DNA of 64,000 bases from Onchidella celtica (taxonomy: Eukaryota; Mollusca; Gastropoda; Systellommatophora; Onchidiidae). Below, piece after piece: positions 1-64,000 of the stretch. Below the pieces are notes generated by a model. The model ran no database searches and was not told where the DNA came from. It was given only the letters and a program-made list of their open reading frames with translations. The DNA is taken from NCBI GenBank assembly GCA_963931925.1, contig OZ007569.1, positions 16,665,045-16,729,044 on the forward strand. The letters run 5' to 3'. A program made the position numbers and the translations under genes. Numbering within the stretch: position 1 is the first letter of the stretch; each line of letters starts with the position of its first letter.

Positions 1-746
1 CTGCAATCTAGTCTATGATACGATGAAAATGAGAAGTCAAAAAGATTTTACTGATGTCAACCAAAAACTACACTTGAGCCCATGTGTAGAAAAGGAGCCA
101 AGAACAAAAAAGTTTACAAAACTATAGCAAGATTCTTGGCACTCCAATAAATGGTCACAAGAGTGGGCCATCCCATATTTTTCTTAATTTCCAAATAATT
201 TGTTCTGTAAATAGACATTGACTCAATCTTGCTAAAAATAGCTGTTGTATTCCTGTTCCTAGAAGGTGGATACTTTTAATAAGAAATCTTTGCTTTTACC
301 CGAGACACAGAATACAGAGACAACCCATTTGTTCTCTCACTATATGTTGACAATTTGCGCACGTATAAAATATAAATTATATAATAAATACGGTGAGCCT
401 TACTCTTTTTCATTCAAATATGAAGGCGTATAGTGTGAATTTGTTGCACTGCTGACATTGATGATACACAACCAAGTTGACAGACGCTCAATATGACGCA
501 TTAATTCATCTCGGTTTCCTGTGTCTCGGCTTTTACAAGTTATCAAAATCTTCAGTAGCGAAGAGTTGAGCCCTCATCTTCTCAAAACATATCAAATGTG
601 GGATGGCGCACTCTCAGTCCCTTGCTCCAAGGAGACCATATGTAAACACACACAAAAATATATTTGATACACTTAAAAATGTCAGGTGCATTTTGCACAC
701 AACAGAGACAGGTCACAGATTACTGGAGCAGTAAAACTGTCCCTAC
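1..746. other. intron sequence of the START gene, nothing recognised
   Basis: AT-rich sequence after the exon 12 donor. I see no continuation of the START domain and no mobile-element ends. Confidence 0.5.
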
Positions 747-904
747 CTTAGCTCTGGTAATGTTTGGGTTGACTGGGCACTTGTCAAGTTCTATACTGGA
801 GTAGGTGAGTATATACTTCTGTCCCTCCTGTCTCTCCCCTTGCAGCACACACATATCACAGCTTTCCTTTGTCAAAAACTGCTGGCTCTCATGGTAGAAA
901 TACA
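747..904 (-). CDS. START gene exon 12 (last exon in window)
   Basis: Acceptor TTTTTTCCTCAG, donor GTAGGG. It encodes VYFYHESQQFLTKESCDMCV and a second strand pair ending NITRAK. These are the central START strands ('R-D-F/C-x-x-x-x-x' region). The closing strand and C-terminal helix are expected further left, outside the window. Confidence 0.83.
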
Positions 905-3900
905 CTGAGGAAAAAATGAATGTATCTTAACTGTGATTTCAATGTATCGCACCGAAGACTATCATGTTAAGAGACTAGTATCAGACATTTCAAAGCTGAG
1001 ATACTAGAAAAACTATACTTGCCACTCTTTGACATTTCAAATATTGTTGGGCAGCACTGTAAAAAAAAAAAGAAAAAACAACAGGAAACCTCCACATGGA
1101 AGTACTAATAATAATCATTTTCTGAAACAGTACATTACTCTAGAACCATTGGGGTAAATTTGTATGTACTGTTTCTCTAACAAACAGATTTTGATATAAC
1201 CTTCACTATGACCAGAAATTTCACATAATAATAGCATCACCTAACAGCTTGCACCCCTCCTGTCTCATCCAAGCATCTCTATGGACACAAAGAGACAGCT
1301 TATCACCTCAATATTTCTTCCAACATTATGCTACCTAGGCCATCTGGACATTAAGTAAAACTCATGAAAGCGGGATTACTGCATGCGAAATGAAATGCTT
1401 CCGCAAAACCGTCAACATCACAAGAAGAGACAGGCAAAGAAATGAAGTTGTAAGAGCAGCTGTTGGCAGAATCCTGCCTGCATTTCATAGAAAAACAACA
1501 ACTTAAATGGTTTGGCCACCTGTCACGAATGCCACCTAGTCAACCAGCCTCGAGAGCCTTCAACACCAAGTACTCAGGCTACAAAGGAAGAGACAGACCA
1601 CGCAAAAGATGGACTGAAGGAGTCAAAGGAACCCTGAGAAACAACAACATCTCAGTTGAAAGAGTGGCAGAGTTGGCCTACCATAAAAACTGCATCTCCC
1701 CTCGACGCTCAACGGCAACAGAGGATGAACAATCACAATCATAATAACCTACCGTATTGCAGTATGACATGTGACAGTAAAAAATCAATACAAATTACAT
1801 GCACAGCTTGTCCAGATTAAGGAATAAACTACAATAGACAGAAGACATCTGCCAACCCTGTTAATTGCTATTTGTTAGTATATATTATATATAATATACT
1901 TGGTTTCTTTAAACACTTACCTGCTCCAATAATAATGTCATGTTTCTTAACAATGCAAAAAAGGCAGAACACAAGAATTTCAGGAGAGACAAACAGAATT
2001 GCCAGACATATTTACTGAAACTGAGATGCTGACTTTCTCTGGAAAAACATTTCATTCCATTATGATGGGGTCTTGTGACAATTTTAGAGAGATAGTAACT
2101 CCCAACAACTTACCTAGTTTCAAGGTGCTGTCAATGGTCTCAATAATATCTACTTTCTGAAACAGAAAATAGAACAAAATAGTGGTCAGTAAGAGGAAAC
2201 TGAAATGCTGTTTTCTTGAGTGAGACTGATTACCTGAACCAAATAATTCCCATCATTATGCAACTTTTTTCTTTTTTATTATGCTGTTTTTTGTAAAATT
2301 CTCCAATCAGACAGTTAGATTATTGATGAGGTTAGTAACTTCATCCTGAGATTATTTCACATCAACTGGCCCAATACAAGTGATTTTAATCGCTTGGTCT
2401 GAAACTCAATTTTGGGTATACTTACATGTACGAGTGTATGTGTGAGAATAAAGGACAGTATGGGGAAAGGGGTGATGTCAGGATTGAATGAAAAGGCCCA
2501 GAAGTTCCCATCCATCAATTCATCTTGGTTTCACTATGGTATCAGTGACCACCCGACATTACAACTGCCATGGTGCGGAAAGCCTAAATCAGAATGCTGA
2601 GTTGTTAAGAATAAAAGAAATCTGAAATTTGAAAAAAAAACATCTATCCCACACTATCTTGAAGGGTGCAGAATAAGAGAAAAAACAAATATTAAAGACA
2701 AACTCTCATATCAGGGAGCTGGCAACAAAAGAGTACTGGGAAATTATTCAGCCCTGAATTGAATTTAAAAAAATAAAAGAGGATAAACAATAAAAAAAAA
2801 AATGCAAGGATGTAACTTTAAATAGTTAAAATACCTTCAGTGTGTCATCATAGGTAAATCGCGTCCGTGGATTTCTGACAGCATCCCAAACTGTCTTCGG
2901 TGGAGCGAGAACAAAACCTTTCCCAATGTAGCTGTGAGATGAAAATTTAATAGTGTTAAGCTGAATGGTAACATCTAGCTTACGCTTCACATCTTGAAAT
3001 ATTAGAAGCCAATAGTTAGCCAAATTAAGAAGCTTACTGTAACTCTCAATTTGAGAAAATATATCTTTTTCTTCATTTTTAAGATGGAAACACTATTATA
3101 GATTGTTCCACATCTTCCATAGATTGTTCCATACCTTCCTTGATCTATTGATAAGATTTCTCTCATCAAAAACCAGATGAAAAGAGGAGACCAAGGTAAA
3201 TGATTTGTAGGTGAAACAACTTTTCAAGTGAAATTTGAGAAACAACTTCAGATGTTCAAAATCCATGAATTGCCACATTTTTCTTTCTCTGTGAATTTCA
3301 GACACTTCGTACATTTTTATCATCATTAAAACTGCCAGATTTAAGATAGCTTGGAAATGCATTGTCGATTTTTAACTTTCACTTTGTAACATTCGCATTT
3401 AAAATTTCCTCTGTATTCGGTTTGAGAAGCTCCGGCAAAAGGAATTTCTTTGCTGAACACTGATAACTACTCAACATAATGACAGCTATGTGGTGGCGAT
3501 CTCAGCGAGGGTGACAAGTCAGCAGAGACTGGTCACAATCCTTCTGTGTCTATGTGCAAGCTAACTAGCTGTTTCTAAGACATGCGGGGTTTCTGACACA
3601 AAATCTACTGACACCAAACATGAATATCGTAATAAATTCAAAAAATGATAATGGACTGATGTGATTTAAAATGTTAACAGTAAGGTGCTTACAACCGTTT
3701 TTTCTTTTCTGTTTTTTTTTTCTGTCTTTCTTTCCTTCTTCTCCCCCCCCCCCCCTTCCCTCCCCCACCCTTCTTTGTAAAATGAAGAGTATGGGAAATC
3801 AGAGAATGGACATCACTGAGGAGAATGTTGAAGCCAAAGTGGGTATTTTGCATCCCATCAACACATCAGAACTCCAGCCTTTTCTGGCACAGTGACACAT

Positions 3901-6900
3901 GAATGAAAGTATATGCGATAAAAATATACTGAAAGAGCATAGCATGCCACTCAACCGTCAGGAGCAAGGGAAAAAAAAGCAAAAATGTGATTTTGTAATG
4001 ACAAAGGGTTTAGTTTTTCAAAACACTTGACATGCTAGGCCATTTGGTTAACCTGATCATGTACCATTTGTGGATTAACTGGCATCTAGACAACCAAAAA
4101 TTAGCCTAGCCATTTTCATAAACCAATCTTCGTCAGTTCTGGCCATACAATTTTATCAAAATTTTCTTAGTTGCTGACTCAAAAACTGCCATTTGGTGTC
4201 TCTCCGCTAAAAAAACAAACAAAAAAAAAACAACAACAACCCCATAATAAAACAACAAAGGGCAAAATAAATAATGTGATCTTTAAAATCAAAGCCATCG
4301 TGGCATATGTCAGCCTTTCTAATGACATTTTGCTACAGCAAAGACTTTTTGGTTGATGGGATTACCAGGTAAGAGATAGGCTGCAAGAACCATTGGTCAA
4401 ACTCTTTTGATTTATTTACCTTTGGACTGTTGATCCAGGCTGTTGCACTTTCTTTACAACAACAATGTTTTTTTCAAAGGAAGAAAATCTGAAATCACAG
4501 GTCATAACAGGATAAAACACAAGATGGCTAGGACATTACTACAGTACACAGGAAGAAAAATAAAGTCAAAATGTGGCCAAAAACAAAAAAGTTGAATGTT
4601 GCAAAGCCTCGCATAAGGAATAAGACAGAAATGACACAGTAAACACAACGGAAAAAGATACACATAGGCTGGGTTCGGAAAATCCAAGTCTAGGACTCGC
4701 AGATGACAAGTATCCGCATTTGTGAAAGATTCTATGATTTCTTTATTTGTTTAGGTTTCTAGCCTGTTACAGTTTTTTTTCCTGATGATTGACGACGGCC
4801 AATTCACCAATTTTAAGCTTGATTAGTCTTTCTTTTTCCTTTCCGTTTCATTGTACAGTTTCTGTACTATTTCTTACGTGAGACTTTGCAATGTTCAGTT
4901 TTACTTTTGGCCATATTTTGACTCTGCTTCAAGCCTTGCTAGAACCCACATATTTTCTGCTTTTTTAAAAAAAAATAACATAAAGACAGGAAGAAGTATA
5001 TTGTCTGAGAAAATGAACACCAAAATATCAAAATGCAGTGATGAAAGAAAAAAACAAATATAAAAAAAATATAGAGAAAAAACAAAACAAAAACAACTAG
5101 TCAGCAGCAGAATAATCGAATGCAACAAAACACATTTTATAACTAATTTAAAACTGTCCATGACAAAATATACTATGACTAACTTCAATCTAAATATCCA
5201 TAGCTAAATCTGAACGGCAGCATGCAAATAAAAATATGATCTGAAGAATCTGTAGACTGTATGGTAACAGTTTCACATGCTATTGGTGTGTTGCGCTTCA
5301 TGTCCAGGGCTCCCACTCAACTGAGAAAAAAAACAACTGAAATCTATGCGCAGCATAAATTTTAAATGATTGACCATATTCTGCGCATAAATTTGATATA
5401 ATGCACCATACATTACACCTACACACAGAAATACACAACAAAATACTTAAATAATAGTAATAAATGGACATCGGTAAAATTTCCGCTGATCTCTTCCACC
5501 GCGGATTTCCGCGGAAGAGTGGGAGCCCTGATGTCACAGAACTTGTGCTCCTACAAAATTCTGGATTTTATTTTGGCTTTTATCAGAAGTTCCAAGGGGC
5601 CATATCGTCACTGCTCTATGATAATGGCATATGTCAGAGTTATGCCAAAACTTAGCTGACAGTTCACTGCATTCCTGGGTATGAAGGCTATCAGATAATA
5701 TTACAGAAAAAGAAATGTGTCAATAGGAAAAATGTACGAGTCCAATAGGGTCATGATGGTGTAATAAGTCACCAAATGACAAATAAAAAAAATCCATATT
5801 CAGTTTTTCCTCAATATCTCAAAAGTGCCAAAAATGACATATATGTCATTAACGTTGAGCAGTAATGATATGTTTGGTTCTCTCAGGAGTTCCAATTCTT
5901 CTTTTCGAATTACAGACAAGCTTTGCGAGTACAGAATGCTCAGCCACCATGATGAATAAACAACTCTTCCTAACTGCTAATGTTCAGTTGTCGTGCACTT
6001 GGAGGCACTGATGCATCACAATTTCGGGTGACCTAAGTGAAACACACCAATGCCTAAAGAATGAAATTATAAACAGTAACATTACATAGACAGACATATG
6101 CTCTGGACCATGTCACGAGTGGAGTGAGTGCAATTAAGGGGATTGCTACAGAGCGGGTGTAGAGTAAGAAGGGCTCACAGTAGACAGCAAGTTAAGCGTG
6201 CTGTTGTGAGTAGTGGGGGGGGTCTGAATGAGGCGAAAGCGCGGTATTACGATCACTGCAAGTTAGAAGGTCCGACGGAGCGGACCTGTGAATAAGAGCC
6301 CATCGGGCGGACATAAGGGAAGCAGTCGAGAAGACTAGTGAGAGTCTTTCCAGTGATGACAGGTGTCGGGGACGGGCCGAAGAGCCACCTCGATGAGCAC
6401 AAGTGATAGGCCAGCATAGGGCCGGAGGCCGTACATAGGCCAGAAGTGAGACTGTCAGTGCAGGACAGTAGAAGCACATAAAGTCGTGGCAGTCAGGCCA
6501 CGGACAGGGACGTAGATATGAGAGTGAATGAGATACTATATTATTGCCATGATGATGGGCAAGTGAACTGATAAGTTGTATGGCAATAGGAAGGTGATGT
6601 TGAGAGACTGCGGTGCCAGTGAATCATTAATGTACTATTAAGACCCTGAGGGGAGAGGCTGAGGCCGAAGTACCTTTAGGAGTAACTACCGGATTGTGGA
6701 TCCGAGGGAGAGTGTGTGTGAGAATAAGGCCGTTGTACGGCAGTTAATTTCAGTAATATAATGTATGTAATTGCGCTATTATCTGTATAATTATGTTTAA
6801 TAAATGTGTGAGTCTGATGGATTGTTCTGTTAAGTGTTAAACTTGTTTGTTCGTGATTGTTGTCCTGTCATAAACTATTACATCTCCCAGTCTGGGATTT

Positions 6901-9900
6901 GTGACACTGGGGGCTCGTCCGTTGTGACACTGGGGGCTCGTCCGTTGTGACACTGGGGGCTCGTCCTGTTTACCTGTGGTCATTTTGACATTGTGTACTC
7001 ATTATATCTAGTTGTTTTTCTGTTGTGCTAGGAATTCGTGCTGTTGTCTTTGTTCGTGGGATGAATGGAAATGTCATGATGGTATGATTTATGTATGGTT
7101 ATGAATAATAATATGTATTGATGCATGTATTTTGATGAATATGTATTAATGTGTACTTAAATTTCTGCAGAGTGTGCGTGCAGCCTGAGGAGACGAGCAG
7201 CCAGAGCTCCGATTAAGGGGAGGAGTTAAACTCAAAATTCGAAGTTAAGTGAAACTGAAATTTTGTACCCTGGATCGGGGGCTGTTCCTTTAATCTGTCT
7301 TTTTCTCTGTTTTTGCTGTTTTCGTTTGCTGTGTTGAACCTAGTTTATCCTTTAAAAAAAAGGTGTGATAAACTTGGAACTTCGTTCATCACGGTGAACA
7401 TTCTGTAGGGCTTTGTTAGTGTTTAGTTGTAGCGTCGATATCTTCTCTGTTCCGCAGGAAGACGTATTCTCTTGTCCCTCTTTCTACCTATCTATAGATA
7501 CGTTCTTTTTTTTTCAGACTCTGTTCTTGTTCGTACCGTGTAGTGTAATCGGCGTAGTTAGGTTGCATTCTTTTTTCCATTATATTTTCTTTTTTAGGTC
7601 TTTGTCCTAGTCTGGTTCGTTGTCCTTGACGTACTTGTGGTCCTTCTACTGTATTTCTTCATTCTTGTCGTCTATTTCCTTTTATAATTGATAGTGCTAT
7701 ACATTTTATAGATATAGAATTAGTTGTGCTGTAAAGGTAAATTTCTGAATTGTATTTGAGACAACTGGGTATTGTTATATCTGGTGTGATCTCAGGTCTC
7801 TGGTCGTATCGTTAGTGATCATACCGACAGGTTGGTCGTTTTGTAATACATACCATAACCATAAATCTGTGAAATGGCGGAACTCCAACAATTAATGAAG
7901 TTGGGTAAGGAACTTGGCCTTGAGGGAGAAGAGCTACGCGGCTGGATTAAAGAACAACAGGCGGATTTGCGCGATGAGCGTGCTAAGGATAGAGAGCGAG
8001 AAAAAGAGGCTCAAGAGCGACAGAGAGAAGAGGAAAGAGAGGCTAAGGATAAGCAACAGGAAAGAGAGGCTAAGGATAAGGAAGAGGAAAGAGAGTTTAA
8101 GTTAAAGGAGTTAGAGGCTCAGCAACAGGAAAGGGAGTTTAAGTTAAAGGAGTTGCATCAGCAACAGGAGAGACAGGCTCAGGAGAGGGAGTTAAAGTTA
8201 AAGGAGATAGAGGCGCAAGTAAAGATTGCGGAATTAGAAAGCAAAAAGAATACGCCAACGGAAACAGTTGAGCGGCAGGTACACAATAAAGGTGGCGTTA
8301 GGATTAAGCTCCCTACGTTCGACGACCGGAAGGACGACATAGACGCCTTCCTTTACAGGTTCGAACTGAACGCACAATTGCAATGGGGGGAAAATAAGGA
8401 ATTATGGGCCACGTACCTGGCATCGCTATTGCAGGGGCGAGCGTTAACCTACTTTAAAGAGCTACAGCGCGAAGACGTGCAAGATTACGATAAGCTGAAG
8501 GCTTTGCTGCTTCGCCGATTTGCGCGTACCGAGGAATATTTCCGGGAGCAGTTTAGGCGAGCACGTGCAGATACCAGGGAGGACTTTGCTGCCTTCGTCG
8601 CGAGACTAACGGAGTATTTCGCGAACTGGGTAGACTTGGCGCATGTGGGCACGGATTTTGCTAAACTGAAAGACTTAATGATCCGTGACCAGCTGTACGC
8701 GTCGTGCCACAAAGATCTGGTGGCTTTCCTGAAAGAGAACGAACCCGCGACGGTGCAGGAGGCGTCTAAGTTGGCGGAGGCATACCGTACGGCGCATCCG
8801 TCCAAACCAGTCGCCAGGGCGTACGTCCAAGATGCTGGGTACGTCGCCGTTGTCGAAGGGTCGCCGGCAGGACTTAGGGACAGGTCGCGTCAGCGTGGTG
8901 CCTATAGCGGGCAAGCCCAGGGGCAGCGTAGGGGCTATCACCAATCACCGGCATATGGATCCGGTAAGTTTGACCGAGCAGGAGGGCTAGGTCGCGGTAA
9001 TGGCCGGGGGCGAGTTGTGACCTTTGCCGATGACCGACGGCATAGGGACTTTAGTTCCGGTCGCGATGGGTCACGGGGACCCAGGCCTAGTGCAGCACAG
9101 GGAGCGGAGTGTTGGACTTGCGGACGCGTGGGTCACTTTTCACGCGAGTGTAGGGCCGCGAAGTGTTGGAACTGCGGAAGAGCAGATCACATCAGCGTGA
9201 ACTGCCCTGCAGGTAGGATAGCGGCGAACGTGGACAGTAGCTCCAGTCCATGTTCCCCAAATAAATTTCATCATGCGGCTGCGTGTGTTACATCGGACAA
9301 CGGAGGCGGACAGTATTCTAAGTGTCCCAGTTGTGAGAAGTTATTATCTTCCGGTGTTTTACCTTGTGGGAGAAAGATCCCCGTTATGAATTCATGTCAT
9401 ACAGGAGGTGGTCTTAGGGTTTATCCGGGGTTTGTTGGGGACGAACCGGTCTCAGTTTTACGAGATACAGGATCTACCGTTGTGGGAGTGCATAGGGACT
9501 GCATTCGGGATTCACAGCTTACAGGTGAGACTGTCCCGTGTATCCAATTTTCGGGGGCCATTGAGAAATTACCCATGGCAAGAATAATGATAGATACACC
9601 TTTTCTTAGCGGGGAAGTCGAGGCAGTCGTTGGTTGTTTTCCAGGCGCCCAGCTCATCATTGGGAATGTATCACGGGTGGTTTCCCCTTCCGATGAGAAC
9701 GTGCAAGCATGGTCGCAATCAAAAGATATTGACTTTTGCGCCGCGGTCGAAACACGTCGACGGGTAGCTGATAAAGATAAGATTAGACCTTTGGCGACGC
9801 CAGCGGTAAACCTAGATATCACGCCAGAGCGCTTGGCGAGATTACAAAGGGAGGATCCATCATTAAACCCATGTTTTGGGGAAGCGCGAACCGAGAAAAC

Positions 9901-12900
9901 GAGGAGATATAAGAACGGGTCATCTTCTTTTTTTGTCCAGGGGGGCATTCTGTTCCGTATGTACGTCACAGTGGCTTCCGTTCAAAAGCAGGTCGTCGTG
10001 CCACGGTCGTTAATTGCTACAGTATTGCGTCTGGCCCATGATGTTCCATTAGCGGATCATATGGGAAGTGCTAGAACCAAGCAAAGAGTTCTGAAAAATT
10101 TTTATTGGCCGTCAGTATACAGAGATGTACGGTTATATTGTAAGACGTGCAGTGCGTGCCAAAAGACGACGCATAAGGGTCGTACACCCAAGGCTCCTCT
10201 TCAAAAGATCCCCACGGTTTCGGAACCGTTTAAAAAGGTTTCGATAGACCTTGTTGATTTAAGAGAAAGATTATCTTCAGCGCGCACTATAGCAGAAGAA
10301 GCTTCTGGTATCGCTTCGAAAAGAGCAAAAGACTATAAAGATAGAGGTTCCAAACTGAGAATTTTTAAGCCAGGAGACAAGATTCTGTTGTTGTTACCTA
10401 CGGACCATAATAAGTTATTGATGACATGGAAAGGACCTTATGTTATTGAGCAAGTTGTTTCGAGGGTATATTACGCTATCCACATTGATGGATCAAGTAA
10501 GGTTGTCCATGTTGATATGCTGCAGAGGTTTCATGAGAGACCAGAGTATCTGTATTCTCATACTAGTGTTGAAGGACATACCTAATGTCGTGTCATTCTT
10601 TGACGATATAGCATGCCATACGTCGACATGGTCTGATCATATTCAGACACTAACAGTAATTTTCCAACGATTACGTCATTTTGGGTTAACTGCTAAACCC
10701 GCAAAGATGGATTTGGCATGTCCAGAGATAATATTCTTAGGACATATTGTGGGTAGAGGTGTTCAGAGACCTGAAGAAACAAAAATTGACAAGTTAGTAG
10801 GGTTGCAAATCCCTAAAACAAAGAAACAAGTCAGAAGCTTAGTGGGAATTTTAAATTATTACAGAAAGTTCATTCCAAATTTTTCCTCCTTGTCATCTTC
10901 TCTTACTGACCTTACTAAGAAGGGACAACCCGATAAGGTCCAGTGGACGTCTGAATGTCAGACAGCATTTGATAATTTGGTGACAGCGTTATCATCGTCA
11001 CCCATTCTGATATTACCCGATTTTCGATCTAATTTTATCCTCAGAACGGATGCGTCGGACTCTGGTGTCGGCGATTGTCTTCTACAGGAGAAGAACGAAT
11101 GTCTCCATCCTGTATGTTATGTCAGTAGGAAGTTATTGCAGAGAGAAAGAAAGTATTCTGTGATAGAGCGTGAGTGTCTTGCCATTGTCTGGTCCGTCCA
11201 GAAACTAGGACGTTATCTCATGGGACGAGAATTTTGTATCCAGACAGACCACAAGCCACTGACATTTTTGTCGAAGAATCGTTCGTCCAGCCCACGCTTG
11301 TCTAGATGGGCATTGGCTTTGCAGCCGTATACCTTCGTTATTCAACCAATTCCAGGAACCAGCAATCATATCGCCGACTACCTTAGTCGAGCCTAGGGGA
11401 AGAGTTCAGCGGCTTATACATCAGAGGACAGGAACATTGACAGGATTTGTGTGAATGAGTCGACTTTAAAATATTGACATTATAAATATGATATGCAGAA
11501 TGGTTGATAGGTTGAGTGGTTTTTGATTCTGTATTAAGTATGGTGGTTAGTTAGCTATTCATGATGTGACACATATATGCATATTGCAGGCCATATTGAT
11601 CCCCATATTTTCCCCTGATTTCGGTATTTTATATACTAGGGGAACTGCTAGGTCATTTTTTTTAGTGTAGGTATTGCTCACGCTCACTCGTTGACAGTCA
11701 TCTTGATGCGATTTGAAATTAATTGCATTAATTTTTTTGGGGTGGGGGATGATGTCACGAGTGGAGTGAGTGCAATTAAGGGGATTGCTACAGAGCGGGT
11801 GTAGAGTAAGAAGGGCTCACAGTAGACAGCAAGTTAAGCGTGCTGTTGTGAGTAGTGGGGGGGGTCTGAATGAGGCGAAAGCGCGGTATTACGATCACTG
11901 CAAGTTAGAAGGTCCGACGGAGCGGACCTGTGAATAAGAGCCCATCGGGCGGACATAAGGGAAGCAGTCGAGAAGACTAGTGAGAGTCTTTCCAGTGATG
12001 ACAGGTGTCGGGGACGGGCCGAAGAGCCACCTCGATGAGCACAAGTGATAGGCCAGCATAGGGCCGGAGGCCGTACATAGGCCAGAAGTGAGACTGTCAG
12101 TGCAGGACAGTAGAAGCACATAAAGTCGTGGCAGTCAGGCCACGGACAGGGACGTAGATATGAGAGTGAATGAGATACTATATTATTGCCATGATGATGG
12201 GCAAGTGAACTGATAAGTTGTATGGCAATAGGAAGGTGATGTTGAGAGACTGCGGTGCCAGTGAATCATTAATGTACTATTAAGACCCTGAGGGGAGAGG
12301 CTGAGGCCGAAGTGCCTTTAGGAGTAACTACCGGATTGTGGATCCGAGGGAGAGTGTGTGTGAGAATAAGGCCGTTGTACGGCAGTTAATTTCAGTAATA
12401 TAATGTATGTAATTGCGCTATTATCTGTATAATTATGTTTAATAAATGTGTGAGTCTGATGGATTGTTCTGTTAAGTGTTAAACTTGTTTGTTCGTGATT
12501 GTTGTCCTGTCATAAACTATTACATCTCCCAGTCTGGGATTTGTGACAGACCACTTACACTGACAAAAACTGCAAGCAAATGTCTCAAGAAATAAAATTG
12601 TCAACACAAACATGACCAAGTCAATCAAAATGAATTGTACACTGAACTTTTATATTTCACTAAATATTTAAATTACATGTTTCAGATTACCAGGCCAAAA
12701 ACCACAGACTTGACAATTTCCACATGAAAAATTAAAAACAGTTTACTATTTTTTATTTCTGATTTAGATAAAACTAGGTGATTTTACAAATTGTGTTGAA
12801 ATTATATCACAATTAGTACTGATAAGAATTAAAATCCATTTAAAAAATGTGACTGTTTTCATACTTCCTTTATGAAAGAATAATTTTTGATAATGATTAT

Positions 12901-15900
12901 CAAAATTTTGTAGAAGCAGGCATGTCTATAAAACCGAGTGAATAAAAATAAAATCAAATGCAAATACGCTGAGGTTTTCAACCACAAAGATCAACATTTA
13001 TGAAAAAATAATTCACGGTGACAACAGCCAGATGCAACAAAAACCTTAGGTTTGATTGCTTTGGTCATATTACAAAAAAAAAAACACTTCTGGACAAGAG
13101 GAGATTCTGTTGTTATCTTCACTGACAGGGGCCTTCCATAAAGTACAAATGCTTGATTTTGTTGACACACCCTCTCTCCCCCTTACAATTTCCATACACT
13201 TATGCCCCCCCCCCCCCAAAAAAAGAAAGAAAGAAAAGAAAAAAGAACAGACACACACACAGACACAAACACATCACCCCTCTCCAAACAAGCGTCCAGC
13301 CATCAGAATGGTGAAATCTATGAATAGGCCTTACTTCATTCCCTACGGTAACTTTTGTATGTGTGGACGGGAACTCTTAACACTATCCAGTTTGAAATTC
13401 AGGAGTGGTTCAAAGAGGCTTTTTCTTTCACTCAGTATGAACACAAGACATAACATCTTATACATTAAAGTACAGGAAAATTAATGAACCAGGTTGGGAT
13501 TCGCTTTTCGACAAGTTGGCCTAGGTATTAGTGTTAGAAAACTAGTGTCCACTCGAGCTGAATATTCGGCTTTCTGTAGTGAAGCGAAAACCTGCGATCT
13601 GAATATTTGGCTTCCTGTCGCGAAGACAGTAATGTTTTCAAACTTTATGTGGCATTTTGCTTGGACTACTTAACTGTTTCATTAGAAACGTGATTTTTAT
13701 ATAACCAAACAACTTACGAAAAAAGTAGAAATAAAACCAGATTTTTAAATTCATTATTCATGACCGAAACGCGTATGTATGCTCTTTAGAATCCCCTCCC
13801 CACCCAGGTATGCTTTTTATATGCTGGGGGCAACCTCCTCCTCCTCCCCACTCCCAGCATAGGTACTTTTAGGATGGCCCCACTCTCCTCAAACAGAGTA
13901 AACAACTTACATCCATCCACCTGATGTTTCAGCTTGCTGTTGTGATGGAAGTTCTAAATCAATGTTTGATGCTTGCATGGCCTGTCAAGATAGAGGCAAT
14001 GAAAACAATCAATGTAACCATTAATTTATGTTGAAGCAGGCACTCACAAAATATTTACCTTTTATCAAAGGTGACAAACAGCGACTCTGATAGTTTTTCA
14101 TTGTAGCCTTCACATCTATAAAAGTGCTCATAAATGTGAATTTGTGTTTACATTAAGTTGTGCTAAAAAAAACAACTTGATGTTGTCTGAGTTCTTGTTC
14201 GTGTTGATTAGTGAATATCTTCATAATATACATATGTTAACTGACTGCCTCATAAACACTACAACTTGATTTAAAAACTTTTATACTTACTTACAAAACT
14301 TTTCAGATCTATACAAAACAACTTTTGAGAATTTGACCAATGTGATAAAATTATATGAATGTATTTAATTCTATTGCTAAACTTAAAAGCTCTGAATGCA
14401 AAACATGAATAAAAAATGTGTACCCAAATAGACCGTGAACGATGCAAAGTGGCCGTTATCATGCCGAAACGCCGTAAAACCCAAAGTCGAACTCAAACTC
14501 ATAAATGCTGTCTTCAAACTGTTTGACGTCAATATTTTTTCATTAGATGTCTCTGTCAAAAGTCCATTCTGCTGTTGACATTACTATTTTCAATAAATGG
14601 GCCAAGGTGTTCAGTGTCTGTGTGCAAAACAATAGGGCTCCTAGACATACCACAATGGAACTTATTTCTGACAAAAAAGGACCATTCTTTCATGACAAAA
14701 TAATTGAATATCCCTCACCTCTGCCATCAGTTCCGCTGCACACTGATTGCTCATGGTCTTGTATCGGGCAACTTCTAAATCTGTACAGAATGTAACAGCA
14801 AAAAGAGTTTTGTTGAAAGAAACAGACAGCCTTCAGGACAAGTTGTAGAAAATTAAAATCCAAATGTTTCCAAAAACCATCAGCATTATGCAAAGAAAAT
14901 AATAAAGAAAAAAAAAACATACAAAAAAAAAAGCAAAACCAACAGGTAAATATGATGAGAGCCAATGAGTGCGGCCCTGCTATTTCCCTGTGATATTCCA
15001 AAGCACTACCCCAAAATTTGTTCAACTACTCATCTAGGTCATGCCCACCTCAAACACCATTGTTTTACTTAGGGGGGAAGATCCCCCTGAATGTATGGCA
15101 TGCAATTGCCAACTATCAATAAAACATATTTTAACTGAATGTGTAGATTTCCTGCATATCCGAAGAGGGCATTATGCCCGCGGAACCATGAAAGAATTAT
15201 TTTCTGACACAGACCCGCAACACATGCTGTCCTTTCTGAAAGAGGCTAAAATCTACAACTTGATTTAAAAACTTTTATACCCATCTACAAAACTTTTTCC
15301 AGATCTATACAAAACAAGTTTTGAGAATTTTACCAATGTGATAAAATTATATGAATGTATTTAATTCTGTTGTTAAACTTAAGAGCTCTGAATATGAAAC
15401 AGAAATAAAGAACATGTACCCAAATAGACCATGAAGGGCGTAAAGTGGCCGTTATCGTGCCGGCACACCATAAAACCCGAACTCAAACTCAAACTTAGTG
15501 TGCTCACGACTCTGCCAGTCCAGACTGGGAATCTGGAGCTATTATTGCACCCACAGAGAGCTGCACAGCCATGTCCTTCTCGAATTCAAAAGACTACTAC
15601 GATTATAATTGGCTCTTTTCGTCTTGGCAGACGGTCAGCAGCTAAGTAGTTTTTGTGCTGCATGCCTGGGCTGTGGGTATGGAGAAAGTGCCTAGCCCAT
15701 GGTGCACTTTCCCCCCTCTTGACAGTGTTGATTTGATGCATTGGAATGACATGGTCGATACGCGTGGAATCAACAGTGTTGCAGGAGGTGCATTCCTCCG
15801 TGTAGTCTGCCTTTAGGGGTTCTCCCTATTTTTAATTATTAATAATGGATAATAATGGATTATATACATTTTTTTTTGTTGGAGATATGGAGGGGGGAGG

Positions 15901-18900
15901 TGATATGGCTGGATTTTAATCCAATTAATTTTTAGTTTCAATTTTGCCCAGGCAGCGGCCTGTACAGCCTACTCTTCACGATTTCCAACTGCCAAGGTTT
16001 CTTTAACGTGCGCTTACTACGTGAATTAACCCCTTCATTGCTATGTTTTCCCTGACATGTGTTGAACAGTGCATTCTCAATACAGATTTTAGGATGTTAG
16101 GTGTATATCAACAGCACATTGGCATTATCAGTTTTAGGGTATACGGCGTTTGTCAATTGTGCAGTGAAAGGGTCTAAAAAACAAACTGACTGCACTTCAA
16201 ACACACAGAAATAGTTATTTTCTCCCTGGCATATCACTGTTACACATGAATGGCATGGCAGAGCTGGGGTAAAACTGTCAAGTTGACGAAAAAACAACTT
16301 AAGCTAGGTTTCCATGTGTACAGAAATGGAAATGGCAAAGTAATGAAATAGAAAGAATGTTTTCTAGTGTGCGATAATGCCATTTCCGTACACATGGATA
16401 CACTCTTTCTTTTCACTATTTGATTGATTTTTGGAGATTCGGTTGCTGTTTGCTTACACATGAAAACTCAGCTTAACAGTTTCTCATTTTAAATTACCTT
16501 TTTCAGTGACATCACCACCACCACCAGCTTGACTAGATTCACTTTGTTCTTCTTTCCCACCTGCAGCATCATCATCATCAAGCATTGCCTCTATGGCCTC
16601 CAGCTCTCGATTCATCTGGCGACTCTGCTTCAGGGCACCACCATCACTTATAGATCTCTGAAGAGCAGTTAACTGTTTTTCACCACCATCTCTCATGTCA
16701 TCAAGTTTCTCAGAAGTGAAGAGAGGTGTGAATGCACTCCTCGAGGGTAGGTCAGCAGCAGATGCGGCCGACACATTTGAAGCACCATTTGAAGTGGAAG
16801 AGGTCCCATTCTTGCATTTATACTTTAGAATTGAGGAATACTTTTCCAGTTCCACCTTTCTACTGTGAGAAGGACTGTAGCTGCGGACATTGTTCAGGCT
16901 TGAATGCCTGTCCAGAATAAATCTGCGAACTTTGCTGAACAGCGGAGTGTCCTGACTGACGGAGTCATGATCCCTGCTGGAATCGCTGGACTCTGCATCA
17001 CTCTCCGACAAGTCCTGAGGCAATGTAATAGTTGTGAGGGGAGTCTTTTGAAGTTTTCGCAATGCTATATATTCAGCCAACGATGATAGTAAAACTGAGG
17101 CTGTGCTTGCTGAAGATGAAGAACTGGCTCTTGACCATGTCACTACTGATACAAGGCACCGATCCACCTCTAATGAATGAACAAAAAATTGGAAAGAATG
17201 TCATAAACATTACATGTGAGACTACAGAATTGGTACGATGTCACAATCATCAAAATTGAAAGAATGGAGAAGAAAGACGTCTGAGGCTAAAAATATCAGA
17301 ATTTTTATTTTTTTGCCAATTTCGACAGATATTTATGTTTGCCATCATTTTCTATTCCCAGAATGGTACATTTTTGCCCCAACCAACAGTTTCTTTAATT
17401 TTTTTAACTTTGCTGCCTGCAGCATACAACCCTTTCTGTGCCTTTGCCTCATATACCATTGGCTTTTTTTCAATAGTCAGGATAGGCTGACTAAACGTAC
17501 CACTATATAAATTCCTCTATACTTGGTACACACAAAATGGCGGTAACAGGTGGCAGGATATTAGTAAAGGAAAAATCAATTTGTCTAATTGTCTACTTTG
17601 ACACTCATTGAGCGATGTAAAATGTCTCGTCGTTCACTCATCATCACAAAACTTGAAAATTAAATTACCTACTTGTTGTATGTATCCTAATGCCTAAGCA
17701 GCGTCTGGTAGCAACGGGCACAGAAACGGATGACTGTGTTTCTTACATTTTTTTTCGCTATCAAATTGTTTACCTGCATCTTTTTTGCTTAAAAGCAGCT
17801 GCTAAAGGACCTACAATAAATTTGAACGTGAACTCTATCTCCTTTCATATCTAACTCAAATAATCTTTCACTAGATGTGTGTCAGATCTCTGCAGTAAAT
17901 GTTTTCAGTACAAACCTTCCACAGGCTGAATGAGGTAAAATTCGCAGGTCTGCAGCTGTTCATTCATTTGCAATAGCCAGCATACTCCATTGTCCTCTCT
18001 ATGCCAGAATCTAACAGTGGAGCAAAAAATATTCATCAAAGTCTTCACCAAACCCAGGAAACTAATTATTGTAATTTTATCATTTATATGAGTGATTTTC
18101 AAACTTTTGGGGATTGGGCCTTAGAAAAAACAGTTCCTGCCACAAACAAGTTATGCTTTGAAATAACAGGCAGTGTCTTTACTTTTATGTTTACCATGCT
18201 CTATAGGTGATGTGCATATCCGCCATCTTTAATGTCTGGAGCCATGCATCACCATGGCGATTGTGGCATTGATTTTGACTTATTAGCTGGTTTGCATTGC
18301 GAGCCACGAATCAACTGGCAGTAAGCTAAAAGTAGGTCGCTACAGTAAACAATGGCACACATGTACATGTTCAATGGGAGATGTTCAGTCAAGTTTTTCA
18401 CTTCTTTTCCCTTGTTTACACAGATCATATGGAATCTGACCAGCTTGGATCCATCCTTTCCACCCCTGTCATAACAATCAATGACAATGCAACTAGCAGG
18501 CATTTTAACCGCTTAGACGTATCTGGAAGTTACACTAATCAGCTGATCCGCCAGCCATCTTTAGTGGCGGAAGAACAACACAAAAACACTCTGTGATGTC
18601 ATGCGCATTCTACCTGTAGCCCAAAAACACACAACAGGCTGTGGAAAACTTGTTTTCTGTTAGATACACATAAAATTTTATTCTTAAAATAAACTAATGT
18701 CATTACTTCAAAATCTGCACTTCTCTCTTATCATCCATTCTAGGTAATTTCCATTTTTCCCATCTCTGTTATTCTTTAGTAGGTTTTAGAATTTCTTCAG
18801 TTACTGAAAAGTTTTCTACGTAGTTTCCACTGATTGCCTCAGTCAGGCCTTGCCATATTTGTTTAGAACAATAATTTCTTTACCATTTTTGCATCACTGA

Positions 18901-21900
18901 ATTGGATTCACGCGACCAGGACAACTAGGCAGCACAGAGCTTGAATTCACAATAAATTGTGTGGGTGAACTTTCCTGTTACTGATAAACAACACAACAAA
19001 GACACAACAAAGTCTTGAATCACTGTCCACTGTGTTCGTTTACACCTTATGTTGCCGCCACCAATTCTGTGTTTCAGAGTTTCATATAGATTTACATAGA
19101 AAAACATCCACATGGTTTTGATTCGTTTTTAGAATAAAATACACTGGTGGATGCAAAATGCATAACAGATATCAAAGTTAACATAGTAGTAAGCTGCCTC
19201 TTGGCCTCTTGGTTCACATCCATGCATAGATCTTTTAAAAAACTACTCAATGGGTACATACTCAAATATACACCGTTGAAAAAGCCAAACTGAGTTTTGG
19301 TCACCATCAAAACATAAAATTACCTCTTGACTTCAACAGATTCTGTGGGAACTACATTCTCTGTGGACCAGGCATCTGAGCCCCTCAGGCCAAACCTAGA
19401 GTTGGGTGGGCATAATCTCTCTTCTTTCACGCAGTCCACCTGCAACATACACCAGATGTGACCAACAAGTCAGACATACTAAAAATTACAATTCTCCATG
19501 TTCAGTATTTACAATGACTCATCCTGTATTATTTTGACCCCACTGATACTTTAGGTTGGCTGACTGGCCATAGCACCGTCATCACAGATTGTAGATGTGC
19601 CTAACTAAACATGTACTCTTCTATTACTTAAATAAAGATTGTGGGAATTTCTGAATTTCTGAATTTCTTACAATAAAAATATTATTTTGATGCACAGTGA
19701 ACAAATTTTACAAATTTGCAAACCACAAGCAAAGCAAAGAACATAGCACCACATATTTAACTACAAATCGTTGGTCGGTTATTGGAACCTCATTAAAACT
19801 AGCCTCTGAAGCTGTTGTTAGGGGACCATAGTCTAATTACAAAGCCATATAGAGAAAATACTGAGTTGTGTTCACTGTTCGGCTACAGCTTTCTATGTAA
19901 ATTACTATGGACCTATAACATGTTGCCTCAAAGGCTGGTTTTATTGAAGTTCCGACAGCTGACTGACTAAATCAGTAAACGTTTGATAACATGATGTAAG
20001 AAAAAAATTTGTCGATAAACTATATGTCATAAATATAGATAAAACAAAAATCAGACATAATTATACAAAGTCTGATATAGGCAAACAGGAATATGTTGCT
20101 GTTTCATAACATTAATGAAATGACAAAATAAAAGCACAAAACCTGAACTGGCATAGACGGTAAACCTCGTGTTGTTGAAGGCACTTCCAGGGAGGCCAGG
20201 TTGTGGATGTTGGAGGTAGAAATCACACCTGGCTTCCATTCACATGACTGGCTAATATCTTTCAGGACTTGCAGCAAGGCCTAAACAAAAGAATGAATTT
20301 ACACTACCACACTCTTTGTAAGGTCATTTTCAGAATTTTGGGAGTTGGGTCTTTGAAAAATTTACATTTAATGTAATAGAGATTCTCCAAATTGACTAAC
20401 CCCAATAACAAAGTCCTTTGCTGTTAATGGTGAGTCCAACAATTTTTTTACTCTGTTGACATTAACAATAGACATAACCCATTTCTGCTGCTTAACTGTT
20501 GATTCTGATTTTTTTCGGGTCAGTCTTCTGTGGGGACATTTATATTAACAACGATGAGAGATTTTTGGCACATCAAATTACAGTTTTAATTAATGGACAG
20601 TGCCAATATTTCCTGTCCTTGCGTAGTCGCAGGGAGCATCCCAGTATTGTACTGAATGCTTTATCACAGGACGAGTTGAACATTCACTGCCCCATATATC
20701 TAAGTCCATTTTGATGATGCATGTGGTTGGTAATAATCACAGTGTGCATTTGTTTCCAGCAGAAACCCCTGATAAACAGCAACACATTATTACTGTACCT
20801 GAGATGATGAGCGCACACGATCAAATACTGCATACACTTTAATGGAGGGAGCATTGAGATTATGGGGGAAAGTAAGGAAATTGAACCAAATGCGATGGCC
20901 ATGTGCATAACTGTCGATCTTCCATCCCTTTTGGCATGAAATGGGAAAAGGCTGAAATACACAACAGACACAATAATATAAGCACAAGATTCAAGCAGTT
21001 AAAGACACTATATTAAATTTAAATAGCGCTTCACTCAGCACAGCAAAATTTCAGTGTCACAATGCTAAACTCCAACAAAATTCTGCCTCATAATAATAAA
21101 CTGGCCTTTGACATTATCTTGGGCTGACAACATTCCCAAAGACAGTACTTATTGTTATCAAAGCAGTCATCAGTAAATGATATAACACCGAAGATTAAAA
21201 AACACAGGCAAATATAATGTCTGACTTTCCAGACCCATTGTCTAAACATCAAGTTTTCTGATCCTCTCAACAAATATCTTTCATACGATGAAAAACAAAT
21301 ATTCTTCACTGAACCTCAATACCAGAGGGTCTCACGACTCACATGTGATTGTTTTGATATCTTAACAATTCTACTTTAAAGCCACTTAGAAATGTTAATA
21401 AAACTGAGAATTTATAAAAAGAAAAAAACAAGGGCTAGACTTAAATTTTACCTTCACATTTTTGAAAAGATCCAGCACCTCAAGTATGCTCAGATGCTCG
21501 TGTCGCTGTTGAAACAAATATTATGTTGTGGCATACTTAATGTTATTGTTACTGTATATATTTATCATCGATTTACTGACATCATTATTATATATACAGG
21601 GAAGACAGAATAACTGCAAACAGAACACCTGCATAAAAATATACCATGATATACTATAAAAATATAACTTGAAGTTTCAAATGGTAATTGAAATAACCAC
21701 TTAATAACCATTCAGATATAAATACATTGTCTTAACCTCCTTTCCCTTACCAGCTCATTTCTTTCCCCATATGAATCCAATGATATAAAAAGAATTATTT
21801 TCCATAATGAATTAATATTAAATGTTAAACAGTATCAATATTGCAGAGACTTTTAGTTTTAGGAAACCAGTACAAGAAATAAAACATGTTTGGATTGCTG

Positions 21901-22101
21901 AGTCACATCTGACCAATGCTGATATTTTTTCCCTTTCAATTCGCTGGAATAATTTTTTTTTAAATTAAGCCTCAACAAGAATACCTTGCTATACACATAA
22001 GCATGTCCGCTGATCCATCGTAGAAGTGACAGATACTTGAGGGCAAAGGCTACAACAATGCAAAGCACAGTTGAAGTTACAGACAGGAATAGCAAATTCA
22101 T
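747..22101 (-). CDS. membrane-anchored START-domain protein, 12 exons, 3' end outside window
   Basis: Exons in transcript order: 22101-21985, 21505-21452, 20951-20799, 20280-20143, 19439-19324, 18061-17916, 17169-16498, 14780-14719, 13981-13911, 2931-2835, 2156-2114, 904-747. All introns are GT-AG and the phases join into one frame of 609 codons. Residues 1-39 hold a hydrophobic anchor. Residues about 58-255 look like a diverged START fold (GWKIDSYAHG, EWKPGV, CEFYLIQPVEE). About 256-465 is a Ser/Asp/Glu-rich linker. About 466-609 is a START domain (GGWIYIGKG, KTVWDAVRNPRTRFTYDD, then the strands before its C-terminal helix). START domains bind sterols, phospholipids or ceramide in a hydrophobic cavity, so a membrane-tethered lipid-transfer role is inferred. 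The ATG at 22101 is chosen because it opens the anchor exon; upstream untranslated exons are possible. Intron 9 (11 kb) carries the LTR retrotransposon. I cannot name a vertebrate orthologue. Confidence 0.82.
1382..1744 (+). pseudogene. LINE reverse-transcriptase C-terminal relic
   Basis: One frame reads MKCFRKTVNITRRDRQRNEV, then a frame change leads into LKWFGHLSRMP and GRDRPRKRWTEGVK. This is the usual 'M-R-x-x-R-x-x-x-x-R-R-D-R-x-R-N ... L-x-W-F-G-H-x-x-R-M ... G-R-P-x-x-R-W' tail of APE-type LINE polymerases. At least one frameshift separates the halves and nothing of the catalytic domain remains. It lies in intron 11 of the START gene, on the opposite strand. Confidence 0.75.
2114..2156 (-). 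CDS. START gene exon 11
   Basis: A 43-bp microexon, KVDIIETIDSTLKL, between TTTCTGTTTCAG and a consensus GTAAGT. It is the strand after the Tyr-Asp motif. Only its phase fit and its position between exons 10 and 12 make it identifiable. Confidence 0.8.
2835..2931 (-). CDS. START gene exon 10
   Basis: Acceptor CATCTCACAG, donor GTATTT. It encodes YIGKGFVLAPPKTVWDAVRN followed by PRTRFTYDDTLK. The strand, then 'P-x-x-V-W-D-x-x-x-x', then the 'R-x-x-Y/W-D' order is the most diagnostic START signature in the gene. Confidence 0.85.
2932..4554. other. intron 9 sequence without recognised features
   Basis: AT-rich, with a pyrimidine tract at 3710-3770 including a C-run. No exon-like or transposon-like sequence was found. 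Confidence 0.4.
4555..4925. repeat. imperfect inverted repeat (fold-back)
   Basis: About 65 bp at 4860-4925 is roughly three-quarters identical to the reverse complement of 4565-4650. Both arms carry a form of TTTGGCCAYATTTTGACT. A related phrase recurs at 58990-59040 inside a hAT-like relic, so this may be the palindromic interior of a decayed non-autonomous transposon. No outer ends were identified. Confidence 0.5.
5304..5530. mobile_element. small non-autonomous inverted-repeat transposon, 5-bp TSD
   Basis: The ends are a perfect 14-bp inverted repeat, CAGGGCTCCCACTC at 5304-5317 and its complement at 5517-5530. Direct copies of ATGTC flank it at 5299-5303 and 5531-5535. The CAGGG terminus is hAT-like, but hAT normally duplicates 8 bp, so the superfamily is open. 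A nested palindrome (CCGCGGATTTCCGCGG) sits near the right end. There is no coding capacity. Confidence 0.72.
5598..5880 (+). repeat. dispersed repeat, copy 1
   Basis: About 270 bp that aligns in the same orientation to 55738-55965. Both copies share the phrases ATCGTCACT, GCTGACAGTTCA/GCTGATGGTTCA, TGTCAGATAATATT-like and CTCAAAAGTG(C/T)CAAAAATGAC. I found no coding capacity or terminal repeats, and I do not recognise the family. Confidence 0.6.
6111..6906 (+). repeat. 5' LTR
   Basis: 796 bp, TG...CA, with 6-bp inverted termini TGTCAC/GTGACA. A poly(A) signal AATAAA lies near 6800. It is identical to the 3' LTR except at 6672, as far as I could read. Confidence 0.95.
6907..6970 (+). promoter_or_regulatory. 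triplicated primer-binding site, tRNA-Pro type
   Basis: TGGGGGCTCGTCC occurs at 6908, 6931 and 6954 with a 23-bp period. Each copy is preceded by GTGACAC, that is, by the last six bases of the LTR plus C. The first two extend to a 14-base match, TGGGGGCTCGTCCG, to the tRNA-Pro primer site used by murine leukaemia virus. The third diverges after CC. Direct reading shows that the LTR-end/primer-site junction has been copied tandemly. Confidence 0.85.
6971..7873 (+). other. retrotransposon 5' leader
   Basis: About 900 bp of AT-rich leader between the primer sites and the Gag ATG at 7874, with several pyrimidine tracts. It has no long frame and would hold the packaging signal if one exists. Confidence 0.6.
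7874..10585 (+). CDS. Gag-protease-integrase polyprotein with integrase core deleted
   Basis: 903 codons, open throughout. Residues 25-130 are a charged coiled coil with repeated EREAKDK/EREFKLKELEAQ phrases. About 140-330 is a retrotransposon Gag capsid-like region starting IKLPTFDDRKDDIDAFLYRF. Two CCHC zinc knuckles start at Cys413 (CWTCGRVGHFSREC) and Cys431 (CWNCGRADHISVNC). An aspartic protease has its active site at Asp531 (LRDTGST). An integrase HHCC finger uses His722, His729, Cys758 and Cys761. After KKVSIDLVD the frame jumps straight to post-core sequence (LRERLSSARTIAEE) and a GPY/F module (TWKGPYVIEQ), so the D,D-E catalytic core is absent. The deletion kept the frame. The stop at 10583 precedes the RT fragment. 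Confidence 0.9.
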   Translation: MAELQQLMKLGKELGLEGEELRGWIKEQQADLRDERAKDREREKEAQERQREEEREAKDKQQEREAKDKEEEREFKLKELEAQQQEREFKLKELHQQQERQAQERELKLKEIEAQVKIAELESKKNTPTETVERQVHNKGGVRIKLPTFDDRKDDIDAFLYRFELNAQLQWGENKELWATYLASLLQGRALTYFKELQREDVQDYDKLKALLLRRFARTEEYFREQFRRARADTREDFAAFVARLTEYFANWVDLAHVGTDFAKLKDLMIRDQLYASCHKDLVAFLKENEPATVQEASKLAEAYRTAHPSKPVARAYVQDAGYVAVVEGSPAGLRDRSRQRGAYSGQAQGQRRGYHQSPAYGSGKFDRAGGLGRGNGRGRVVTFADDRRHRDFSSGRDGSRGPRPSAAQGAECWTCGRVGHFSRECRAAKCWNCGRADHISVNCPAGRIAANVDSSSSPCSPNKFHHAAACVTSDNGGGQYSKCPSCEKLLSSGVLPCGRKIPVMNSCHTGGGLRVYPGFVGDEPVSVLRDTGSTVVGVHRDCIRDSQLTGETVPCIQFSGAIEKLPMARIMIDTPFLSGEVEAVVGCFPGAQLIIGNVSRVVSPSDENVQAWSQSKDIDFCAAVETRRRVADKDKIRPLATPAVNLDITPERLARLQREDPSLNPCFGEARTEKTRRYKNGSSSFFVQGGILFRMYVTVASVQKQVVVPRSLIATVLRLAHDVPLADHMGSARTKQRVLKNFYWPSVYRDVRLYCKTCSACQKTTHKGRTPKAPLQKIPTVSEPFKKVSIDLVDLRERLSSARTIAEEASGIASKRAKDYKDRGSKLRIFKPGDKILLLLPTDHNKLLMTWKGPYVIEQVVSRVYYAIHIDGSSKVVHVDMLQRFHERPEYLYSHTSVEGHT
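10570..11396 (+). CDS. reverse transcriptase (C-terminal part) and RNase H
   Basis: The frame is open from 10440, but homology starts near 10570 with DIPNVVSFFDDIACH, the RT catalytic 'x-x-D-D' box. The fingers and earlier palm motifs are gone. RT thumb/connection (LGHIVGRGVQ, VRSLVGILNYYRKFIPNF) follows. RNase H then follows with its acidic residues in DASDSGVG, IERECLAIVW, TDHKPLTFL and HIADYLSRA. The upstream frame overlaps but carries the integrase tail, so a second deletion joined the integrase end to mid-RT. In an intact relative this would follow integrase and be translated with it or by frameshift. Confidence 0.88.
11397..11738 (+). other. retrotransposon 3' untranslated region
   Basis: AT-rich, no frame longer than a few codons and no envelope-like gene. 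Confidence 0.6.
11739..11752 (+). promoter_or_regulatory. polypurine tract
   Basis: GGGGTGGGGGATGA directly abuts the 3' LTR, where plus-strand DNA priming is expected. A T-run precedes it. Confidence 0.85.
11753..12548 (+). repeat. 3' LTR
   Basis: 796 bp, matching the 5' LTR at every position I compared except 12314. It is followed at once by the GACCA duplication. Confidence 0.95.
12554..13910. other. intron 9 remainder of the START gene
   Basis: AT-rich. It holds a C-run with adjoining A/G- and CA-rich simple sequence (13205-13275). A diverged tandem duplication of about 40 bp lies at 13558-13632 (GAATATTCGGCTTTCTG / GAATATTTGGCTTCCTG). The frame at 13056-13484 is low-complexity and not gene-like. 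Confidence 0.45.
13911..13981 (-). CDS. START gene exon 9
   Basis: Twenty-three codons plus 2 nt, acceptor TCTTGACAG and a consensus GTAAGT donor. It encodes AMQASNIDLELPSQQQAETS and the GGW that starts the first START strand; the Ile codon is completed in exon 10. The 11-kb intron that follows contains the LTR retrotransposon. Confidence 0.74.
14259..14508 (+). mobile_element. 5'-truncated LINE 3' end (I/Nimb-like family), copy 1
   Basis: Begins at the ORF-terminal phrase ACAACTTGATTTAA and runs through a 3' UTR ending in repeated CAAACT. It matches 15260-15502 closely, including CAGATCTATACAAAACAA and GTACCCAAATAGACC. It lies in intron 8 of the START gene. Confidence 0.72.
14719..14780 (-). 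CDS. START gene exon 8 (first helix of C-terminal START)
   Basis: Sixty-two bases, entering in phase 1 after TTCTGTACAG and leaving in phase 0 before GTGAGG. It encodes DLEVARYKTMSNQCAAELMA, an amphipathic helix where START domains begin. Confidence 0.72.
15028..15502 (+). mobile_element. 5'-truncated LINE 3' end (I/Nimb-like family), copy 2
   Basis: An open frame from 15041 to 15268 gives GEDPPECMACNCQLSIKHIL, then TECVDFLHIRRGHYARG and MKELFSDTDPQ...FLKEAKIYNLI. This is the Cys/His-containing C-terminal tail typical of I/Nimb- or jockey-like LINE polymerases. The same 3' UTR as copy 1 follows, again ending in (CAAACT)n. The rest of the element was lost, as in most LINE insertions. It lies in intron 7 of the START gene. 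Confidence 0.75.
15503..16298. other. intron 7 sequence, nothing recognised
   Basis: No exon-like reading frames or element ends seen. Confidence 0.4.
16303..16472. mobile_element. palindromic MITE flanked by TTAA
   Basis: TTAA lies at 16299-16302 and 16473-16476. The ends are inverted: GCTAGGTTTCCATGTGTA against GCTGAGTTTTCATGTGTA on the other strand. Inside, 16308-16336 and 16376-16402 form a second inverted pair (TCCATGTGTAC...GGAAATGGCA). TTAA duplication is typical of piggyBac and Kolobok transposons; the termini do not decide between them. The right end is only about 20 bp from the donor of START exon 7. Confidence 0.7.
16498..17169 (-). CDS. START gene exon 7 (helix end plus acidic/serine linker)
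   Basis: The largest exon, 672 bp. It opens with VDRCLVSVVTWSRASSSSSA and a helix-prone stretch (LSSLAEYIALRKLQKT) that could be the closing helix of the first START-like fold. It then runs through a disordered linker with clusters of Ser, Asp and Glu. Near the end a short helical segment (NRELEAIEAMLDDDDAAGG) precedes a glycine run. Donor is GTAATT, phase 1. Confidence 0.8.
17916..18061 (-). CDS. START gene exon 6
   Basis: Enters in phase 2 after a TAATTAG acceptor and ends in phase 1 before GTTTGT. TVRFWHREDNGVCWLLQ and CEFYLIQPVE look like consecutive beta strands of a START sheet ('x-F-Y-L-I-Q-P'). Confidence 0.75.
18249..18503 (-). pseudogene. THAP-domain relic
   Basis: Starts MPASCIVIDCYDRGG and continues SKLVRFHMI...NKGKEV. 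This fits the THAP N-terminus: M-P-x-x-C-x4-C, Arg, then F-H. The rest of the zinc module (C-x-x-H, AVPTIF-like end) is not there, and the frame soon becomes unrelated. THAP domains are DNA-binding heads of P-element transposases and of host genes derived from them. It lies in intron 5 of the START gene in the same orientation, so an alternative exon cannot be fully excluded, but no good splice sites frame it. Confidence 0.5.
19324..19439 (-). CDS. START gene exon 5
   Basis: Thirty-eight codons plus 2 nt, acceptor ATGTTGCAG and donor GTAATT. It encodes a Cys-containing polar stretch (VDCVKEERLCPPNSRFGLRG), probably a loop inside the first START-like region. Confidence 0.7.
20143..20280 (-). 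CDS. START gene exon 4
   Basis: Forty-six codons, phase 0 at both ends, acceptor TTGTTTAG and donor GTTTTG. ALLQVLKDISQSCEWKPGV resembles the helix followed by 'R-x-x-W-D' that START domains place about 50 residues in. Confidence 0.76.
20799..20951 (-). CDS. START gene exon 3 (start of first START-like region)
   Basis: Fifty-one codons, phase 0 at both ends, acceptor TATTTCAG and donor GTACAG. It contains KGWKIDSYAHGHRIWFNFL and IKVYAVFDRVRSSSQ. This is the Trp - strand - 'x-K-V/Y-x-x-x' pattern at the N-terminal end of START folds. Confidence 0.78.
21452..21505 (-). CDS. START gene exon 2
   Basis: Eighteen codons (RHEHLSILEVLDLFKNVK) between a TTTCAACAG acceptor and a GTAAAA donor, phase 0 at both ends. 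This is a short amphipathic link between the membrane anchor and the first START-like region. Confidence 0.7.
21985..22101 (-). CDS. START gene exon 1 (membrane anchor)
   Basis: Thirty-nine codons, Met to Lys, ending in phase 0 before a GTATTC donor. The first 20 or so residues are almost entirely hydrophobic (LLFLSVTSTVLCIVVAFAL) and are followed by Lys and Arg, which fits a signal-anchor or an uncleaved N-terminal membrane segment. Confidence 0.72.
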
Positions 22102-23150
22102 CCTTTCAATAGGCTAGCATGTCTCAGTAATGCTTTGAAGTCTAACCCATTGATGCAAATCACCCGATCTGTAATTAAAAATAATTATTATAAATGAAAC
22201 AAGGCCACGCTTATTCGCAGATGTCGATGCAGACAATATTTGTTTTTCCATACAGTTTCATTTACCAGTGTTTTTGTGATTAAATCACGTTTTGTGATGC
22301 TCTTATCAAGACATCACAACATCACATCGCATATGACTGCAGTCTGAACTTGAATAACTTTCCCAACTTTTGTGTCTCCACAACTTCCGTCTTGAGTTCA
22401 AAGGTAAATATGTGACCGTATAGTTTTCTCCATATAGTGGTCTGGTGTAAGCACACAGAAGTGCTCTGGACACTCTACTTTAGCTGGATTTTAATTGAAA
22501 ATATGTTACCTGGGGATTATAAGCGTGATTATGCACATATGGCGCTGACTGCACTGCCATTAATAAAAGTGACATGCATTCATTTGACATCACGCATGAG
22601 GAAACATCAGTGTTGTGTGTGCATCAACTGGGATCAGTAGATGCATTATTATTTAATATTAATATGATTACATGATGTATTTAAAACAAGAGTTGAAAAG
22701 AGCCACTGCACACCAGCTCGTGTGGTAACAACTGAAGAAAAGTGAATTTAATGAGAAACAAAGAATATTGTGGTAAAATCCAAATACATAGGCTATATTT
22801 CAAGGCATTTTGCAACTTGATCAAAGAATACTCTGAACAGATCTAGTAAATTCAGTGACTTAAATATGTACGGGAACATTTCTCCCTACTTTTAAAGCAG
22901 GAAAGAAAGATGGCAGAGAAGAAATAGAAGTTATAGGAGGAGCGGAAAAGAAAGAAGGAGTTAGCAGAGGCAAAGAAAAGGGAAGGTAGAAAGAAGAAGT
23001 GGGTGGTGTTGTGTGGCGGTGAAGAGCAGCCCACAAAAATTGGGCAAAATACCAGCATGAGGATGAGAAAGAGTGGGAAGACAGAGAATTGGAAAAGAGG
23101 AGAATGGGAAGATTGATTATCAGATCTATTTTGATATTGAATTAATTGAT
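22102..23150. other. upstream region of the START gene
   Basis: Would contain the START gene promoter and any 5' untranslated exon. I see no clear TATA box or CpG island. A purine-rich tract (GA-rich) lies at 22895-23110. Confidence 0.4.
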
Positions 23151-23198
23151 CACGGCTCCGAAAATGCACCGATTTCTTTCACTTCAGTTTTCCGCAAT
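23151..23198 (+). repeat. left terminal inverted repeat of the Chapaev-type element
   Basis: CACGGCTCCGAA at the very end, then TGCA, then TTTCACTTCAGTTTT after a short spacer. The order of blocks matches the right end. Confidence 0.78.
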
Positions 23199-24026
23199 AA
23201 ATCGCCTCCCGAGTGACAGGCCGTCGACGATGGTACCCCGGAATGGGGTGAGGGATGGGTTAACGACATGCCTGTGGTTTACCTGTCCTGTGGCACAAAA
23301 GCGCGCCAAAATTCACAGAATCTTTAAATCAGGTGGCTTCTCAAATGCATTCCGTTCAAGACTTTCTTCCGAATGCAGCAAAATTTTGGTTATCAGAGCA
23401 TATTGTTCGATAGTGATTCTTTCATTGTGCAAAAATTCGTGTGGACAGCATCAAAAGTTTTGATACAGTCGTATGCAGAAAGTGCGCATTTAAATTTCAG
23501 AAATTTTGCAGAATCTTTGTTTCCTGAGTGAATGTTTACGTTGATTTATGCAAATAGCAACCATAGGTTTTATTAAAAGTTTATTCATTAGAATCAGAAT
23601 TATATCTAGTTTACAATGATATTGATTTGACCCACAGGTCAGGAATAGTAAAATAATTATGAATAATACCGTGACAGCGACTGAAAATATTAGATTTTTG
23701 TTCATGTCGCGTTTCTCTTTGTGATAGAGAAATCTGCTTTTGTCGTAAAGAAAACCGTGTTTCGGTTAAATTTTAAGAAATAAATTGTAAATTCTAGATA
23801 TTTTCAGTTACAAGTAAATTCTGACCAAAAAACAAAAAAAAATCAGCGAATACTTCCCTTGACTGAACATCATTTTATTTTTGTCAAATCTCATGTTAAC
23901 TGTTCCCGTACTTTCCTGTAGGCTGTTTAACAGTTTCATGAGATGTTTGTCTATACTAAGGCATAAATGTTGCCATTTAGCCTAAAATCATAATCTGTTT
24001 CCATTAACAGCAGATACGATATTGAC

Positions 24027-24389
24027 ATGAATCATTCGTATGAAGTACATGTGAAAAATGTAGACGCTTTATGTAGGATTTGTGGCAGGAGATCCCTAAC
24101 TGCTAAACAAAGGAAATCAGGGACAAAACCACGAAAATGCATTGTTTTCAAGGATGACATTTTATTTATCTGTCATTTGAATATCGGACAAGATATTGCT
24201 GGTACACATTCCACAACAATTTGTTTTCCCTGTGTGGATGCCATAAAAAATGCAAAAAAACGTAAAAAGGAGGAGTATTTCAAGAACACTTTGAAAAGCG
24301 CTCAGGATAGCCAGCATATCTGGATTCCCTATGATGAGACGATGGCCTTTAGTGACTGTACATCATGCAAGCATTTTTACTTCATTTAA
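24027..24389 (+). CDS. RAG1-like N-terminal zinc-binding region of the transposon protein
   Basis: 120 codons. Cys16-x2-Cys19 (LCRICGRRSL) is followed by His61-x4-Cys66-x2-Cys69 (THSTTICFPC), then a Trp and a further Cys-x2-Cys (DCTSC). In vertebrate RAG1 the N-terminal region has the same order (CRICG, then H-x4-C-x2-C, then W...C-x2-C). The 13 residues before the His also line up without gaps. This region supports ubiquitin-ligase and accessory functions in RAG1; in the transposon its role is unknown. The frame stops just after DCTSCKHFYF. A relative would probably read on, so a one-base change near the T-run at 24374 is likely. Confidence 0.72.
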   Translation: MNHSYEVHVKNVDALCRICGRRSLTAKQRKSGTKPRKCIVFKDDILFICHLNIGQDIAGTHSTTICFPCVDAIKNAKKRKKEEYFKNTLKSAQDSQHIWIPYDETMAFSDCTSCKHFYFI

Positions 24390-25189
24390 TGCTGGCAACA
24401 AATTTGTCAAGTCAGATACAAATACTTGCACACAGTCTTGTGAGACGATCAGCTCTGCCGCAGTGCCCAGCACTGATGAGTGTACTGACCCTTTTTCCAC
24501 ATGAAGAAAATGACACAGAACCAAACATATCTAAGTCGCCGAGAAACGTAAGCCTACAACAACGGCCAGACTTCTCTCAATCGGATATAACAGATTTATA
24601 CATACAAGACGATGCCGCTGCCTCTCTGCAGTTTGCTCATGCCATCGGTGGCGATGATTTACGGCTGTCAGTCAGATATTTTGAAACACAACCACTTGCA
24701 TTTTCAACGCCAAGGAAAGAACAATATAACATAAAGCACACTTCAGATATTGCAACCTCACCATTTACAACACCAGAAAAGGCAGATCCCACAAAGAACA
24801 CAGTAGGTACATCGCCTTTCACAACCCCAGAGAGAGGTGATAACGTCACAAGTAGCAGGAGCACCGCAACTACAACAACACCAGAGCTTCCAAAGACACG
24901 TGCAGACAAAGTTATATCACCAATGATCAAAATGAACATATCAAAAAGCTCTTCATTAATTGACCAGCCTTTAAATTTAGAGGAGGAGAAACTGACTACA
25001 CATTTAATCAAAAGAAAGCTAAAATCTTCCGAAGACGGACAGACACTGAAATGTAAAACAGGAGTCCCAAATCTTTTATTCACACGAATAATAAACCCGA
25101 GAACACAAACAGAAAAGGCAAGCTCTACATCAAGATGGAAAAGGTCAAAACTTTTGGGAAATGTTCGCTCATCTTTCTGGAGACACTGA
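24365..25189 (+). CDS. middle linker segment of the transposon protein, shifted frame
   Basis: 274 codons in a different frame, overlapping the segments on both sides by about 25-29 bp. It is low in recognisable motifs: Thr/Ser/Pro-rich with a doubled SPFTTPE(K/R) phrase, and Lys/Arg-rich near its end (SRWKRSKLL). It looks like a disordered linker between the zinc region and the catalytic region. The ATG at 24365 is probably not a real start; continuity with the preceding segment by a frameshift correction is more likely. Confidence 0.55.
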   Translation: MQAFLLHLMLATNLSSQIQILAHSLVRRSALPQCPALMSVLTLFPHEENDTEPNISKSPRNVSLQQRPDFSQSDITDLYIQDDAAASLQFAHAIGGDDLRLSVRYFETQPLAFSTPRKEQYNIKHTSDIATSPFTTPEKADPTKNTVGTSPFTTPERGDNVTSSRSTATTTTPELPKTRADKVISPMIKMNISKSSSLIDQPLNLEEEKLTTHLIKRKLKSSEDGQTLKCKTGVPNLLFTRIINPRTQTEKASSTSRWKRSKLLGNVRSSFWRH

Positions 25190-26975
25190 AGGTTCCCGTG
25201 AATGCCAACACATTGCAGAACTTAAATATTTAAAAGCAGACTCAAGAAAAAGAATATGTCGAGCTGTAAATAAGAAGGAAAAAGTTGTTATCACGAAAGA
25301 GATATTTCTAGCCATGAAGGAGGCAGTGGGTCTGACACAACGACAAGTCGACATCCAAAACAGATTTTTAAAATGGCATGGCACAGCATTTTCAAATGAG
25401 CACAAGGTGCGTGCGTACAGCAAAAGTATGACAGGAAAATACATAGAAATCACAGAACGAAAATTTGTAGATGGAAAGGGTAGACCAGTAACAGCTCCAA
25501 TAGCCTCAATAAAAAATGTACCGGAGTTTGTGTCAGACCTTTTGGAAAAGTATGCTGAAAATAAGCAGCTGACGTGGTTCAACGGAACCATCCCAGAGGA
25601 TGAAATCTGGCTCAAAGTCGGTGCTGACCACGGCAAGCAAAGTTTCAAAGTTGCGCTTCATGTGTGCAATGTGCACAAGAACAACTCTAAACAGCACACA
25701 CATTTGGTATCCATCGCAGAGGTAAAGGACACCATTCCAAATCTACAATTGATTTTTGCCGATCTTCGGGATCAAATACACAAGCTGCAGGAGATGAAAT
25801 GGCGTGAGAAGAAGATTATAATATTTTTGTTCGGGGACTACGCCTTTCTGTCTCATATCTATGGAATTTCCGGTGCTACGGGAACATATCCCTGTCTCTT
25901 CTGCCTAGATTCGAAAAAGAAGATCCAAAAGGAAAGCACAGAGCCTTGCCAGAAAAGGACATTGAAATCAATTCATGCAGATGCAAAACATTTTGAAGAC
26001 AGCGGTGGTGAAACAAATAATGTTAAATTTTACAATAATGTTCTGAGATCTCCAATCCTACAGATTGACATACCTTACGTGACACCGCCCTACCTACATA
26101 TTCTACTAGGAATTGCATTAAAACACCATACACTTCTTGAGCAGGAGGCACAGAATATTGACAATATGATTGCCCGGGAGAAAGATCCAGTTTTTGGAAG
26201 AAACTGGTTGAATGCTGTTGAGAAAAAAAAAGAGATTAAACTGTACAAGGGTTGTGTAATACTTGATGCTGCGAGCAACAAGAAGAAAATGTGGAAGAGA
26301 GAAGTGAAGAGATGTAAGAAAGAGCTGTATGAATTGGAAGAACACAAAGACAAGGCTGTGGGGCCAGTACAAGAAAGTTTAGAGTCAGCACTACAGAGGC
26401 ATAAGATCGAGCGACAGGCCTATCATGGGGGCAATTTCATAGGGAACCACTGCAGAAAGTATTTTAAAGAAGAAGTTTTTACACACATTTCTGACACTCT
26501 TCTTAACAAAACACAAGAATACACTGAGGACGAGGACATTTTAGGGGTGGCCGTGACAACCAAGGTTATGTTTGATACATTAAATTCTCACTATGAACGT
26601 GTTCATTCTCTCATATCAAAAGCCCAGCCTGTTTCTGCAATCCAAGTAGCACAAGCTGAGTCTGCCATTTCAGATTACATGACCTTTTACAGACAGTGTT
26701 TTCCAAATCGTGTCATACCAAAACAACATATCCTGGAAAAACATTGCATAGAATTTATGCAAACATCTGGATTTGGACTAGGTTTTCTTGGGGAGCAAGG
26801 AGGCGAGCAACTTCATTCAACAGTTTCTCGACTGGCACGGAGAAGTGCGGCCATTAGATCTGACAAAGATAGACTCAAAAATATGTTGGAAAGTGCAATC
26901 CTTCTGACAGCACCAGAACTTAACTGTTTAGCACCTCAGCCGGCAAAAAGGAAAAGGAAAGGCAGCACCAAGTAG
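25161..26975 (+). CDS. RAG1/Chapaev-like DDE transposase catalytic region
   Basis: 604 codons. KVGADHGKQSFKVAL (Asp156) is the first catalytic-acid candidate. Next come FGDYAFL (Asp226) and, exactly 19 residues later, Cys245-x2-Cys248 in GTYPCLFC. RAG1 has an Asp and CxxC at the same spacing. IDIPYVTPPYLHI (Asp303) is the second-acid candidate. YHGGNFIGNHC resembles the RAG1 'N-G-N-F' helix region. HCIEFM...LGFLGEQGGEQLHS (Glu545/Glu548) is the glutamate motif. These are the acids expected of a cut-and-paste DDE enzyme acting on CAC-ended DNA. Apart from the frame change at its start the segment is intact over 1.8 kb, so loss of function is recent or reflects one or two indels. Confidence 0.75.
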   Translation: MFAHLSGDTEGSRECQHIAELKYLKADSRKRICRAVNKKEKVVITKEIFLAMKEAVGLTQRQVDIQNRFLKWHGTAFSNEHKVRAYSKSMTGKYIEITERKFVDGKGRPVTAPIASIKNVPEFVSDLLEKYAENKQLTWFNGTIPEDEIWLKVGADHGKQSFKVALHVCNVHKNNSKQHTHLVSIAEVKDTIPNLQLIFADLRDQIHKLQEMKWREKKIIIFLFGDYAFLSHIYGISGATGTYPCLFCLDSKKKIQKESTEPCQKRTLKSIHADAKHFEDSGGETNNVKFYNNVLRSPILQIDIPYVTPPYLHILLGIALKHHTLLEQEAQNIDNMIAREKDPVFGRNWLNAVEKKKEIKLYKGCVILDAASNKKKMWKREVKRCKKELYELEEHKDKAVGPVQESLESALQRHKIERQAYHGGNFIGNHCRKYFKEEVFTHISDTLLNKTQEYTEDEDILGVAVTTKVMFDTLNSHYERVHSLISKAQPVSAIQVAQAESAISDYMTFYRQCFPNRVIPKQHILEKHCIEFMQTSGFGLGFLGEQGGEQLHSTVSRLARRSAAIRSDKDRLKNMLESAILLTAPELNCLAPQPAKRKRKGSTK

Positions 26976-27844
26976 TAGATATTTCACCAGTTTACCCTTG
27001 TAAAAAAAAAACAACCAGCTAAAGAATCTTAAATGTGACAGTTTTAGTCCTATAAGTATTCTTTGACAAACAGTTGAGAATGTGTATGTGTGTGTACTTT
27101 GTTGGTCAATGTAATGCAGCTTGAAATCTTCATTATACATATTATATGCCTGTTCATGTAATCCTGATGAGAAAATGGCGATACTGCTTTTAATCGGTGG
27201 CCAACAACACTGAAAAGTTGCAATGCTACAGTGTTATACAAATCATTTCTGTCAAAAGCCATTTTTACGGTGTGATAATTGACTGGTAATGGGTATCAGT
27301 GCCCATTAGCAACCCAACACATGGATCGCTAACCTGAAGATACTGCAGCCTGAAGATACCGCAGCCATGTGGATGTGACGCTCTTTTGACATTTACAACC
27401 CCGTATTTTCTGAACTGGACTTGACCCGTGGAATCGGAAAAGTGAGACTTGTTGTTTAATGTCTTGTCCATCAATCTGCCAAAATTCATGTCACTTCATG
27501 GTTGCTATCTTTTATTACACCCATAATTAATTACTCACTTGTGAGTGGCATTTTGTGCAAATTTAATAGCAGTTTGTCATCATTTTATGGCTTTGAATTG
27601 GTGTATTTTCTTCTTTTTTTTCCACAAAACAAAAGAACAATATTTGCTGTGTACGAAATGGTTGTTCACTAGTTGAAAAATTTGTCAATAAAGATGTAAT
27701 TAATAGGTAAATGCAGTGCCTGTCACGCATTCCACACATTCCTTTAACATGCCTAAGCCAGCCAGCACAGGTAAAATTTTCACCAGGAGGCGGCGCGCGG
27801 CCTCCCGCTGAGTCTTGACAGAAAGGGGCGTAAGATTTATGGGC
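26976..27844 (+). other. 3' non-coding part of the Chapaev-type element
   Basis: No coding frame. A GTATGTGTGTGT stretch near 27080 and a doubled phrase (GAAGATACTGCAGCCT / GAAGATACCGCAGCC) at 27336-27366 are the only structure seen. Confidence 0.5.
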
Positions 27845-27882
27845 TGGGTACCAAACTGAAGTGAATGCAGTTCGGCGCCGTG
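27845..27882 (-). repeat. right terminal inverted repeat of the Chapaev-type element
   Basis: Read on the minus strand it is CACGGCGCCGAACTGCA, immediately followed by TTCACTTCAGTTTGG. The spacing between blocks is shorter than at the left end, as is usual for diverged termini. Confidence 0.78.
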
Positions 27883-27934
27883 TGATCACACAGATAAGCA
27901 TGCACTGATGGCACTTACTGTTTTAAGCATAACC

Positions 27935-29189
27935 TATAAGGAGGGTGGCTAAGTGGCTAAAACTATGTTTTTTGGAAAGTACAACCTCTTGTAACTATTC
28001 CTGCCCATTTTCGAGATTCTAACATGTTTTTTCTTTTTTCTACAGTTTTTTTAATATGCAGAGGTCAAGGTTTTAAGGAAAAATGGAGAAAACTGAATAT
28101 CGCGCAGTTATTAAGTACCTTCATATATGAAAGGCATGACATGTTCAGAGATTCGTGAGGATATGGTGAGAACATTAGCACAGAGTGCCCCTTCATATGC
28201 AACAGTCACACGCTGGGTCAGAGAATTCAAGCGTGGCAGGGAGAGTGTTGAAGATGACCCAAGACCAGGAAGACCCCCAAGTGCAACAACCAAGGATAAC
28301 CTTGACCTTGCTCTGCAGGTGGTTATGCAAGATCGCCAATTATCATGTCGTCAGATAGCCGAGAGACTTAGAATCTCCACTGAGCAAGCAGATTATAGCA
28401 TTTTAACAAAAAAAACTTGGATTCTCAAAGGTTTCTGCGCGGCGGATCCCTCGTCTTTTGAGTCCTGAACGGAAGCGCACCAGGTGCACACTGTCCACGA
28501 ACAATCTGGAAGTGGAACTGTTTGAAGCTGATGAAGAGAATTTCCTTGCTCGTTTCATCACCATGGATGACAGCTGGGTTCATCACTACCAGCCCGAAAC
28601 CAAAGAACAATCAAAGCAGTGGACACATGCATCATCCCAACCCCAAAGAAGGCCAAGGTCATGGCCTCTGTGTTTTGGGATTCTCAGGGTGTCTTACTGA
28701 TCGAATACCTTGAAAAGTGTCACACAGTAACTGGAGCGCATTATTCTGAACAATTGAAACGCCTTCGGTAAGCAATCAAAGAAAAAAGGCCAGGAATGCT
28801 CACCAACGGACTCCTCTTCCACCGAGACAATGCTCCGGCCCACACCTCAGTGGCCGCCATGGCAACGATTCGTGATTATGGATACGAATTTGTTCCCTAC
28901 CCACCCTATTCGCCAGACCTGGCCCCCTCTGACTTCCATCTGTTGCCCCTAATGAAAAAAGGCCTGGCTGATTGCCATTTTGCCAGTGACAATGATGTCA
29001 TAGCCGCTGTCAGGAGGTTCCTGGAGCCTCAGACAAAAGAGTTCTTCTACACTGGGATAAAGGCGCTTCTGCACCTTTGGAGGAAGTGTTCTGCCCTTGA
29101 GGGGGACTATATTGAAAAATAAACCAGCAGGAATCCTCTATCTTATTTAGTTTTTCTGATGCTTAAAACTTTTCAGACACCCCTTGTAT
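27935..29189 (+). mobile_element. degenerate mariner-type (Tc1/mariner) transposon
   Basis: The right end reads, on the minus strand, ACAAGGGGTGTCTGAAAAGT next to a TA. The left end ATAAGGAGGGTGGCTAAGTGG is a decayed version of it. The length of 1.25 kb and the enclosed transposase match mariner. It begins about 50 bp beyond the Chapaev-type element. Confidence 0.82.
28083..29122 (+). pseudogene. mariner transposase, broken
   Basis: Starts MEKTEYRAVIKYLHI and meets a stop at codon 16 (TGA). It continues through the helix-turn-helix region (KGMTCSEIREDMVRTL, TRWVREFKRGR) and the linker (DDPRPGRPPSATT). The catalytic acids remain in MDDSWVHHYQPETK (first D), HRDNAPAHTS (second D) and YSPDLAPSDFHLLP (third D), the DD34D pattern. 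At least two internal stops and several frameshifts make it non-functional. Frame changes lie near 28400-28460 and 28640-28700, and a stop lies in LKRLR*AIK. Confidence 0.88.
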
Positions 29190-29541
29190 ATATATGCAGG
29201 TGATTGCATGGCCAACAACTTGTGACTGCACCAACATACAGTGACCACACTGACACAGACATGCAGTTGATGCTAACAGATGAAGTGTTCTGACCGGCAC
29301 ATTGGGAGACAAAATTTAGGTGTTCATCAACAAGCCTTAACCTTAAGTTCACTGGTTAAAATGAACCACTCAGAAGCTTGCTAGACTTAGTTTACTTCCA
29401 AGCATTTACAGTTTCCTGCCTGGTGACCGCACCTAGTGCATTGACCCTAGACCTACTCAGGGTTGGTACAACATTGACCTAAAAAAGTAAGTGGGTACTT
29501 ACTATTATTATAGCCCATGAAACTGGCATACAACTTTGCTG
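29190..29541. other. unassigned spacer
   Basis: No repeats, frames or element ends recognised. Confidence 0.4.
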
Positions 29542-29816
29542 AAACATACGGAAGGACTTCCAACATGATGCGTTCCATAGCCCAAGTGAAAACAATACAT
29601 TATATTATAGTATTTATAGCCACCCCGGCAGCTTTCAGCCTTTCACTGATATGTCAAGCTGACTACTGCTCAGACAAACATCGGCCTACGGCCTCGATGA
29701 TACAAAACTGACTAGACCCTTACATCGTTACATATCAATCTGACAATGCCTATGCCCTATCCTATATATGCACTAGTCGAGCTGTGGAACGCATTCGGAA
29801 GTCCTCCCAAACATAC
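29542..29816. mobile_element. two-ended MITE family, copy A (GGACTTCC ends)
   Basis: Element 29550-29808, flanked by perfect 8-bp duplications AAACATAC (29542-29549, 29809-29816). The ends GGAAGGACTTCC / GGAAGTCCTCCC are inverted and continue with a GCGTTCCATAGC-type arm. The core contains ATCGGCCTACGGCCTCGATG and CTGACTAGACCCTTAC, shared with copies B-D. Confidence 0.85.
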
Positions 29817-31561
29817 ATTCCAGCTGTTACAAAACGATCTTCAATTTTAAAACTGGTCGAAATGTCAAGTTTTGTCTATGCGTGACTTCACAACTTGGAC
29901 TTGGTCGGCTGGCGTTTAAACCATGGCAAGTAACGTTCAGTAAACCAGACTCTATCTCATCATGCTTCTAGTGATAAATACTTAAGGCTTAGATCTAGAT
30001 CTAGATCTGGATCTGTACGTGAGCTGTCATATACCTTCAAAATTAATAGCACCAAATTTATCATAACACGAATGACGGAGAGGGAATAGCCATCCTGTTC
30101 GTGATGACAAAGTTCAACGGCTTGTTTACAGTGATATCGAGCACTCTGGCACTAGCAGTGAAAAGGGAAATTGATTCAGGTGTGAACTTTATCATTGCCT
30201 CGTACTTTTTGCGGAGTGTTTAAAAACAAGAACGGGCTCAGATCACGAAAATAAACGGGTGTTTGGAAAGACCGTAATAAACCCATATTATGCAGATGAA
30301 TAAACCAATAAATTTTACATCTAAAATTGGCGACGCCACAGAAAACCTCTTGGCCAATTTCATAATTCCTTAACGATTATGTAGTCCATGGTCTCCCGTG
30401 GGTTTCTCCGAAAAGTGCTACAGGAATTCTTTTCGAGTAATCAATATTTATTTTTGCTCTCTGCCTATGCTATTAGTGCAAATAAGGATAAAAATATACC
30501 CGCTATGATAACTTTGGCCTTGTTCGCAAACTTAGCAAACATGACTGCTGACACAAGCGAAGGCGGTCTATTCAGCTGAGCTAACCACAGCACATGAAGA
30601 AATGTAATCAACAATCTTTTCGTTCCATTTTCTCTTGCACATTTTGGATAGTCCCAGCCCTCAGCTCGTGGGAGTAAAATATTTCCACCCCCGTTCCACA
30701 CATGATACACAATTTCAGTGGGCCCATTTGAAAATGGAATTTAAAATTGACTGAACCAGTGTTTCTGGTGAACCCAAACAAGAGTAGCAAGCCATTAGAA
30801 AAACAACTGAAATACTTTCTGATGGTGGGGAAAATCATTAAAACTGAGTACAATCCCGGACAGCAGCAGTCCTACGGAAATACGACGCAGAGGAATGAGG
30901 TCAAGTTTGCGTTTATAGGAATGACATCAATCCCACAACATAGATCCGCTAGTTACAACATCAGGCTTATGCCGGTTTGATGCAGAGAACCTGCTCCTAT
31001 GGCAGTCCTATCAACCCTACGTAGGAAATCCTATAAAAAGCTACACCGGGTTGGCGTAGGAATGCTGGCTGGGCTGGTACATCCAGATCTTATCACTTCC
31101 ACACCCAGTTCATTCAAGTTTTTGAACGACAGGGTCTCGTAGTGGAAGAGTGAGAAACGGTGTGGGCGCAACTTCCGTTTCAACATATTCTGTAATGATA
31201 ACAACAAGATCAACAACAAAGTTACAACAACAACAATAATAATAATAATAATTTGGCTTGTATTGATGATAATAATAATATCTTTAATGAAAAATTAATG
31301 ATGAAAATGATACAGAAAAAGACAATGCAGTCATGTAAAAAATAAAGTAGAGGACTGGCTAAAAATTTTCAAAAATGAAACGTTAAATTGGCTACTCAGG
31401 TGAGTGGAAAGATTTTAGGCTTCAGGATGTATGAATGACAACTGAATATTTCCAATATTGAACATTTTTATTGTTGTTGTTGTTGTTTTCAATCGCTTTA
31501 GTAACATTAAGAAAAAGAAATTTGTGTCTACGTAAATAATTATCTTACTTCTTTTTTGCAC
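29817..31561. other. unassigned region
   Basis: A short (AGATCT)n-like run (29990-30012) and an (AAT)n/(AAC)n patch (31200-31255) are present. I see no supported gene. Confidence 0.4.
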
Positions 31562-31800
31562 AACTGAGAAATTCGACGTAATATTATGATAAGGAGTGAG
31601 GATTAATCGGAACTATAAAACAGCTTGTTTGGTGCCACAACACATTTCAAACAAGTGTCAGAGGCTGTATTTGTTAAACTTAACAGATCTCGACGCAGCA
31701 TTACGATGGGGAATTAGAATCAATCGGAACTGTAAAACAGCTTGATAAGTTTAAACAACTTAGTGTCGAAGTCTGCATTTGTTATACCTTTTCTCAATAC
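31562..31800 (+). repeat. diverged tandem duplication, about 120 bp per copy
   Basis: The first copy, from 31573, reads TTCGACGTAATATTATGATA... with ATCGGAACTATAAAACAGCTTG. The second, from 31688, reads TCTCGACGCAGCATTACGAT... with ATCGGAACTGTAAAACAGCTTG. Both continue to a CATTTGTTA/TATTTGTTA phrase. Function unknown. Confidence 0.6.
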
Positions 31801-32515
31801 TAAAAGATCTCCAGTTGTTTTTTGTTTTTTTCTTCTTCAGAAAATGGAGATAAAACAAAAAAAGAACGAAGGTCCGGACAAGTTGAATTTCCTTCTGAAT
31901 ATATTACAACCAAAGCTGAACTTACCGTGGGCTGTTACGTTACATCCGAACTTTCCTAGTTCCTTACTATCGCTGAAGAGAATAGAACTATTGATGTCCC
32001 ATATGGTAGGAAAATTTTTTTAAAAAGAGAAAAGAAAAAGAAAACAACAAGGGAAAGAAGAACTTAATTTGTGCCTCTTCAAATTATACGTAAATGTCAC
32101 TTGTGCGTAGCGATTGTCACAGCACACAATGACGGCATTCATCTGTTGCTGAATCCTGAAGAGGAAGAAAGAAAAAGTCAATAATACAGTTCGCCAAAGG
32201 CAGTAGTGGCTTTGAATGCAAACAAACAAGTTCTGATGAGAGCTGAGAGAGAGAGCATAATCTGTAGCCTATAGCTGAAGCACCTGAGTCCTGCGTACGT
32301 GCATAGCCGTTTCTCAATAACATAGTCCTTGTCCTTGTCCTGCGGTGAGAGGCAAGGCGAAGGTTCTGGATTGAAATGAGGCGTGACAGCTGTTGTAGGC
32401 TATTTATTGTGAAGGGCTGTGCTTTTTTATTTGTTTTCGTTTTTGCTAATGATACGTTTAAGTTTCTCTGTCTCGTCTTCTCCACCCTCCCCCCCCCCCC
32501 ACTCCGTTTTTTTTT
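31801..32515. other. unassigned region
   Basis: No supported gene or element; simple A/G-rich stretches only. Confidence 0.35.
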
Positions 32516-32710
<195 letters not shown>

Positions 32711-32818
32711 CTCAACTAATTCGGAAAGATGATATTGTCCTTAATAAATTACGACTGGTCATACACACCTTTCCCCTCGTTTTTTACTCCCCCACCCCTC
32801 ACCCCACACACACCCCAA

Positions 32819-33103
32819 CTGTATGGCCTGCAATTATCAGTTATCCGTAAGGCACATTTTAGCTGAATGTGTAGATTTCATGCACATATCCCAAGAAGAC
32901 ACTCTGTCTGCGGATCCATGAAAGAATTATTTTCTGACGTGGACCCACAGCGCATCAGCCTGTCCTTTCTGAAAGCGGTTAAGATCTACAACTTGATTTA
33001 CAAACATTTATACATACTTACAAAACTCTTTTCAGATCTATACAACATAGCGCTCGAGAATTTTACCAATGTAATGAATTAATACGGAACTATTTAATTC
33101 CAA
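32819..33103 (+). mobile_element. I/Nimb-like LINE 3' end, copy 3, left half (split by a younger LINE)
   Basis: Shares GTATGGCCTGCAATTATCAG, ATGAAAGAATTATTTTCTGA and CTACAACTTGATTTA with copy 2 at 15090-15268, with mutations in the frame. It breaks off at TATTTAATTCCAA (33091-33103) and resumes after the 4.83-kb LINE at 37935. Confidence 0.75.
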
Positions 33104-33600
33104 CGGGGGTAGGTCTAGGATTGGGGATAAGTTCAGATTTAGGATTAGGAATAAAGGCAGGGGTGGGTGAAGGATTAGCTATACGTTTAGGGTTTAGTAT
33201 CAGGGATGCAGACAGGATTAGAGATGAGATAAGGTTTAGAATTAGGGATAAGGAAGAAGGAAGTTGAGGATCGGTTTAGGATTAAGGATAGCATGGATTA
33301 CGGGTAGGTTTAGCATTAGGCGTAGGACAGGGGTTAAGGGTAATTCCTGGTATGAGGGATGAGGAGTGAGGGATAGGTTTAGGATTACTGATAGAGACAG
33401 GGTTGGGGATAATTTTCGGATTAGGGACAAGGACAGGGTTATGAATAGTTTTAAGGTTGGGGATAGATTTAGAGTTCGGGATAAGTTCAGGGTTGGGGAT
33501 ACGAACAGAGTTAAGGATGACATTAAGTTTAGGATTAGGGTTGAGGAAGGATAAAGCTTTTGAGGATAGGGCTATGCATAGTTTGTATTACGAGAAAGGT
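33104..33600 (+). repeat. degenerate TTAGGG-like array forming the LINE 5' end
   Basis: Repeated (G)ATTAGGG, TTTAGGATTAGGG and GGGATAAGG-type units with a loose 18-bp period. In one frame the translation is a six-residue repeat of the RFRVRDK type. By the target-duplication boundary the array lies inside the inserted LINE, not in the flank. Confidence 0.7.
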
Positions 33601-34561
33601 TAGTATTAGGCAAATGGATAGGGTTTACTGGCAGGTTTAAAGGTCAGGTCAGAAAAATCTGCTACTGGTAACATGTAATCCAATACAACCTGTTTCATGA
33701 ACTGGTACGCTAGCATGGTATCAGTGGGCGTGCACCTGTCGGTGCAAACGGCCAGGGCGGAGGAGGTTTCATCTAACCCAACGGCCACATGCTAGGGCAC
33801 AATGTGACCCTCAGTACTTGAGTCCTTCATATTGGCCCCCGGTAGCGGTGTGGTCATAGGCTTGTTTGCCTAAATCACAGACGAAGAATTGAGCAAACTT
33901 CCCGGACGCAGCTTCGAAGCTGGCGGCAGCAGGCCAGTGGTTGATTGATAGGGCAGATGGCAATATACCGTCACTCTGGCCTGGATATCGTGACACAGAG
34001 CATCCACCAGTATTGGTGTTCTTTGGTTTGGGTCTTTCACCCTAGTCAGTTGGGACTGCGAGGCTGTGGAGTAGCCTACAGGCAGCCGGTCAGGCAATAT
34101 GACTGTCCCTCTGGCATCCTCCTGCACCTGGATACATTTCCAGTCGTCTCGACCCTGTCTTGCCACTTGGATAAGTTGTGTCCAGGCGAGAGAGTGAGTC
34201 TGATGTTTGCGCAGCTCTTTCTCACTAAAAACAAATTCTTTGCGCCAGTCTTAACACTCACCTCGTCTTCTTTCATCTTTGTCTCGTCTTCTTTCCTCTC
34301 AAAATTCCAACGGCGATGGGCGAGTGCGGTGGCAGCAGGTTTGGATAGACTGGAAGCTGTTAGCACAGACCTACACGTTGGTGGCTGTGGGCTATGGTCG
34401 CTTCATCGTCGATTGAAGTGGAGGCGTGGGGAGGCAGCACCCACAGTAGCTGAGCAGCCTTATTTAAGGATAGCACTGCTCACCTCAACTGAGGAAGGGG
34501 CTAGAAAAGGTGCCATAAAGAAAGCCCACTTCACATCACCCTGACTGGTATACCGCGACCA
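33601..34561 (+). other. LINE 5' untranslated region
   Basis: Lies between the 5' array and the endonuclease frame. Open stretches at 33945-34544 have no recognisable ORF1 features (no RRM, zinc knuckle or coiled coil). Confidence 0.55.
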
Positions 34562-37500
34562 GTGGGGATCCCTTTTTGCGGTCGAAACAAAAAGAAATTC
34601 AGCTTACTCAGGCTAGGAGCCTGGAATATACGCACACTACAGGACAACTCAAACAACCCGGAAAGACGCACTGCACTTATTGCCATTGAGCTCAGCAGGT
34701 ACAACCTGGACATAGTGGCACTCAGTGAGACCAGACTCCCTGATAGTGGCCAACTCAAAGAGCTCAGTGGTGGATACACCTTCTTCTGGAAAGGCAAGGG
34801 TGCAGTCGAACCGAGACAGCATGGTGTTGGGTTTGCAATTAAAAATGACCTTGTCAGAAACTTGCAGTCCATGCCAATTGAAATAAATGACAGGCTAATG
34901 ACACTCAGGATCCCAGTTGGGAAAAGCCAGTCAGCCACCCTCATTAGCGCATATGCGCCCACCATGACAAACCCAGATGAAGCCAAAGACAAGTTCTATT
35001 CTGATCTAGAATCTGTCATATGCTCTGTCCCGGCAGCTGATAAGCTGATTCTCTTGGGGGACTTCAATGCTAGGGTTGGCTCCGAAATCTCAGCGTGGCG
35101 AAATGTTTTGGGCCCTCATGGAGTTGGTTCATGCAATAACAATGGGTTGCGCTTACTTACTTTGTGCGCTGAATTTGGCCTGTTCATTACCAACACAAAT
35201 TTTAGTCTCCCCGTGAGAAACAGAACGTCATGGATGCATCCCCGCTCAAAGCATTGGCATCTCATAGACTATGTCATTGTGAGGAAGACTGACAGAAAGG
35301 ATGTCCTTGTAACAAAGGCGATGTGTGGTGCCGAGTGTGGAACTGACCACAGACTCATTGTTTGCAAGCTCAGACTAACATTGAGGCGCAATAGACGCCC
35401 TCAAGGGAAAGCGCCACCTAAACGCCTAAATGTTTCAAAACTCTGCTCAGCTGAGAAACAGAGCGAGCTCTCATCAGAACTCTCCTCAAAATTGGATTGC
35501 GTGACTTTTGACCCTGAGAACATTGAACAGAGCTGGACTGACCTAAATACGACTGTACACTCTTGCGCCAGCAGCACAGTTGGTTTTCCTGTCCGCAAGC
35601 ACCAGGACTGGTTCAATGATAATGATAATGAAATCAAAGTGCTCATCAAAGAAAAAAATAGTCTCATCCAAGCTCACTGCAGTGACCCCTCTTCCACAGC
35701 AAAAGCTGATGCACTGCGTGCATGTACTCCAGAAGAAGCTGAGGAAAATGAAAAATGACTGGCTTGAAGAGCGAGTAAGAGAAACTCAGAAATATGCCGA
35801 CACAAACAACACTAGAAAGTTCTTTGAGAGCCTCCGAGCTGTGTTTGGACCATCCCGCTCTGGCACTACGCCACTTCTTGCGTCAGATGGTTCAACACGC
35901 ATTGTTGAATTGAATGCCATAATTCAGCGTTGGGCAGAACATTTCGGAGGTGTGCTAAATCAGCCATCAAATATAAATACTGAGTCCATTGACCTTCTCC
36001 CTCAGACTCCTATTAATGCAGCTCTTGCCAAGCCATTCACAGCAAATGAGACCCGGACTGCCACAAATCAGATGTCCTTTAACAAATCACCAGGCGTGGA
36101 TTCAATTCCTGCTGAGGTGTATGCCTTCGGTGGAGAAAAGCTTATTGAAAGGTTGACCGAGTTGTTCAATCATATGTTGAAAGCAGGGAAGCTGCCACAG
36201 GACTTCAAAGATGCTTCAATCATCCATCTGTACAAAAACAAAGGGGACAGCCAAGTCTGTGACAACCATCGGGGAATCTCTCTACTTTCAATTGCTGGCA
36301 AAATATTGGCAAGAATGCTTCTGAATCGCCTTCCTGATCACCTCTCGTCAAATGACTTGCTTCCCGAGAGCCAATGTGGCTTTCGTAAAGAGAGGGGAAC
36401 GGCGGATATGATTTTTGCTGCCAGACAGATTCAGGAAACATGCATGGCACAAAATAAAGCGCTGTATATCACATTTGTTGACCTCACAAAAGCATTTGAC
36501 ACAGTGTGTCGTGAAGGCCTCTGGAAAATCTTGGCGAAGTTTGGGTGTCCACCCGAATTCATCACAATAGTGCGCCAGTTTCATGATGGCATGCAAGCTG
36601 CAGTCAAAAGCAACGGCCGTGTTTCAGAGCCATTTGCTGTCACAAATGGGGTAAAACAGGGTTGTGTCTTAGCCCCAACTCTGTTCAGCATCATGTTCTC
36701 TGCAATGCTACAAGAAGCCTTTAGCTCTCCTCCTCAAGGGGTAAGCATCAAGTACCGAACTGATGGCAGTCTATTCAACCTCAGGAGACTTCAGGCAAAA
36801 ACCAAAACCAAAACCAAAAGTACTCAAGTCTGTGACCTACTATTTGCTGATGATTGTGCACTTCTGGCACACGATGAGGATAGCATGCAAAACTGTGTTG
36901 ATAAGTTCTCTAGTGCCTGTGACAACTTTGGCCTCACAATAAGCACAAAGAAGACGGAAGTGCTCCATCAGCCTACTCCAGACGACAAGTATCCTGTGAC
37001 CCCAAATATCAAAGTCCATGACAGTCTTCTGAAGGTGTCGGAGAACTTCACCTATCTTGGCAGTACACTGTCTTCCGCGGCTCGTGTTGATACTGAAATT
37101 CTCTCAAGAATCAGCAAAGCCAGCTCTGCATTTGGCAGGCTTCGAAAGAGAGTGTGGGATGTTGCCGGCATTCGCACAGACACTAAGCTGAAAGTGTACA
37201 ATGCTGTGGTCCTTCCCACCCTACTCTATGGGGCTGAAACCTGGACAGTGTACCAATCGCATGCCAGAAAGCTAAATCACTTTCATCTGGCCTGCCTTAG
37301 AAAGATCCTAAGGATCAAATGGCAGGATAAAATTCCAGACACTGAGGTCCTCAATCGTGCCAAGGAATTGAGCATCTTCTGCCACCTGAAAAAAATTCAG
37401 CTACGCTGGGCAGGACATTTTGTCAGAATGCCCGACTCCAGACTCCCTAAGCAAATCTTCTTCTCTGAGCTCTCCAATGGAACGAGGAATGTTGGGGCCC

Positions 37501-37787
37501 CAAAGAGACGTTGCAAAGACACTCTCAAGCAATCACTGAAGGCCTTTGCTATTGATGTGAGTGAGTGGGAAAAGCTCTCGCTTGATCGTGCAAATTGGAG
37601 GGCGGCCCTTACCAGAGGCAGCAAAGCATGGGAAGCTGACAGAGTCCAGCAGGCTATCAAAAAAAGAGAACGGCGCAAGAAAAGGCCCAGTGGTACTGAA
37701 CCAACGGAGCACTCTTGTCATTTATGCGGAAGGGTCTGCAGGGCAAAAATAGGACTTATCAGTCACATGAGAAGCCATAAGTCATGA
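34562..37787 (+). CDS. LINE polyprotein: APE endonuclease and reverse transcriptase (one frameshift)
   Basis: The first part runs 34562-35758 and holds an exonuclease-endonuclease-phosphatase domain: LGAWNIRTLQD, ALSETRLPD, LLGDFNARVG, IDYVIVR and ECGTDHRLIV carry its active-site Asn, Glu, Asp/Asn and Asp-His. Near 35,720 the frame shifts. The second part (to 37787) holds the polymerase: PAEVYAFGGEK, HLYKNKGD, CGFRKERGTADMIFA, FVDLTKAFDTV, NGVKQGCVLAPTLFS and the catalytic FADD in LLFADDCALLA. The RT tail LRWAGHFVRMP and a C2H2 finger (C-x2-C-x9-H-x4-H in the HSCHLCGRVC...SHMRSHKS end) follow. There is no RNase H. The clade is not certain. One indel stops it being a single frame, so this copy is inactive or nearly so. 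Confidence 0.9.
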
Positions 37788-37934
37788 AAGAACAGTCTTT
37801 CCATTCTGTCCTCTGTGTCCTTTAGTTCTCTTTATTGTCCATGTGTTGAAATTCTCAACAATTTCTGTTCTTTATTCCTCTGGTGTTGTTAAGGTCATCA
37901 TCATACCTGATGGACGAACTATTATTATTATTAT

Positions 37935-38062
37935 TATTTAATTCCAATTATGAAATTTAGATTGATGAATTGAAACATAGATAATGTGCCCAAATAGACC
38001 GTGGAAGAGGCAAAGTTGTCCCTGTCGAGCCGACGCGCCGTAAAATTCACACTCAAACTAAC
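37935..38062 (+). mobile_element. I/Nimb-like LINE 3' end, copy 3, right half
   Basis: Continues from the target duplication with AATTATGAAATTTAGATTG..., then GTGCCCAAATAGACCGTG and the family 3' terminus ending CTCAAACTAACTCC. It matches 15359-15500. Confidence 0.72.
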
Positions 38063-38064
38063 TC

Positions 38065-38121
<57 letters not shown>

Positions 38122-38178
38122 TCCCTCTCTCTCTCTCCCTCTCTCTCTCTCTCCCTCTCTCTCTCTCTCACTCACTCT
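38063..38178 (+). repeat. (CT)n microsatellite
   Basis: Near-pure CT with occasional CCCT interruptions, directly after the LINE tail. Confidence 0.95.
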
Positions 38179-38784
38179 CCAAACAACAAATACACTACAC
38201 TTTATCTAAGATCAACTTGGACAATGGACTCGTACCTTTCGACGGAATCAGGAAGACGAAAATAGTAATTGTCCTTTGTGAACTCCGTCTGGGTCACATC
38301 CACCTCACACGCCGTTTTTTTTACTCAAAGGGAAAAAAACAACCCGTCTCTTTGGGTCGACCTGTTCAGGTCGCCGTGTTTGGCTACGCCGTGGTGGTCG
38401 GCCGATGGCTGCCAGCGGTGGTGATACCTGAGATCCGATGTCATATAGCAAGACAGGTAACTGCACGGAGTAAACCTATGGCTCCCACTCTTTTTTTCTC
38501 TCGCTCAATTATAATTAAGATTATTGCTCGGCTCAGCCCCCCCCCCTTCCTCCCCCCACGGGCCCACATTATCCTCACTCTCCCCGAAGACATACGACGC
38601 GACCCTCAGGTTGAAATGCCCTGATGCAGATGTTTTCTCATTATAATCTACAGACTTGCTGCAAATTTCACGCGCGCTGGGTGAACTAAACACCCTTTTC
38701 AAGGCAGGGGAAATTGCAGTGAAAAATGAATTGCGTGTCGAATGCAGCTTTCTACTGTTATGCGCCGGGCTTATCGAAGGGAAC

Positions 38785-38838
38785 AACAACAACAACAACA
38801 ACAACAACAGCAACAATAACAACAGCAACAACAACCTC
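38785..38838 (+). repeat. (AAC)n microsatellite
   Basis: About 17 AAC triplets with AGC interruptions. Confidence 0.9.
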
Positions 38839-39026
38839 ACCAAACAGACTATTGTATTCTGGGTTCGTAGTGTGTTTGAAAACTCATCTGAAATTTGAAT
38901 AAACACAATAGCCCGCGGCTGTTCCGATCTGTTAACTTTGCCATTGATAAGCAAAGAGGAGCTAAGGACGGCGGTGAGGGTGAACATAATATGATACCTC
39001 TGGTCATGGTTCGCAGGTCACACATG

Positions 39027-39362
39027 GGGACACGGTGGTCTAGAGGCAACGTGCTCGCCGAAGGCACCGGGTTCGATTCCCGGTCGGTGCAGGCATGTTC
39101 GAGTTTTTGAGCGGAAAAGCCTGTCCCTGATCCTACGGTACGTAAGATCGGGCACATAGTCTCTCGGATAAGGGCGGAAAAACTCGGAGGGCCCGTGTGC
39201 ACGATGTGCACGTTAAAGATAGCTTGGAAATTGGAAATAGGAAAGACCAGGCCGAATAAGGCCGCTGTCAGGGCAAAATTTAAAAAAACAACAAAAAAAA
39301 CAACAACAACAACCCAACAACAAACTAACAACAAACTAACAACAAACTAACAACAAACTAAT
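39027..39362 (+). mobile_element. tRNA-derived SINE, copy 1
   Basis: The tRNA-like head has an A box at 39036-39046 (TGGTCTAGAGG) and a perfect B box GGTTCGATTCC at 39070-39080, so it carries an internal RNA polymerase III promoter. The body continues with CTGTCCCTGATCCTA, GTGCACGTTAAAGA and GGCCGAATAAGG. It ends in a CAA/ACAAACTA-rich tail. The same body recurs at 43806-44010. Confidence 0.8.
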
Positions 39363-39469
39363 CCCTACCACAAAAAACACTCAAAACTGTCAATAAGAAA
39401 AATAAGAAGAAGAAAAGTGAAGTGCAAATGCCAAGAGCAGCGGAACATCCTAGAATAAAGACCTAAATC

Positions 39470-40106
39470 CATTCACTGGTCGTGCAGAGTGTTGTGGCCA
39501 TTCACTGGTCGTGCAGAGTGTTGTGGCCATTCACTGGTCGTGCAGAGTGTTGTGGCCATTCACTGGTCGTGCAGAGTGTTGTGGCCATTCACTGGTCGTG
39601 CAGAGTGTTGTGGCCATTCACTGGTCGTGCAGAGTGTTGTGGCCATTCACTGGTCGTGCAGAGTGTTGTGGCCATTCACTGGTCGTGCAGAGTGTTGTGG
39701 CCATTCACTGGTCGTGCAGAGTGTTGTGGCCATTCACTGGTCGTGCAGAGTGTTGTGGCCATTCACTGGTCGTGCAGAGTGTTGTGGCCATTCACTGGTC
39801 GTGCAGAGTGTTGTGGCCATTCACTGGTCGTGCAGAGTGTTGTGGCCATTCACTGGTCGTGCAGAGTGTTGTGGCCATTCACTGGTCGTGCAGAGTGTTG
39901 TGGCCATTCACTGGTCGTGCAGAGTGTTGTGGCCATTCACTGGTCGTGCAGAGTGTTGTGGCCATTCACTGGTCGTGCAGAGTGTTGTGGCCATTCACTG
40001 GTCGTGCAGAGTGTTGTGGCCATTCACTGGTCGTGCAGAGTGTTGTGGCCATTCACTGGTCGTGCAGAGTGTTGTGGCCATTCATTGGTCGTGCAGAGTG
40101 TTGTGG
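39470..40106 (+). repeat. 29-bp minisatellite, 22 near-identical copies
   Basis: The unit is ATTCACTGGTCGTGCAGAG followed by TGTTGTGGCC. Copies are identical as far as read, except C-to-T in the last one (CATTCATTGG). Because 29 is not a multiple of three and the unit has no stop in any forward frame, all three forward frames stay open and give the same 29-residue repeat. There is no sign that it is translated. Confidence 0.97.
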
Positions 40107-40434
40107 GAAAATTTCCCGTTTAATGCAAAATTTGACAGTGAATAACTTTAATAATACCGGTATTGCTACATGTATGTAACACGTTTGATATGAAGAGCAA
40201 ACCTCTTCTGCAAAATGTACATCAAAAAAGTTCTACACATGTTTAGGTGACAGTGTTAATAAGTTTGATTTTACAAAGACATATAAAATCAAAGGAAAAT
40301 CTATAAATCAAAACTAACAAATATTTGAAATCAGAATTTCGCAAGTGTATCTGGGGAAAATGCCTTATGTGGTAAGAACGCTCATTTAGTGTAGTGTATT
40401 TTTTCATGGAAATATAGACATCATGTCATAGAAT

Positions 40435-40632
40435 AGACTAGAATTGAATAGAATAGAATAGAATAGAATTGAATAGAATAGAATAGAATTGAATAAAATA
40501 GAATAGAATACAATACAATACAATACAATACAATACAATACAATACAATACAATACAATAGAATACAATACAATACAATACAATACAATACAATACAATA
40601 CAATACAATACAATACAATACAATACAATATA
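40435..40632 (+). repeat. pentanucleotide arrays (GAATA)n then (CAATA)n
   Basis: AGAAT/TGAAT units to about 40508, then CAATA units to 40632 with one GAATA interruption at 40560. The reverse strand reads as an artefactual open frame. Confidence 0.95.
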
Positions 40633-41002
40633 ATTATAATGTTAACTTATTACTAAAAAATAGTGGCGGAACTTATTCATTGTGGTGCAATTTCCGTTTC
40701 CTTTTTTTGTGTTGTTGTTGTGTTGTTGTTTTTTTTGGCAGCCTCAATAATACTTCTTAAAAAAAGTGAATTTATTTCTCAAATGTCAACGAATTTGAAT
40801 CAGTCGCTTTTGTATCGATCTATTGTGTTTTAAAAAATTCAGGCATTTTTTTTTTTTAAAAAAGATGTATAATGTAGAATACAATGATCTGTTTTTGTGC
40901 TGTCATTGACAAGCAGACCGCATGGGGAGACTTTCTGACTTGCGTTTAGTTGGTGCGCAGTGCCCTGGCGCGCATGAATACTGAAGCAAGACAATAGATG
41001 TT
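40633..41002. other. unassigned spacer
   Basis: T-rich, with a (GTT)n patch. Nothing else recognised. Confidence 0.4.
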
Positions 41003-41157
41003 TAGTGAGAGAGAGTGAGAGAGACAGAGAGAGAGACAGAGAGAGAGACAGATATACAGACAGACAGACAGAGTGAGAGAGAAAGAGTGAGAGACAGAGA
41101 GAGAGAGAGAGAGAGCGGGGAGGTGGAGGGGAGAGAGAAAGTGAGAGAGAGAGAGAT
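41003..41157 (+). repeat. (GA)n microsatellite with (CAGA)n
   Basis: GA dinucleotides with GACA/CAGA tetramers near 41050-41070. Confidence 0.92.
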
Positions 41158-42303
41158 TAATCATTAAGCAAAATAAACACGTGCTTAGGACATCAAGGAG
41201 AAATGAGACATCGGACATCACAGAAAGGGGGAAAGTGCCGTAAAGTTTTTTCCTGTGCCAGAGACAAATTTCATATTACAACCTTTTACACAAACAGGAA
41301 ACTCAGATAAGCAGGAAAGGAGAGAGCTTCAAAGAAATGGCGGACATAATAATATTTTCTTGTCCGACTGATGTACCAAACAAACCAACTTCCTCATCTG
41401 TTCAAACTGGAAAGTTCTCCTGAGTCGTCAAAACCTAATTGATGCTTAGTCAGATGACTTAAACTCAGGTACCTAAAACTCTTTAAAGTTCTTGTTTTTT
41501 GTTTGTTTGTTGAAAAACTGATTTCAAGGCTTTAAAAGATTCTTAATGTTCAAACTTTGTCCAAAGGTGTTAAAATACCAGATTGTCATAACTTTCTTTG
41601 TTATGCAGTGCTGCAGCAGAAAAAGTTTCACTATTTTTTTGTCATTTAAAGGCTTGACTAAGCTGACTTTTATATATTTTCTACTCGACTGACCAAAAGC
41701 TCTGACAGCGCATCATTGTACTTAATAGTGTGGAGTATATAAGGAGTAATTGTTGTATTGCAGATACTTGAACATAGGATCCTAGAATGTCCTAAAAAAT
41801 TGTTGTGAAAGGCCCTTAAAAAAGTGGTTAATATTTGTACAGAGAAGTCTTTCGAGGTCCTCACCCCCCCCCCTCCCCAAATTTGCTGTGCCACTGATCT
41901 ATCAGCAAAATAGTCAATTGAACACTGGCATGACCAGAGACAGAAAGAAAGGAACATAAAAGACACCCCCCCCCCCCCAAACAACAACAACAACAAGAAT
42001 TGAAACCAACACATTAACCATGCACAACAAACTGCTTTAACGGGTTGCACATGAATGTAGATTGCAAAGAGCAGCTCTATTGCGCCGGATCTTTTCAAAG
42101 GAGTGACCGCTCAAAGGGGTGACATAACAAATTACTGATATAGATCTAAATACAGTTTCAAAGGAATGATATCTAGAACAATGGGATGATATTTCAAAGG
42201 TGTGACAGGACATTCACTATTGTTCTCTAGAACTCCCAAGAAAGATAATAGCTCAGTTCAAGTGACAGGAAAACAAATAAACAAGCAAAGCTATCTCTCT
42301 AAA
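41158..42303. other. unassigned region
   Basis: Two C-runs (41865-41880, 41966-41979) and an (AAC) patch. From 42090 there is a series of spaced TTTCAAAGG(A/G/T)(G/A)TGA(C/T) phrases, four in about 120 bp. They are complementary to the ATGTCAC(T/C)CCTTTG units at 45767-45838. Confidence 0.45.
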
Positions 42304-43409
42304 CTAGTGGTACAACCTGGGCCATGTCGTCTCCTGGAAGGCGATTTTCATTTCCAAGGGGGCGAAAACGAAGAGAAGGGCGACAAGGGAGCGGAAAATG
42401 ATGAAAGGTGGCAGAGGGGCGAAACAAGAAAGGAGGACGATTTGGGGGCAAATCCAGGGCCGTCACTGTCTTGTTCAACAGCTGGAGTAGATGGGCTTGA
42501 TGAACAGAAAAGGTATTTGTTTTTTTCAGTGCATGTGACTAACAATGCTTTCTGTTTTATAATGGATAATCAACATGGCTGTTGTCAATAACAAAGCTTT
42601 GAGAAACTTGACGTCATAGTTTATGTGTAATCTGTCTTCTTGTGAAATGTGTCATTTGGGATTGAGTAAGGATTTAAGGAGTGTGTGTGTTAGGGGGAAG
42701 TGTGTGTGGGGGGGGGGTTTAAGAGGGGTGTATGGGAGGAAGTGTGTGGGAGTGTGTGCGTGTGTGCGGGGAGTTTGTGTGGAGGAGAATGTGTGTGGGT
42801 GGGTAGTGTGTGAGTGTAGGTGTAGGGTGTGGGGGAATGTGTGTTGGGGGAGTATATGTGTGGGGGAGTGTGTGTTGGGGGAGTATATGTGTGGCGGAAT
42901 GTGTGTTGGGGGAGTATACGTATGGGGGAGTGTGTGTTGGGGGAGTATATGTGTGGAGGAGTGTGTGTTGGGGAGTATATGTGTGGGGGAATGTGTGTTG
43001 GGGGAGTATATGTGTGTGGGAGTGTGTGTTGGGGGAGTATATGTGTGTTGGGGGAGTATATGTGTGGGGGAATGTGTTGGGGGAGTATATGTGTGGGGGA
43101 GTGTGTGTTGGGGGAGTATATGTGTGGGGGAGTATACGTGTGGCGGAATGTGTGCTGGGGGAGTATACGTGTGGGGGAGTGTGTGTTGGGGGAGTATATG
43201 TGTGGCGGAATGTGTGTTAGGGGAGTATATGTGTGGGGGAGTGTGTGTTGGGGGAGTATACGTGTGGGGGAGTGTGTGTTGGGGGAGTATATGTGTGGGG
43301 GAGTGTGTGTTGGGGGAGTATGTGTGTGTGTGTGGGGGGGGGTGGCGATGAAAGAAAATTGGAGCCTAAAGGGGGAGGGCGATTGCCAGAAAAAGGTTGA
43401 GAACCACTG
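42304..43409. mobile_element. hAT-like non-autonomous element containing a G-rich minisatellite
   Basis: The right end GGTTGAGAACCACTG is a classic hAT-type terminus. The left end CTAGTGGTACAACC is its imperfect inverse. The subterminal sequences (AAGGGGGCGAAAACG near the left, GGGGGAGGGCGATTG near the right) are G-rich. I could not define a clean 8-bp duplication, so the boundaries are approximate. Confidence 0.5.
42680..43345 (+). repeat. G-rich minisatellite, about 31-bp unit
   Basis: From about 42835 the unit is GGGGGAGTATATGTG TGGGGGAGTGTGTGTT with many point variants (about 16 copies). The left part is more diverged. Runs of five Gs occur about every 15 bases, so the plus strand could form G-quadruplexes. 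All three forward frames look open only because of repetition. Confidence 0.93.
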
Positions 43410-43607
43410 ATCTAAGCTATTCCCTCATAAAACACCACAAAGAGTTCTGAAACAGGTATAATGATTGATGTTTCGGGCCGGTTGGTGTTTATGTATGTGT
43501 ACCCTGAATGTTAACTTTTCTTTCACCATTTGGGACTTAACGAATTGAAACTCATTTACTAGGGATTAGAAAAAGTTTAAAAATCAAATTTCACCTCCAA
43601 ATGAAGA

Positions 43608-44010
43608 AACGGGCACGTAGGTCTAGAGCAGGGGTCACCAAACTACGGCCCGCGACGTCAGTTCATCCGGCCCGCCATGGTACTTGATTTTGTTTGATAA
43701 AACCAGGGATATCTAGAGCTACGGGATGGACAATTGCTTTTGCGGCCCGCCCTTGTAAGTCTGTCAGTTATCCGGCCCTCTGTGAAAACATTTTGGTGAC
43801 CCCTGGTCTAGAGGCAATGTGCTTGCCTCTCATGCCGAAGGTACCGGGTTCGACTCCCTGTCGGTGCAGGCATGTTGGAATTTTATGAGAGCATTCCTGT
43901 CCCTGATCCTATGGTAAGTAGGATCGAGCATCTAGACTTCTCAGATAAGGACGAAAAACTCGGAAGGCTCCTGTGCACTTTGCGCACGTTAGATAAAGAT
44001 GCTTTTCACC
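43608..44010 (+). mobile_element. tRNA-derived SINE, copy 2, interrupted by a hAT MITE
   Basis: The A-box region ...GGTCTAGAG is cut at 43628 and repeated at 43806, where the SINE goes on: B box GGTTCGACTCC at 43847-43857, CTGTCCCTGATCCTATGG and GCGCACGTTAGATAAAGATG. The same blocks occur in copy 1. Confidence 0.8.
43621..43813. mobile_element. hAT MITE inserted in the SINE, GTCTAGAG TSD
   Basis: Element 43629-43805 (177 bp). The ends are inverted: CAGGGGTCACCAAA / TTTGGTGACCCCTG. The 8-bp duplication GTCTAGAG is perfect (43621-43628, 43806-43813). The interior has paired GGCCCGC motifs near both ends. No coding. Confidence 0.9.
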
Positions 44011-45240
44011 TTTCACCTAGGCATTGTCCATTCGCTGCAGGATGTAGCCCTCCGATAATGACTTCCATTCCTTTCTGTCTGATGTCTTCCTCATCCAAAG
44101 ATACCTTGGCAGTCTGAAATTGATAAGAGCAGATGCCACCCCCCCCCCCCAAAAAAAAACAACTAAAAAAAACGACCACAAAAACACGCAAAAACATTAA
44201 CAAGAAACATGAGGCGTAAATACCAAGAGGGCGAACTTCCTAAGTAAAGACTTAATAACAGAAATCTTATCCTGCTAGCGGTTAGGACAGACAGCATGAA
44301 TTCAAACAGTAAGCCACTGTCAGGTTTAGCCATTTGTTTTTGTTGTTGTTGTTGTTTCTTTGGTGCCACTGGAAATCCCACCCATCGCCGTCTTCATTTA
44401 ATACAATTCAACAATTCCTTACAAAGTTAGTTCGAGTAGCGCATTGAAAAGTATGTACACTGTAGATGAAGCAAAAACAATATCCCGGCTGCGGGTTGTG
44501 TCTTCCTTGATCACCGCTGTTACAAAGAACTATAATAGTGACCTGCATAATTATATAAACCCGTCACAACAAAGTTCTAATTGATCGCCGTTTATAAATG
44601 TTGTCAAGCAAATTAAAAGCTAATCTGATAAGGCGCCCAAAATTACGAGACATATTTTGAATCAAAGCGGGCTACCAGCATGTGGGCTGAGAAACATCAA
44701 TTACATTGTAGGCCCTACCTCCTTTGAAAAGACCCTCTTTCGCTACGGCTGTATTAATTTTGTATCTCTCGTTTAAAATTCATGCTCTGTTTGTCACACC
44801 TTTGTTATGTCATGGTCACTCCCTCATTATCATAATATTTGAAGAGTCCACTGGAAAAATGGGTTAAGCCACAATGTAGAAATTCTGGGCTGTTGGCCCC
44901 AAGCCGAAGCGAATATTCCATTGTACAATCTACTTCAGTATCTCTGTCAGAAATGAAATCAGTCCAGTAAAATTGTCATCTAAAAATAACATAGTCTATG
45001 AAAGAAAGAGCTCAGTCAAAGTTAAAACACAGTTTCCCCTGAACATGAAATCTGTGACTTACCTAGTTTTTCCATTGGACGCTTCATTTGTGCCTCTAGT
45101 TTGAAGAGGGTGGTTGGTGGGCGCTTCTGGAGGGTTTCCTCCGGTCCCACCGTTCCCTTCTATTCTGTCTATCATCACTTGCTTTTTCCTAGCGCAATGT
45201 GACAGTGGAAATGTGGTTTTTAAGGCGACTCCTAAAATAT
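44011..45240. other. unassigned region
   Basis: A C-run followed by an A-run at 44139-44158, and scattered ATGTCA/CCTTTG phrases near 44800. No gene supported. Confidence 0.4.
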
Positions 45241-45454
45241 TTCATGGAAGGAAAGGAAATCGAATGAAATGGTGATGAAAGACGCTAACACAGAGCGATC
45301 ACTAATAAAAACAATTAGGAGAAGACAATTGCAGTTCATGGGACACCTGAATCGACACAAAGGTCTGGAACACCTTGCTGTAACTGGGAAAATACAGGAC
45401 AGAAAAAACAGAGGTAGACAAAGAATAACATATCTAGAGAGTTTGAACAGATGA
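45241..45454 (+). pseudogene. LINE polymerase C-terminal relic
   Basis: TIRRRQLQFMGHLNR...GLEHLAVTGKIQDR...NRGRQRITYLESL matches the common 'R-x-L-x-F-x-G-H-x-x-R ... L-x-x-T-G-K-x-x-x-x-x-x-R-G-R-Q' end of LINE reverse transcriptases. Only this tail remains. It is from a different family than the relic at 1382-1744. Confidence 0.72.
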
Positions 45455-45565
45455 GCGACAAGGAAAAAAACCAGGACAATATGGGCTTTTTGAGAGCAAC
45501 CGAGCTGAGGAATGAGTGGCGAACCATGGTCGTCGATATCTGTTTCAGATCCAGATCCGGCACTT

Positions 45566-45697
<132 letters not shown>

Positions 45698-45766
45698 TGA
45701 CTGTGACAGTTATCGGTGCGCTGTGCTTTCTCCCAACTCAAACTCAGACTCTGGTTTGAAATTCAT

Positions 45767-45838
45767 CTCGGTTTGTCACTCCTTTGTCATGTCACCCCTT
45801 CGTTATGTCACTCCTTCGGTATGTCACCCCTTTGATAT
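45767..45838 (+). repeat. short tandem repeat, about 17 bp, four units
   Basis: Units of the form (G)TATGTCACYCCTTYG. Inverse-oriented single units occur at 42090-42210, which suggests a dispersed family. Confidence 0.7.
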
Positions 45839-46210
45839 CAACCCCATTGTGCAGCTCGTTGCAAGTTCAAGATGTTGTCAAGTGATTATTTTAGTTAATG
45901 ACCAAACTATAATTTTGCTTGTGCATCAATATTTTAGAGGGACTTTAAGATTAGATTCGGCCGGTCGGCCACAGTAAACCTTTAGTTGGCCAACTGGCCA
46001 TTATACCCTTTTCCTAGTCACAAATCGGCTCCAGATAGATTCATAATAATTATAAGTACGAGTCAAGGACTACTTAGTCCTTGGTACGAGCGAATATTCT
46101 CGCTCAATGGCATGAAAAACTTCCATCTAATTTGTAAGGTTTTATCTCAGTTAGGCCTGTTACTATAACATCGTAATAATGTGCTGAAAGATATCCCACC
46201 ATACATCTCA

Positions 46211-46267
46211 TTTCTTTCTTTCTTTATTTACGTATTTATCTATTTATTTATTTATTTATTTATTTGT

Positions 46268-46318
<51 letters not shown>

Positions 46319-46340
46319 TCTATTTATTTATTTATTCATC
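46211..46340 (+). repeat. (TTTA)n microsatellite
   Basis: TTTA tetramers with TTTG and TCTA variants. Confidence 0.95.
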
Positions 46341-46560
46341 TTTTATAATATTTGAAAGTAAAACTTTGTTCAAGGTCTTGATTGGATTGAGTAAGTGCGA
46401 ATGATCAAGAGTGCACGCAAACACACTTGCAGGGTGTACCGTTTGCAATAGGGAATACTCTTAGAAAACACCGTAACAGCAAAAACAGAACAAAGCAGAA
46501 TCAAAGTCATAAAAACCCATTTGCAAAGCCTAAGAGTGGTAGACGAGTCACAGAAAAGAA

Positions 46561-46632
46561 CCACAACAACAACAACAACAACAACCATGACAATAACAGC
46601 ACCAACAACAGCACCAACAACAACAACAATTT
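46561..46632 (+). repeat. (AAC)n-rich microsatellite
   Basis: AAC triplets broken by ATGAC and AGCACC. Confidence 0.85.
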
Positions 46633-47023
46633 TAAAGTCCCGTGAAAATCATAACAAACCTATGACACAGGATGTCAATTTTTACGACAATCCTGAGAAT
46701 GACAAGAATACAAATGTGTGGCAGGAGAATAGACCTGAATAGACAGACGATGACGTACGGTAATTACAATAATCACAGTCAAATAGCCTACGCCAACACA
46801 GCTGTAGCACCAGGCTCTTTCTTTGTCTTCCGGGCCATCCCTTGAACACGGAAAAGACTATAAAACACAACCAGGTACGCTTTAATTATCTTTAATTCAG
46901 CCCCCCTTTCATTTTCTTCCATTGATTTTTTCTCCCCAGAATTCCGTCTCCTAAAAATCTATACTCGCGTTAAATTTCTCCTCTCCTCTTGCCCTGTTTC
47001 GGGTTCATTATCATTGCAACTGG

Positions 47024-47063
<40 letters not shown>

Positions 47064-48147
47064 CCCCCCCAACCTCTCTCTGGCTTCGTTTACTAGTTCT
47101 CCACCCTCTCTTCTTACTAATATAAGAGAGCCAGGCCCATACACGTATTTAGAGAAAAGGCTCCGAAATTACTCATCCAAAACACCTGAAAATTGGTAAA
47201 GAGATTTAAGTTAGAATGCCGATTTAAGTGCACATATTTATACGAGAAGGCACAGAGACATTACAATTACAGTTTTAATCTAATTATTTACACTTCCTTA
47301 TATAAAACATATTACAGTGTACATATATGCATTCCCCACTTTTCTATCTCCTCTTTTTGTTTATAGCCGAAAAAACCCAGAGACAGAAATCTAGTGTCTT
47401 TTTCATGTTATATAGCCTATTGTTTTCATGTGACCCGTCTTACATTACAGGTCTTTGTGTAAATGTATTATTTATTTATTTACTTCTTTTATTTTCTGTG
47501 ACTGTGTTCCTCATCCACCACTTGCCCGATTGCTCAGCGTAAGCTACGTTGGAGGCCTAATAATTATGGCACAAATCCGTGCACAAATCCGCTTAAACTC
47601 TGGGTGCTTTTCAAGATTTGAAAGTACAAAGTAGTTATAGATGTAAATAAATGAATCTTTATAAGTGGAATAACTTCCTTTCTTGGTCATGTGACAAACA
47701 TATTTATTCCGGGACATTACGGATTTTTGCGGACCCGTAAAAGTATACAAAACAAGAGTGCTTTCCCCTGCATTGCATGGTCTACAACACGAACACTACT
47801 CTGTTCAAACGACAATAAGGGTTGAGGAGGAACAGGTAGGTCCGCCGGACAGAACAGAATATGTCAGATAAAATTTCAGTGACGGCAGTATTCAAACATT
47901 CTTTCGGCATCAAGATAGCTTAAAGATAAGGAATGAGACTGAGAACGAATAGAGCTGTGTTGCTTGCTTGCTTGCTAAGCTAAATGTTGTCATATCAAAA
48001 TAACCATCCGGCGTCACTGTCTTAAGGGAAACGTACATTGTATGTTGTTGTATCAAGCAAGAGAGATTGTCAGCTGTTTGTGAATGGCGGTGTGAAGACC
48101 AAGGCTATAACTGAATGGTTTTTATGTGTGAGTATGTTATTAATTAG
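46633..48147. other. unassigned region
   Basis: (CT)n at 47026-47062 followed by a C-run. Otherwise AT-rich sequence with no supported gene. Confidence 0.4.
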
Positions 48148-48250
48148 GCCGCCCTTATCCGTCAACATTATCGACGGATACTGCCCAGGTTTATCCGTCG
48201 ACATTATCGGCGGATACTTGGGGTTTATCCGGCAACACTATCGGCACTAT
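48148..48250 (+). repeat. tandem hairpin units (TTATCCGTC...GACGGATA)
   Basis: Three units of about 33 bp. In the first two, TTATCCGTC pairs with GRCGGATA a few bases later; the third is decayed. A fourth example lies at 49308-49374 (TTGACGGATAA ... TTATCCGTCAGTATCGACGGATAA). Confidence 0.65.
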
Positions 48251-48281
48251 TGACTAATGACAAACAACAACAACAACAAAC

Positions 48282-48499
48282 AAACAAGAGGGAGGAGTAC
48301 CTTACTCGAGCGCCACTTTCACTGTTATCAATTTAAACACATGGAATGGTCAGATGGACCTGGGGGCGTGAGGGTCTAGTCAGTTTGTATCAATGGGCGG
48401 TAGTCAGATTGTCTAATCAGGCGAAAAGGGGCTGGGGTAGTTGTGTTTAGTTAGTTTCTGGTCTTTGGCGCTCGAGTATGGAACTCCTTCCAAACAAGC
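48282..48499. mobile_element. two-ended MITE family, copy B (ACTCGAGCGCC ends)
   Basis: Element 48290-48491. Flanks AAACAAGA / AAACAAGC form a 7-of-8 duplication. The ends GGGAGGAGTACC / GGAACTCCTTCC lead into an ACTCGAGCGCC arm on both sides. The core carries GAGGGTCTAGTCAGTTTGTA as in copies A, C and D. Confidence 0.83.
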
Positions 48500-48510
48500 A
48501 AACTGGATTT

Positions 48511-49045
48511 ATTCCTAATGTTATTGGATTAAAAAAAAGGGAGGACTTCCGAATGCGTTCCATAGCTCGACAAGTGCATAGGCATCAATTGTCAGATTGA
48601 TATGTAACAACGTGAGGGTCTAGTCAGTTTGTATCATCGAGGCCGTAGGCCGATGTTCGCCTGGGCAGTAGTCAGATTGACAATCAGGGAAAGCCGCCGG
48701 GGTAGCTATGTATTGTTTTCACTCGGGCTATGGAACGCATTCGGAAGTCCTTCCAAAAAAAAATTACCAAACACATTGATTACTGATAAAAAGACGTTTA
48801 GTTTTATAAGAAAAGAAAAAATAAAAACCCTACCCTGCTGAGAATCGAACCACTATACCCCCGATTGACAGGTAGATAGCCTACAAAAAAAACTGGATTT
48901 CTTCTGTTATTGTTCTTGGATTAAAAAAAAAAAAAGATTGATGCCTAATAAAAAGACTTGTGAAAAAAAAAAAAATCTGCTGTGCTGAGAATCGAATTAC
49001 GGCCATTTGACTGACGGGATGAGATGCTAACAACTACGCTACTGA
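48511..49045 (-). repeat. tandem pair of tRNA-like SINE fragments
   Basis: The phrase AACTGGATTT...TTGGATTA plus A-run occurs at 48510-48538 and 48890-48933. The phrase GCTGAGAATCGAA occurs after each, at 48837 and 48984. On the minus strand the second reads CCTCAGTAGCGTAGTTGTTA ... TTCGATTCTCAGCA, which resembles A and B boxes of a tRNA-derived element. Copy C of the MITE family sits in the A-run of the left unit, so the duplication came first. Confidence 0.55.
48531..48762. mobile_element. two-ended MITE family, copy C (GGACTTCCGAATGCG ends)
   Basis: Element 48539-48754 with a 24-bp perfect inverted arm inside the GGGAGGAC/GTCCTTCC ends. AAAAAAAA flanks it on both sides, an 8-bp duplication in an A-run. 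The core includes ATCGAGGCCGTAGGCCGATG. Confidence 0.83.
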
Positions 49046-49446
49046 GGACCCTCACTACTTGTGAGAAAAGTCTTACTAAATAAGCATGACCAAACCAAGA
49101 AACCCATATCATAATCAACGGATTAGACCTGAACCTTCGTGTATCCATTAAATCAATAAAATTCCAAGTCTCTCCAATTTCAATATAGTTTTCAACACTC
49201 GCCCAATTTTAATATGAACGTTGATCGCGTCAGGATGTACGCTCGTACGGAACAAGGACGAAGACGGAGAAAGGGTTCAAATCAGGGGAGATGACTCGCA
49301 AATACAGAATTTATGTTGACGGATAAAAAAAATCCTAGGGAAAATTTTATCCGTCAGTATCGACGGATAAACACTTCGTATTAATTAACATGAAGCACAG
49401 ATGTGAACCATTTACACAGCACCTGACCATGATATGATTACTTTCA
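49046..49446. other. CPSF2 upstream region
   Basis: Probable promoter or first intron of CPSF2. A splice acceptor TTACTTTCAG ends at 49446, so a non-coding first exon is likely further left; I could not place it. Confidence 0.45.
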
Positions 49447-52400
49447 GGATTCAAGTGCTTGAGGATGTTACTGTGACTGAGGCTGAGGTGAAAACATTCT
49501 ACAATGACATCAATTATCAAACTCCATGCACTGTCTGGTGCAAGAGATGAATCTCCACCATGCTACCTCCTTCAAGTCGATGAATTTCGATTTCTGCTGG
49601 ATTGTGGTTGGGATGAAGATTTCAGCATGGATTTTGTTAAAGATTTGCGCAGGTAACAAAATTGAACGGGGAGTGTTGACATCATCTTCCCTTCCAATTT
49701 TTCCTCGCGCTTTTTCGGTGCTTCTCCATATTAGTATAATGAGAAAACTTGTATAGTAGTAATAGTATATAAATATATTTTTCTTTTTCATGAAGTATCT
49801 TTAGGAAGTAACAACTAACATGTTATAATATGTACAGCTGTTATGATTTTGGTCAAACATCTGTGTTGTTTTGACTATCTTTGTGTCATATTTTTGCTTG
49901 CAAGAATTTGAACAAACTTTTATGTTGTTGTTGAAACTTGTTGTAAGCTACTCTTGATACCTCCGGTTCAATATTAGGACTTACGAAGATATCAATGACA
50001 ATCTTGCTGGAATTCTAAACTTTTAAATTGTTAATTCTTAAAATAATTACCTGGTTGTTTTACTGATCCACAGGGTGACTCATCAGGTGGATGCAGTGCT
50101 TTTGTCATATCCAGATCACCTTCATCTGGGTGCCCTACCATATCTGGTTGGCAAAGGTCATCTTAATTGCCCCATCTATGCTACAGTCCCAGTCTACAAA
50201 ATGGGCCAGATGTTCATGTATGACCTCTTTCAGGTTAGAGTCCTTGGTAATTCTCAGTAGATTAAGTTTTGTGTGGTGAAAAGTATATGAATTTTTCAGG
50301 ATGATATTCAGATCTGACATCTTAGATGCTGTGTGCTTCTAACACTGGTATTAACAGCTTTGCCTGAAAAATTATATCTTTTATGGAAATAAAAATATAT
50401 TGATTGGAGATTTGATTTTTAATAATTCATGGTTATCGGTGGCCTACAGTTTGAACACTCCTACGATATTTTTAAAGACATGTAAGTATATTGAAACTGA
50501 AGGTTAGAAGATTTTAAGTTTAAAAAAGTAGCTTTGCTATTGAGAAGCGAGGATCAAGATTGTTACTTCCACTTCCAAGTAATTGCTCTTCAAGATGAGC
50601 TGTTGCACGGCCAGTAGGACTTGTATCGAAAGGAGTTCCGTACTCGAGCGCCAAAGACCAGAAACTAACTAAAAGAGATGATACATAGCTACCCCGGGGG
50701 CTTTCCCTGATATGTCAATCTGACTACTGCCCAGACGAACATCGGCCTACGGCCTCGATGATACAAACTGACTAGACCCTTACGTCGTTACTTATCAATC
50801 TATCAAGTGGCGCTCGAGTAAGGTACTCCTCCCCTTGTGGCCAGATTCAGATAAATCCAAGTTGGGATTGGCTTGTACTTTTGAGCATTTGTGAACACTC
50901 ATGTAGTGTTGGCTAATTCTGTTGGTAACCGCAACCAGCTGACCAGTTTCAAGTAAACCGAAAATGATGTATATAGAAGCATTGTTGTCACTATTTACAA
51001 ATGTTTCTCTTTTTCCTTAGTCACGGCACAATAGTCAAGACTTTGACAGGTTCACACTGGATGATGTAGATGTTGCATTTGACAAGATTATTCAGTTGGA
51101 GTATTCTCAGAGTGTGACTTTTAAAGGTAGGAATTGCAAATACTGCTAATGTCTTCATATGAACCTCAGGCTCAGATTGTTTTTTTTATTGTCTTCTTGC
51201 TGGACTTCTTTACTTGTTTTTTTTTCAGGAGGACCCCAGCATAAGGGCTGTTTGCTTTGGTGTTCTTGATTTTTCTTCTTCCTGGTGATTGTCGTCTTGC
51301 TGTCTGTGGCTTTAGTGTTTCCGGTCTAGTGTTGTTGTGGGCGCTGTAGAATGTTTAACAGTGATTTTAGCTCACCATAATTTTGAAATTATCATGATTT
51401 GTTGGCATGCTTATTTGTTACAGTTGGAATCTCTGTATTACTTATCTTAATTGTTCAAACATTTTTTTGTGAAGAGTCCTGTATTATCAGGTAACTGAAT
51501 CTGTGCTGTGTGTCTACTCTTCAACTGCTGGTTTGTTTTGTTTTACTTTTCACAATTTAGAGACACATCAATAATTCTGAAGCATTTTTCATCATTGGTT
51601 TCACTAACTATAATTTTTATGATGCCTGTGCTTTATTTTGTGCTTATCATGAATTCATAAATTTCCTGCAGGCAAAGGTCATGGATTACAAGTCACTCCC
51701 CTTCCAGCTGGACACATGATTGGAGGCACAATATGGAAGATTGTCAAAGATGGTGAAGAAGAAATTGTGTATGCTATAGATTACAATCACAAGAAAGAAA
51801 GGTAAGGAGGAAGATGTATAATGGTTGAGTGATTTGTTAGGTGAGAACAACAACAGCAACAAAAAAAGAGAAAATTTTATTAGTCTAGAGTGTTTTGTGA
51901 AATGCTTTGTCAAATAAGTAATAACTGTCCTTTTCTATGAATGGTGAAGGACAAAGGCATCACTTGGAAATGACTGTGTCCTAATTTTAATTGCTAGCGC
52001 ATTGTTTACTGGATTCTGATTGGTCATGTGAATGATTGCAAATATTTTTTAAAAAAATTTTGTCATGTACACGAGCTCATGTGCACAAAAGAAGAGGGGC
52101 GTTTTTAATTAACACAGATTGGAGAAAAATGGCAAGTTTTGTTCAGTGTCCTTACTGAAGCCTTCCCAAAAAAAAAAAATGTTCGGGCATTGTCTTTTGA
52201 GTTCAAATCAACCGGCAATAAGTGATTACGTTTATAGGCTTTTGTGTTCATGAAAAAAAAAGGATCAAAGGCAAAATTAGCGATACAAAGCAAACTAAGA
52301 AGTGATACAAAGCAAACTAAGAAAACAGGCTTCTCCGTCATTTCAAATTCAAGTCCCCAATTCCAAAAAAGGACTTTCTGCTAATGAGAAGGATGGCACC

Positions 52401-55400
52401 TTCAAAATCTCACACAAATCCGAACTGTAGGAGAAGCAGCAGGTCTTGTTAAATAAAATGTCACTAGTTTTTATATAACATAGATTTCAATCAGAGTAAT
52501 GTATTTAGTTTTGTGATGAATATCTGTTCTTGTTTTTAGAGAAGAGAAATCTTAAGTGCAGTGTTTGAGTAAATCAAGCAGCTGCAGTGAATGACTAAGT
52601 TTGGAATGTGCAAACTGAGAAGCTCATAAGAAATATTGATCTCATACATTCACCAAAATAGGCTGTTCGATGGGCAGTTGGAACAGCTTTCTCTTTCATG
52701 TTGGTGGATATGACCTATTTCTCTGGTGGATTGGATGTTAATGATATGAATTCCAAATACTTCCACAGACATCTGAATGGATGCCAGCTTGATACTATCT
52801 CACGTCCATCTGTACTGATCACTGATTCTGTTAATGCTCTCTACAACCAGCCAAGTCGTAGACAGAGAGATGAGCAACTCATGAGTAAGTTATTTTGTCT
52901 CTGATGCTATGAGATGCTATGAAGAGTTCATGTGTTAGCACAGTCCAGCTTTGCTGACATAGACAGTAGAATGAATACACATTGTGACTGTGTCAAGATA
53001 AATGTTTAAATCATTGTTTTGGGATAAATTGAGCTGATGTCAGTATTTTGTATGCTCTGAGAACTTCCATGATGTTTTCATATAAACCTACAGCAAAGGT
53101 TTGAGAAGGAAAAACTGAAAGTATGGTTTCAAATTTCCAGACAAACCGGCTTTTTTCATGTGCATTAAAAAAGATGAATTTATCATGCAGTATGACAATC
53201 TGTTACAGAACTGAAATTTAATGCTAATTCTTCACCCACCTATTTTATTCTGATCTCATCATATAGTGTGGTTTCACTTATGACAAGTTCATACATGATG
53301 TCTGTTTTCATGTTATTTTGACAATTACAAAGATATATTTTTAACCATATCTAGTTTGGAGTTGTCTGTGGTAAGGAATTTTTCTGGTTTGAATACCACT
53401 GATAGCATGTGCTCTTGAAATTTTATTTGATGGATGAATGTTCATGATCCAAATGGGTGTGGCTTGAGATGCTTGACGACAGAAGTGAATCGGTAATCTT
53501 TGCTTACAAAAAAATGCTTGTCACACATAAATTTTAAGAATGTTTTAGTACTAGATACACTTTGTGATAGTGGATGATTTCTTTTTCATGTTTACCCCTG
53601 CAGCTACCATTCTTCAGACTATGAGGAACGATGGAAATGTTCTGGTAGCAGTTGATACAGCAGGCAGGATGTTGGAGTTGGCTCAGCTTATGGTTAGTTT
53701 GTATTCGGTTATGAAAGAAAATACATGTGAAACTGTGGCAGGAAGCCATGAATGCAAATTTGATGTGACTTGGGAAAAAGAATTTGCCTCTGATTTTAAT
53801 AGTCAGTGTGCATAAAATTCTTATCTGATAACAAAAGTATATGTACTGAATGCTTGTGCAAATGTAAACTTGAAATTGTTTCAAGATAATTTTGGCCCAG
53901 CCTTTCTCTCATGGTGACAAAAACTGTATCGGGATGACTGTTTTAATATAATACTGATATGATTGCATTTTATGAAGTATTGTCAGGAATATATGAAGTC
54001 TTTTGTGCACTGCAGTTATAAGTGCACTGCAGGTATAAGTGCACAGCTTAGAGGGAATCCTGCTTTCAGTGTAGTGAATGTGATGCTAAACATAATTTTG
54101 CACCAGTGGTCTTCTGTCATGGTCACATATTATATTACATGTACAAATTTTTTGTTTGTTTGCCAGTACAGTTAATGTTTAGGAACGACTGTTGTGTCCT
54201 GAAACATTGTTTACTGCCAGTTGCACTATGTGGATGTTTCTAGTCTCGAATATGTCAGTATTGATGCCAATATGACATTAAAATGCAGTGCAAGTCATGA
54301 AGTACTTTGCAAATTCATGTTGTGTAAAACACTGGAGAGTTACTCAAATAGACTTCACCTTTAACTTTCATAAATTGTATGGTTTTGCTAAAAAATGCAC
54401 TGAGGAATGATAAGCAGGAATACGTCAAGGCTGTACATGAAGACATGATAGGAATATTACAGTTACAAGATCTCTGCTCACTACAGTACTAATCAATATT
54501 ATTGCAAGACCAAGGTTACTTGTCAAAGGGGAATAAGCAGAGAAAAGCAGTAATTATGGAGTTATTCACCTGGAACCGATGTTGTCTCATGGCAAGGGAG
54601 AAAAATGTAACTGGTGTCTCCACAGCTTAACAATGATAATGTTTTGGAATATGTTTTCAATGTCTTTAAGAATCTTTACATTTTGGTAGATGTGGAGGGG
54701 CAGCAGCTACTGTTAAGTAACAGCACTGTGTTTACTCATTCATTTTCATAAATTGTTTGACCGGTTAAATCATTTTCACCAATTGATATATTAGAAGGAT
54801 GTAGGATCCAAAGAGCCCGTTTTTTCCCTCCATTTCTAATACTTTTGCATTTTTTAAAATAGATTATTTTATTGCTTGTTTCTTATTTGACCCCATTTCT
54901 TACTTTGCATTCATATGGGTCAGTCTAAGGTGTAGTTGTCATGAGCTTTTGCCACACTAGAAGTGGTAGGTGAACGAATTTTAAATAATAGTCTGACAGT
55001 GTATTTCTGTTTTTCAGGACCAAATGTGGAGAAGCTCTGAGTCAGGTCTAACAGCTTATTCCCTGGCCTTGCTCAATAATGTTAGCTTTAATGTGGTGGA
55101 GTTTGCCAAATCTCAGGTGAGACAAACTGCCTTGTCATGTTGCTTCGGTGTTGATTTAGCATTTCTCTTTTGTTTTTTGCAGTCTGCTGTTTTTGAGCAA
55201 AGAGAATCAGTTATTATTATTATAAGTGGTTGACTAGTGAATGTCCATTATTTTAATTGTGCATGGGACAACTGTATTAAATTTATTGAGCTGTGCATTT
55301 TGTTTTATTAGAGTGCAATACCATCTGTATTTCTTCGCATGTTCATCTTTCTCCTCCTTGAGAAGTCTTATTCTGAAGTAGAGCTGCTGAGTTATAAATG

Positions 55401-56268
55401 AAAATGTTTAGTGAAGCGTATTTGTTTGTGTGGCAGGCTTTCACGTTAACACCTGTTGTTTTATATGGAAGAGGTGCTGAACTTTAATGAAATTCATTGA
55501 TGTATGTTTCATATTAACAAAAGGAAGATCTTTGCTGGGGGCAGTTATCCCTATGACCTGGGTTAGAGCCATGATCAGGATTATGGGAAAGATTAGGGTA
55601 GTGCTGTCTAGGTTAATGTGTGGAAAAAAATCAAATCTTGATCACAATTGAAGGCCACAACACAAAAACGATTAGATTCCATTTTTAAAAGTATTTGATC
55701 AAAAGCTTTCATCTCAGGAAATATCAAAATCAAACCAGCTGCGGCCAGAGAAATACATCGTCACTTGTGGAATTGGTCAGACTTATGCTAAAAGACAGCT
55801 GATGGTTCATTGCATTTCTGAGCATGAGGGCTGTCAGATAATATTGCAGAAAATGAAATGCCCCTATAGGAAAATGTAATAATCCAGTAGAATAGTTGTT
55901 TCTTACAATCTCAAAAGTGTCAAAAATGACTTATGCCATTAGCATAGGGCAGTGACCATATGCTTTTTCAAATCACATACAATTCAAATTTTTTGTTTAT
56001 TTGATGGTGAAAAAGCACGACCCCATCTGAAGGTTTTTCCATTGTGGCCTTCAAATACACAGCGCAATAAAAACAATTGCCAGAAATACTTGTTTGGTCT
56101 TTTGTATTTAAGGGGGTTGATGAGTTATACCTATATCCTGCACAGGTTGAGTGGATGAGTGACAAAGTGATGAGATCCTTTGAGGACCACAGAAACAACC
56201 CCTTCCAGCTGAAACATGTCCGGCTCTGTCATAACCTGGCAGAACTTGCAAGAGTGCCGGAACCTAAG
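49447..56268 (+). CDS. CPSF2: cleavage and polyadenylation specificity factor subunit 2 (CPSF100), first 8 coding exons
   Basis: Coding exons: 49504-49652, 50074-50233, 51021-51126, 51672-51801, 52769-52884, 53604-53692, 55018-55116, 56146-56268; 49447-49503 is 5' UTR. They join in frame into 324 codons, starting [12 protein letters not shown] as animal CPSF2 does and ending RVPEPK. CPSF2 is the inactive partner of the CPSF73 endonuclease in the pre-mRNA 3' processing and histone pre-mRNA cleavage complexes. The metallo-beta-lactamase fold is present, but the zinc-binding signature is replaced by [13 protein letters not shown], so it should not bind zinc normally. The [11 protein letters not shown] and [11 protein letters not shown] motifs are conserved. 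The beta-CASP end and C-terminal half are not in the window. Confidence 0.96.
49504..49652 (+). CDS. CPSF2: CPSF2 coding exon 1
   Basis: Starts at ATG 49504, chosen because MTSIIKL is the family N-terminus. Contains [20 protein letters not shown]. Donor GTAACA, phase 2. The exon opens at 49447 with 57 bp of leader. Confidence 0.95.
50074..50233 (+). CDS. CPSF2: CPSF2 coding exon 2
   Basis: Encodes [20 protein letters not shown] and [20 protein letters not shown]. It holds the degenerate metal-site loop. Acceptor ATCCACAG, donor GTTAGA. Confidence 0.96.
50620..50841. mobile_element. two-ended MITE family, copy D, in CPSF2 intron 2
   Basis: Element 50628-50833. Flanks CTTGTATC / CTTGTGGC form a 6-of-8 duplication. 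The ends GAAAGGAGTTCC / GGTACTCCTCCC lead into CGAGCGCC arms, as in copy B. The core has ATCGGCCTACGGCCTCGATG and CTGACTAGACCCTTACGTC. Confidence 0.83.
51021..51126 (+). CDS. CPSF2: CPSF2 coding exon 3
   Basis: Encodes [20 protein letters not shown] and [15 protein letters not shown]. Acceptor TTTTCCTTAG, donor GTAGGA. Confidence 0.95.
51672..51801 (+). CDS. CPSF2: CPSF2 coding exon 4
   Basis: Encodes [20 protein letters not shown] and [18 protein letters not shown], among the most conserved parts of the fold. Acceptor TTTCCTGCAG, donor GTAAGG. Confidence 0.96.
52769..52884 (+). CDS. CPSF2: CPSF2 coding exon 5
   Basis: Encodes [20 protein letters not shown] and [17 protein letters not shown]. 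Acceptor CTTCCACAG, donor GTAAGT. Confidence 0.95.
53604..53692 (+). CDS. CPSF2: CPSF2 coding exon 6
   Basis: Encodes [20 protein letters not shown] and RMLELAQLM, the entry to the beta-CASP domain. Acceptor CCCCTGCAG, donor GTTAGT. Confidence 0.95.
55018..55116 (+). CDS. CPSF2: CPSF2 coding exon 7
   Basis: Encodes [20 protein letters not shown] and [13 protein letters not shown]. Acceptor GTTTTTCAG, donor GTGAGA. Confidence 0.95.
55738..55965 (+). repeat. dispersed repeat, copy 2, in CPSF2 intron 7
   Basis: Aligns with 5598-5880 in the same orientation. Shared blocks include GTCAGATAATATTGCAGAAA and CTCAAAAGTGTCAAAAATGAC-like text. Confidence 0.6.
56146..56268 (+). CDS. CPSF2: CPSF2 coding exon 8
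   Basis: Encodes [20 protein letters not shown] and [15 protein letters not shown]. Acceptor CCTGCACAG, donor GTAGGA, phase 0. The expected next exon (starting around a VxLAS-type strand) was not found up to 64000. Confidence 0.95.
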
Positions 56269-57774
56269 GTAGGACATTGTTCTTTGTAGGGCACTTCCTC
56301 AACAAGGCCACTTCACTTCAGGATTGTGGATTTCATACTTAAGGAAACATTGGCAAGTTGTATTTCATTAGCAGGGTAGAACTGAAGAATAGGCACTGTA
56401 CACTAACAGTGTAATCTATGCAGTATTCTTTGTACAACGATTTTGTACATAGACAAACATTGGAAAGCTGCATGTCGTTAGAAAAGTAGAATGAAGAATG
56501 GACCCTTTCCAGTGTCTCTGTAATTATGAAATGGCATAGATGGTGAGTTGAGGAAGTGCCCTAATTCTGTTCCTTCGTTGTTCTGGTTCTGTCAGTCTAT
56601 CTATTGATCTGCTTGTGCCACAAAAGCCCTATGAAGATTTTCCTGTTCCCACCTTTGATAATTGTGGATCTGTGTAGTTATGTTCAGTATACCTCCTATT
56701 ACAGGGACAATAGTTCCAGTGAGTGGCTTCTTTCAATTTATCCCACATTTGCACTTTCAGCCTCATGACATCTCAATACCTGAATAGATTCCAAGCGAAG
56801 TCGAAACTGAAAGTAAAAATAACACTGCTGTCTTATGGAAAACGACCGTATTATGCCAGTGTAGGTCAAATTCACTTTTTAACCTCGTCATATTTTATAT
56901 TTCTTTCACAATCATAATTTTGTAGGACAAATAATTTCTCTTGGTTACCACAAAATGAAAATTGAACAAAGAATGGTGTGGAATGTAATGCAAAATGTTT
57001 TTTGCTTCTCCTGTACAATTTTGTTTTTTGGCTTAGGTGGTCTTTTACCATAAAGTGGCAAAACACAAGGAAAATTTAACCCTTTTGCTGCCACAGAGCC
57101 ACTTTATTGGCCCATCATATGTTGCAGAAGACTGCTGTGTTGCCAAGATTTTGGCCTTGTCATTTTGTGCGAAAAACTGTTGTGAGGCAGATAGATTGGT
57201 GGTGGACATTGTTCTGGCATGTTTTTTACTCCTAATTTTACTACTTGCTGCTGTCTTTCCACCATTAGTCCATCATTCTGGTACGGTAGTCTGAAGGAAG
57301 GAAGAGCTTTTGGGCTTGGCAGCAATTGGGTTAAAAAGCAGCATGTGAGGTCTCAATTGTTCCTGTAATTTTTAGCTTTTAAGTCTCTGAACTTAGAATA
57401 TGAATTGTCAGACAGAAAGAAATGAGGGCTGTCATGAACAGCACCCGTTGTTTGTAGACAGGTGCAGATAGATATTTTTAGATCAAAAGATTAAAAGCTG
57501 GAGGTAAAATATGCATTATCCTAGAGAATTAGTCTCAACAAAGAGAGTTTAGAATGCAGATTGTTGAGAGTGGAATTCACAGTGGGCCAAAGCAAAGTGG
57601 TTGAGATGAATCACAGCAGAAACTTTTGAAGCCCCACATACCTGCATTCTGTAAAGTTAGTCTAAAAATGAGATTCAGAATCTTTTTGTACACCATCACC
57701 ATTTTCATGATCTTTTTTTTTTTTTTTTTTTCGCAAATGCCAGTCAACTGCCTGGTTTATCTGCCTCTGTACAT
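56269..57774 (+). other. CPSF2 intron 8, nothing recognised
   Basis: No further CPSF2 exon. A frame at 57037-57294 has no similarity I recognise. A poly(T) tract lies at 57713-57732. Confidence 0.4.
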
Positions 57775-58189
57775 CAGTGGTTCTCAACCCTTTTCAGGCA
57801 ATTGCCCCAGTAGGTTCCAAAGTTTCTTTCATTGCCCCAACTCCCTGCTCAAACCCAACGGATACATTTCACAAGAAGACCATGTCAAGTTTTTCAAAGC
57901 CTTATTGATGACAATTGGCATATTGATTATTCATTATTCATTATAAAACAGAAAGCATTCTTTATCAAAGGCATTAAAAGAAAAATCATAAAACCCTTCT
58001 ATCAGTGCTGTTGAACAAGTCTGCGGCTGATCTATATTTACACCCCCCCCCCCCCAGTTGCTCTCCATTCATTTTTTGCTCCTCTGTAGCCCTTTTCTTC
58101 AATCTCCTTCCTCCCCCAGATATCAAATTCACCCCCCCTCCCCCCCCCCCCCCCCCCGGGGGCAATGTCGCCCAGGTTGAGAACTGCTG
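57775..58189. mobile_element. hAT-like non-autonomous element
   Basis: Left end CAGTGGTTCTCAACC, right end GGTTGAGAACTGCTG; these are inverse apart from two bases. Flanks CTGTACAT / CTATAGAT agree at 6 of 8. GGCAATTGCCCCAGT near the left is mirrored by GGGGGCAATGTCGCCC near the right. Long C-runs (58041-58056, 58141-58157) lie inside. Same terminal type as 42304-43409. Confidence 0.75.
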
Positions 58190-58801
58190 CTATAGATTAT
58201 CAGGTGTATCTGAAATTTGGAGAATTCCTGTACTTTGCATTTATCTCTTTAGAGAATCAGGTGCCTCACTACATACAAACTAGTGATTTGGCAGAGTAAA
58301 ATTTTCTGCAGTGATTTTTTATTCTGAGATTGGCATGTTTTTGTTCTTTGCAAAAAGAAACAACAAAAAAAAACCGCTGTTTGCACAACAGTGAGAAATA
58401 TGTGAATTTAATCCTTACATTTTGCAAATGTTTATTGTAAGGCATGTATTTTCCAGTCAAGCCAAAAACCCTTAGTTGAAAAAATGTGAAGTTCATCCAT
58501 TTGGTGAAATGTGTGTAAACAAAAACAAGGTTGGAATGAGTTATGTTAGAGGGAAGAATGGTGTGTTTTCTCGGTTTAGCTCAAGCATGTTTTGCTTCAG
58601 GTATGCGTGTTACCCGGCACTGAGGAATGTCAGAAATTTAATGCTTCTTTATTTGTTTCGCTTGTTTTTGGTCCATGTTTTTATTTTTTCCAAACGCAGA
58701 AAGCTTGTTTGTTGAGTGCTTCCTTTTGAATATCTCAAAGTTCTTTCGTCATGTTACGTTTTATGTTTGTGTGTTTATGTGCGTTGAGTATGCATTTAGA
58801 A

Positions 58802-59180
58802 CAGGGGTCGACGACCTTTCAAAGAAGAGTCATATTTGAGACTTTCAACAGAATTCATCTTACAAGGGAAGCGGAACACGCATGCAAGCTTTATGTACCA
58901 GTGAAGTCAAACTATGGCAAAAAGAAAAAGTTGTATCAAAACCTGGCAAGAAATTATATAATACAGAAACGATACTTTGCTATCTACCTTTTTCTTTTTG
59001 CCATATTTTGACTTTGCTTCAGCCCCACAAATTTTCTGTGGATTTTATAATGTTTCGTCTATATTTAGTAGTATTTTTTCGCATTTAAATGCAATTAAAA
59101 CCGGCAATTAAGAAAAGTAAAGAGCTACATATGGAAGCTTAGAAAGTATGTTGCTTTCAAGCTGCAGGTTGGCCGTCCCC
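58802..59180. mobile_element. decayed hAT-like element
   Basis: Left end CAGGGGTCGACGACCTTTC. The right end, read in reverse, is CTGGGGACGGCCAACCTGC, about 13 of 19 matching. It contains GCCATATTTTGACTTTGCTTC, also seen near 4905. No convincing 8-bp duplication. Confidence 0.5.
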
Positions 59181-61440
59181 AGCATTATAAGTTAGAGGGC
59201 ATTAACGCCTGTGTGAAAAGTGACAGATATAGATTTTTAGTGAATTCTGTAATGTACATGCACTTTTGCACATCTGTTTGTCTAAAAGTGCACATCCTAT
59301 CTTTGTTGCTCGTTAATATGGCCTAGATTCTACACCCTTCTGAGCGTAAGTTCGTCGTCCGCCCTGCAGTTTGCCGCTGCATTCCCTTGTACCCCAGCAA
59401 TAAAAGATGCTTTGACACGACGATTTAAAAACAATAACAACAACAAAAAGGAAGAAACAAACACACGCACACAAATGGTCGTTGTTTTTTGCTCTGAAGA
59501 GTCAGACGTTGATTGAAGGGATGGCGGGAGAAGTCTCGAGTTTAGGTCGTATACACGTGCCCGGGAGTTTGTGTGTGTGCCAGGACCGAGGTGACATCTA
59601 CCTGAGGAAAAGGCCGACCAAACGGCTGCGATAGACAGGTTGAAGTTCGAATTTATATGTACGTGTGTGTGTGTGTGTGTGTGTTCATAATTATTATTGT
59701 CTTTGTTTGCGTGTGTGTCTTTGCAACATTTTATGTTCTTTACCTTCTCGTACAGCGACAAAAAATGACGGCATCTGAATTTTTTGTTTTCTCTCAATAT
59801 AATCTTTCTTTCTTTCTTCCTTCCTTCCTCCCACCCCTCCCCCTCTCTTTCTTTTTCCCCCCTCTCTTGCGGCCTTCTTTTCAATTTTGTCAAAGCCTTT
59901 AATTTCTTTTGCTTGTTAATTTCCATAGGCCATTTCCGGTCTCGCTGTCTGTAGTTCAATCTTTCATGAAATGGCTCGCCATGGCTGGCTGCTTTTTTTT
60001 CTTCTCATTTATTCTGGTTATTTTCGTACATTTCAATGGTGAATTTTTTTTTTTTAAACAAAATTGTTCTTGGGTAAAAATTCTTCAGGGAAAAAAACCC
60101 CAACCCCTTTGGGTGCATTCTCATAATTATCTGCCCACACAAATCATTATCTTTTGTGCTTATTTAAGAGAGATTTTGCCGGTCTGAAGCACCATTTGAA
60201 GACATGAGATTGGTCAGATGTTCAATAAGCTTGAGTACATTAACTTTATCATAGATCTAGTGTTGTATTAGTCCTTTGACGATAATCTTTACCAGATAAT
60301 TTTCTAGTGCAATAACGGATTAGTAAATAAATAAAAAAGAAATACGAGACGTCGCCGAAACATTTAGCTTCGGCAGAGAAGACTAGTGGATTTTAATTAA
60401 CAATCTCGGCTCTGCTTCCACTTCTGCTTTTGGGAAAAATTCTGATTTTGTGAAGATCTGTTCTTAGGGGCATAAATAAGGGGTTTTTATGATCTTTTGG
60501 TTGATTCACTGTAAATTGTGGAAATTACTAAAAAAAAAACTGGTCTCGTCTTGAGCTCTTGTAGGAACCGCAGCCGAGTGATACATTTCTGCGTGTCAGT
60601 GGTGATTCATGGGGCCGCTATAGGGTTAATCATTTTTTTAATTTTATGACAGGTATTTCGAATGTGTTTTAGATCCAGGTAACACGATGTATTCAGAAGG
60701 AAGAAAGAAGTAGGAAGTGTCACTCATGTAACAGTCTCTCCTCCATCCCCACCCTGTAATTGCTCTCAGTGCATCGCGTGCCAGTCTGTCTGCGATTGCC
60801 CACCATTTCGTATTTCATCTGTCCAGTAGTACTGCCCGTGGGGACAGTCTATGATATTACCGTAATGAATAATGAATAGCCACTGACATAAGCAACTGAA
60901 GGAAATCATTGCTTGAAACTAAAACGTCAGAAACTGTTGTTTTTTTCTTTTTCGTTTTAAACGAATTTTGGTAACATCCGAGGGTTCGATCTATTCTGGT
61001 CTTTGCTTATTTTACGAAAACTTTCCGTGTGTTAAAATAGCAACTTTTATGGGTTGGTTGATACGTTCCGGGTGGAGATCCATGATAAAAATCAAGCTTG
61101 AATTATTGTTCTCCTGAAAATGCAAGTTTTGCAATATTTATACAAACCACAGAAAATCTGTTTTTGCGCCTTTCCTGAAAAAATTAAAAACAAGACAGAA
61201 TGATAATTTTAGAAATGTTGACCTTAAACGTGGACATTTCCGGGAAAAAAACAACAAACATACACAGCTAGCTGAACCCGCGTCCGTCAGATAAGATTGA
61301 ATGGTCGGCCCAAGAATAGTAGAACTAGCAGACATGTTTGAATTTAGAAGCAGGAAAAAAGAGAGTAATGTGACTACTAACGTCATCGCTAGTTTGGCGG
61401 AAAAGTTACCGCAGTACCCGTGGCGGATGAGTGAGTGATA
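59181..61440. other. unassigned region
   Basis: A (GT)n run at 59660-59685 and pyrimidine tracts at 59800-59870. No supported gene; the long minus-strand frame 59959-59330 is composition-driven. Confidence 0.4.
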
Positions 61441-63330
61441 GTTGATGTGTAGTCCTTTAGGTCTGATGAAAAGGCGAGGAATGTTAAGTTACTCAGCTGT
61501 TTGTGCCATCGACTACATTGGCTGGCTACTGTATAGTCTAGGGGTAGCCACACAAAGGCCACCGAATTCGGTCACCGAGCCACTAGGCGATTTAGGTGAG
61601 AAGCAGTATAATCTTGTATGTGAGTGCTTTATTTCCTGAGAATCAAAATCTATACACAAAGTCATAACCAAGCCCGCGAAGAAAGTGGCAAATGGAATCC
61701 AAGAGATAATAATATGGGCAAAAAAATAATAAAACCATCATGTTTTAATACATGTGTGGTGGTGTCTGATGGAATTTAGAAGACAATTAACCATTCAACA
61801 CCCAACACCGTGGTGCGTGCTCACTACCTTACGATCTTTACAATACAGCAACACCACACCAGGATCTTTTTGGCGACAGGGACCACATTTATTAATACAT
61901 AAAAAAATAGAAAAGGGTTATGTAGCCCAGCAATGATTGAGGTTATAAACAAAAAGGAGTAATAAAAAGAATCTAAAATCTAAACTATAAGTAAGAGCTA
62001 AAAAAATCATAAATTAAAAGTACTCAAAATCAAGAAGCTAAAACCCAGTGCAGCCACGCCTACCGGCATCCCTGGCTCACTGCCTCATCCTTACTGTGAA
62101 TAAATCCAAAACAATGGACATACATTACAGTAAGCATACATGTATATCATTCGTATGCATGGATTAATACATTGTAGTTATACTACTATCATTCACCTCA
62201 TGCACCATGCATACAATATACGCACACGTCATCCAAATAACAGCCTCATAATACAGGAGAAATAAAGATGCACACAAGCCACAAAGACCCCATAATTATA
62301 TTATATGGCCATACTGGCCTTCACAGGCTTACTAATCACTTGAGCGTGACGTCATCTTCTCCAGCTGCCCTTGGTGACAAACAATAATAACCAATACAAT
62401 AACATAATATCGCAAACAGTAATCATATTACCAAGACACAGTGAGCTCCAATCTCAGTGTCACATTCGTTAATTACTATACTATTCACTAACCGTGGATG
62501 GGCTGGCCTGGCCCAGTGCCACTGTATGGCGTCTCACCGCCCCACAGTATCGGCTGTCTTCACCCAGTAACGAACACAACCTGCAACAATTGGGACAACA
62601 TACTGCATAACTTCTAGTCCCATCATGTACCATCCTCTGGGTTAACATGAAGATATTCAAGTGTACACGTACTAACCGTCCAATATGCCTCCTTACCAGT
62701 AGTATCATGGATCATAATATGCTTCTAAACACAGTGAAGTAACTGAACTTGAAATAACAGAAAACTTCCACAGCATCAGTATTACATAACATACAGTGTA
62801 GCATCAAACTCTTACCACAGCCAGTCTAAGGGGCCATAATATCTGTAACGAACACGTGCTTAAGCAGTGATCATCCAACCACACTGTCCAACATAGTAAT
62901 CGTATAATAATATGCAATATTCATTTATAATATTCACTGCAGAGTAAACGAAATGCGAGTAAGTATCAAAGAGAACAAAGTTACTAAGACCAACTCACCA
63001 GTTCTCAAGAGTCAGAACTGTACAACTTGCACGAATGACCGTCCTCTTGGTCCGAGTGCCTAGCTAGAGAATGACGCTGCGATAGATTGACTAAACAAAA
63101 ATGCGCATTTCATGCAGCGCCAAAACCTGCCCCAAGCTAATTGCAATTGAGTTCGGGAATTCCACGACCTCTGGGCCACTCACGCCCATAAAACATCCTG
63201 ACACGGCCGAGTCGCCTCGGTCAGTGCAGGTATTGGAGATCATAGAATCCAAGCACCCGACACCCCCGGGCACGCCTTCGGACAACGACACCCTCGGGCA
63301 TGCCTTCGGACCACCGGAGTAGTCGTGACA
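61441..63330. other. unassigned region, possibly a minus-strand retroelement piece
   Basis: Read on the minus strand, the segment from 63330 begins TGTCACGACTACTCCGG. A stretch ending GAATGTGACA stops at 62458, so it has the same TGTCAC/GTGACA ends as the gypsy LTR above. No matching flank duplication, primer site or poly(A) signal supports it. Repeated CATAATAT phrases occur throughout 62280-62920. Confidence 0.25.
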
Positions 63331-64000
63331 CGGTCACACATGTATATTAATTAATTTATTTATCTATCTATCTATTTATTTTTTCTTTTAGTAATCTGTA
63401 CGTCTCTCTCCCCCCCCCCCCCCCCAAAAGTATGCAGATGTCATCAAAATGTGTCGAAGTTAGGGCGAGATCCTATTTATTCTCCAGACTACCATATTAT
63501 TATGAAGGTACAGACAGATCAACCCATCGTGACCTTTGTCAGTTATAAAAGTCATTAGGAAAAGGAAAATGAGTGTCATGCCCAGGTGAAGACAGTGTTG
63601 AAAGAAGAAGAAAACAGAACAGAAGAGACAACCAGGCGCTCTATCGTCATCACACCTAAATGCATGGCTTAGTTAGTTCGACCCTTCTTAAATTTATCTG
63701 CATATCTTCAAACACTGAACAAAAATAACAAAAACCGAAAAAATTTCTTTAAGATTTTAATTTCAAATGCTAAAAATCCCCTGGACCACCTTGAAATTTT
63801 TATTTGGAGATGGATAAACCACGACAACAGGTAAAACTGAAGACAAAAAGCAAAGAAATTTTGAATACAATGTGTCAGCTTGAACTTTTCATTTCGTTTT
63901 TTCCCTCCATACTAGCTGAGGTCCCCGGCCCTGCCTGGGATAAGTCTGTTTACTAGTTTCAGTTCTGGGTGATTATTATGGATCCGCTTCATCTTGCCAG
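63331..64000. other. unassigned right edge
   Basis: A (TTTA/TCTA) patch at 63353-63380 and a C-run at 63411-63425. No CPSF2 exon recognised. Confidence 0.4.

Follow-up and report, generated by a model that had tools for sequence, protein, structure and literature searches.

The Chapaev-type transposon of Onchidella celtica carries bipartite ends of unequal length, in which a CACRGC terminus is combined with an inner block (block 2, core YTYAGTT) that lies deeper inside the element on the side upstream of the transposase, by 10 bp or, in one family, by 11 bp. With high confidence, this long/short layout is conserved in the genome of the animal, and we consider it the most informative feature of the element; it is absent from an earlier sequence-only reading of the same DNA. 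Taken as a whole, the data are likely explained by a Chapaev transposon with a RAG1-homologous N-terminus and bipartite, unequal ends that would pair long with short. Unequal bipartite Chapaev ends with a fixed 35/25 spacing are not mentioned in the passages on Chapaev that were consulted.

The element and its assignment to Chapaev

The window, i.e., the whole stretch of DNA analysed, comprises 64,000 nt of Onchidella celtica (OZ007569.1), and "own genome" refers to assembly GCA_963931925.1. CAC-starting termini and a TGAT duplication, both proposed earlier, were confirmed on the window sequence, and the span of 23147-27886 given for the element is correct, both duplications included. The following features were located.

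23147..23150, no strand: left target site duplication TGAT (identical flanking 4-mers)
23151..27882, + strand: complete Chapaev element, 4,732 bp, CAC/GTG ends (from ends and duplication)
23151..23162, + strand: 5′ (long) end, block 1 CACGGCTCCGAA
23176..23190, + strand: 5′ end, block 2 (CATTCACTTCAGTTT in most copies), beginning 25 bp from the end
24027..24386, + strand: N-terminal RAG1-like zinc domain ("Chapa") with C16 C19, H61, C66 C69, W99, C111 C114
24376..25189, + strand: linker in two reading frames, without RING finger match
25095..26975, + strand: catalytic part, 626-codon stop-to-stop frame, Pfam DUF1280 (E 1.8e-16)
25626..25628, + strand: first presumed catalytic Asp, D178 of the 626-aa frame, invariant in alignments of relatives
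25836..25838, + strand: second presumed catalytic Asp, D248 (conservation and RAG1 comparison)
25893-25904, + strand: C-x2-C (C267, C270), downstream of D248
26727..26744, + strand: H-x4-H (H545, H550; alignment), presumed counterpart of RAG1's pair of zinc His
26793..26807, + strand: E567 to E571 in a GEQGGE block, both Glu invariant
27853..27867, − strand: 3′ (short) end, block 2 CATTCACTTCAGTTT, reading inward, beginning 15 bp from the end
27871..27882, − strand: 3′ end, block 1 CACGGCGCCGAA, reading inward
27883..27886, no strand: right target site duplication TGAT (identical flanking 4-mers)

The coding stretch 24027-26975 is spread over three frames with three breaks, the catalytic coding part beginning within the 626-codon frame past the third break; because of these breaks, the window copy is unable to make the full protein.

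Chapaev transposons belong to the CMC superfamily, were reported in Repbase in 2007 and are represented in Pfam by DUF1280. According to passages of two earlier papers, DUF1280 is the Chapaev transposase family and falls into the same clade as RAG1 (PMC3985635), and a target site duplication of 3 to 4 bp is a Chapaev criterion (PMC4079192). Like Chapaev transposons, the element combines CAC...GTG termini, a 4-bp duplication, DUF1280, DDE residues with C(2)C, LH and H(4)H, all present in the catalytic part of the window copy, and a Chapa-type N-terminus, the latter assigned by RAG1 homology and likeness to relatives and not by a model named Chapa. The DUF1280 match of the window frame is equalled by that of the intact sibling L009 (E 1.4e-16). 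Among 77 homologues, which include named relatives in Nucella, Littorina, Haliotis, Branchiostoma, Hydra and Holothuria, 57 were aligned together with the window frame, and DUF1280 is present in 58 of these 58 members; the other 20 are mostly short, 13 of them lacking a precomputed Pfam domain. The window N-terminus matches 25 of the 77 relatives at E < 1e-8, and a scan of prokaryote and viral contigs found no relatives. Hence, the Chapaev identity proposed from the letters is borne out by DUF1280, CAC ends, residues and 4-bp duplication, and the element is, with near certainty, a Chapaev (CMC) cut-and-paste DNA transposon. CAC ends, a RAG1-like N-terminus and the order of the key residues would also suit a RAGL or Transib element. 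However, the duplications are 4 bp and not 5 bp long, a length already contradicting RAGL and Transib, and DUF1280 occurs in all aligned members whereas PF12940 (RAG1 core) is absent among the matches listed for them (25 of 92 families), which makes such an assignment extremely improbable. For the window frame, PF12940 was likewise not listed up to E 10, while a search of the own genome with the RAG1 core family gave no match with an equally silent control.

In the own genome, 15 copies (window included) span the whole 3-kb query at 97-100% identity, and the family has therefore moved recently. A single open frame of 975-995 codons is retained in 4 of 21 copies examined. An exact 4-bp duplication flanks 19 of 23 two-ended sequences, among which neither the 5-bp duplication of Transib and RAGL nor the 3-bp TWA duplication of Chapaev3 was found. 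The duplicated 4-mers differ from copy to copy; thus, the expectation of further copies with the same ends and TGAT-type duplications holds for the ends and the length of 4 bp, whereas a TGAT-type duplication is ruled out.

Long and short ends

In the window, the AGTT core of block 2 lies at +35 at the 5′ end (23186-23189), where the block is one base off the majority CATTCACTTCAGTTT, and at +25 at the 3′ end. Of 37 sequences of the same family (F1), 29 have a block 2 beginning at +25 and 26 one beginning at +15, and the remainder were not scored; as an ungapped template was used for this count, shifted copies were possibly missed, and L030 has block 2 at +24. Across families that differ in block sequence, the AGTT core is placed at +35/+25 in F1, F2, F3, F4 and F8 and at +37/+26 in F5; the ends of F4, F5 and F8 were each taken from a single copy, and in F3 no ends with matching duplication were obtained for one of the two copies. 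Genome scans leaving the gap free over 31 lengths resulted in 392 matches for F2-4 (control 0), 53 for F1 (control 0), 105 for F5 (control 8) and 91 for F8 (control 0). Among the matches listed in the F1, F2-4 and F5 scans, 87 of 88 inverted (convergent) pairs less than 12 kb apart consist of exactly one long and one short end. The F8-type matches are 39-bp long ends in 84 of 91 cases and form four further pairs, three of them exact and one 29/43. All 27 copies checked carry the long end 5′ of the transposase.

Across families, terminus and core are retained while spacer similarity is mostly close to chance, with 1 to 8 of 22 positions alike in 9 of 10 comparisons of 5′ spacers (F2-F4, 12 of 22) and 2 to 7 of 12 positions alike in 3′ spacers. 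We lean towards a role of the long/short layout in synapsis of the ends. It may, with considerably lower probability, be an ancestral accident inherited by descent without any role in end pairing. All families are homologous and reside in one genome, so that the pairs are not independent events, and copies within a family are nearly identical, reducing many pairs to few events. Against such an accident, the spacers have diverged between families, yet spacing is unchanged in five of the six sets of ends, and the sixth, F5, is shifted by 2 bp at one end and 1 bp at the other and retains an 11-bp difference that is still one turn. Somewhat less probable still is that block 2 serves as a promoter or host-factor site instead of being contacted by the transposase to pair the ends. 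The 5′ block 2 is situated upstream of the gene, and no part of the transposase binding block 2 was found; but both ends carry block 2, oriented alike with respect to the terminus, and this also applies to 2-kb derivatives without an open gene (L030-L039).

For the favoured role in synapsis, a long and a short end would be brought together in a paired complex by transposase subunits, which would contact blocks 1 and 2 of each. Both blocks would face the same way, since the spacing difference is about one helical turn, and pairing of like ends would be discouraged, in the manner of the RAG 12/23 rule. RAG1 cuts next to CAC; the DDE site of the element would cut beside CAC, and insertion would be staggered by 4 bp. 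Intact siblings could mobilize the window copy in trans.

The KP element is a repressor. A comparable stand-alone RAG1-like N-terminal protein encoded by the 2-kb derivatives was considered and rejected, as the domain is open in 0 of 10; for this reason, its presence there looks like a passive deletion product. Panchin and Moroz reportedly described N-RAG-TP of Aplysia in 2008. According to a passage of PMC8355894, this mobile element has RAG1-like N-terminal sequence only; the derivatives L030-L039 resemble it in carrying just the N-terminal part and differ in that their domain is not open.

The two halves of the transposase compared with RAG1

The N-terminal zinc region is homologous to that of RAG1, as judged from profile comparisons. 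C-x2-C, H-x4-C-x2-C, W and C-x2-C are all invariant in a 7-row alignment. The motifs of the RAG1-like N-terminus proposed earlier are thus present with the same spacing within each, but the spacing between them differs, with 42 residues from C19 to H61 (57 in RAG1) and 42 from C69 to C111 (32 in RAG1). In hhalign comparisons with RAG1, the N-terminal family profile gave E 9.3e-14 and the window alone E 1.7e-6; the family score of 81.9 compares with a maximum of 19.5 in 100 column shuffles, and a reversed profile came nowhere near it. When the 7-row profile, three rows of which are RING-bearing relatives, was searched against 177,635 PDB sequences, RAG1 structure 21wb was ranked top at E 6.4e-10, compared with E 0.016 for a structure which we take to be a zf-AD domain. 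Convergence or a general zinc finger would be suggested by Pfam zf-AD matching six of seven N-termini at E up to 1, and by the window N-terminus alone matching zf-AD at E 0.016 and RAG1_imp_bd at E 0.053, below the cut-off; with the window N-terminus alone, RAG1 was not found in PDB. This is highly improbable in view of the family profile ranking in PDB and of shuffles and reversal falling far below the real score, and the RAG1 homology asserted by the sequence-only reading is upheld by both family profile and PDB ranking. A RING finger was not matched by Pfam at E up to 10 in any of the three frames of the window copy; it was matched in the relatives P0032, P0055 and P0065, in P0032 weakly though the motif is present.

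In mouse RAG1, the last catalytic Glu is E962. For the catalytic half, the claim of an Asp followed 19 residues later by C-x2-C is exact (D607 to C626 in the read-through protein, D713 to C732 in RAG1 protein P0081), and H-x4-H is kept between element and RAG1 as well. The other two proposed blocks are not exact: in place of G-N-F, relatives keep the next G-N as G-N-H (72 and 73 of 78 rows), and instead of the E-x2-E of RAG1 the element has E-x3-E, with E571, from the alignment, probably being the last catalytic Glu and counterpart of E962. The catalytic-half profile reached E 0.0075 against RAG1 (score 31.6; best of 30 shuffles 25.6), and neither an aligned-family profile nor the window catalytic frame alone found RAG1 in PDB. 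A full-length profile gave E 1.1e-9 (score 91.3). However, removing the N-terminus from the full-length set left E 0.39, and when everything but the N-terminus was shuffled, 91.3 was reached in 1 of 25 trials; the full-length value hence stems from the N-terminus and does not support the catalytic half. A RAG1 nonamer-binding domain in the linker is likewise not supported, the sole matched stretch (E 0.0086) lying beyond the basic part. Consequently, the parallel to RAG1 along the whole length holds for the N-terminus, whereas that of the catalytic half would lie in the order and spacing of residues, to which the profiles add little or nothing. Kapitonov and Koonin (2015; PMC4411706) already described the Chapa domain of Chapaev as the N-terminal part of RAG1, followed by a RING finger in two subgroups, and inferred a common ancestor in which the parts came together. 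The earlier proposal of both RAG1 halves joined in one transposon with 4-bp duplications is therefore mostly known; duplication length and N-terminus stand, novelty does not.

Unequal ends and the 12/23 rule

The element resembles RAG1 in its N-terminal zinc region and in how the presumed catalytic and zinc residues are ordered, and the 12/23 RSS in combining a terminal CAC with an inner block whose two spacings differ by about one turn (11 bp in the RSS, 10 or 11 bp in the element families). In contrast to RAG1 and its RSS, it has no RING and no ACAAAAACC nonamer, its distances are longer, its duplication is 4 bp and not 5 bp, and its catalytic half is without clear profile match. ProtoRAG and RAGL share CAC ends and asymmetric bipartite ends with it. 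The ProtoRAG spacers of 27/31 given in a passage of PMC8289069 differ by 4 bp, and ProtoRAG is further distinguished by 5-bp duplications and a RAG2-like partner. In the Drosophila P element, the inner transposase site is likewise spaced unequally, at 9 and 21 bp, which a passage of PMC7776569 calls reminiscent of 12/23; this element, however, belongs to another superfamily with an 8-bp duplication and a THAP domain.

According to a passage of PMC8289069, most Transib families have symmetric ends and Hztransib shows little or no nonamer likeness, which makes the origin of the RSS pair hard to trace. Unequal bipartite ends one turn apart might be ancestral in the Chapaev-Transib-RAG1 clade, the 12/23 logic then predating RAG, being kept by Chapaev and becoming the vertebrate RSS pair, with the symmetric Transib ends as a loss; we regard this as speculative and rather unlikely. 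The present element nevertheless adds a second, distant group of proposed RAG1 transposase relatives whose ends, one long and the other short, share a conserved inner block and differ by about one turn, and it provides a concrete, assayable comparator for the RSS pair, with open-frame transposase copies available in the own genome. Should the asymmetry hold for Chapaev in general, it would be older than RAG or would have arisen more than once, both of which would be informative.

A Chapaev element of a recently mobile family and its copies

The window carries a Chapaev element with CAC-starting termini (block 1) and a 4-bp duplication, whose coordinates and those of its transposase are as follows.

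Chapaev element of the window
23151-27882: Chapaev element, 4,732 bp; first bases CACGGCTCCGAA, far end inverted CACGGCGCCGAA; TGAT on both flanks
24027 (begin) to 26975 (end): transposase coding stretch of the window copy

The transposase of this copy is interrupted by frame breaks near 24.37, 24.49 and 25.15 kb. A single, intronless open frame of 975-995 codons is present in 4 of 21 copies checked (L009, L010, L012 and L014 among the window and 20 loci, some partial). The catalytic frame matches Pfam DUF1280 (E 1.8e-16), which corresponds to the putative transposase of Chapaev and is assigned to the same clade as RAG1 in the part of PMC3985635 consulted. From 5.8 billion proteins searched, 77 relatives with a top identity of 41% were retrieved, the named ones including Nucella, Littorina, Haliotis, Plakobranchus, Holothuria, Lytechinus, Branchiostoma and Hydra. 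When 57 of these were aligned with the window frame, DUF1280 was found in 58/58 sequences (E up to 1), besides zf-AD in 12, the RAG1 importin-binding family in 6 and a zf-C3HC4 RING in 3 at the same threshold. The element is a member of an already known transposon group.

At least 15 copies in the same genome, the window included, span the entire 3-kb query at 97-100% identity, a lower bound from scoring 40 of 91 candidates in the 1.14-Gb assembly. Among the window and 36 loci, diverged derivatives included, both ends were detected with an ungapped template in 23 of 37 sequences, and 19 of these 23 show an exact 4-bp duplication. The family (F1) moved recently. TGAT-type duplications, anticipated for other copies by the sequence-only reading, were not borne out, as 4-mers of mixed sequence are found.

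Deletion derivatives of about 2 kb (L030-L039, about 76-89% identical by piece) retain the ends and the RAG1-like N-terminal domain, all ten fusing element positions up to 1227-1236 to 3908-3910, with both ends lying within the fetched piece in seven. An open frame over the N-terminal domain was found in none of the ten; therefore, movement would need to be in trans. They resemble N-RAG-TP of Aplysia as described in the consulted part of PMC8355894 and are a possible model for it.

The window holds further repeats. About 230 bp past the element, a mariner-like transposase fragment (28115-28465) matches HTH_32, with HTH_48 of Mos1 below the cut-off. An LTR-retroelement-like block (6192-12265) with SCAN, zinc knuckle, integrase and RNase H domains is flanked by two identical 143-aa antisense frames, suggesting long terminal repeats. 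A LINE-like element (34505-37787) has two overlapping frames that encode an endonuclease and a reverse transcriptase domain, and a tandem repeat (39469-40106; 29-bp unit, 22 copies, 99% matches) can be read without stops in several frames.

Likeness to RAG1 in the two halves of the transposase

Profile-profile comparison of the N-terminal family with RAG1 gave a score of 81.9 (E 9.3e-14, probability 98%), compared with 19.5 for the best of 100 column shuffles and 13.7 after reversal. Without the three RING-bearing rows E was 5e-12, and with the window sequence by itself 1.7e-6. A seven-row N-terminal profile, three rows being RING-bearing relatives, ranked the RAG1 N-terminal structure 21wb (6.4e-10) before full RAG1 (4.1e-6) and chain 7po9 (0.016) in the PDB. 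RAG1 was absent from the PDB search with the window N-terminal sequence alone, which reached the Pfam RAG1 family at no better than E 0.053. The window element has no RING; relatives P0032, P0055 and P0065 bear the motif between N-terminus and core.

The sequence-only reading had this element join both halves of RAG1. The N-terminal homology holds; the main inference of that reading is not new. In the consulted parts of the sources, Kapitonov and Koonin (2015; PMC4411706) name the RAG1-shared N-terminal part Chapa, after Chapaev, describe two Chapaev subgroups with a RING after Chapa and infer an ancient common ancestor already having these parts, and RAG1L proteins with N-terminal zinc motifs, in molluscs also with a RING-type domain, are known (PMC7204232).

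The Chapa/RAG1 N-terminal zinc region (window 24027-24386) resembles the insect zf-AD (ZAD) finger, and from sequence looks related to it. At E up to 1, zf-AD matches six of the seven Chapaev N-termini, the best E being 6.6e-7; it also matches a RAG1 N-terminal fragment (E 0.0038) and is not listed for two full-length RAG1. The PDB chain following RAG1, 7po9, which we take to be a ZAD, improved from E 0.016 to 0.0098 once RAG1 was added to the profile. In a whole-word literature search, no paper combined RAG1, ZAD and zinc.

For the catalytic half, the window transposase joined across its frame breaks has counterparts in RAG1, in the same order, of D537, D607, C626, C629, H694, G809-N810, H904, H909, E926 and E930; the 19-residue D-to-C distance and H-x4-H are identical. 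Its profile scored 31.6 against RAG1 (E 0.0075, probability 5%; best of 30 shuffles 25.6), and PDB searches with the window catalytic frame and the aligned-family profile returned no RAG1. The full-length comparison reached E 1.1e-9 across 764 columns, dropping to 0.39 without the N-terminus. With the N-terminus kept and the remainder shuffled, one of 25 versions equalled the real score, shuffled versions aligning at most 152 columns. Hence, the proposed whole-length parallel to RAG1 rests on residue order, not on profile scores.

Unequal bipartite ends across Chapaev families

In the families whose ends were read, a long and a short end differ in how far in from the terminus (+N, in bp) an inner motif with core YTYAGTT (block 2) lies. 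In F1, block 2 (CATTCACTTCAGTTT) begins at +25 in 29/37 and at +15 in 26/37 sequences, 8 and 11, respectively, being unscorable with an ungapped template that could miss shifted copies; L030 has it at +24. In F2 (38-39% protein identity to F1, at least 14 open 991-codon frames), block 2 differs (GCGGTATTCTAGTTGCCGA), yet each of the two copies read has it at +25 and +15. One F3 copy agrees with F2 in block and distances; no ends with matching duplication were found for a second. Single copies of F4, F8 and F5 show long-minus-short differences of 10, 10 and 11 bp. Measured to the AGTT of the core, the distances are +35 and +25 in F1, F2, F3, F4 and F8. F5 has +37 and +26, and its 5' end has an additional AGTT at +11. 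As F2, F3 and F4 have related blocks and are counted as a single lineage, there are four distinct blocks overall. Comparing F1, F2, F4, F8 and F5, 5 or 6 of the first six bases and 5 to 7 of the seven core bases are identical, with spacer identities of 1 to 8 of 22 at the 5' end in nine of ten comparisons (F2-F4, 12/22) and 2 to 7 of 12 at the 3' end.

The genome was scanned with patterns derived from the blocks of these ends, allowing any of 31 gap lengths.

Genome-wide matches to end patterns
F1: 53 matches, control 0; 30 bp (34), 40 bp (18), 39 bp (1)
F2-4: 392 matches, control 0; lengths among the first 100 listed: 32 bp (51), 42 bp (48), 41 bp (1)
F5: 105 matches, control 8; first 100 listed: 31 bp (44), 42 bp (48), other lengths (8)
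F8: 91 matches, control 0; 39 bp (84), 29 bp (5), 40 bp (1), 43 bp (1)

Among the matches listed, convergent neighbours less than 12 kb apart were exactly one long and one short end in 41/41 (F2-4), 13/13 (F1) and 33/34 (F5) cases. The sole other pair combines 40 with 42, the former being a short-type end with an internal repeated stretch. In all 27 author-picked copies with transposase stretch and both ends listed, the transposase lies downstream of the long end. F8 gave four pairs, three exact and one 29/43; with 84 of 91 matches being long ends, most are therefore lone long ends. Many such ends (for example C1:29096759-29096797) have no short partner found. A relaxed pattern paired one further short end, the lone long ends still being partnerless among the matches listed; they could be an exception to the long/short layout.

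Possible role and origin of the unequal ends

In general, CAC-ended DDE transposases cut adjacent to CAC. Two transposase subunits would span one long and one short end, with block 1 close to the active site and block 2 gripped further in. The difference of 10 to 11 bp would place both blocks on the same helix face, so that an asymmetric complex might accept one of each and prevent pairing of two like ends; such a complex would explain why spacer length is kept but not spacer sequence. RAG1 handles such asymmetric end pairing through its nonamer-binding domain, which was not found in the Chapaev transposase linker by profile comparison.

A fixed long/short layout across Chapaev families was not found described in the literature searched, Repbase being outside that search. 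The unequal ends resemble the 12/23 signals of V(D)J recombination. In the P element, according to the consulted part of PMC7776569, ends at 9 and 21 bp have likewise been likened to 12/23; such ends can therefore arise independently. That unequal bipartite ends one turn apart are ancestral in the Chapaev-Transib-RAG1 clade and predate RAG is an unlikely reading, and slightly more so since removal of the N-terminus left the catalytic half with a weaker profile match to RAG1. The same control slightly lowered our confidence in the best overall explanation, which we still consider quite probable: a Chapaev element with a RAG1-homologous N-terminus and unequal bipartite ends that would act in pairing.
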